Source: a virus | Virus record (IMG/VR): IMGVR_UViG_3300035698_005848 | Span: 1-31,473 of that record | Length of the DNA: 31,473 bases | Reading direction: 5' to 3' (one strand) | In this document: piece after piece, positions 1 through 31,473 of the stretch | How positions within the stretch are numbered: the stretch's first letter is position 1 | Layout: each line of letters starts with the position of its first letter | Translations under genes and position numbers: made by a program | The notes under the pieces: generated by a model | What the model saw: the letters and a program-made list of their open reading frames with translations, nothing else | Databases searched by the model: none | Told to the model about the DNA's origin: nothing

Positions 1-249
1 AACGCCGGAGACACCTGTAAACTGCAAGGACGCTCCCATTTCACGCCAACATGGGCATATACGATCCCATGTCCACCAATATCCACTACTCGTGTCAACC
101 ACAACCTCTGAACCCAAGGTCGTAGGAGTCCAAGTAGGAAACTTCTTTGAATAAGTGATGGCTACGCCTTTCCACATTTCCTGTTGAATCTGTGCATTCA
201 GATTGAAAAATATAAAAATTGTAATTAGTAATAATAGTATTTTTTTCAT
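1..249 (-). CDS. Secreted or fibre-like protein, N-terminal part only
   Basis: The start codon is ATG at 249-247, overlapping the stop of the gene before it (TAATG), and the frame stays open to the window edge, so only about 83 residues are visible. The first 20 residues are a clear signal peptide: two lysines, a Leu/Ile/Phe-rich core, then NAQ, the cleavage context common in Bacteroidota. The visible mature part is rich in Trp and contains VVDTSSGYWWTWD followed by WREMG, which resembles the small 'value plus label' segments found in Bacteroidota phage tail-fibre proteins. Its place at the end of the virion operon fits a fibre or receptor-binding component, but a truly secreted protein is equally possible. 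Function is inferred only. Confidence 0.75.
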   Translation of the reverse strand, partial: MKKILLLLITIFIFFNLNAQIQQEMWKGVAITYSKKFPTWTPTTLGSEVVVDTSSGYWWTWDRICPCWREMGASLQFTGVSGV

Positions 250-1292
250 TAAACTACTTTTAAAATTGTTCCTTCAGGTAATCCATAACCATTTACTTGA
301 GCTAAGAAATAAGTATCGTTTACAGATAATCCATTTGCTATAGCATCATCGTTATCAAAATATGGTCCGTTAGAACTCAATTCTGATATGGTTGTGGTAT
401 TATTAGTTATGTTTGTAATATTATTTATAACGTCCGCACTAGTAATTTTAGGAGGAGCTGACGGAACATTATCCGTTATAGGTCTGGCTCCAGGTATTCC
501 AGGCGCACGATTAACTTCCATATAACTTAATGGAAGTCTCATCAATCTTTGATTAGGTGTGTTCGTAAAGGTTATAGATCTTATTAATGTAGAATCTAAA
601 TTACGAAGTCTAATTACTCCTGTAGATTTTTTCCACCATGTATCAGTTAAGTCCATATATCTTTCATATAACCCTACAGCTCCTTCTTCATGTCTCCACA
701 TTCTATCCTGAGCGTGTTGGAAAGCTGCGCTATAAGCTAAATAACTTATTACTTCAGGATAATCATATATAAGATAATTTCCAGAAGCATCCTTCATAGG
801 TCTTGAATAAAATAAACATATATAACCTGTTTCAAAAGAAGTTACAATATTTTTATTCTTATCTATAGAAAAATATTGAGGACAGCTTCCTTGCAATGTA
901 GGACATGAACAACATACATTAGAACTATTCCCTTTAAATTTTAAAGGGAAAAATTTACTTTGATATAAAGCAGAACTAACAAATATTTCCATAGATGTTT
1001 GAGATGACATTGTTGTCAATTCGTCTATGCTAGAAGGTTTACATTCAGGTTCCAATAAGTCATCAGAAGAAGTAAAATAAGTAACCAAGTTTATTTCTTT
1101 AGCATCGGAAGGAATCTTAGCTTTAAACTTATCTACTTTAATTATTTTAAGAACTTCTTCATTCCTATCTACAATGTCTAAAAGGTTATACGCATCTAAC
1201 GCATAACCTAGCAAATCTATATCCTCAGCATTCTCTCTTATAGGCTTAGGAATATTTAATAATATCCTATCTATAGGAACATAATTTTTCAT
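249..1292 (-). CDS. Putative virion protein with fibre-type C-terminus
   Basis: I do not recognise this 347-aa protein with certainty. Residues 1-60 are Asp/Glu/Ile-rich; the middle has a CCSCP motif and a Tyr/Trp-rich stretch (YPEVISYLAYSAAFQHAQDR, then MWRHEEGA). Near the C-terminus an Asn/Thr-rich linker with repeated NNITN-like units leads into a final segment beginning YFDNDDAIANGLSVNDTYFL. That ending resembles the short C-terminal module seen on many phage tail and fibre proteins ('DNDAAA..GL..G..Y'). It follows connector-like genes in the same coupled operon with 2 bp spacing, so a tail, ring or fibre-attachment role is likely. No catalytic motif is visible. Confidence 0.8.
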   Translation of the reverse strand: MKNYVPIDRILLNIPKPIRENAEDIDLLGYALDAYNLLDIVDRNEEVLKIIKVDKFKAKIPSDAKEINLVTYFTSSDDLLEPECKPSSIDELTTMSSQTSMEIFVSSALYQSKFFPLKFKGNSSNVCCSCPTLQGSCPQYFSIDKNKNIVTSFETGYICLFYSRPMKDASGNYLIYDYPEVISYLAYSAAFQHAQDRMWRHEEGAVGLYERYMDLTDTWWKKSTGVIRLRNLDSTLIRSITFTNTPNQRLMRLPLSYMEVNRAPGIPGARPITDNVPSAPPKITSADVINNITNITNNTTTISELSSNGPYFDNDDAIANGLSVNDTYFLAQVNGYGLPEGTILKVV

Positions 1293-1294
1293 AT

Positions 1295-1774
1295 TTAAAA
1301 CTTTTTAGCATCATTAAAGATAAGAGGGCTTTTATCAAATACCTTATTTAACATGTGAGAAAATTTACTTTCTTTTAATAAAGTTAATTTCCATATCCAA
1401 GGATCAGGTAATTTAGTAGTACTATAATTCCTAGTCCATTTTAGAATAGGCTTATACTTATTTATATTTTTTTCAACCCTTCTTTCACAAGAATCTTTAC
1501 TTCTTGTAAACATATACCTGATTTCCTTAGCTTTAGTTTTTACAATATTTAATGTACCTAACATTAAAGGCATATTGAAACTATTACCTTTTAATAAGTA
1601 TTTCATTAATTCTTCCAAATATACTTCTATAATTTCTATCCATTGAGAAGAACTCAACGAATACTTATTCTCACAATCCATTTCAGTCTTTGGAAAATAG
1701 GGACTGGGTACTGTATTCGGATTAGGAACACACTTATGAGGATAATGTAAATAAAAATCTTTTAAGGAAATCAT
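1295..1774 (-). CDS. Small basic protein of unknown function, virion operon
   Basis: This 159-aa basic protein is Lys/Arg/Trp-rich in its second half. It carries a central NMPLMLGTLNIVK segment followed by KPILKWTRN and DPWIWKLTL. A 'predicted-strand LG-x-I-x-K then K-x-x-x-W' pattern recurs in small proteins of Bacteroidota phage structural regions as far as I recall, but I know no assigned function. Its ATG overlaps the stop of the upstream connector-like gene by 4 bp (ATGA), so the two are probably translationally coupled and made in similar amounts. A head-completion or DNA-binding role would be a guess. Confidence 0.75.
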   Translation of the reverse strand: MISLKDFYLHYPHKCVPNPNTVPSPYFPKTEMDCENKYSLSSSQWIEIIEVYLEELMKYLLKGNSFNMPLMLGTLNIVKTKAKEIRYMFTRSKDSCERRVEKNINKYKPILKWTRNYSTTKLPDPWIWKLTLLKESKFSHMLNKVFDKSPLIFNDAKKF

Positions 1775-2427
1775 AACTTAATTTCAGGATTGGAATCATT
1801 ATTCATATCGGAAGATATAGATAAACTTAATTTTAAATCTTCTATAATTTTACCAAAACACAAATCTATCAAATCTCTATCTGTATTTATATCGTTTAAA
1901 TATACATCTACACATGGAGTATTTGTTTGACAAGATTGTCTTTCCATAACTTCTAAAGGGTCGGCAGCAATCATTTTAATCAATATGGCTGGATATTCTA
2001 CATTCCACAGTATAACATAGTTATTTACTAAAGATGCTTGTACTCTATCAGCTTTAATTGGATGCAAGTCAATTATTTTAGCATCTCTTTCATCTATTAA
2101 ATCTATTCTACCATAGTCTAATGTGTATAATGATATAGTACTTTTGTTTCTTCCAGATAGATAATCAGGTAGTTTAAATTTAGTTTTAAATACTTCACAC
2201 CCTATTGTTTTACATCCGCACATGTGAGAAAGAGTTTTCTCAGTATCCATACAGAATGTAGAATAATTTATATCTGAAATGAAATAATGCTTCTTTAACC
2301 TTTGGGAAAGAAATGTAGAACGTTGATTTAAGAATTCGGAAAATAAGAAAGAATCCTCGTATAGAGAATCATCTGTAAATTCTTTTATTCTAGTTCTTAA
2401 ATTAGAAGTTATTTCAGATATAATCAT
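1771..2427 (-). CDS. Putative head-tail connector / ring protein
   Basis: 218 aa. The N-terminus (MIISEITSNLRTRIKEFTDD, followed by SLYEDSFLFSEFLNQRSTFL) is the helical start typical of head-tail adaptor proteins of large Bacteroidota phages: a helix, an acidic 'TDDS-Y' turn, then a second helix. The middle carries a Cys cluster (MCGCKTIGC) followed by KTKFKLPDYLSGR, a pattern I associate with the crAss-like connector family. The rest is predicted beta-strand with an acidic end. It is coupled by 4-bp overlaps to the nuclease gene before it and the small basic gene after it. Assignment to the connector or ring group is by pattern and context; which ring it would form is unknown. Confidence 0.7.
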   Translation of the reverse strand: MIISEITSNLRTRIKEFTDDSLYEDSFLFSEFLNQRSTFLSQRLKKHYFISDINYSTFCMDTEKTLSHMCGCKTIGCEVFKTKFKLPDYLSGRNKSTISLYTLDYGRIDLIDERDAKIIDLHPIKADRVQASLVNNYVILWNVEYPAILIKMIAADPLEVMERQSCQTNTPCVDVYLNDINTDRDLIDLCFGKIIEDLKLSLSISSDMNNDSNPEIKL

Positions 2428-3143
2428 GACATTAATATTTTAGTCTCTTTAGGATATAGATCAGCTTTTAAAATTTTATAATTATCGTTGTTTTCATTGA
2501 TGTGTACTATGATAGGAGCTTCGTCTAAACCTTCTAAGAAGTTATAACAATTCGTTTGCAAACTGTATTTTGTAAAATTACAATCTGACAAATGAGAGAA
2601 CTCACCTGTTAGATTAGCAAATTTATTATAAAAAACGATTCCTTTGTCTGTTTTATAATCAATTATCCTTCTCTTTTGTATCTTTTTATCTTTAACTAAT
2701 AGATCTATTTGTCCTGCATATTTTTCATTATGTACAATCTTTTCAGCTTCTAAAGGTTCAAACCTTGTATAAGCGTCGTTGATAAAGTTTTCTGCATACT
2801 GAATACAAGTACGTAAACGATTTAAAAAACTTAAAAACTCATAGTCGGGTAATGAAAAGATGATTCTAGGAATCATCGCTTCATAATCTGCAATTTTCCC
2901 GAACCATCTTTTCTCTAAATAATTATGTACTATGCTTCCTTTTATAGTTCCTATTTCTCTTAAATAATTCCAATATACAAGGACTTCTTTTTGAGTTATG
3001 TTGTAATCTTTTGCTTTTATTTCCGACCAAACATCCTCTTCAAAAGTAAATTGAATATCTTTTAAACGAGTAGTTACTGATTTTAAATAAGTTTCGTTTA
3101 TCGTATGGTAATAAGTATGATTTTTTTCATTAAACAAAATCAT
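2424..3143 (-). CDS. PD-(D/E)XK (RecB/Cas4-like) nuclease
   Basis: 239 aa. The motif order is that of RecB-family PD-(D/E)XK nucleases: GSIVHNYLE with His73; an acidic strand LEAEKIV (Glu132/Glu134); YAGQIDLLV with the metal-binding Asp147; RRIIDYKTDKG with Asp162 and Lys164; and YSLQTNCYNFLE with Gln196 and Tyr200 (motif IV, Q-x3-Y). All catalytic positions are present, so an active metal-dependent DNA nuclease is expected. Its ATG overlaps the stop of the upstream exonuclease by 4 bp, so both nucleases are likely made together. Sitting among virion genes, it could process DNA during packaging, trim concatemers, or act on host DNA; the sequence does not decide. Confidence 0.85.
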   Translation of the reverse strand: MILFNEKNHTYYHTINETYLKSVTTRLKDIQFTFEEDVWSEIKAKDYNITQKEVLVYWNYLREIGTIKGSIVHNYLEKRWFGKIADYEAMIPRIIFSLPDYEFLSFLNRLRTCIQYAENFINDAYTRFEPLEAEKIVHNEKYAGQIDLLVKDKKIQKRRIIDYKTDKGIVFYNKFANLTGEFSHLSDCNFTKYSLQTNCYNFLEGLDEAPIIVHINENNDNYKILKADLYPKETKILMS

Positions 3144-4099
3144 CTTGGAGTCGATACGATTATGTTTTTAGATTTTTCTTTTGTATTTTTTATCTTTCTG
3201 CTTCTACTTACTGCTCCACAGTTTTTACATCTTAAAGCTTCGTAACTGTTAACATAAGTGTTGTAAGTACCACAAGACTCTAATTCATGATGTCCACAAG
3301 AAGGACATGCTTGAACGTTATCTTCTACATGCAATCCTACATTAGGGTGAGGCTTAATCCAAGGACGAAGTTTAAGATAAAGATCTTCAAGGATTCTTAC
3401 ATCTTGAATATTATAATCTTCCATCGTCTTTAATGCTTCAGGGTCTCCATTCATACAGTTTGCCCAAAGATCAAATCCTCCTGTTTCTGCTTTTACTTCT
3501 AATCCTAAAACTGCATTGATATAATTTAGACGGTTTGAAGAAAAAGAAAATCTTTTCCTGCAATGTGCTAAAGTATCAATAATGTCATAAGGACTAGGTG
3601 GAGATAATCCGTATTGTAAAAATCTTGTATTAAGACGAGGAATGTCAAAGCGTAATGCATTATGTGCTATTACTACGTCAGACTTATCTAGAAGATCCCA
3701 AATTCTTCTAATGATGCGTTCATCATCTTCGTTCTTAGCTTCGTCAGGAGTTAGCTTTGCGCTTATTACGTTATCTTCAAATAACCATTTTGCAGACCAA
3801 GTTAAACAAAACCAATCAGAAATAACTTGATTTTGACCAACATTCTCTTTCCAAAATTTCCATACATAAGCTTTGTGAGGTGCAGTTTCTATATCGAAAA
3901 CTAAGATTTTAGCTGTATGAGGAACATTCAAATGTTCTTCTTGATTACGATTGTTTTGTATTACTTTTCGTATTTGCCTTGGTTTATTAATATCTGGCAA
4001 TTTATGTAGATCTGAAAGAATCTCTCCTATTTCAGTAGAGCTATATCCTTCAGAATATAGATCCGTAATGTCTTTTGAATAATCATTCCAACTAATCAT
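3140..4099 (-). CDS. DEDDy-type 3'-5' exonuclease with HTH and zinc ribbon
   Basis: 319 aa with three visible parts. Residues 1-50 are a helix-turn-helix-like segment (YSEGYSSTEIGEIL). Residues 64-245 are an RNase H-fold exonuclease: Exo I KILVFDIETAP (Asp69, Glu71), Exo II IAHNALRFDIPRLN (Asp152), Exo III EDYNIQDVRIL (Tyr229 and Asp233, the Y-x3-D form). Residues 265-294 are a zinc ribbon with CPSC and CKNC pairs, followed by a basic tail. This resembles stand-alone exonucleases related to the proofreading domain of family B polymerases. A TAnnTTTG promoter box lies just upstream, so it starts a new transcription unit that then includes the second nuclease and connector-like genes. Confidence 0.88.
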   Translation of the reverse strand: MISWNDYSKDITDLYSEGYSSTEIGEILSDLHKLPDINKPRQIRKVIQNNRNQEEHLNVPHTAKILVFDIETAPHKAYVWKFWKENVGQNQVISDWFCLTWSAKWLFEDNVISAKLTPDEAKNEDDERIIRRIWDLLDKSDVVIAHNALRFDIPRLNTRFLQYGLSPPSPYDIIDTLAHCRKRFSFSSNRLNYINAVLGLEVKAETGGFDLWANCMNGDPEALKTMEDYNIQDVRILEDLYLKLRPWIKPHPNVGLHVEDNVQACPSCGHHELESCGTYNTYVNSYEALRCKNCGAVSRSRKIKNTKEKSKNIIVSTPR

Positions 4100-4125
4100 T
4101 TATTAGGTTTTAATTAAATAATACA

Positions 4126-4133
4126 CAAATTTA
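4126..4133 (-). promoter_or_regulatory. Bacteroidota-type promoter -7 box
   Basis: On the minus strand the box reads TAAATTTG, a full match to the Bacteroidota primary-sigma -7 consensus TAnnTTTG, with its last base 27 nt before the exonuclease ATG. No good TTTG -33 box is seen at 19-21 nt. A short palindrome (CAACTT/AAGTTG, 4143-4156) lies just upstream and could be a weak terminator for the PAS gene or an operator. Confidence 0.55.
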
Positions 4134-4167
4134 ACCTATAATCAACTTAAAAGTTGTTAATTATATG

Positions 4168-4758
4168 TTAACCTTGATTAAAATAAATAAAGCCTATATA
4201 TCCACAAGGTCCCGAAGTATCATAAAGTAAAGTGGTTTTGATTGTAGATGGAATCAAAACACCATCTTTTACAAAATTTACTTTCGCTTCTAAATTTCTT
4301 CTTTTACTAAAAGCTTTTTCCCAAATTTTTTCATACTCTTCATGATTATCTATATAATTTAGATAATTTTTTCCAAGTAAATCTTCATTCTGTAAACCTA
4401 AAGCTTTTGAGTAAATTCTATTAACTTCTGTATTGTTACCTTCAAGATCACAATAAAAGAATCCATAATCGACAACATTACTCAATATTATTTGTATCTG
4501 ATGCAATCTATATATATCGTTCTTTAAATCTGTAACAAGATTTATTAACTTATCTATTTTGTCAGGTAGACTACCTCCTCCATTTCCATGAACTTGTTTT
4601 TCTATAGCGTAGATTTTATCTACAGCTATATAAGCTCTATAGAAAAATTTGAAGAAAGCTAATATCTTTTTCCAAAAAATAGTTACGGTTGTAATAATAG
4701 AACCTGCTGTTATTGCTTTATTTAACATCTCATCTGTAATAACATCGTGTATTTGCAT
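4168..4758 (-). CDS. Membrane-anchored PAS-domain protein
   Basis: I place the start at ATG 4758 (196 aa), 10 nt after the upstream stop; a longer form from ATG 4791 would overlap the upstream gene by 23 nt. In the 207-aa numbering of the long form, residues about 28-48 form a hydrophobic membrane segment (AGSIITTVTIFW), followed by a basic/aromatic stretch, a Gly-rich hinge, a coiled coil (about 75-103), and a PAS-fold domain (about 104-204) with the usual order: DYGFFYCDLEGNNTEVN, then LGLQNEDLLGKNYLNYI, EEYEKIWEKAF, and a last strand CGYIGFIYF. No kinase or other output domain follows. TM plus coiled coil plus PAS is an architecture I have seen in other phages, sometimes near lysis genes. 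A sensory or holin-like membrane role is inference. Confidence 0.82.
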   Translation of the reverse strand: MQIHDVITDEMLNKAITAGSIITTVTIFWKKILAFFKFFYRAYIAVDKIYAIEKQVHGNGGGSLPDKIDKLINLVTDLKNDIYRLHQIQIILSNVVDYGFFYCDLEGNNTEVNRIYSKALGLQNEDLLGKNYLNYIDNHEEYEKIWEKAFSKRRNLEAKVNFVKDGVLIPSTIKTTLLYDTSGPCGYIGFIYFNQG

Positions 4759-4768
4759 AAAATTATTT

Positions 4769-5356
4769 TTAACAACAAGTATCTTCTTCATTTAGATATT
4801 CAATATATACTCTTTGAGTAGCCCAATTAGACTTTATTCCGTTTACGTCTGACACTCTAGCCATCACATAATAAACTCCAGGATATTCAAATAAACTCCA
4901 ATCTACAATAGCTTTAATTCTTATACCCCACGTACCCCCTCCAAAATCTACAGAGTCTATATATTGTAAAGTAAGTCCGTCAGGAACTCTTAAATAATTA
5001 AACTCTGTACTGGCCCCATCTATATCTATACCTGGACAGTAATCAACATATAGCGAATAGTAATTACCGCTTTCTTTTGTTCCAGAACATTCTACGTAGA
5101 AACTTTGAAGAGCTGAGCAATTAGCGTAAGCGTAAGGTACGCAATAAGTATCTTCTATAGGATCTCCGCAACCATCACACTCTGCGTTCACAGTATATTC
5201 AGTATCCAATTCTAAAGGAATTGTATCTGTAGTTTGTCCTCCAGGAGACCAAGTTATATCAGGATTTTCACAACTTACATCTAATCGCAATTGTTCGGAT
5301 AGACAAAGAGTTACTCTGATGGGTGCAGTATAAATATTTTCGTTATAACAACTCAT
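4769..5356 (-). CDS. Cys-rich Ig-like virion/adhesion protein
   Basis: 195 aa, beta-strand-rich and Cys-rich, ending in DTCC. The last 45 residues (YPGVYYVMARVSDVNGIKSN) have the form of an Ig/PKD-like fold strand pair, similar in pattern to the ends of domains in the 859-aa and 301-aa neighbours ('G-Y-x-x-x-x-V-x-D-x-x-G'). The N-terminal half contains VSCENPDITWSPGG and CDGCGDPIED. There is no signal peptide, so it is presumably assembled into the virion rather than secreted. It is the last member of the eight-gene Cys-rich block. Carbohydrate or mucus binding is possible for such folds but not shown here. Confidence 0.75.
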   Translation of the reverse strand: MSCYNENIYTAPIRVTLCLSEQLRLDVSCENPDITWSPGGQTTDTIPLELDTEYTVNAECDGCGDPIEDTYCVPYAYANCSALQSFYVECSGTKESGNYYSLYVDYCPGIDIDGASTEFNYLRVPDGLTLQYIDSVDFGGGTWGIRIKAIVDWSLFEYPGVYYVMARVSDVNGIKSNWATQRVYIEYLNEEDTCC

Positions 5357-5367
5357 AATTTATATTT

Positions 5368-6642
5368 TTAAACATAGCAATTTGGATCATCATAATCTAA
5401 CACATTTGCTCTTGGGTTAGGTGCTAAAACTAAAGTGTTGTAATTAGAATCATCAAAGTCTAATATATTAGAACCGTTGTAACAAATTCGATTATACAAA
5501 CGCAAAAGACAATTATTTTGACCTGCTAAATGTTTATCATAATTATCACAGTTCGTTACTGTACATTGATTTTCTATTATAGGTACATTAATTACTTGAG
5601 TAAAATCACAAGTTTCAAACGCTAAACAATCTAAATCACAATCTCCTGTTTGCTGGCAAATAAGAAAATCTATATTTGCTTTATCTATACCGATCCATTC
5701 GGTATTGGATTGATGCATACATAAGAAATCAATTTGTAAGGTAGAACCTGACATATAGCAATCATATACTACAGTTAAGGCATTAACGTTAGATGCTCCA
5801 TACTCCTCTTCTAATTTAGTTTTAATTTCTTGTTTTAAAGAAGCTGCGAAAACGTCCATAGCTGGTCCATTATTAGGAGGACCTGGATACGATACAGCAC
5901 TCAAATCTAAATCTCTAAGACCTTGAGTACTAGATCGTACTTTAATATTTTGAACTTTTCCTCCCGTATCCCAACTAATCATATCTATTGCGTATCTATG
6001 CCATAATACTATACCCTCTGTTAACCATGAGTAAGTTATTGGTTGACCTGGATTTATAGTAAAAACACTAGATATTTTTTGTATATGAGGAGTTTTAATA
6101 TTCTCAGAACAAATTGTAGTCAAAGGTTTTGCACAATCTTCTACATCAAATACTTCTGTTTTGAATCTATAAGATAACTCTACAGTAGGTCTGTTTGCAG
6201 TAACTGTATAAACTCCTTCTCTAGAATTAACATTTCCCTCTCTATGAGAATAAGCTTCCACATAGCATATTTCAGGTATTCTTACAAAATCGTAAGTTAT
6301 ATTTCCATCTATTACATTTAATGTAAAGAATGATTCTGAAGGACAAGCTCCAGCAGTTATAGAGTATTTGAATACATATTGTCCATCTGGAGCTTGTGCT
6401 ATAGCACACTCTTCCCCACTAAAATCTATCCAAGGATTATGTACCGTTAAACAAAAATCTGCGGCAACAGTAAATTCTATATCGTTATAGTTTGCAGGGA
6501 TATTTCCATCACAGGATATACATAAAGTAACTGGAAAAGAAGCTTCTACTAAACTCCATTCTCCCCCGTCATTAATTAATCCAGCGTTCTGTGGACAATT
6601 ATTGAATTCATCGTATAAATTTATAATCTTAGTTAAACTCAT
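5368..6642 (-). CDS. Cys-rich multi-domain virion/adhesion protein
   Basis: 424 aa. The first ~130 residues resemble the layout of the three downstream-coded paralogues: a short N-terminal strand, a VTLCISCDGN strand, a PDGQYVFKYSI strand and SFFTLNV, but the similarity is too weak to call it a fourth copy. The middle (about 135-260) holds further strands (GVYTVTANRPTVELSYRF; YAIDMISWDTGGKVQNIKV). Residues about 270-340 look alpha/beta with a charged helix (LKQEIKTKLEEEYG). The C-terminal 90 residues are very Cys- and Asn-rich with two 'LDFDDSNYN / LDYDDPNC' units, suggesting a small repeated ending. No enzyme motif is visible. Spacing to neighbours is 10-11 nt, consistent with one operon. 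Confidence 0.78.
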   Translation of the reverse strand: MSLTKIINLYDEFNNCPQNAGLINDGGEWSLVEASFPVTLCISCDGNIPANYNDIEFTVAADFCLTVHNPWIDFSGEECAIAQAPDGQYVFKYSITAGACPSESFFTLNVIDGNITYDFVRIPEICYVEAYSHREGNVNSREGVYTVTANRPTVELSYRFKTEVFDVEDCAKPLTTICSENIKTPHIQKISSVFTINPGQPITYSWLTEGIVLWHRYAIDMISWDTGGKVQNIKVRSSTQGLRDLDLSAVSYPGPPNNGPAMDVFAASLKQEIKTKLEEEYGASNVNALTVVYDCYMSGSTLQIDFLCMHQSNTEWIGIDKANIDFLICQQTGDCDLDCLAFETCDFTQVINVPIIENQCTVTNCDNYDKHLAGQNNCLLRLYNRICYNGSNILDFDDSNYNTLVLAPNPRANVLDYDDPNCYV

Positions 6643-6652
6643 ATTTCATTAT

Positions 6653-7312
6653 TTAAAGAACTATACAGACACTTTCTTCACAATCATACCCTGTAAAAGG
6701 AGCATCTTCTACAATTAAAGTTAATTCTACTTGACAATCTGAACACAATACTCCTAACTTTGGAGAAAATACAAATATATATGTTCCAGGTGTAATATCG
6801 ATAGGATTAAAATCTCCATACCCTGCGTTACAAGCAGAACTTAAATCGAAATCTGGATCTTCTGGAGATCCTACTTTATAATCCACATCCCAATATACGC
6901 ATGAAACTTGACCTAAAGTAAATAAATTTTGAGAAGGTCCTGTTGTACAGACTTCTTCTTCTACTTCTCCAAGACTTGGAATGCCATTTACATGCAATAT
7001 AAAATCAGAACAAGAAACTTCACAGTCTCCTCCTCCACAATCGCTTAAATCTTTATCTACAGGAGTTACAAATTTAAAATGAAATGTTCCTTGACAACCT
7101 CCTGGAAGAATCCATATATCAGCTAAATCTGTACATCCTGCGTCTACACCTAAAGGTTTTGTATTAGAAGGATACCCTGCTTCCAAAACCCAAGGTGCAT
7201 TTCCGTCACAACTTACGTGAATGGATCCTGAAAAATTAGCTGGTCCAGAAACCATAAACCATCGACCTTCTGTTCCAGGAGGTGCATTATTAGGTACTAA
7301 ATTTATACACAT
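6653..7312 (-). CDS. Ig-like Cys-rich paralogue 3 of tandem array
   Basis: 219 aa. It aligns end to end with the next two genes upstream. Shared landmarks: EGRWFMVSGPANFSGSI, a VSCDGN strand, a CTDLADIWI strand, GTFHFKFVTPV, a paired-Cys segment (CGGGDCEVSCSDFIL), QNLFTLGQVSCVYWDVDY, a DFDLSSACNAG then DFNPIDITPGTYIFVF motif, and a final CSDCQVELTLIVED strand. The plan is two beta-sandwich domains of about 100 aa each with cysteines between strands. It is the most diverged of the three copies. Without a signal peptide it is likely a virion surface protein; ligand unknown. Confidence 0.82.
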   Translation of the reverse strand: MCINLVPNNAPPGTEGRWFMVSGPANFSGSIHVSCDGNAPWVLEAGYPSNTKPLGVDAGCTDLADIWILPGGCQGTFHFKFVTPVDKDLSDCGGGDCEVSCSDFILHVNGIPSLGEVEEEVCTTGPSQNLFTLGQVSCVYWDVDYKVGSPEDPDFDLSSACNAGYGDFNPIDITPGTYIFVFSPKLGVLCSDCQVELTLIVEDAPFTGYDCEESVCIVL

Positions 7313-7322
7313 AAGTTATTTT

Positions 7323-8003
7323 TTAACAAGGTGCTACACCATCTCCACAATACATAAACTCTTGATTTGATCCTGCGGATATTCCTTCTTCTATAACAAT
7401 ACCTAATGTAATAATACAATCATCGCAATCTTCTAAAGAATTTATGCGAGTAAATGTAAAATTATAAGTACCTATAGAAATATCAAGAGGATTAAAGTTT
7501 CCTTTATCTCCACTTGCACAAGATGAACTTAAATCAAAATCTACATCTTCGTCTGAATTTGGAGAATAATCTATATCATAATTCGTACAAGTAACTCCTG
7601 CAAGAGTATATAAATTTTCTTCAGAATTTTCTGTTACACAAAAGGTTACTGTTCCTGGATCATTTGCTGCTGCTACAACAGTAATAATATATTCCGCACA
7701 ACTTCCACAAGGCCCTTCTCCACAAGATTCTGGTAAATCTGTGTCAGGTGATACAAAAACAAAAGTATATTCCCCTGGTGTGCTTGGTGGCTGAATCCAA
7801 ATGTCAAATAGATCAGTACATCCTGTAATTTCTCCAATAACTTGTTCATCGTCTGGGTATCCCGATTCATTAGTTTGAGGTCCTCCTTCCGTACAACTTA
7901 CAGAAAGAGTTCCGCTAAACCCTACGGGGGCCTCGGTTAAAAACCATCTTCCGCTAGGTGTTCCAGAAACATTTAAAGGATATAATCTAATATTACAAGA
8001 CAT
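7323..8003 (-). CDS. Ig-like Cys-rich paralogue 2 of tandem array
   Basis: 226 aa, a tandem paralogue of its neighbours. Its N-terminal GRWFLTEAPVGF is identical over 12 residues to the 8016-8651 gene, and its second half (FDLSSSCASGDKGNFNPLDI, then GTYNFTF) is closest to the 6653-7312 gene. It therefore links the other two and may reflect successive duplication or exchange between copies. Domains: a first beta-sandwich (about 1-110) ending in ESCGEGPCGSCAEYIITV, and a second (about 115-210) ending in CDDCIITLGIVIEE. Like its neighbours it is acidic, Cys-rich and lacks a leader peptide. Confidence 0.83.
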   Translation of the reverse strand: MSCNIRLYPLNVSGTPSGRWFLTEAPVGFSGTLSVSCTEGGPQTNESGYPDDEQVIGEITGCTDLFDIWIQPPSTPGEYTFVFVSPDTDLPESCGEGPCGSCAEYIITVVAAANDPGTVTFCVTENSEENLYTLAGVTCTNYDIDYSPNSDEDVDFDLSSSCASGDKGNFNPLDISIGTYNFTFTRINSLEDCDDCIITLGIVIEEGISAGSNQEFMYCGDGVAPC

Positions 8004-8015
8004 AATTTAAATTTG

Positions 8016-8651
8016 TTAAGCTACACAAACTACTCCATCTTGAGCATCTCCTGCATCTCCCGATTCTCCTAAAAGAATTGTTAAAGACGTACTACAATTG
8101 TCACAACCTTCTGCTGCTCCAATTCTTGTAAAATTAACTATATATTCTCCAGGTTCCATATCATCTGGAACAAAGTTTCCGTTAAATCCTATACAATCTG
8201 AATCTCCAAAGGTACATCCCGTTACACTTTCTATTTCGTAATCGGAAGAAGATATACCCATTATGGTAAATACATTATATACCTCTACATCTGCGTTACA
8301 GTAAGATACTTCTTGTTCAGAAGCAGCTGATTCAGATTCTATAATATAAGTAGTACAATCTACACAATCTTCAGCGCAATTTTCTACGTTTTCAGTAAGA
8401 GGAGAAACAAATGTAAACACGTATGTTCCTAAAACCTCTCCTTCTATATTAACCCAAATGCTATGTTTATTTACACAAGCATTGTCCAAAGGTACAGTAT
8501 CAGAAGGTAATCCTGAGATAGTTGTATAACTTACATCATTGCAAGATATAGATAAAGTTCCATCAAATCCTACAGGAGCTTCTGTAAGAAACCATCTTCC
8601 GTTGGGAGAACCTCCTGCATTTAATGGTAATAAATGTATTTTACAAGCCAT
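8016..8651 (-). CDS. Ig-like Cys-rich paralogue 1 of tandem array
   Basis: 211 aa. This is the first-transcribed of the three tandem paralogues. N-terminal MACKIHLLPLNAGGSPNGRW leads into FLTEAPVGFDGTLSISC, then a SIWVNIEGEVLGTYVFTFVSP strand, CAEDCVDCTTYIIES, YNVFTIMGISSSDYEIES, FNGNFVPDDMEPGEYIVNF and CDNCSTSLTILLGES. Strand order and Cys positions match the other copies, while the loops differ, as expected if the scaffold is held constant and exposed loops vary. Spacing of 11 nt on either side places it in one transcript with the 859-aa gene before it. Confidence 0.83.
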   Translation of the reverse strand: MACKIHLLPLNAGGSPNGRWFLTEAPVGFDGTLSISCNDVSYTTISGLPSDTVPLDNACVNKHSIWVNIEGEVLGTYVFTFVSPLTENVENCAEDCVDCTTYIIESESAASEQEVSYCNADVEVYNVFTIMGISSSDYEIESVTGCTFGDSDCIGFNGNFVPDDMEPGEYIVNFTRIGAAEGCDNCSTSLTILLGESGDAGDAQDGVVCVA

Positions 8652-8662
8652 TCTGGGTTAAT

Positions 8663-11242
8663 TTAATAAACTATAAAGTTTTTAAAAGTTCCTTTGGAAA
8701 CCTTATTAATATTTATTGATAATATGTTCTTGTATCTTATTCTTACACTATTTAAAGCTGTAGCAGGTTCTCTTTGATAAGCAATAAACATTTTTGAATT
8801 GTTACCTATAAGATCGAAATCTGCATTTAATTCAGTGTAAGGTTTGATAATGAAATATAAATTGTGACCTAAACTCGACATCAAAATACTTAGTTGAGTA
8901 ATAAATCCTCCTTCGTTTAGATAATCTACAGTTATTCCTGTAGGTAATTCTGTTAAAGGAGCGGTAGATAAACTATATTGTTCTATACGAGCAGGTGGTT
9001 TATTATAAACATTATTTATTTGACTAAACCAAGTTGTAGCATCTTCTGTAGGGTGTAAATCATTAGCCCCTGTAACAAATACACTATCTGTACCTGCTGG
9101 AGCTATCCAGGCCCATGTAGAAGCGGCGTTCCCATCAGGGTTAGCCATCTGATCAACATACATGGTATCTTCGATTACAGTCGCTCTAACACGGTCTAAA
9201 GTAGTTGTGTACTCAGGTGAATTCGTAGGACCAGTCATATCTCTAACTGTATAGCGAATTTCAATATCTATTGCTGAATCGTCTCCTACTATATCTCCGT
9301 TTGCGTCAAATGCATTATAAAAACCTCCCGCTAAAGCAAAAGCTTTTTTATCAAAATTGGCTATAACACCAACTGTTGAGTTTAAAGCTCCTGGAGTAAG
9401 AGACTGCAAATCTAAATAAGGATTAATTAACGCAGTCCAGTTATCATCTGTTCCTACTTTAGGAGTATGATTATCAGAACCTACAAGTAACGTAGCTGAA
9501 GCTATAGATACATCATTAGTTATATCATAAAACTCTAAATCTAATTCATCAGCTGAATCTAAAGAGTTTCCGTTATCCAATCTTCCCCATATAGTAGTTC
9601 TATATATTCCGCTTGAAAGCAAATTAGAAGTAATTTCTCCTACAGGATTATCGTCTGTTGAACAGAATAGAGATTCCTGCTCTATACCCGCACAAGCTAT
9701 TTCTACTTGAACTTGAATAGCTTCTGTATATTTTCCTGTTCCTGCATCAGCTACTATATAACTAAAGGTATCTACTTCTGCAACATTACAGAATGCTGTA
9801 TATTGCAACGTTCCATCAGGAAGAACAATTACAGAACCGTATGAGGGAGGATCTAAAATTTCTAAAGAACCTAAATCCCAACCTAGAGGTGATCCTGGAG
9901 TATCGTTAGCTAAAACATCTATAATAATAGTATCGCAGCAATTAACACAAGCTTGGTCAGAAGTTCCTGTTGGATTGTCATAACAATTTAAATTGATATT
10001 CCAAGTAATCAAACCTAAAGATTCACCGTTTAAAGTATTTGCTGTCCAAACGACGGCATCTACTCCCTCTGAATCTACTTCTGGTATATAAACCAATTGA
10101 TTGTTAAATACATCGTAATACGCTACAGCGTTATTTTGATATGGTCCAGATAGAATCTGAACAGTAGATGTATCTATACAATCATCTGAAGAATATGGAG
10201 CATTTGGTTGAAAACCAATAGGGTTTTCTTCTGGATCGCAAGAATAAAGTACACATTGACCTAAATCTATACGTATTTCTCCTTCTTCATTTATTTCTTC
10301 ACAAGTTGATGCACAACCGCAATCATCTATAATTGGATTGTCTCCATCGAAATTGTTAGGGCAATCTGCAAAATGTAAAGTGATGTACCCTTCTTCACTA
10401 ACTATTCCTATATCATCTTTAACTGTAAAGTACAATCTGTAATTTCCAGGAACGATAGGATTGTTATCATTTAAACGACTCAAACATAAAGTTGCTTCTC
10501 CATTAGGATCAACTGTTATATTCCAATCTAAATTTATTACCGCAGGTAAAGACTCAATTTGAGTTGCTAAATCTAAAACTTTAACTAAATTAAATGTGTC
10601 CCAATCTATTATTCTATTTAAACAAGCAATAGCAAAAGAAGTCACTGTGACACAACCTTCTGCTCCAGCAATTAAACATTGAAATCGTCTATAAAAATCT
10701 GACTCTAAAGCCTTTGGTTTACATGGCTCTATGTTTAATTGGGAAATGGCAACACATCCCTTATTATCTGTTACGGCTACTTGAATTAAAACTTCTCCGC
10801 CAGAATGAGGAAAAGTATATGAATTATTTGAAGCATTTGATTTAATATTAGAAAAATTAGGATTTCCATAATCCGTATAATTCCAAGTATAAAGAAGTGG
10901 ATTTTCTCCTCCTACAGTTATAGCACTAAAGGTAATGAATCCATTATTAATGCTATATGATAAATCCGTAACAGAAAAGTTAGCACAAGGATTATCTACT
11001 ACAATAGTATCTATTGTAATACAATTATTTTCATCATATACCCTAAACTCAAATTCACAATCTTCCATGCATAAGGACGACGCAAAATTAAGTTGAAAGT
11101 TTACTATTCCACTTGTAGGAACTGTTCCAGTTCCATTTATAATTTGAGCACAATCACATGTTTCTGGTGTAGTATTAACTACTACATAAGTTAATGTGCT
11201 TGAACCCCCTTCTACTATTTTAGTATAATTTAATGTAATCAT
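8663..11242 (-). CDS. Large multi-domain Ig/PKD/cadherin-like virion protein
   Basis: 859 aa, the largest gene of the adhesion block. Visible domains: an Ig-like strand set (1-85); a PKD-like domain (about 88-172; PLLYTWNYTDYGNPNFS, then GGEVLIQVAVTDNKGC); a domain at about 208-294 (GNYRLYFTVKDDIGIVSEEG) that recurs in the 301-aa neighbour; and a bacterial cadherin-like domain at about 436-516 with the hallmark IIIDVLANDTPGS, then GSVIVLPDGTLQYTA and DTFSYIVADA. The remaining C-terminal 340 residues are Asp/Asn/Thr-rich with Ca-binding-like loops (DANGDIVGDD) and no family I can name. No signal peptide. Such domains typically form rod-like binding modules; a fibre or capsid-surface adhesin is likely. 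Confidence 0.85.
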   Translation of the reverse strand: MITLNYTKIVEGGSSTLTYVVVNTTPETCDCAQIINGTGTVPTSGIVNFQLNFASSLCMEDCEFEFRVYDENNCITIDTIVVDNPCANFSVTDLSYSINNGFITFSAITVGGENPLLYTWNYTDYGNPNFSNIKSNASNNSYTFPHSGGEVLIQVAVTDNKGCVAISQLNIEPCKPKALESDFYRRFQCLIAGAEGCVTVTSFAIACLNRIIDWDTFNLVKVLDLATQIESLPAVINLDWNITVDPNGEATLCLSRLNDNNPIVPGNYRLYFTVKDDIGIVSEEGYITLHFADCPNNFDGDNPIIDDCGCASTCEEINEEGEIRIDLGQCVLYSCDPEENPIGFQPNAPYSSDDCIDTSTVQILSGPYQNNAVAYYDVFNNQLVYIPEVDSEGVDAVVWTANTLNGESLGLITWNINLNCYDNPTGTSDQACVNCCDTIIIDVLANDTPGSPLGWDLGSLEILDPPSYGSVIVLPDGTLQYTAFCNVAEVDTFSYIVADAGTGKYTEAIQVQVEIACAGIEQESLFCSTDDNPVGEITSNLLSSGIYRTTIWGRLDNGNSLDSADELDLEFYDITNDVSIASATLLVGSDNHTPKVGTDDNWTALINPYLDLQSLTPGALNSTVGVIANFDKKAFALAGGFYNAFDANGDIVGDDSAIDIEIRYTVRDMTGPTNSPEYTTTLDRVRATVIEDTMYVDQMANPDGNAASTWAWIAPAGTDSVFVTGANDLHPTEDATTWFSQINNVYNKPPARIEQYSLSTAPLTELPTGITVDYLNEGGFITQLSILMSSLGHNLYFIIKPYTELNADFDLIGNNSKMFIAYQREPATALNSVRIRYKNILSININKVSKGTFKNFIVY

Positions 11243-11526
11243 TAAAATGAAATTATATTAATTGGGAAACAAGTAGACGGATCGGTAGGATCATCTATAT
11301 TTATGGAAGTACATACAAACTCTTCAATAAATTCGGAAAAAGTTAACACAGGAGGTTCGCAGATCAGTTTTCCACAATCTAAAACTCCTACGTGAAGATA
11401 TATAAATACTTTAACCATGTCTTCACAAACATCATGTAGACACGTAATCCCATGATTTTCATGATTGACATTTTCTATTTGTTTTGATAAAGTGGTACAA
11501 ATAAATTTTTCTAACATGTATGACAA
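11242..11526 (-). CDS. Small Cys-rich protein of unknown function
   Basis: 94 aa with several spaced cysteines and a mixed helical N-terminal half (LEKFICTTLSKQIENVNHEN) followed by a predicted strand-rich end. It shares no clear motif with its neighbours, though its 'helix plus spaced Cys' look is reminiscent of the last 70 residues of the 301-aa protein just upstream. The start at 11526 overlaps that upstream gene by 16 nt; an internal ATG at 11517 would reduce the overlap to 7. Its stop overlaps the ATG of the 859-aa gene by one base. A partner or assembly factor for the large adhesin is a guess from coupling. Confidence 0.65.
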   Translation of the reverse strand: MSYMLEKFICTTLSKQIENVNHENHGITCLHDVCEDMVKVFIYLHVGVLDCGKLICEPPVLTFSEFIEEFVCTSINIDDPTDPSTCFPINIISF

Positions 11527-12416
11527 GGTTGACCTGTTACATCATCACAACAAAATTCTTCATTGAGTTTCTTCAGTATTCTTTCAAATAGTAAACACAT
11601 ATTGTTACAATCGCATAAACACTTTTGCATACTGATAAGTACAAAATAATCAAAATGTACATCTGATGTACAATCTTCTAATGCAGCCTGAGCTACTCTA
11701 CAAGCCAAATCTATTTCATTAAAATAACAAATCTTCTCTGAAACAGAGGATCCGTCTTCGTGAGTAATTTTTACTTGTACAGTATAAACTCCTTCTACAT
11801 CAATATAAGCTTCACCTAACAGAAAGTAATCAGTCATTAAACTTTGCAACTGTTCTTCTGTAGGTTTGGGATCGGATATGAAAGAAACTACTCCGTCTCC
11901 ACATTCCTGAAATGTAATTATTCTATAACCTTCTTCAGATACAACTCCTTCACTATCCTCTACTGTCCAATAAAAAGTATAAGTACCTTCTACTGATTCA
12001 GGATCTCCGTTGAAGAGTATATATCCACTATGTATTCCATTGTTTATTGTTCCTTCTTCAGGAGGAGTAGAAGATAAACCTATATCATTTAAGGTAACTT
12101 CTACATCTAAAGAGTTTACTATTCTTGTAATAGTAAGCGTATTCCAATTAATAGTTCTATCTACTTGAGGAATAGCGTAAAAATATAAAATTAATTCGTT
12201 TACGTTTTCTACAATGCAAGGAACAACAATAGGTTCGTCATTAAAGAAAATAGTAGGTGGGAACAAAGGTTCTTCTACCTCAATTAGATCTAAAACATCT
12301 GATACTCCACAACATGTATTTGATATAGATACCTCTATAGTGTCTCCAGGAACTACATTATCTAGTATTGTAGATTCTATTTTAAAAGCATCTTCTAATT
12401 TAGTTACTGTTATCAT
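11511..12416 (-). CDS. Ig-like virion/adhesion protein with Cys-rich tail
   Basis: 301 aa; first gene of the adhesion block. Residues 1-50 form a short strand domain containing ISNTCCG. Residues about 86-172 are the domain shared with the 859-aa protein: INWNTLTITRIV, then EGTYTFYWTVEDSEGVVSEE and GYRIITFQEC. Residues about 195-235 contain another Ig-like strand pair (GVYTVQVKITHEDGSSVSE). The C-terminal ~70 residues are helical and Cys-rich (MQKCLCDCNNMCLLFERILK; CCDDVTGQPCHTC). Upstream lies a good terminator of a separate unit (12502-12533 region), so this gene probably starts its own transcript; a near-match TAATATTG precedes the ATG but is a weak promoter candidate. Confidence 0.8.
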   Translation of the reverse strand: MITVTKLEDAFKIESTILDNVVPGDTIEVSISNTCCGVSDVLDLIEVEEPLFPPTIFFNDEPIVVPCIVENVNELILYFYAIPQVDRTINWNTLTITRIVNSLDVEVTLNDIGLSSTPPEEGTINNGIHSGYILFNGDPESVEGTYTFYWTVEDSEGVVSEEGYRIITFQECGDGVVSFISDPKPTEEQLQSLMTDYFLLGEAYIDVEGVYTVQVKITHEDGSSVSEKICYFNEIDLACRVAQAALEDCTSDVHFDYFVLISMQKCLCDCNNMCLLFERILKKLNEEFCCDDVTGQPCHTC

Positions 12417-12501
12417 TGTGCAATATTAATACTAATTGAGTAAAATATGTATTTTGTATAACAATTAGTGTTTCTATAAGGTAAAGAAAAAAATAGTTAA
12501 A

Positions 12502-12533
12502 AATAAAGCCACTATTTTACTAGTGACTTTATT
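12502..12533 (-). terminator. Rho-independent terminator overlapping gene end
   Basis: On the minus strand a 13-bp stem (AATAAAGTCACTA / TAGTGGCTTTATT, one G-U pair) with a 6-nt loop is followed by a run of T. The stop codon TAG of the 63-aa gene is inside the stem, so the hairpin closes this operon exactly at its end. Confidence 0.8.
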
Positions 12534-12703
12534 AATTCGATAGCTTGTTCTGAAGTCAGCAATCCTGCCTCCACTTGCTCGCAATAAATTTTTATATCAT
12601 GCAAAGATTCTTTACACTTACTTTTACTTTGAATTAAATCAGTTACTGGACCTACCGCATGGATAAGTAAATTTGGGACATATTTAAGTAAGTTTCGCCA
12701 CAT
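12512..12703 (-). CDS. Small protein of unknown function
   Basis: 63 aa. The N-terminal half is hydrophobic/amphipathic (LLKYVPNLLIHAVGPVTDLI) and the C-terminal half is a charged helix (ASEQAIELIKSLVK-like end). It is too short for family assignment. A small membrane-active protein such as a holin is possible from the N-terminal helix, but the segment is short and broken by prolines, so this is weak. It sits 8 nt after the 112-aa gene and ends inside a terminator hairpin. It is the only gene in this part that ends with TAG. Confidence 0.65.
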   Translation of the reverse strand: MWRNLLKYVPNLLIHAVGPVTDLIQSKSKCKESLHDIKIYCEQVEAGLLTSEQAIELIKSLVK

Positions 12704-12711
12704 GATATTTT

Positions 12712-13050
12712 TTATTTACGAAGTGAAGCGTAACGCATAGCGATTTTGTACATTTGAAGGACTAATTCGAAAGTATCCTCGATAAGGATTTCCAAATCTT
12801 TATTATCCAATTCAAATTCTGCACGAGCAATATCCATCAACTCTTCTTTTTCTTCAGGAGACAAATCAGCAAGTTCTTTAGGTACAATACCGATTCCACC
12901 AAAGGCTTTAGGAGCCGATAGTAAAGCAGACAAAAACTTAGGTGCGTCGGTAATCATATTTATTTTACCGTCTTTCAAAGAACCGGTAATTGCTTTTTGA
13001 AGTTTGAATCCAAAAGTTAACAGTTCTTTCGTTTCGTTAATTCCATACAT
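12712..13050 (-). CDS. Small helical conserved phage protein, function unknown
   Basis: 112 aa, almost all helical. Pattern: YGINETKELLTFGFKLQKAI, DGKINMITDAPKFLSALLSA, a glycine-rich turn (GGIGIVP), then ELADLSPEEKEELM and a C-terminal helix (ILIEDTFELVLQMYKIA). I recall this arrangement from small proteins next to tail genes in Bacteroidota and Vibrio phages, without a known function. It lies between a signal-peptide protein and a small amphipathic protein in a short transcript ended by the 12.5-kb terminator. Confidence 0.75.
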   Translation of the reverse strand: MYGINETKELLTFGFKLQKAITGSLKDGKINMITDAPKFLSALLSAPKAFGGIGIVPKELADLSPEEKEELMDIARAEFELDNKDLEILIEDTFELVLQMYKIAMRYASLRK

Positions 13051-13083
13051 AACTAAAATTTTTAAAGGTTATTATTAAGAATT

Positions 13084-13107
13084 GAAAAGTAAGTTTCCTT
13101 ACTTTTC
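13084..13107 (-). terminator. Terminator-like hairpin with GAAA loop
   Basis: A perfect 10-bp stem (GAAAAGTAAG / CTTACTTTTC) with, on the minus strand, a GAAA tetraloop. It follows the stop of the 155-aa gene. The T stretch is inside the 3' arm, so termination could be partial. Confidence 0.6.
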
Positions 13108-13124
13108 TTATAAACTTTTACAAG

Positions 13125-13592
13125 TTAATTCTTTTTAATCAGATAATCAAATACAACTGGTCGAAGATTAGCTACCGTATCGTTGAGCCAAAATTTAACA
13201 GTAAACGCACTATCTGTTTTCAAAGATACTGCTGAATGAATACCTAATGCACTAATTGGAGTTACAAAAATTTGATAGTCTGTAGTTCCTAAATCTAAAG
13301 GTACAACTACTAATCCTGTTCCAGTAGCTGTATCTATTACATTACCTTGAAGAATTTTAGCTGCATCATTAAACTCTACTGCTCCCCAATCTTTTCCGCT
13401 GATACCAATAATTTGATTTCCGTTAGGAGCAGGTTTCAAATGTTCGATAGCGACTCTACGCCCTAAACCAAAAAGACCCGTATTGGGCTTGGGTTCAGGA
13501 GAAGGTTTTCTTAAACCTGTACCTAGATCAATTTGAGCAAACATGACCAGACCTACTAGACAAAATATAAAAGAAAGTATAAATCTTTTCAT
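13125..13592 (-). CDS. Signal-peptide protein with fibre-like C-terminal domain
   Basis: 155 aa. Residues 1-20 are a classic signal peptide (MKRFILSFIFCLVGLVMFAQ) with the -FAQ end typical of Bacteroidota. A Pro/Lys-rich linker follows (RKPSPEPKPNTG), then GLGRRVAIEHLKPAPNG, and a beta-rich end (DYQIFVTPIS, SLKTDSAFTVKFWLND, FDYLIKK). The 'K-T-D-S-A-F-T-V-x-F ... F-D-Y' ending resembles C-terminal beta-sandwich modules of phage fibre and decoration proteins. A leader on a protein between virion genes is odd: it may be exported by infected cells or the leader may serve assembly. It lies between two terminators, so its level is set separately. Confidence 0.8.
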   Translation of the reverse strand: MKRFILSFIFCLVGLVMFAQIDLGTGLRKPSPEPKPNTGLFGLGRRVAIEHLKPAPNGNQIIGISGKDWGAVEFNDAAKILQGNVIDTATGTGLVVVPLDLGTTDYQIFVTPISALGIHSAVSLKTDSAFTVKFWLNDTVANLRPVVFDYLIKKN

Positions 13593-13616
13593 TGTTTTAT
13601 TATTAAAAGGTTAAAA

Positions 13617-13646
13617 AGAGAGTTGAGGAAAAAACCCCAACTCTCT
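13617..13646 (-). terminator. Strong rho-independent terminator
   Basis: On the minus strand: AGAGAGTTGGGG, loop of six T, then CCTCAACTCTCT followed by TTTT. The stem is 12 bp with one mismatch. It directly follows the 478-aa virion gene and would insulate it from the genes beyond. Confidence 0.85.
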
Positions 13647-13662
13647 AAAAAATAACGAAATA

Positions 13663-15099
13663 TTATGCAAAATATACAGAGGCAGTGGCGTTACCATGCA
13701 AAGTAAACGGAGAAACCGTCATTGCAGATTTTAACCAAGCTCCAAAAATAGCTTCCAAAGAAGCGATTGTGGCAGCAGATACGCCTGTAGTATCATAGTA
13801 GTTTGCGAACGTAGTGAATGCAGCAACATCTGCGATATCTTCTCCGTTTGTACAAATCGGCTCCAATACAGGAACGATAATAACTAATTGTTTAGGATAA
13901 TGTTCTACAGTGGTTAGTGTAGGCTCGTATTCAAAGTAATCAACAATATACATGTTATAATTCTTAGTAGGATCTACATACGTAATTCCTTCACTAAAGT
14001 ATTCCATGTAAGGTTGTTTCTGCATAGTATGGCGATAAATCCTAGATTGGTTATCTTCCATAATTTTCAGTTGACGGCCAGAACCAATTGGTTCTTCTGG
14101 AGAAATAAGATCTTTTCCAACAATTCCTCCTGTGTTAAAATTATCGCTAAGAGTAACTTCGATACGAGGAATAGTTTGAGAAATATCGTCAAAATAAGCT
14201 CCAGTAGTTTCTTCCAAAGAAAGGAAAATCAAAGCATCTACTTTTGCGGCAGCTCCTGCCGTAGAAAGGTTTAATACTTCAATAGTAGAAGCTGCTATAA
14301 CCCCAGCGTCTCCAGAATTAATAACAGAAGCCAAGGCTCTGATTGTTGGAGCATCAACCGTAATACTTGTAGTTACGCCTCCAATAGTCATTACGTCAAT
14401 AGAATCTCCGCAAACTGCTGTTCCGATAGCTGTTCCAGCACCTCCTGCAAGTTTTACACCAAGTACAATGAAATCTTTATTCCCTGTACGAAGAGAAGGA
14501 TTGCTAGTTGCTACAGCCTTAGAGTTTGCATTAAAGCGAACCGCAAAGTTTTGAAGCAAATGGTCCAAAGGATCGACTGTACCCAAAGTCGTATAATTAG
14601 GCGTAGTGAAAGTAGAAGCAACTACATTATCGTTGTCTCCATAATCTCTATCCATACGAACAGAATACAAAAAAGCATAAGCTTTGTAAAGAGTTTCATT
14701 TGCTGGGGTATTAAATCCACCAAATGCATGTGCGCCCAATTGAGCGGCTTTGAATTGTTTAGCTGTAAAGCTACGAACTTGCCTACGAGCTATAATATCA
14801 GAAGATACATAAGCTAGATCAGCAGTTTCCCAGGCTTGTACTTTTGAGAGATTTGCGCTCAAAGGAGTACCCTGTACGATTTTTACGTATTCAACAGTTG
14901 CAGCATCGCCCGCTTGCATGAAATCTCCCATAGGTTCAGAACCATTGAAATCCCAAGACACAAGCCCTAAAGCTCCGTTTGTGATATTCAAAGCTGTTCC
15001 AGTACCGACTAATGCGCCAGCACTTACTAAAGCCGTGTTTGTGTATCCTACAAGTAATTCGGGAATGCTATTCCTGTTGTCTCGTTTAATTTTACTCAT
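13663..15099 (-). CDS. Putative abundant virion protein (tail or head surface)
   Basis: 478 aa, Ala/Thr/Gly-rich and beta-rich, with a codon mix close to that of the capsid gene and unlike its small neighbours, which suggests high expression. Segments: basic N-terminus (MSKIKRDNRNSIPELLVGYT), a middle with long Ala/Gly/Thr loops (GVKLAGGAGTAIGTAVCGD; INSGDAGVIAASTIEVLNLS), a segment rich in acidic/aromatic residues (SQTIPRIEVTLSDNFNTGG), and a C-terminal strand set (FEYEPTLTTVEHYPKQLVII). I do not recognise the family. Its position after the connector candidate and its own strong terminator fit a major tail or decoration protein; a contractile sheath or tube is possible but I see no diagnostic motif. 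Confidence 0.8.
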   Translation of the reverse strand: MSKIKRDNRNSIPELLVGYTNTALVSAGALVGTGTALNITNGALGLVSWDFNGSEPMGDFMQAGDAATVEYVKIVQGTPLSANLSKVQAWETADLAYVSSDIIARRQVRSFTAKQFKAAQLGAHAFGGFNTPANETLYKAYAFLYSVRMDRDYGDNDNVVASTFTTPNYTTLGTVDPLDHLLQNFAVRFNANSKAVATSNPSLRTGNKDFIVLGVKLAGGAGTAIGTAVCGDSIDVMTIGGVTTSITVDAPTIRALASVINSGDAGVIAASTIEVLNLSTAGAAAKVDALIFLSLEETTGAYFDDISQTIPRIEVTLSDNFNTGGIVGKDLISPEEPIGSGRQLKIMEDNQSRIYRHTMQKQPYMEYFSEGITYVDPTKNYNMYIVDYFEYEPTLTTVEHYPKQLVIIVPVLEPICTNGEDIADVAAFTTFANYYDTTGVSAATIASLEAIFGAWLKSAMTVSPFTLHGNATASVYFA

Positions 15100-15131
15100 T
15101 GTAAGTTAAATTAATTAATGAAAAAAAATGG

Positions 15132-15884
15132 TTAATATTGATTTATAATTTTGTCTTGCATAGATGCTGAATGATTTGGATCGTTTAGTATTCTAGATAC
15201 TATATCTACCATTATATCAATTAAAACATGCAAATAATCTACAGGAATATCAGAATTTATTTTAGGAGTTTGTGTATTATAAGCAAATACATCACCGCTT
15301 AAATATTCTAATGAATCATAACCTCCTGAAAAAACTTTTTTTGGTTGTTTTATATACGTCAAAAACAAAGTTTCTATAAACATGGTTTTTGGAATATGAA
15401 TATAAATACTTTTAGATTCAACATTGGTTGTTTTAGCGATTAAAGCGGGGAACCTTTTCCAAACGAAAGATGGTTTTGTATGATGGCCTCTCAATAAAGA
15501 ATTTATATCGTCATGTTGCTTTGGAGAAACGGAAAAGGTCCCGCAATTCGTTTTAATCTGACCTCTAACAAATCTATGATAATCTCTAGCAAACCTAAAT
15601 TCATAAATATTATAATCTGCATTATCCGTATTTAAGGAAGTAGGTATTGTTGTAGACAGGGTAGATACTAGATCTCCCAACATATCAGTTCTTTGTTGAG
15701 TTACTTCAAATCCAATTTTAAATTTTTTAGCGTTTGTACCAGCAGAAAAAATATCCACATATTCAAAAAGTGCCCTGTTAGCAATATCATCGATATATGC
15801 TTTAGGGAAATCTTTTTTATGATTAGAGTTTAATTTGTTATAATGCATCTTAAACTCATGGTGAATTTTATCTACGTATATCAT
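15132..15884 (-). CDS. Putative head-tail connector protein
   Basis: 250 aa. The layout matches a connector group of Bacteroidota podovirus-like phages: an N-terminal helix (DKIHHEFKMHYNKLN), a 'DIANRALFEYVDIF' helix that would line the ring, then KFKIGFEVTQQRTDMLGDLV, a segment I associate with these adaptors (G-F-E-x-T-Q-x-R-x-D-x-L). The centre has basic/aromatic strands and the end is helical (DYLHVLIDIMVDIVSRIL). It shares one base with the upstream 374-aa gene and lies between the capsid and the abundant 478-aa virion protein. Family assignment is from pattern recall, so moderate. Confidence 0.7.
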   Translation of the reverse strand: MIYVDKIHHEFKMHYNKLNSNHKKDFPKAYIDDIANRALFEYVDIFSAGTNAKKFKIGFEVTQQRTDMLGDLVSTLSTTIPTSLNTDNADYNIYEFRFARDYHRFVRGQIKTNCGTFSVSPKQHDDINSLLRGHHTKPSFVWKRFPALIAKTTNVESKSIYIHIPKTMFIETLFLTYIKQPKKVFSGGYDSLEYLSGDVFAYNTQTPKINSDIPVDYLHVLIDIMVDIVSRILNDPNHSASMQDKIINQY

Positions 15885-17008
15885 TAGTCAAATCTTACAT
15901 CTTTGTTAATAAGTTCATTCTTTAGCTCATTAAACCAGTTACTAGTTTCCAGATCTGTTGGGTTATAGTTATTATACTCACGAATAAAAAATGAAATTAA
16001 TTTATCGTAGTCACTAGTAAACTTATATAAAGCTGGTTGATTAGATTTCGAATGCCAGATATAGTTTCCGTCTCTGAAAGTTATTACTCCAGTATTAATT
16101 GATTGTTGAATCGTGTACTTAATAAGATTTGCAATCATTCCTTCTGTAGAATTTATCGCCTCAGCTAGAGAAATAAAATTCTCCAATAGAATTTTTTGAT
16201 TATCGCTACTTGAATTCAAGTAATCATCTAATTTTTCTTCTACAGCATTTTTAGAAACAGCTCCTCTAATTACAGGCTCCCCGTTAACGTGTTTTAAAAT
16301 AGAACCTATTTTATATAACTCGAATTCAGGTTTGTTATTCTGCAATTCATACATAAGGTGCATTGCTTTTTTATAAATATCTCTGCGCTTCTTACTTTCC
16401 AGTACGGTTTCATTTTCTTCAGAAATAAACCATGTATGAAGAGAAGGATTCACAAGACTTTCGTTATTAGCAACTCTATTTAACGCTTTCATCATTTCAA
16501 TAGCTAAACGTCCCCTTTGATTACTAGATTCAAATTTGTTACCTCGTGGATACAAAATAACTTTAAAATCTTCTAAAAAATTCTTTGCTACGTTTTTACT
16601 GTAATTCAAAGGTTCTGTCATATTGTGTGTGGTATCATTTGTATAGAAACTAGGTTCTGTACTATCAATGATCTCATAATAAATTTGTTTCTTAATTTTG
16701 GGAGAGTCTACAACTACTTTTAGCATAGTATCCCAACGTTCTGACAAATTATATTTTACTTTAATTTCATCTACGCTAGCTCCGTAAAATTCGTTTTCGA
16801 TAATTTTATCTAAACGAGTAACTAATTTACCTGTTTCGGAATTACGAGGGAATTGAAAAATTTCTGTTACCCCGTCTTCTTTAACTTTATCCATTGTTCT
16901 TGTAGCAACTAAATTGTTATTCGAATCAATGAAAGAATATACTTGTTTGTGTCGACCTTGAGCCGAAGTTCTTTTTACGGGATTTACCCAAATTTCATGG
17001 CTTTTCAT
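15884..17008 (-). CDS. Protein of unknown function between capsid and connector genes
   Basis: 374 aa, charged and largely helical, with many Lys/Glu/Asn residues. Visible segments: an N-terminal basic part (WVNPVKRTSAQGRHKQVYSF), FQFPRNSETGKLVTRLDKII, a helix-rich core (RDIYKKAMHLMYELQNNKPE; ENFISLAEAINSTEGMIANL), and an aromatic end (FIREYNNYNPTDLETSNWF). No nuclease, protease or polymerase motif is apparent. It starts after the capsid terminator, so expression depends on read-through or a promoter I cannot see. A minor head protein or cargo protein ejected with DNA would fit position and composition, but this is inference. Confidence 0.75.
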   Translation of the reverse strand: MKSHEIWVNPVKRTSAQGRHKQVYSFIDSNNNLVATRTMDKVKEDGVTEIFQFPRNSETGKLVTRLDKIIENEFYGASVDEIKVKYNLSERWDTMLKVVVDSPKIKKQIYYEIIDSTEPSFYTNDTTHNMTEPLNYSKNVAKNFLEDFKVILYPRGNKFESSNQRGRLAIEMMKALNRVANNESLVNPSLHTWFISEENETVLESKKRRDIYKKAMHLMYELQNNKPEFELYKIGSILKHVNGEPVIRGAVSKNAVEEKLDDYLNSSSDNQKILLENFISLAEAINSTEGMIANLIKYTIQQSINTGVITFRDGNYIWHSKSNQPALYKFTSDYDKLISFFIREYNNYNPTDLETSNWFNELKNELINKDVRFD

Positions 17009-17041
17009 ACCTTTAACTTTTTCTTGGTTAATTTTAAAAAT

Positions 17042-17063
17042 GGGGGGTATATTTCAACCCCCC
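17042..17063 (-). terminator. G/C-tract terminator after the capsid gene
   Basis: On the minus strand GGGGGGT, an 8-nt loop, then ACCCCCC followed by A and five T. The 7-bp stem lies 8 nt after the capsid stop codon. It would separate high capsid expression from the genes beyond. Confidence 0.82.
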
Positions 17064-17071
17064 TAAATTAT

Positions 17072-18664
17072 TTAAGCTTCAGCAGTGTACATAGCTGGAT
17101 TGTAAGCAATACGTCCCAAACGAGTCGTATCCCATACACACAATGCTCCAGACATTTCACGGTAGATACCTGCCATTTTATTGTTAGAGTTTGCGTTAGA
17201 TCCATCTTTGATAGCTCCTGATTGGAAATCATAGACATTAGATACAGTGTAGTAACTTTCTACTCCGCCCTGCATTACACAAGTAATGTTTTCTGGACGA
17301 TTTGCGTCGAAAGCTTTTTGATCCGTTGCACCGAAATCGAAAATATCCATTGCGAAAGATTCGTTAGTACGATTAGTACCTGGAGCCTTTTCAGGGAACA
17401 GTTTACGATCATCTTTGATAGGATCATGGAAAACTTGTACTACATATCCCATAGGGAATTTAATAGATACAAATTGAGAACCGAATTCCAAAGCGTTGTC
17501 ATGGAACATAGAAGATACAGATCTTAAGAAATGAGTATCTACATATTGGAACAAACTAGCTTCGTTTGCAATAAGTGCAGAGAAAAATGCGGCTCCACCT
17601 TCTCCCGTAGCCAAAATGATTTTACGATCATTAAATGCTCTACGAGTGATAAAGATGTTAGACAAGAACTCATAAATATCACTTAGAGTAAGTGAACCAT
17701 TATGTTCGTAGTAATGACCATCTTTAACAATTTGTCTCCAACCTGGAGCAACTTTCAATACCCTTCCAGAATCTGAATCGGTAGTTTTTTCAAGTTGACC
17801 AAATTCAAAGTTCATTTCACGGTCCATTTCAGTACGTTCCAAAAGACGAGCTTCTGCTTTCGTAATGAATACACCTTGTTCAATTTTCTCACCTTTTCCG
17901 TTTTGGAAATTTTGCTTGTAAACATAACCTACTCCAATAGCGTTATCTTCTTTATATTGTTTGTGCATAGCACGTCCGTCAGTACGACAGCCAATTTCAA
18001 GACGAATAAACTTATCAGAGAATTCTACTTTGTTTGCATAGTTACCAGTCCAAGATTGAAGTTTGAACATTTCACCATACTGATCTGGTCCAAATTTTTG
18101 GTTGTTTTCGTCAGCTACAGAAGTAGACACACGAATCAACCTTCTACCTGGTTGCAGGTATTCAGAAGGAATAAAATTCATCAAGTCACCCGTTTGTAGT
18201 TCAGCTACATATTCAAAAGAATTTGTAGAAATACGAGTAGGGTAACCTATAATACGAATCAATGGTAAATTAGCATTTTCCGTTTTAAGCAAAACTGGCT
18301 CATGAAGCCAATCTCGGTCAACACGGATTTTGAAACGCAACTTACCTTTTCCTGCAGTGCTTCCATTGTCCACGTACTCGGAAATACGGAAATCTACATC
18401 CGTATCGCTTTCCAAAAACCATTCGTAATCATCTACACCGTCTTGAAGAACGTAAACGTTCTTTTTAGCAACAGTTAGATAAGTAAATTTTTTGTTTAGT
18501 AAGTGCTGACCTTGCTCTGCACTAAACAATTTAGAAGTAACAAGTCCAAAGTTATGCGGCTTGTACGTTCTAAACATAGCTGCATGAGTCAAGGAGTCAA
18601 AGCTTGACCCACCCCATGCTTGTCGCTCTACCGTTTGTAAAGCTGTCTTTCTGTTTAAACTCAT
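17072..18664 (-). CDS. Major capsid protein
   Basis: 530 aa. Size, position (after scaffold, before connectors), balanced codon use and own terminator all fit the major capsid protein, the HK97-fold shell subunit. Characteristic segments: SSFDSLTHAAMFRTYKPH at the N-terminus; DYEWFLESDTDVDFRISEY; GKLRFKIRVDRDWLHEPVLL; FGPDQYGEMFKLQSWTGNYA; FITKAEARLLERTEMDREMN; EHNGSLTLSDIYEFLSNIF; and the end REMSGALCVWDTTRLGRI. I recall this pattern from capsid proteins of large Bacteroidota phages. No N-terminal pro-domain is obvious, so maturation may rely on a separate scaffold rather than a cleaved delta domain. Confidence 0.9.
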   Translation of the reverse strand: MSLNRKTALQTVERQAWGGSSFDSLTHAAMFRTYKPHNFGLVTSKLFSAEQGQHLLNKKFTYLTVAKKNVYVLQDGVDDYEWFLESDTDVDFRISEYVDNGSTAGKGKLRFKIRVDRDWLHEPVLLKTENANLPLIRIIGYPTRISTNSFEYVAELQTGDLMNFIPSEYLQPGRRLIRVSTSVADENNQKFGPDQYGEMFKLQSWTGNYANKVEFSDKFIRLEIGCRTDGRAMHKQYKEDNAIGVGYVYKQNFQNGKGEKIEQGVFITKAEARLLERTEMDREMNFEFGQLEKTTDSDSGRVLKVAPGWRQIVKDGHYYEHNGSLTLSDIYEFLSNIFITRRAFNDRKIILATGEGGAAFFSALIANEASLFQYVDTHFLRSVSSMFHDNALEFGSQFVSIKFPMGYVVQVFHDPIKDDRKLFPEKAPGTNRTNESFAMDIFDFGATDQKAFDANRPENITCVMQGGVESYYTVSNVYDFQSGAIKDGSNANSNNKMAGIYREMSGALCVWDTTRLGRIAYNPAMYTAEA

Positions 18665-18676
18665 AATTTATTTAAT

Positions 18677-19744
18677 TTAAAGGATAGGTTTCAATCCAGC
18701 TAACTTACTTCTTGAACCTTTCTTTGGCATATCTTCGGATGAAGAACCACTACCTTTTGAAGTATAAGCATCCCTAAATATAGAACTTTTTTGTTTTTCT
18801 ATATGTTTGGTAGCTTCTTTATTCAAGAAATCAGTCATGTCAAATTTCTTAGTTTTAAAATCATAATAAGTCAAAAGATTAGCAAACTCTACATAGCTTT
18901 TTGGATCACTAAAAGCGTCTCTAATAACTTCTGAAATTTTATTATTCGCAATAACGTCAAGAACTTTTTCCTGACGTTCTTTTTTCCAACCAGTATCGAC
19001 TATCTCTTGTCTAATACTTTTAATAAAAGCTACTTCTTCGTTTCTTTTATTTTGCGATTCTACTACTGTATTCTGAGCTTTTTCCTCAGTTTTAAGTTTT
19101 TTCTTTTTATCTACAAGTAAAGCATTTGCTTCATCGATCAATTCGTCTTCTATATCTAAAGCGTCTAAAGCTTTGTTAATTACCGACTCACGCATTCCTT
19201 TGATTTTGTATTCGGCTTTTAAAAACTCTCGTGCAGCATTAAGATTATCCTCAGAGAACGATAAAGAATTAACCGTTTCATCTTCAAAGAAATCTTCATA
19301 GAAGTCTTTTAGATCTTGTCGTGTAAGTTCAGAACCTTTGTTCAAAACAAATATAGCTAAATTTTGACCGAAATCAGGAAGATCTTCTACCATCGCATTA
19401 ACGATAGACTGAGGAGCTTGCAATTTCAACAAATCTTCAATATCGTCATAGGAGTTGATGTCACTATCGGGTAGAATCAATCCTATTTGCTTCAACACTT
19501 CTGCTGTAGCTTTTGCAGACTTTACCTCCGCTAACGGCAGGTTTGACAAGTCTTCGTCTTCCTCGTCCTCGTCAATTTCGAAGAACTCTTCTTCGGAAGG
19601 ATCGTCTTCTTCTTCGTCGTCTCCGTCGTCTTCGGTTTCAAAATTTGTTTTTGAGAAATCATTTAACGGTTCGTCATCTAAAAGTTGTGTTGATAACTCT
19701 TCATCCATGATAGGAAGGAAGTCATCCAAAGTTTCAATTTCCAT
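18677..19744 (-). CDS. Putative scaffolding protein
   Basis: 355 aa. Residues about 35-70 are almost only Asp/Glu (DDGDDEEEDDPSEEEFFEID), followed by helical and coiled-coil segments (SVINKALDALDIEDELIDEA; KKKKLKTEEKAQNTVVESQN) and a basic C-terminus (PKKGSRSKLAGLKPIL). An acidic front, helical middle and basic tail just upstream of the capsid gene are typical of phage scaffolding proteins, whose basic end binds the coat. It is the first gene after the 19.77-kb promoter and ends 12 nt before the capsid ATG, so scaffold and capsid are co-transcribed. Direct homology was not recognised. Confidence 0.75.
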   Translation of the reverse strand: MEIETLDDFLPIMDEELSTQLLDDEPLNDFSKTNFETEDDGDDEEEDDPSEEEFFEIDEDEEDEDLSNLPLAEVKSAKATAEVLKQIGLILPDSDINSYDDIEDLLKLQAPQSIVNAMVEDLPDFGQNLAIFVLNKGSELTRQDLKDFYEDFFEDETVNSLSFSEDNLNAAREFLKAEYKIKGMRESVINKALDALDIEDELIDEANALLVDKKKKLKTEEKAQNTVVESQNKRNEEVAFIKSIRQEIVDTGWKKERQEKVLDVIANNKISEVIRDAFSDPKSYVEFANLLTYYDFKTKKFDMTDFLNKEATKHIEKQKSSIFRDAYTSKGSGSSSEDMPKKGSRSKLAGLKPIL

Positions 19745-19766
19745 AATTTTTCTTTTTACGGTATTA

Positions 19767-19798
19767 CAAAATTAATAAATTTTTTGCTATTTTTAAAC
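19767..19798 (-). promoter_or_regulatory. Bacteroidota-type promoter for scaffold-capsid unit
   Basis: Minus strand -7 box TAATTTTG (19774-19767), a full TAnnTTTG match, with its last base 23 nt before the scaffold ATG. A GTTT sequence lies 20 nt upstream of it as a near -33 box. It sits in the 106-nt gap between portal stop and scaffold start, the largest gap in this part of the structural region. Confidence 0.62.
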
Positions 19799-19850
19799 TA
19801 TTTTATTTATATAAGAGAAATACTCAATTCAATGTTAAGATACTATAAAA

Positions 19851-22400
19851 TTAAATATCTTGAACCGATTTGTTTATTTCAACCTCGTTTTTAAGTAATT
19901 GCGTATTAGTTGCGTTTTGACCTTTCAAAGTTTCTTCTAATACAATCTTCTCTTTTTCATGTGATTGCATATCTTCTCGATTTTCAATCTCACGTTCTTG
20001 CATTTGCTTTTGAGCTTCCATCTGAGCTTGTTGCTGCTGTTGTTGACTTTCTTGCATCGTTTTTTTCTGTCTTACAGCAAGGATCTGAATTTGCTTATGG
20101 ATTTCTTCAGGACTAGCTCCAGAGAAAATATCTTTCAATATACCAGATATAATTTCTACTCCTTCCCCTGCATTTTGAGCTAGAGGTTGTATATTTTGAA
20201 GCATGTACTCCATATACTTTTGATCCCCTGTAGAAATTTCAGAATACAATCCAAAATCAATATGTTCTAACATTTTAGGCGTTATCTTAAATAATTTATC
20301 TTTTCCATCTGGGCCGATATAATGTAAGATGTTATTAGTTTCTTCAGGAAATTCTTCAAAATATCTTTGCTGCCAAGTTCTAAAATTCTTCAGATAATCA
20401 TTTAACACACAATCCCATACTTTAGAATGATAATAAAAATACGGTTCTGTAATATTAGCTGATTGAACAATAGCCTGTTGATTATCGGTTACGTTTGAAT
20501 TGTTAGAAAATTGAGCTTCTCTTTGAGGAGAGATGCCCATAGCCCAACCTACTTCTTGCTCTAACAAATCAGCTAACTGTTGAAGATTAAATATATCTCC
20601 TGCTGTACCTATTAGTGTTGCACTACCTCCTGGAGATCTAGTTGCAGGAAGAGGTCTGTTACCTGTGGTTTGAGAACCAGAGTAAAAATTGATAGCTGTT
20701 TTCCGTCTAATAGCTAACCATGTAGCAATAGGATCTCTAATAACCTGACCATCTACGTCTATACCCAATTCTTTCGGTATCTGATCTACATCAACGTTTT
20801 GGATAAATCCTTCATACTTGGCCAATTCTCTATTCTGAACATGTTTAACGTACAGGAATTGGAAATATGCAGGGATAGCTCCTTGTACTAAAGACAGGGA
20901 GTGTGCATTCCTAGAATTCATTACAAGACCAAATGTAGATAGATTAAAGTTTGAAAATGGGTTATCTAAATTAGTTGATTGAAAAGGTACTTCTCCATAT
21001 TTAGGATATACATCTGTTCCCAAACGTATAACTTCATATTTACGAGGAATCCACATTTCTTCCGCTGTATATTCAGAAGATCCATTATCCCAAATATACC
21101 TAACACTATCTATCATGTATTTATTAACAAACTTTTCTTTCCTAGCGTCTTTTGGGATCGAGAAGCTATCAGGTAACATTAAGGTTATTCTTTCATTATA
21201 ATCATCAGTATAAGATAGGAATACTACTTTACGGTATCCTTTAAATTCAAGATGAGTTTCCCAAACCAATCTATTCCCCATTGAGTAATCTCTAAGATTT
21301 CCCGTACCTTGATTCATACCTATATTCTTATTTGAATTAGTAGAATCTAAGTAATAGAAGTTCCCATCAGAAGAGTTATACATCATCTTACCTTCTTTCA
21401 AAGCTTGATTCTCATGTATAGGTTCTGCCCCTCCTCCAAGTACATCATTTCTTTTATTCCTTGAACTAGGAGAATAAGAATAAGAAAGCAACGAATCTAT
21501 TTCATCTTCTGATAAATTAGGATACGTATCCATAATATGATTCAATGTTACAGGCTTTCTGTAAATAATGTAGTCTGATTTATGAATAAATCTTTCATTG
21601 GGATCTTTTTTAAAAGAAGTAAATAAAGTATTTCTAATCTCAATAGAAGGTTTACCAAATTTCCAACCTGAATACGCATAGAATCTATCGGAAATTAAAA
21701 GGTCTAAAAGAGAATCTAACTTTTTGGTTTTTAAATCTTCTAACCTTTCAGCATATTTCAAAGCATCGCTATAAAAAACTTCATAATCAGATTTGAATTC
21801 ATGACCTAAAACTTTATCAATACCTTTTTCTTCTCGAATAGATTCTATAAACTGTTGAATTTCTTCTTCAGATTTACCTTGCATCTTCATTTGCAAACCT
21901 TGAATTTCAGCAGCTAATTCCTCTTCTACAGCGGCAGAAAGTTCTTTAACAAGTAACTCATCTTTATCCTTAATTGCTTTTAAAGATAAAAGAATGATCT
22001 TATGTCTTTCATTTCTTTTTATATATTCACCTGTCAGAACATTGACTTTATTCCTTAAAATAGGATATGCTTGAATTTCTTCTTCAATTTCTCCTGTAGT
22101 ACTAAGTACTTCACCCAAAGGATCACAAAAGAGATTAACTTTATCCCTAAAGGAAGATAAGTCATTATTTAGTATTTCGTATGCAGATTTCAACTTCTCA
22201 TAATCTGGAAGATAAGGATCTAAAGAAGGAGAAACAGAATTTAAAATATCTTTAAAATACTGTCCCTCATCTTTATGCTTTTCATCTTCAGAAACTTTAA
22301 GCTGAATAAACCTACGATAATCAGGTTGTTTAGTAGATTTTTTAGGTTCCCCTATCTTTTTGCCAAAAAATTTGTTTTTAGCTACTTCTGAGTGCTTCAT
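19851..22400 (-). CDS. Portal protein
   Basis: 849 aa, in the size range of large-phage (crAss-like) portals. The N-terminus is basic; residues about 100-240 are helical; the centre contains aromatic/strand segments typical of portal wing and stem (FIHKSDYIIYRKPVTLNHI; RKVVFLSYTDDYNERITLML; MGISPQREAQFSNNSNVTDN). The C-terminus from about 760 is a long Gln/Glu-rich coiled coil (QESQQQQQQAQMEAQKQMQE), matching the barrel or crown extension seen in large portals. The dodecamer would sit at one capsid vertex and dock TerL during packaging and the connectors afterward. Its ATG overlaps the chaperonin stop (ATGA), so it is translationally coupled to it. Confidence 0.88.
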   Translation of the reverse strand: MKHSEVAKNKFFGKKIGEPKKSTKQPDYRRFIQLKVSEDEKHKDEGQYFKDILNSVSPSLDPYLPDYEKLKSAYEILNNDLSSFRDKVNLFCDPLGEVLSTTGEIEEEIQAYPILRNKVNVLTGEYIKRNERHKIILLSLKAIKDKDELLVKELSAAVEEELAAEIQGLQMKMQGKSEEEIQQFIESIREEKGIDKVLGHEFKSDYEVFYSDALKYAERLEDLKTKKLDSLLDLLISDRFYAYSGWKFGKPSIEIRNTLFTSFKKDPNERFIHKSDYIIYRKPVTLNHIMDTYPNLSEDEIDSLLSYSYSPSSRNKRNDVLGGGAEPIHENQALKEGKMMYNSSDGNFYYLDSTNSNKNIGMNQGTGNLRDYSMGNRLVWETHLEFKGYRKVVFLSYTDDYNERITLMLPDSFSIPKDARKEKFVNKYMIDSVRYIWDNGSSEYTAEEMWIPRKYEVIRLGTDVYPKYGEVPFQSTNLDNPFSNFNLSTFGLVMNSRNAHSLSLVQGAIPAYFQFLYVKHVQNRELAKYEGFIQNVDVDQIPKELGIDVDGQVIRDPIATWLAIRRKTAINFYSGSQTTGNRPLPATRSPGGSATLIGTAGDIFNLQQLADLLEQEVGWAMGISPQREAQFSNNSNVTDNQQAIVQSANITEPYFYYHSKVWDCVLNDYLKNFRTWQQRYFEEFPEETNNILHYIGPDGKDKLFKITPKMLEHIDFGLYSEISTGDQKYMEYMLQNIQPLAQNAGEGVEIISGILKDIFSGASPEEIHKQIQILAVRQKKTMQESQQQQQQAQMEAQKQMQEREIENREDMQSHEKEKIVLEETLKGQNATNTQLLKNEVEINKSVQDI

Positions 22401-23890
22401 ATTTTAAATGGAGATTTTGTTTCGTATTCATTATGTAAAATAAAAGAAGAGTTTATAAATAATTTACATGTAGCAGCAGCATTGATCAAAGATTGAATTA
22501 TTACTTCTGTAGGATCTATAACACCTTCTTCTAGAAAATTTTGTATTTCGTTAGTTTTTACATTATACCCATAATTAGGTTCAATATTCTTCAAAATTGA
22601 TTCAGGATGCAAATTAGCATTCTTTAAGATTTGATATGCGTTTTCTTTTAATACTGAATTTACAATCGAAGTAGATTCAGGATTATATAAGTTGTACAAT
22701 GCAATACCGCCTCCTGCGACGTACCCATAGTCAACCGCAGCATTAACTGCTCCAATTGCGTCTTCAATTCTATCATATTCTTCGTTTAAAGCTTCAGAAG
22801 TTACTCCCCCAGCATAAATGATAACACTTGAACCTTTTAGTTTATAAATACGGTCAATAATATCATTTGATTCAAAAGTATCTAAAGCGTGATTCTTCAA
22901 ATCGTTTAATTGCTCAATTCTATCCTCCAAGGAAGGAGTATCGGAATTATATAAAGTAAAATAGTTTGGTCCTACTATGATTTTTTCTACCATATTTTCT
23001 TCATCGAGAAATGCAAGAATGTCATCATAATTTTTCAATTGACTATTACCATGCCCAGGAGTTTTAATTGCAACTACTTGAAGACCGCTATTAACTTTAT
23101 TCATACTTAATGCACGAATAGCAGCATCTCCAAATCTAGGAGCAATGATTACTACAGGACGTAAATTCTCTTTAGCCTCAGATAAAAACTGTTGAAGTTC
23201 GAGACTTAGATCTGGAATAGGTGTTTTCGAAACAAGAATCGAAGGATATTCATAAATAGCTTGTTCTGTATGTTTATCTGTCATAAATGAAGAATGTACA
23301 TAACCAGATGAAAACTCTAGACCTTTATGAACTTCAAAATACGTGTCTTCAGATTCTTCAGAACGTTCTAGTTTAATCAATGTATCTAATCCTGTTTCTT
23401 TATAAATTTCATAAAACAATTCTCCAATAATTTCAGAATTGGAAGAAATTTTAGCAATATCTCTTATTTGTTCAGGTGTAGTAACCTCAATAGACTTTTC
23501 TCTAAGTTTAGCTACTGTTTGCTTTACTTCACGATCCATTTCGGCAAATACTTTATTTATATCTGTATTATCGTAAATATTTCTTTTAGATTGTTGCAGT
23601 AAAGATTGTAATAGTACAGCCGTAGCTGTAGTTCCATCCCCGACTTCGTCTACTGTTTTTTCACAAGCGGAAACTAAAATTTTTGCTCCTATATTTTTAA
23701 GAGGATTTTCAAAAGATATTTTTTTAGCTACGGATACTCCGTCTTTTGTGAATCTTAAATTTTTAGCGTCTGAATCGCTTATAATGACTGTTTTACCTCG
23801 TCCTCCCATAGTGGATTTAACTACATCAGCAGCTAAATTCAATCCGTCTAAGGATTTCTCAAAATTATTTGTTAATTCCTGTGTGACCAT
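22397..23890 (-). CDS. groEL: Phage GroEL-type (group I) chaperonin
   Basis: 497 aa, clear Hsp60 over the whole length (host GroEL is about 548). Equatorial ATP site: STMGGRGKTVII, FTKDGVSVAKKI (Asp50), DEVGDGTTATAV (GDGTT 84-88), AGGG 392-395 and DPTEV (Asp459). The hydrolysis aspartate equivalent to E. coli Asp398 is present in IEDAIGAVNAAVDYGYVAGG (Asp377). The apical domain (about 185-345) keeps the substrate-binding helices (DLSLELQQFLSEAK, RFGDAAIRALSM). The Gly-Met tail of bacterial GroEL is missing; the protein ends NEYETKSPFKI. It overlaps TerL by 19 nt and the portal by 4 nt, so it is made with the packaging machine. An active ATP-driven folding chamber is expected. Confidence 0.95.
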   Translation of the reverse strand: MVTQELTNNFEKSLDGLNLAADVVKSTMGGRGKTVIISDSDAKNLRFTKDGVSVAKKISFENPLKNIGAKILVSACEKTVDEVGDGTTATAVLLQSLLQQSKRNIYDNTDINKVFAEMDREVKQTVAKLREKSIEVTTPEQIRDIAKISSNSEIIGELFYEIYKETGLDTLIKLERSEESEDTYFEVHKGLEFSSGYVHSSFMTDKHTEQAIYEYPSILVSKTPIPDLSLELQQFLSEAKENLRPVVIIAPRFGDAAIRALSMNKVNSGLQVVAIKTPGHGNSQLKNYDDILAFLDEENMVEKIIVGPNYFTLYNSDTPSLEDRIEQLNDLKNHALDTFESNDIIDRIYKLKGSSVIIYAGGVTSEALNEEYDRIEDAIGAVNAAVDYGYVAGGGIALYNLYNPESTSIVNSVLKENAYQILKNANLHPESILKNIEPNYGYNVKTNEIQNFLEEGVIDPTEVIIQSLINAAATCKLFINSSFILHNEYETKSPFKI

Positions 23891-26271
23891 AATCTTTCGT
23901 TATTTGTTAAAAATTTTAAAGGGTTTGACTTATTTTTGTTAGTTATTTTTTCAGTAATGTAAAACTCTCTTTCTTTAATTATGGTAGGTATAAGTATTAA
24001 AGCTGATACCGCATCATAATTAGAAGACTTATCCATATTGAAATCTACAATTTGATCAACTGTAAATTTACAACTTATAATCTCAATAATTCTCTTTATA
24101 TCACCATTTTTAGTTATAACTTCCGATTTCAACCAATCCGAAGCCTCGTCTAACATTTGTATTTTTTGCCTACCGTTCGATACAGATATTCCATATTCGG
24201 TAATTCTTTTAGCTATAGAAGAACTGGAATCGTATGTACCTGGTTGTAAACCTAGCAAGCAAGCTTTTCCTTTCTTTATATAATAATCTCTGCAAGATCT
24301 ACCTCTATTCTTTTCATAATAGTGTGCATTATCTTGATTACCGTACAAAGCTAATAATTTTTCCTGAACTTCGTGATACCCGTCTAATCCCCCAGCATGT
24401 TTTGCTGTATAAGAAGCCACGATAGGTCCTTCGTCAGTTAAATAATCTTCCCAATACAAAGGATCTAGTATTATAAAAGTTGTTCCTAAAGAACCTCCAT
24501 CTTCTAAATTATCAGATACATAAGGATCGTATGCGGAAAAGTACATACCTTGAGGTATCTCCCCTCGAATAAATTCAGGCATTGTATAAATAACAACAGG
24601 TGCTTCTTTTGTAGTCCTATCGCTTTCTATAGGAAAATTATAATACGGTTGCAAATCTGTTTCAGGCTCTACTTTAACACCATAAGGTTGAGTTGTATCC
24701 CATGTAAGTTTTACAGGAGTGCCTATATCCATGAACTTTCCATTTTTGGATAATACTTTTTGCCTCAAAACCGCTTCATCATAAGGTAAATAATAACCTT
24801 TACTACTTATCCACATTTCAGATGGTAAAATAGGAGCGTTCATTTTTTCATCCCTTAATACAGAGGGGTCTGTAGATTTAGCTGCTTTCTCTCTATTTTT
24901 TAAAGTTTCAGCAAAAGCTAATTCATATATTGTATTACCGTCTTCATCTTTACAAAAATTAAGAGTAATGTAGAAAGGTAAAAAGAAACCTATATGTCCA
25001 TTTTGCCCCAATTCTTCTGGGTCTTTGTAAGGTAATATATCATAGTCATAGGGATTCATAAACTTCTTCTTAGTTTGCTGAACCGATTCTATATTTCCAG
25101 AAGTACCTAAATCAATCTGTACTCCAAATTGAATACCGTCTCTTGAGACTACAAACTTGTTAGAATTGTGTACTTCTATACTGTTACCTGTAAGACCACT
25201 CTCCTCCGTGAAAGAATATAATACCCTACCCCCTGCACCTGCTTGAGAACCTTTTCCTTGCGCTTTACCTTCAAAATAAGATACATGATACAGTTTTGAT
25301 TTGGATCCTTTTTTTATTTCACGACCTTTGTTTATAACAGAGTATTCGTGCCTCCAAGGATTCTCTTTATTATTAGGACCTATACTACCAGTCATTTGTT
25401 TAAAGAATGGCATAGGAGTATATCCATCGTCTCCTTCTTTACCCCACACTCCCAATTTAGAATTGGTAGCAAATTGATTCATTGCAAATTGAATCTTATT
25501 GGCAAATTCTGAAGATTGACCAGAGTTACCTGAACCAACCATTATCTCAGCAATCGGTTGAGAATACTCTTCTTTATATAGAGGATCCTTGTAGTATTTT
25601 CCGTCTAGGTTACTATAATATCTTGCTCCATCTGTAACTATAGCATGTAAACCTTTACCTAAAGAAGCGAAGTAACTCTTGCCGCCTCCTCGTGAACCCA
25701 ATATACTAAAGTTGCAAGCGTGATTGTACCACAATGCTTTACCTAAAGGTTTACGGTGAGCTTTCTTTAAGTAAGCTAAAGGATCTATATATTCTTTTAG
25801 TTGACCTTTAGAATTAAAAAGCATCAAATGCCTTATTTTTAACTCCTCGTGTACAGTATCAGGAATACCATTTTTTTTATAATCCATAACTAACGAATCA
25901 GAAGTGAATTGTTCATCTTCTGAAAATCCAGAGAAACCCCCTGCTACACTTAAACCATAAGACAGTTCCCAATCTAAGTCACGAACTAACGGCTTAATAG
26001 GTTCGGTAATCTTTGCAGCGTTAGTTCTTTGAATAACACAAAAGTTACCATAAAAGAAAAGATCTCCGAACATAAACCTGTATCCCGAAGATTCTTGACC
26101 CCACATTCCTTCTATAACAATCTGTTTTAGATCCCTCCAATAAGGTATATATCTACCCTGATCTTTAGGGTTGATCATTTCTACATTGAATAAATATTGT
26201 TTTAAGTTTTCTATTCTGACGTAGTCAGTAGTCAACTTCTCAACTGGTATATCGAGAATATGTGTAATCAT
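23872..26271 (-). CDS. terL: Terminase large subunit
   Basis: 799 aa, the ATP-driven packaging motor and nuclease. ATPase: Walker A FSILGSRGGGKSYF (GSRGGGKS at 192-199) and Walker B RVLYSFTEESG (349-359, two catalytic Glu candidates). Nuclease (RNase H-like) half: MYFSAYDPYVSDN (Asp582), an acidic site around HYYEKNRG (Glu653), and the late NYDAVSALILI (Asp753). Length is far above the ~500-600 aa common in small phages and fits crAss-like and other large Bacteroidota phages. The start at 26271 overlaps the metallopeptidase gene by 32 nt; the MITHILDIP start is the only ATG near the domain start. A small terminase is not firmly identified. Confidence 0.95.
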   Translation of the reverse strand: MITHILDIPVEKLTTDYVRIENLKQYLFNVEMINPKDQGRYIPYWRDLKQIVIEGMWGQESSGYRFMFGDLFFYGNFCVIQRTNAAKITEPIKPLVRDLDWELSYGLSVAGGFSGFSEDEQFTSDSLVMDYKKNGIPDTVHEELKIRHLMLFNSKGQLKEYIDPLAYLKKAHRKPLGKALWYNHACNFSILGSRGGGKSYFASLGKGLHAIVTDGARYYSNLDGKYYKDPLYKEEYSQPIAEIMVGSGNSGQSSEFANKIQFAMNQFATNSKLGVWGKEGDDGYTPMPFFKQMTGSIGPNNKENPWRHEYSVINKGREIKKGSKSKLYHVSYFEGKAQGKGSQAGAGGRVLYSFTEESGLTGNSIEVHNSNKFVVSRDGIQFGVQIDLGTSGNIESVQQTKKKFMNPYDYDILPYKDPEELGQNGHIGFFLPFYITLNFCKDEDGNTIYELAFAETLKNREKAAKSTDPSVLRDEKMNAPILPSEMWISSKGYYLPYDEAVLRQKVLSKNGKFMDIGTPVKLTWDTTQPYGVKVEPETDLQPYYNFPIESDRTTKEAPVVIYTMPEFIRGEIPQGMYFSAYDPYVSDNLEDGGSLGTTFIILDPLYWEDYLTDEGPIVASYTAKHAGGLDGYHEVQEKLLALYGNQDNAHYYEKNRGRSCRDYYIKKGKACLLGLQPGTYDSSSSIAKRITEYGISVSNGRQKIQMLDEASDWLKSEVITKNGDIKRIIEIISCKFTVDQIVDFNMDKSSNYDAVSALILIPTIIKEREFYITEKITNKNKSNPLKFLTNNERLWSHRN

Positions 26272-26734
26272 AACCTAAATGAGTAAGTAATTTAGCATAA
26301 TACTTTCGTGCATTATACTCCGCTTCATTTTCTATAATGGAATCTATTATTAACATACCGTCTTCCGTAAATACTTTTTTCATTTTATATTTAGGATTCC
26401 ATGTAGTTTCGTTTTCTTGACAAACCTCTTGCAAGTAATGTACGTATTCATGTATAAAAGTACGAGCTAAAGAACATACATCTAAATGAACATTAACGTT
26501 TACGTATATAGTATTGTTCTCACAATCATAGGCCCCGTAAGATAACTCTTTAACTAAAGAAAGCATACCGTCTTCATCTTCTTCAAACATATCAAACATA
26601 AGTTTGTTATTCCTTCGTACATTAGGAATAGTTTTAGAAGGAGAAGTCCCCAGAACAGTACTGCACCATTCTAGGGATTTCTTTAAGTCAAACAAATGTG
26701 TTTTATATAAGTCCTTTTTCTGTTGGCGTTTCAT
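26240..26734 (-). CDS. HExxH zinc metallopeptidase-like protein
   Basis: 164 aa. RTFIHEYVHYLQEVC contains HEYVH (95-99), the zinc-binding and catalytic HExxH of gluzincins, set in a hydrophobic helix. A later helix IIENEAEYNARKYYA (135-139) supplies candidate third ligands, the arrangement of small M48/SprT-like or anti-restriction-type peptidases. The first 60 residues are charged, with no leader, so it acts in the host cytoplasm or in the virion. It is encoded just before TerL with 32-nt overlaps on both sides. Prohead maturation is an attractive role because no other protease is visible in the window, but this is not shown by sequence. Confidence 0.75.
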   Translation of the reverse strand: MKRQQKKDLYKTHLFDLKKSLEWCSTVLGTSPSKTIPNVRRNNKLMFDMFEEDEDGMLSLVKELSYGAYDCENNTIYVNVNVHLDVCSLARTFIHEYVHYLQEVCQENETTWNPKYKMKKVFTEDGMLIIDSIIENEAEYNARKYYAKLLTHLGYDYTYSRYTS

Positions 26735-27287
26735 CCCTTCCTCCTTTTACTTTACTAGAAGAATCTTTTTGTGTTGTAAATTTAGCAAGTAGTTCTTCTA
26801 AATCTGCATAAATTTGTTTAGAGTTTTTTCTAAGACTATCTAATTGAGTTGAAGTACCTTTCATAATTACTGCTTTATCACCTCCCTTAGCGTCTAAAAC
26901 TATTTTAGTTTCGTCTAGTGTATATTCAGTTTCTCTAATTAATTTAGCTCTTTCTCTTAAAGATTCCTTTTCTTCATGTAAAGCTCTTTCGATAGAATTC
27001 ATACATTCAAACGGATATATTTCTAGACATTCTTGAAATATTTCATTATCCCAATCTAAATCAGGATACATTCTACATATAGAATCTTTACGCATTTCTT
27101 CAGGCTGACGATATAAGGTATTCTCCTTTTCGTCTGGATCGCACATAATCCATATAGCCCATGCATAATTAGAAGAATCTGGTAAAGCATGAAGTTTATC
27201 AAAAGGTTTAATATACCTTACGAAAGGATTCCATGTCCAGAAATCTTCTTTTTGGTTAAAAGGATATGGTGTTTTTACAAAGTCCAT
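26703..27287 (-). CDS. Conserved TerL-adjacent protein, possibly packaging-related
   Basis: 194 aa. The first half is Trp/Pro-rich with FWTWNPFVRYIKPFDKL and SNYAWAIWIMCDPDEKEN; the second is a long coiled coil (ERALHEEKESLRERAKLIRE; LRKNSKQIYADLEELLAKF) ending in a conserved-looking KGGRDETPTEKGLI. I recall this layout from proteins just upstream of TerL in Bacteroidota phages, where a small terminase subunit would be expected, but the N-terminus is not an obvious helix-turn-helix. It overlaps the upstream 69-aa gene by one base. Role in genome recognition or motor regulation is inference from position. Confidence 0.78.
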   Translation of the reverse strand: MDFVKTPYPFNQKEDFWTWNPFVRYIKPFDKLHALPDSSNYAWAIWIMCDPDEKENTLYRQPEEMRKDSICRMYPDLDWDNEIFQECLEIYPFECMNSIERALHEEKESLRERAKLIRETEYTLDETKIVLDAKGGDKAVIMKGTSTQLDSLRKNSKQIYADLEELLAKFTTQKDSSSKVKGGRDETPTEKGLI

Positions 27288-27496
27288 TATTTAAATCCTC
27301 TAATTTCAGGAGCAGAGCTTTTAGGCTTTTCCCCGTTTAGTGAATATTTTCCAGAATGTACAATATACATATTTTGTTCATACACATTGATTCCACAAAA
27401 CATATATGTTACATTAGTTGTTTCGTTTAAAACTGGATTAGAATCTGGATCATTTTCGATCCAATTTAAATTTTGAGTAATTGTTTTCCTAAACAT
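27287..27496 (-). CDS. Small protein of unknown function
   Basis: 69 aa, no recognised family. It reads LNWIENDPDSNPVLN, then NVTYMFCGINVYEQNMYIVH and a short basic end; secondary structure looks like a small beta fold. It is flanked by overlaps (8 nt with the DUF5675 gene upstream, 1 nt with the TerL-adjacent gene downstream), which supports it being a real, coupled gene despite its size. Confidence 0.65.
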   Translation of the reverse strand: MFRKTITQNLNWIENDPDSNPVLNETTNVTYMFCGINVYEQNMYIVHSGKYSLNGEKPKSSAPEIRGFK

Positions 27497-27929
27497 AACT
27501 AATAATTTTAATTGTTGTTGAACTAACGTCTATTAAATCTTTATGTAATTTATCTAAAGCTTTTTTAGAATTAATTAGGTCTATAATACCATCTCCGTTA
27601 ATATCTTTATGATCTGTACCTATTCCAATACAACCATTCAATTCTTTAGTAAAATTAGCTACATGAATCTTTGCTTCTGATCTATTTTCTACTCCGTAAA
27701 GTTCCCATAGATTGGTTTTAAACTTGGGGGAATATTCTAAAACGATAGGATACTCACCTTCTGGAATAGAAGAAACCATCCTTTGATTGTTTTGCCAAGG
27801 TAATTCCAGAGCAGCATAAGAACTAACTATCTTCCCCGCTGGATTCACGACGTACAACCACCCTAGAGTATTGTTGTGATCTTGTTGAAAACGTACTAGT
27901 AATAGACTTGGTTTGGTTTTGCTCCTCAT
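27489..27929 (-). CDS. DUF5675-family protein, putative cell-wall acting
   Basis: 146 aa. The pattern is that of DUF5675: LLLVRFQQDHNNTLGWLYV, then AALELPWQNNQRMVSSIPEG, EYPIVLEYSP, and RSEAKIHVANFTKELNGCIG. Arg83, His89 and Cys100 recall the H...GC(I/V) site of L,D-transpeptidase-like enzymes. Next comes a DINGDGIID loop that matches the Ca-binding D-x-N-x-D-G-x-x-D form. Members occur widely in Bacteroidota phages and have been suspected to act on peptidoglycan; I do not know of a settled activity. Its first 107 nt overlap the end of the upstream gene in another frame, but the domain begins right after the start codon, so the start cannot be moved far. Confidence 0.8.
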   Translation of the reverse strand: MRSKTKPSLLLVRFQQDHNNTLGWLYVVNPAGKIVSSYAALELPWQNNQRMVSSIPEGEYPIVLEYSPKFKTNLWELYGVENRSEAKIHVANFTKELNGCIGIGTDHKDINGDGIIDLINSKKALDKLHKDLIDVSSTTIKIISYV

Positions 27930-28296
27930 TTTTTAAGTTTTCGTTTAAAGGTTCTTGTTCTTCATTTCTTTGGAGAACATATTCTAATTTAACATAAGTA
28001 TCTGGCTCATTATCTTTATAAGATACTCTGAGCTGCTTAAAATATTCTTTTGAATCTTTTCCATCTGCTCTAATTTTAACAGGTGTAGTAATAGTACCGG
28101 ATATGCTATATATCTTTCCTACAACTTTATTATTATCATCTAAAACAGAATCTAAAAGTATCCATTCTTGAGCTTGACAAGAACATCCTGCACTTATTTC
28201 TTCTATATCTGAAGTAAACTGCTCTGTAATAGTGAATCTAATTGTTTCACCTGCCTTGTGAGAACCTAGTGGTTTAGTATATAAATATTTACTCAT
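27823..28296 (-). CDS. Ig-like protein of unknown function with disordered tail
   Basis: 157 aa. Residues 1-110 look like one beta-sandwich (GETIRFTITEQFT, AGCSCQAQEWILLDSVLD, KIYSISGTITTPVKIRADG, EYFKQLRVSYKDNEPDTYVK); the CSC motif and strand order resemble small Ig-like domains common in Bacteroidota. From about 111 the chain becomes Glu/Gln/Asn/Ser-rich and probably disordered. This tail is encoded in the part that overlaps the DUF5675 gene in another frame for 107 nt, so it may be a younger extension. No leader peptide or enzyme motif is visible. Confidence 0.72.
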   Translation of the reverse strand: MSKYLYTKPLGSHKAGETIRFTITEQFTSDIEEISAGCSCQAQEWILLDSVLDDNNKVVGKIYSISGTITTPVKIRADGKDSKEYFKQLRVSYKDNEPDTYVKLEYVLQRNEEQEPLNENLKNEEQNQTKSITSTFSTRSQQYSRVVVRRESSGEDS

Positions 28297-28303
28297 AATA
28301 AAG

Positions 28304-28591
28304 TTACATGATTAAGAAAAATATAAAAGTGAATAAAATAAGATATAAAAACATTCTTATAGCCAGTGCATGTTCTCTCTCCCCAAACATACCTTTGGGA
28401 CATGGTTTCGAGGAACTAAACATTTCTTCTATATCGCAACCGCATTCTTCACAGTATCCGAGATCCCAACATTCAGAACATTTTAACTTTTTATAAGAGA
28501 TTAGTTTTTTATCAGAAATAAACTTGCTCTGAATATAATATACTATATTCTCTAATTTAAATATATTGATTACAAGTTGCTTTAAAGTCAT
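28304..28591 (-). CDS. Cys-rich protein with C-terminal membrane segment
   Basis: 95 aa. The centre has a cysteine cluster (KCSECWDLGYCEECGCD, then KPCPKG) that could bind zinc, and the last ~20 residues are a membrane segment (MFLYLILFTFIFFLIM), giving a tail-anchored layout with the Cys domain on the cytoplasmic side. It lies next to the putative cell-wall gene, so a part in lysis or in membrane-linked assembly is possible. A holin normally has more or differently placed segments, so I do not name it one. Confidence 0.72.
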   Translation of the reverse strand: MTLKQLVINIFKLENIVYYIQSKFISDKKLISYKKLKCSECWDLGYCEECGCDIEEMFSSSKPCPKGMFGEREHALAIRMFLYLILFTFIFFLIM

Positions 28592-29208
28592 TATTTTTTA
28601 ATTTGAATAGCTTGAGCAGGAATAAGCATATACCCATATCCTTTATGAGAAGGGTCTAAAGGCATATTGTTTCCTTCAATAAAATCAGGATGTAGGAATT
28701 GGAAAGGTAGATTAATATAACCGTTATCTCCAGAACCTAACATCTTACCTTCTGTTACAGGATTAGCGAGAATAACTACATCTCCTACTTTAAGTTCTTC
28801 TTTCATGTATTGAGGAGTAGCTACAATATGAGCAATCCTTGAAAAAGGCCAAGGGTTCTTCAAAGCTCCTACTGATCCAATCTTAGAATTAGTAGGTAGA
28901 GATACAATCTGTTCAGAAGGCATCAGTAAACCTTGATCGTTACGTCTAAGAGGATTAACCTCTACTCTAACCAAAATCTGTGAAAAAGGAACTAATTTTT
29001 TATAATCTTCATCAATATATGATATTTGTTCATTGTAAGCAATAAGCTTCTCGTTAAATCCTTCATTAAAATCAAATACATCTACTGTATCGTTAACTGA
29101 GTCTACACTTTGCCCAGAATCATCAAACATAGGTTGAAGTACATCCCTCATGGGCTTTTTCATAAAAGGTTTATCAGCTTTTCTCATTGACGCTTTGCGA
29201 CTGTTCAT
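28591..29208 (-). CDS. GroES-like co-chaperonin candidate
   Basis: 205 aa: a charged, probably flexible N-terminus (1-65) followed by a GroES-type fold. The match is in order: PFSQILVRVEVNPLRRNDQG (74-93) as the first strand and start of the mobile loop; GLLMP (93-97) at the place of the hydrophobic GroEL-binding tripeptide in GIVL(P); RIAHIVATP (124-132) like the GEVLAVG strand; ELKVGDVVILANP (138-150) like VKVGDIVIF; and YMLIPAQAIQIKK (193-205) like the closing strand 'hLIhxxxDILAxhE'. An insertion at 150-190 could form the roof. With a GroEL gene 4.7 kb downstream in the same gene run, it is a likely partner. T4 gp31 is a precedent for a diverged phage GroES. Start codon uncertain (ATG 29208 or 29187). 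Confidence 0.7.
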   Translation of the reverse strand: MNSRKASMRKADKPFMKKPMRDVLQPMFDDSGQSVDSVNDTVDVFDFNEGFNEKLIAYNEQISYIDEDYKKLVPFSQILVRVEVNPLRRNDQGLLMPSEQIVSLPTNSKIGSVGALKNPWPFSRIAHIVATPQYMKEELKVGDVVILANPVTEGKMLGSGDNGYINLPFQFLHPDFIEGNNMPLDPSHKGYGYMLIPAQAIQIKK

Positions 29209-29482
29209 AATCGTTATTTTTTAAAATTTGTTTATAAAGATTTATTTTTGATTCTGGAATTCTATCAGGATGTGATACTTTCCAGTTTAATTTCCTCAAA
29301 CGTAACGTAAGTTTAAAGAATTTGTTTAACATAATACTTCCTTTAACAACTAAAGGATTTGTAACATAATATCTCAATGCATTCCAAAAATGCTTTTCTA
29401 CCAATTCTATAATAGCTACATCATACTTTTCTCTTAGTCTGATCTTTGTCTGTTGTAATACTTCTTTTCTACAATCAGTCAT
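29174..29482 (-). CDS. Small basic helical protein, function unknown
   Basis: 102 aa, Lys/Arg/Leu-rich and mostly helical (REKYDVAIIELVEKHFWNAL; MLNKFFKLTLRLRKLNWKVS), with a polar end. It could bind nucleic acid through its basic helices but no family is recognised. It overlaps the upstream acidic gene by 8 nt and the GroES-like gene by up to 35 nt. The adjoining 76-aa protein is strongly acidic, so the two might pair, but that is only a charge argument. Confidence 0.68.
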   Translation of the reverse strand: MTDCRKEVLQQTKIRLREKYDVAIIELVEKHFWNALRYYVTNPLVVKGSIMLNKFFKLTLRLRKLNWKVSHPDRIPESKINLYKQILKNNDYEQSQSVNEKS

Positions 29483-29705
29483 TATCTTCGTAATCTAAAT
29501 TATAGTCATATTCTTCAATTATCAAAGTATCTGAATCATCTGTAAATTCTAATTCCATACCATGAAAATCTGAGACCTCTGGTACATCTAGTTCTTCACA
29601 TAGTTTCCTGTAATTGTCATAAGAAAGAGTTAATCTTTTGGGAGCATCGCTTCTATGACGATCTCGATATAATCTCTCAGCATACAAAATTTCATCAATT
29701 ATCAT
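29475..29705 (-). CDS. Small acidic protein, function unknown
   Basis: 76 aa. The N-terminal part is basic (AERLYRDRHRSDAPKRLTLS) and the C-terminal 30 residues are strongly acidic with aromatic residues (DDSDTLIIEEYDYNLDYEDN), like a nucleic-acid mimic or an assembly tail. It is coupled by a 4-nt overlap to the first gene of the operon. No family recognised. Confidence 0.68.
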   Translation of the reverse strand: MIIDEILYAERLYRDRHRSDAPKRLTLSYDNYRKLCEELDVPEVSDFHGMELEFTDDSDTLIIEEYDYNLDYEDND

Positions 29706-30127
29706 TTCTTTATAATTTTTACAGGTATAACAATCTCTATCTCTTCCAAGTTGTCATTTGCCAACAATTCCTTAATATATTTTTGTATATTCCTTAAATG
29801 TGCAGCGGGTAAATAATCTCCCCGTACTTCACCAGTAAATTCTAAAAGCTTTGCTGCTTGAAGATTCTGTCTATATTTAGTAGATCCCTGATAAGTCTGC
29901 AAATTCATAAAATCCAACAATCTTTTTAAATTTGGTTTCTTAAAGAAAGATTTAAACGGAGATTGGGAAAGAATAAAAGACATCATAGTAACTTCTTTGT
30001 TTCCTAAAACGCCGTTTATGTTTAAACTTTTTAAAAAAGCCTCCCAAAATTTTACTTCTTCCATCTCATGAACTTTACCGGATATAGTCTTTACTTTACC
30101 GTCTTTTGTTTTAATGTTCAATTTCAT
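29702..30127 (-). CDS. First gene of leftward operon, possible DNA-binding protein
   Basis: 141 aa from ATG 30127. A longer frame could begin at a TTG at 30160, but that codon lies upstream of the promoter box at 30146-30153, so the ATG start is preferred. Residues 1-30 form a charged beta part (LNIKTKDGKVKTISGKVHEM), then helices: EVTMMSFILSQSPFKSFF, LKRLLDFMNLQTYQGSTKYR, QNLQAAKLLEFTGEVRGDYL, IQKYIKELLAND. The helix order with a short wing could be a winged-helix DNA-binding domain, and its place at the head of the packaging operon would suit a small terminase or an operon regulator. No family is recognised, so this remains inference. Confidence 0.72.
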   Translation of the reverse strand: MKLNIKTKDGKVKTISGKVHEMEEVKFWEAFLKSLNINGVLGNKEVTMMSFILSQSPFKSFFKKPNLKRLLDFMNLQTYQGSTKYRQNLQAAKLLEFTGEVRGDYLPAAHLRNIQKYIKELLANDNLEEIEIVIPVKIIKK

Positions 30128-30145
30128 AATTTCGTTATCTTGATG

Positions 30146-30153
30146 CAAATATA
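30146..30153 (-). promoter_or_regulatory. Bacteroidota-type promoter -7 box, leftward operon
   Basis: Minus strand TATATTTG, a perfect TAnnTTTG box, with its last base 19 nt before ATG 30127, so the transcript leader is only about 12 nt. A TTG lies further upstream but at 27 nt, longer than the usual 19-21. It would drive the packaging operon leading to TerL, chaperonin and portal. Confidence 0.6.
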
Positions 30154-30375
30154 TACTCAATTATTTAAAATAGTTGTTAACAATAAGTTAATGAATAATT
30201 ATTATACGTAAAAAGTAGTCTAAAAGTCTTAAAATAGGTTGTTATCTAGTAAATCAGAAATAGAAATAACCTAGTGTTTACAGGGGTGTAGGAACTAATT
30301 TTAAAAAATATTACATTTAGATAAACAAAAGTGTTTATAATAACCTTAATTAAGTTGAGATTACTATTAGCTTTG

Positions 30376-30540
30376 CAGGGTCATTTACCCGAAACCCCAT
30401 ATTTATATAATACTTATAATCATTGTTTCTTTTTTAGGAAAGGGGGTGTGGGGGAAAACCCTTTTTTCTTTCTAGATTAGAAGGGGAGTTAGTGTCTAGA
30501 TCGTATGAGCCGGTAGAATTAAAAAACTATCGGCTTTTTT
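30376..30540 (+). ncRNA. Possible small RNA between -7 box and terminator
   Basis: A -7-like box TAGCTTTG at 30368-30375 precedes this stretch and a good intrinsic terminator ends it at 30540. Inside lie a GGGTCATTTACCC hairpin near the 5' end and an AAAGGG/CCCTTT hairpin with a T run (30439-30467). No open frame of useful length is present. A matching -33 box is not visible, so transcription from here is uncertain. Confidence 0.3.
30508..30540 (+). terminator. Rho-independent terminator, plus strand
   Basis: AGCCGGTAG, a 10-nt A-rich loop, CTATCGGCT (9-bp stem with one G-U pair), then a T run. It has no protein gene just upstream in the window, which is why a small RNA or a long untranslated leader from the left is suspected. 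It also shields the promoter 20 nt downstream. Confidence 0.78.
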
Positions 30541-30558
30541 AATTTAAGCTATGTAGGG

Positions 30559-30587
30559 TTGATTGTGTGGCTTTAAAAGTATATTTG
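30559..30587 (+). promoter_or_regulatory. Bacteroidota-type promoter, rightward
   Basis: TTG at 30559-30561, an 18-nt spacer, and a perfect -7 box TATATTTG at 30580-30587. This is the only plus-strand TAnnTTTG box that also has a TTG near the correct distance. It would give the 30836 gene a leader of about 240 nt that carries the repeats and hairpin described separately. Confidence 0.6.
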
Positions 30588-30644
30588 GGCTACGTTGATA
30601 TAGGAGGAGAGGAGAACGTGGCTTAGAGAGCTTTAAAATGAGTT

Positions 30645-30695
30645 GACTATAAGAGGTAGCCCCCCTCGACTATATTTTGAAAAACAAGCCCCCCC
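30645..30695 (+). repeat. Two-copy direct repeat with C tracts
   Basis: GACTATA occurs at 30645 and 30668, each followed by an AGCCCCCC tract (six C at 30658-30665, seven C at 30687-30695). The units are 23-29 nt apart and lie in the leader of the rightward gene. Such paired motif-plus-tract units may be protein-binding sites or the trace of a slipped duplication. Confidence 0.5.
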
Positions 30696-30776
30696 TAAGC
30701 ATATATGGAAAAAGGTGTGTGAGAATAGAGAGTGGTGGCATCTAACACCCAACCCCTTCTAATGTTCGGCGAGATC

Positions 30777-30803
30777 GGTACCCCGCCATAAGAATCGGGT
30801 ACC
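30777..30803 (+). promoter_or_regulatory. Leader hairpin upstream of rightward gene
   Basis: GGTACCC and GGGTACC form a perfect 7-bp stem around a 13-nt loop, 32 nt before the ATG at 30836. Because GGTACC is itself palindromic, the element is both an inverted and a direct repeat. No T run follows, so it is more likely an RNA stabiliser, translational control element or operator than a terminator. Confidence 0.5.
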
Positions 30804-30835
30804 ACAAATGTAAGTTCACGCATAAATCAAATATC

Positions 30836-31114
30836 ATGCGCTTCGGAAAAGAATTCACAGTTCCAGCTTTTAGAGCTGCCCTTGGTCTCACAACCCTTAA
30901 AGTCGTAAAGAACCCTAAGACGAACAAGTTGTTCCTCTCAGGGGACGGACGTACCGTAGGCAAGGTCTCCAAGTCAATAGATTTGACTGGACATCTCTCG
31001 GTCGTTGAGATGATCGACGAAGAGGAGAGTGCGGACGGCAAAAAGAGTACGGAAATGACGTATTGTCTGGTAAACCAGAGTGATACGAACGTTCTCTTAG
31101 ACCTCTCCCTCTAA
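30836..31114 (+). CDS. Small rightward phage protein, high GC, function unknown
   Basis: 92 aa, the only convincing plus-strand gene. It begins MRFGKEFTVPAFRAALGLTT, followed by LKVVKNPKTNKLFLSGDGRT, VGKVSKSIDL and an end TYCLVNQSDTNVLLDLSL. I recall small proteins with the same 'FGKEFT ... TLKVVKNPKT-KLFF ... G-VS' pattern from many Bacteroidota phages; no function is known to me. Codon use is strikingly different from the leftward genes (many CTC, GTC, AAG, GAC, CTT; GC about half versus roughly a third), and it ends in a UUCG-loop terminator. With promoter, leader hairpin and terminator it forms a complete monocistronic unit, probably strongly expressed and early. Confidence 0.85.
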   Translation: MRFGKEFTVPAFRAALGLTTLKVVKNPKTNKLFLSGDGRTVGKVSKSIDLTGHLSVVEMIDEEESADGKKSTEMTYCLVNQSDTNVLLDLSL

Positions 31115-31120
31115 CCCAAT

Positions 31121-31150
31121 GACCAGTCCTTCGGGGCTGGTCCTTTTTTA
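31121..31150 (+). terminator. UUCG-loop intrinsic terminator
   Basis: GACCAGTCC, loop TTCG, GGGCTGGTC (9-bp stem, one G-U pair), then CTTTTTTA. It starts 6 nt after the stop codon of the rightward gene. The UUCG tetraloop closed by C-G is among the most stable known. Confidence 0.92.
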
Positions 31151-31473
31151 TTCCTTTACTCTTAAAAAAGGGTAAAACGCTATTGAAAGTTGTTAACAAC
31201 GGTAGAGTCTTGCGATATACTACACAAAGCAGCGATAAGATGTAAGAAGCTTACTTAAAGTGCTAATTGTGATACTAGTCAACTATCAAAGACTCTACTA
31301 TTTTCAACCCAAACTCTTAGGGTTCAAGTTAAGAGTAATTATTTCACTATAAATTATCCATCATGGTAATCTTTAGAGGATTGGTAATGTCCAAACAGGA
31401 CGTTCTGGAATATGACCTAAAGTAGGTTGCATTCATAAAGTATAGTCCTAAGCAAGACTGAAAAGGCTTAAAA
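31151..31473. other. Non-coding, hairpin-rich right end
   Basis: 323 nt with no convincing gene; the longest ATG frame I note is 20 codons (31363-31425). It contains a long-range inverted repeat (GTAGAGTCTT at 31202-31211, AAGACTCTAC at 31289-31298), a hairpin ACTCTTA/TAAGAGT (31313-31336), and near the edge three short ones: GTCC/GGAC, ACCTA/TAGGT and AGTC/GACT. This density suggests a structured RNA or a control region for a gene beyond the edge. No tRNA cloverleaf was found. Confidence 0.5.

Follow-up and report, generated by a model that had tools for sequence, protein, structure and literature searches.

The borrowing of GroEL by phages is long established, and the question is which phage proteins need a chaperonin of the phage's own. 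It arises at a locus where a GroEL-like gene is lodged between the genes for TerL and the portal protein. The locus lies in the window, i.e., the whole 31,473-nt stretch analyzed here, a 31-kb fragment in which the crass-type major capsid protein (MCP), portal, and TerL occupy a syntenic block.

The chaperonin gene and its packaging neighborhood

The relevant features are as follows.

17072..18664, minus strand: major capsid protein, 530 aa, 60.3 kDa (Pfam Crass_capsid, 128 bits; cut-off, 27)
18677..19744, minus strand: acidic 355-aa protein in the portal-MCP gap, a candidate scaffold or head protein by position only (place kept in related loci)
19851-22400, minus strand: portal protein, 849 aa, 98 kDa (phrog_6547 portal, 197 bits; crAss-like portals by tblastn)
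22397..23890, minus strand: group I chaperonin (GroEL-like), 497 aa, 55.3 kDa (Pfam, PHROG, structure model, and intact ATP-site residues)
23872-26271, minus strand: TerL, 799 aa, 91 kDa (best tblastn match, TerL of Cellulophaga phage phi14:2; E = 6e-70)
26703..27287, minus strand: probable small terminase (TerS-like), 194 aa, upstream of TerL (family kept before TerL)
28591..29208, minus strand: probable GroES-like co-chaperonin, 205 aa, 23.1 kDa, with an N-terminal extension of ~70 aa (phrog_3188 match of a homolog, structure model, and hhalign)

Because the capsid protein matches Crass_capsid, the portal matches phrog_6547, and TerL is nearest to that of phi14:2, the phage is, by its sequence, crAss-like (Crassvirales). 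The 194-aa protein resembles by eye g095 of phi14:2, which occupies the equivalent place; a TerS role has been suggested for crAss gene 86 (PMC7886860). At its start, the GroEL gene shares 19 nt with TerL, and at its stop it shares 4 nt (ATGA) with the start of the portal gene, both as given in the preliminary description of this DNA. A search for Bacteroidota-type promoters returned one coding-strand site, located inside the GroEL gene and not above chance, so it is gene overlap alone that argues for cotranscription.

The 22397-23890 open reading frame begins with ATG and matches Pfam Cpn60_TCP1 (PF00118) at 124 bits, against a curated cut-off of 34.3, and phrog_5725 groEL at 326 bits, scores that exclude a chance match. 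The Hsp60-family HMM search proposed in the preliminary description thus bears out its identification of a full-length GroEL, whose gene lies on the minus strand. The predicted structure (pLDDT, 89.8) aligns with GroEL-ADP (PDB code 4ki8) over 485 residues (Z = 39.4) and has the equatorial, intermediate, and apical domain folds. Relative to Escherichia coli GroEL, it has only single-residue insertions and an 18-residue apical deletion, and it lacks the built-in lid (helical protrusion) of group II chaperonins. The GDGTT motif and residues D52, D87, D398, and D495 are all present, and the four aspartates are invariant in all 29 GroELs of the clade described below, as are, or almost so, most of the glycines of the ATPase cycle. 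Hence, the ATP-site aspartates are complete, as had been claimed. The same residues bear on the idea that the chaperonin has been converted into a structural protein of the virion or a protein of host takeover: its location among virion genes and fast-evolving apical domain would suit such a change, but a structural role would not need the conserved ATPase residues, and we regard it as highly improbable. By sequence and fold, the product is a group I chaperonin, for which a seven-membered ring, ATPase activity, and folding activity are predicted.

This chaperonin departs from the canonical bacterial form in several respects. It scores 262 bits against the NCBIfam equivalog TIGR02348, below the cut-off of 582, and is therefore not filed as an orthologous bacterial GroEL. 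The loop bearing the inter-ring residue E434 is deleted in 28 of the 29 clade members, a loss hinting that the rings of the phage GroEL may pair weakly or act singly, and residues 532 to 546, including the GGM tail, are missing from all of them, confirming by alignment the reported absence of a C-terminal Gly-Met tail. The apical domain is the least conserved in the clade, which as a whole lacks the 18-residue apical segment; in the window protein, positions that contact the substrate or the lid are replaced (L234 to Q, V263 to S, and Y203 to S). The apical substrate helices noted earlier are retained as helices H and I of the model, but several of their contact residues are not.

Conservation and origin of the TerL-GroEL-portal order

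A scan with a portal alignment, which recovered the family of relatives (single-sequence scans with GroEL or the 205-aa protein returned few or none), identified the TerL-GroEL-portal order in 37 further IMG/VR contigs besides the window. In most of these loci, GroEL overlaps one or both neighbors by a few to ~90 nt. The related-genome search suggested in the preliminary description thus upholds its view that the position is unusual, and we found no description of this order in the literature searched, although a prior one is possible. With the order preserved in at least 37 viral contigs besides the window, the inserted GroEL belongs stably to the assembly program of these viruses and is no stray gene. 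A single insertion accounts for the order in the portal tree (support, 96), and GroEL has since been inherited together with the head genes. GroEL divergence correlates with that of the portal (Mantel r = 0.85), TerL (0.80), and MCP (0.79), with 0 of 2,000 permutations as high, and dN/dS values of 0.10 to 0.16 for GroEL indicate purifying selection. No GroEL separates TerL from the portal gene in the relatives designated L047, L050, and L054, and the 80-kb L050 contig has no Pfam chaperonin match at all; therefore, related phages can do without a chaperonin.

In a tree that also contained 18 GroELs of bacteria and 19 of other phages (including those of EL and PBS1, the latter taken here as an AR9-like relative, but not that of OBP), the inserted GroELs form one clade with a support of 100 and a stem of 1.03, apart from all of these bacterial and phage GroELs, with EL and PBS1 on separate branches. 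The window GroEL is only ~30% identical to Bacteroidota GroELs. AU tests gave P = 0.41 for a joint clade with the known crAss-like GroELs and P = 0.09 for a grouping with Bacteroidota, with long branches limiting both. The latter value bears on a deep origin; nothing of weight supports recent capture of a host GroEL that merely rides along as passenger DNA, a reading contradicted by the low identity, the long and fully supported stem, the deletions common to essentially all clade members, the purifying selection, and the order kept in the other contigs. We rejected host capture on these grounds, and likewise the recent random insertion from a host that the preliminary description had held up as refuting.

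The preliminary description had, however, limited phage GroELs to a few large phages, whereas hundreds of phage records have one, including those of crAss-like phages in which GroEL precedes TerL. Their presence in crAss-like phages was already known from phi14:2, cr108_1, and cr111_1 (Steigviridae, Asinivirinae) and from Nishimura et al. (2017). The first three likewise encode a group I chaperonin on the same strand just before the TerL-portal module, but it lies 2.5 to 3.3 kb upstream of TerL, and TerL adjoins the portal, unlike in the window. Their GroELs are only ~30% identical to those of the inserted clade; the phi14:2 and cr108 proteins are ~40% identical to host GroELs, against ~30% for the window. 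For marine Bacteroidetes phage group 2, whose environmental genomes are relatives of Cellulophaga phi38:1 and IAS virus, Nishimura et al. report GroEL in 36 of 78 genomes (PMC5332604); the passages of that paper compared here describe neither gene order nor a GroES partner, and these genomes may include close relatives of the window lineage.

The varied sites of GroEL in other phages (near replication genes in Calle, upstream of TerL, or between the tail sheath and tail tube genes) lend some weight to a general folding aid for many phage proteins or for the infected cell, one that came to lie between TerL and portal by chance and was held there by operon structure, and a single insertion can persist through inertia. 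Nevertheless, the junction is unbroken across 30 GroELs with a mean identity of only 40%, even though introns, inteins, and additional genes have invaded its surroundings, and it is the client-binding apical domain that has diverged most, matching the prediction for specialized clients. We consider a general folding aid of this kind rather unlikely and a dedicated function the better reading.

A probable GroES-like co-chaperonin

About 5 kb from the GroEL gene lies a previously unannotated gene encoding the 205-aa protein. This half of the system (28591-29208) was missed in the preliminary description. The protein is 37% identical to a protein of a related contig (L014:2710-3309) that matches phrog_3188 co-chaperonin GroES weakly (E = 6e-5). 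Searches with its structure model placed GroES/Cpn10 at ranks 1 to 3 in Foldseek (probability, 0.93 to 0.99; E = 0.009 to 0.09) and GroES, Cpn10, or gp31 at ranks 1 to 13 in VIA (Z = 5.2 to 6.4), modest values in both cases; lower-ranked ADH rows share the GroES-like fold. Aligned with hhalign, the family matches GroES with E = 9e-5 (controls, 0.2 to 0.7), and a G-[LVI]-hydrophobic-hydrophobic-P motif, found in 10 of 12 members, is set onto the GroES mobile loop (GIVL). No GroES/Cpn10 match was obtained with Pfam or NCBIfam models, and with the sole phrog_3188 match being weak, we call the protein GroES-like rather than GroES; a PDB sequence search with the family profile also did not find GroES. 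A Cas10 assignment by PADLOC (E = 0.005) was dismissed as chance.

The GroES-like gene occurs in all nine chaperonin-bearing contigs larger than 38 kb. Together with the motif aligned to the mobile loop and the placement of the inserted clade apart from EL, this speaks against a lid-free open ring, in which the 205-aa protein would have another job. Such rings have precedents: the chaperonins of the jumbo phages EL, OBP, and AR9, which are ATP-dependent GroEL relatives with ring-ring contact altered or absent, function without a co-chaperonin (PMC9598537), that of EL failing to bind E. coli GroES and forming single rings upon ATP (PMC7185714) and that of AR9 being a single ring (PMC9598537). 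The changed GroES-contact positions and lost inter-ring positions of the phage GroEL also point that way, as does L050, which keeps the GroES-like gene with GroEL undetected. On balance, we judge a lid-free ring improbable and prefer pairing with the GroES-like protein. A phage-encoded ring and lid also occur in Elemovirus (Flavobacterium), together with a second GroES-annotated protein adjoining TerL, but its groEL-groES pair is encoded on the strand opposite TerL, ~5 kb away, and the record's taxonomy is outside Crassvirales.

Proposed function and client proteins

We propose that in this crAss-like phage GroEL works as a group I chaperonin driven by ATP. Its gene is probably cotranscribed and translationally coupled with TerL upstream and portal downstream, an arrangement by which the protein would appear during synthesis of the head and packaging proteins. 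It would probably partner the GroES-like lid (28591-29208) to enclose and fold late phage proteins. The GroEL-GroES cage normally holds well below 91 to 98 kDa. Among the clients suggested in the preliminary description, this weakens the portal (98 kDa) and TerL (91 kDa), whereas the 60-kDa capsid protein would fit better and is the most likely client. Gene adjacency alone is no proof of client identity. The analogy is with T4, where gp31, which is essential to fold the 56-kDa gp23 (PMC6318259), retools GroEL for that protein. In both cases a phage-adapted GroES-type lid is tied to capsid folding, and gp31 is among the VIA matches noted above; T4, however, contributes just a lid and relies on the GroEL of its host, whereas the window phage encodes a ring and a probable lid, the latter about twice as long.

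We therefore consider it reasonably probable that the locus specifies a chaperonin and co-chaperonin that form a dedicated pair and are expressed alongside the head genes, with the 60-kDa capsid protein as the most likely client. More tentatively, the packaging operon of this lineage may have come to include a GroE system of the phage's own, comprising a ring whose ring-ring contacts are weakened and whose apical domain is remodeled, along with a new 200-aa GroES-like lid family with an N-terminal extension, coevolved for its own head proteins and held in fixed proportion through translational coupling. The lid-like family, unrecognized by Pfam and NCBIfam, may hide in many phage genomes. In keeping the genes for the ring and the probable lid together with those for the motor, portal, and capsid, these phages offer a natural system in which to test a ring and lid on the capsid, portal, and terminase proteins that one genome encodes.

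A chaperonin gene among the packaging genes of a crAss-like phage

The window is a 31,473-base linear virus record from IMG/VR, and almost all of its genes are on the minus strand, including the following:

28591-29208, minus strand: GroES-like protein, 205 aa, some 5 kb ahead of GroEL in the direction of transcription
23872-26271, minus strand: TerL, closest to that of Cellulophaga phage phi14:2
22397-23890, minus strand: GroEL-like chaperonin, 497 aa (Pfam Cpn60_TCP1, 124 bits; PHROG groEL, 326 bits)
19851-22400, minus strand: portal, matching a crAss-type PHROG
17072-18664, minus strand: capsid protein, 60.3 kDa (Pfam Crass_capsid, 128 bits)

The capsid, portal, and TerL matches identify the phage as crAss-like. 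As initially described, the ORF coordinates place the GroEL start 19 nt inside the end of TerL and its stop 4 nt inside the start of the portal gene. Between the TerS-like gene (26703-27287) and TerL lies a gene (26240-26734) whose 164-aa product contains HExxH (FIHEYVHYLQ) and by eye resembles a metallopeptidase; this protein has no Pfam match and is absent from all related loci scanned. Other observations are a 146-aa protein of unknown function (27489-27929; DUF5675, Pfam PF18925, 89 bits) and, near the contig end, a short region (30740-31199) of apparently higher G+C that contains a plus-strand 92-aa ORF and faces the other genes.

GroEL in crAss-like phages is already known: it is annotated in the records of phi14:2, cr108_1, and cr111_1, and Nishimura et al. 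(2017; PMC5332604) reported it from the phi38:1/IAS group, in 36 of 78 genomes. GroEL is present in hundreds of phage records, beyond the few large phages mentioned in the preliminary description. Its judgment that the seat between terL and portal is unusual agrees with our searches, as no earlier description of such an order was found in the records and papers that they covered. A Vibrio phage (PP083314.1) presents another chaperonin amid virion genes, with GroEL flanked by the genes for tail sheath and tail tube.

Spread and origin of the inserted chaperonin

Related loci (L-numbers below; coordinates are those of each locus) were collected by a portal-alignment scan and GroEL scans, and a gene scan covered all loci. 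Apart from the window, 37 contigs have the TerL-GroEL-portal order, complete or as far as the contig reaches, and several of these contigs are 99 to 117 kb long; most GroEL-portal junctions overlap or are separated by a gap within about 11 nt, and a few loci (L005/L006, L014, L016, and L030) have additional ORFs between TerL and GroEL. Some of these genes are interrupted. The 798-aa GroEL ORF of L034 (3217-5613) has an in-frame, LAGLIDADG-bearing insert of ~300 aa inside the GDG/TT ATP motif; the insert ends in THN in intein fashion and, with no Hint-domain match, is intein-like only. An intein splits TerL in L006 (3895-7356; Hom_end_hint) and in L015 (399-3851), whose TerL is of similar length, and apparently intron-borne LAGLIDADG ORFs interrupt it in L007 (1984-2682) and L014 (6645-7349).

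In the portal tree, loci with this order form a single clade (support 96), adjoined by L047, L050, and L054, which lack GroEL between TerL and portal; further out are L064 and the phi14:2/cr108_1/cr111_1 group, with GroEL upstream of TerL. L064 encodes there a highly diverged 548-aa GroEL-like ORF (1936-3582), its TerL and portal genes adjoining as in phi14:2. Most simply, the chaperonin gene moved once into the TerL-portal junction and was strictly inherited thereafter. GroEL distances correlate with those of portal (r = 0.85), TerL (0.80), and MCP (0.79), values reached in 0 of 2,000 permutations, and GroEL dN/dS is 0.10 to 0.16 in five pairs (portal slightly lower, 0.08 to 0.10).

A tree of 66 sequences places the 29 inserted GroELs in a clade of their own (support 100), with a stem length of 1.03 substitutions per site and apart from the GroELs of 18 bacteria and 19 from other phages. 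The window GroEL shares 52% identity with its closest relative and about 30% with any GroEL from a host or another phage. Its position outside the bacterial GroELs, on this long stem and at this identity, excludes recent capture of a host gene. AU tests did not reject a shared origin with known crAss-like GroELs (P = 0.41) and did not firmly reject grouping with Bacteroidota GroELs (P = 0.09).

Conservation of the ATP site and divergence of the apical domain

The predicted structure of the window GroEL (pLDDT 89.8) aligns with GroEL over 485 residues (Z = 39.4). In E. coli numbering, it retains T30, G32, D52, G53, D87, G88, T89, T90, D398, G414-416, and D495; the four ATP-site aspartates, reported intact at the outset, are invariant across 29 relatives, as are G53, T89, G414, G416, and two hinge glycines, G192 and G410. 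Three stretches of E. coli GroEL are missing from the window protein: residues 300 to 317 (apical), 426 to 437 (equatorial, including the inter-ring residue E434), and 531 to 546 (the GGM tail region, whose absence had been noticed), gaps that essentially all clade members share. Pairs of sequences within the clade are on average 43% identical in the equatorial domain, 46% in the intermediate domain, and 34% in the apical domain, whereas in Bacteroidota GroELs conservation is highest (78%) in the apical domain. The chaperonin motor is thus kept, and the part that binds clients and lid is free to vary. The apical substrate helices had been described as present; the model contains both (230 to 241 and 255 to 268), although not every contact residue is intact. 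The loss of inter-ring residues suggests that the rings of this clade may pair weakly or be single, like the chaperonins of phages EL and AR9 (PMC7185714, PMC9598537).

A probable lid and the candidate client

The preliminary description overlooked the partner gene at 28591-29208. Its 205-aa product has no Pfam or NCBIfam match, and we name it GroES-like rather than GroES because the GroES family sequence models do not recover it. Several comparisons nevertheless point to a probable lid. A homolog in L014 (37% identity) matches the PHROG co-chaperonin GroES (E = 6e-5). For the structure that AlphaFold predicted from 12 relatives (pLDDT 78.7), the three best Foldseek matches are GroES or Cpn10 and the 13 best VIA rows are GroES, Cpn10, or T4 gp31 (Z = 5.2 to 6.4), with modest scores in both. 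Aligned with GroES by hhalign, the family gives E = 9e-5 (shuffled and unrelated controls, 0.2 to 0.7), and a G-[LVI]-hydrophobic-hydrophobic-P motif, found in 10 of its 12 sequences, is paired with GIVL of the GroES mobile loop. The gene is present in all nine chaperonin-bearing contigs of >38 kb searched. No description of this family as a lid was found in the records and papers that the searches covered.

A 79.8-kb relative retains the GroES-like gene (L050:1766-2443) with no Cpn60 match anywhere on the contig; it may rely on host GroEL, like T4 gp31, or the contig may be incomplete. Elemovirus NC_055853.1 has two annotated GroES genes (14306-14848 and 21563-21814): one neighbors groEL, and the other lies immediately upstream of TerL. 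The one upstream of TerL matches the 205-aa protein only marginally (E about 0.03).

The ring and probable lid genes share a strand with the head genes, the former embedded by its overlapping reading frames. The client, the binding of the lid, the ring state, and joint transcription are all inferred. The portal and TerL, initially suggested as clients along with the capsid protein, exceed at 98 and 91 kDa the normal chaperonin cage limit. The T4 capsid protein gp23 (56 kDa), described as already slightly too large for the cage, requires the phage lid gp31 for folding (PMC6318259), and the 60.3-kDa capsid protein of the window parallels it. Ring and probable lid would be made late, together with the head proteins, and would fold them, with this capsid protein as the best candidate client.
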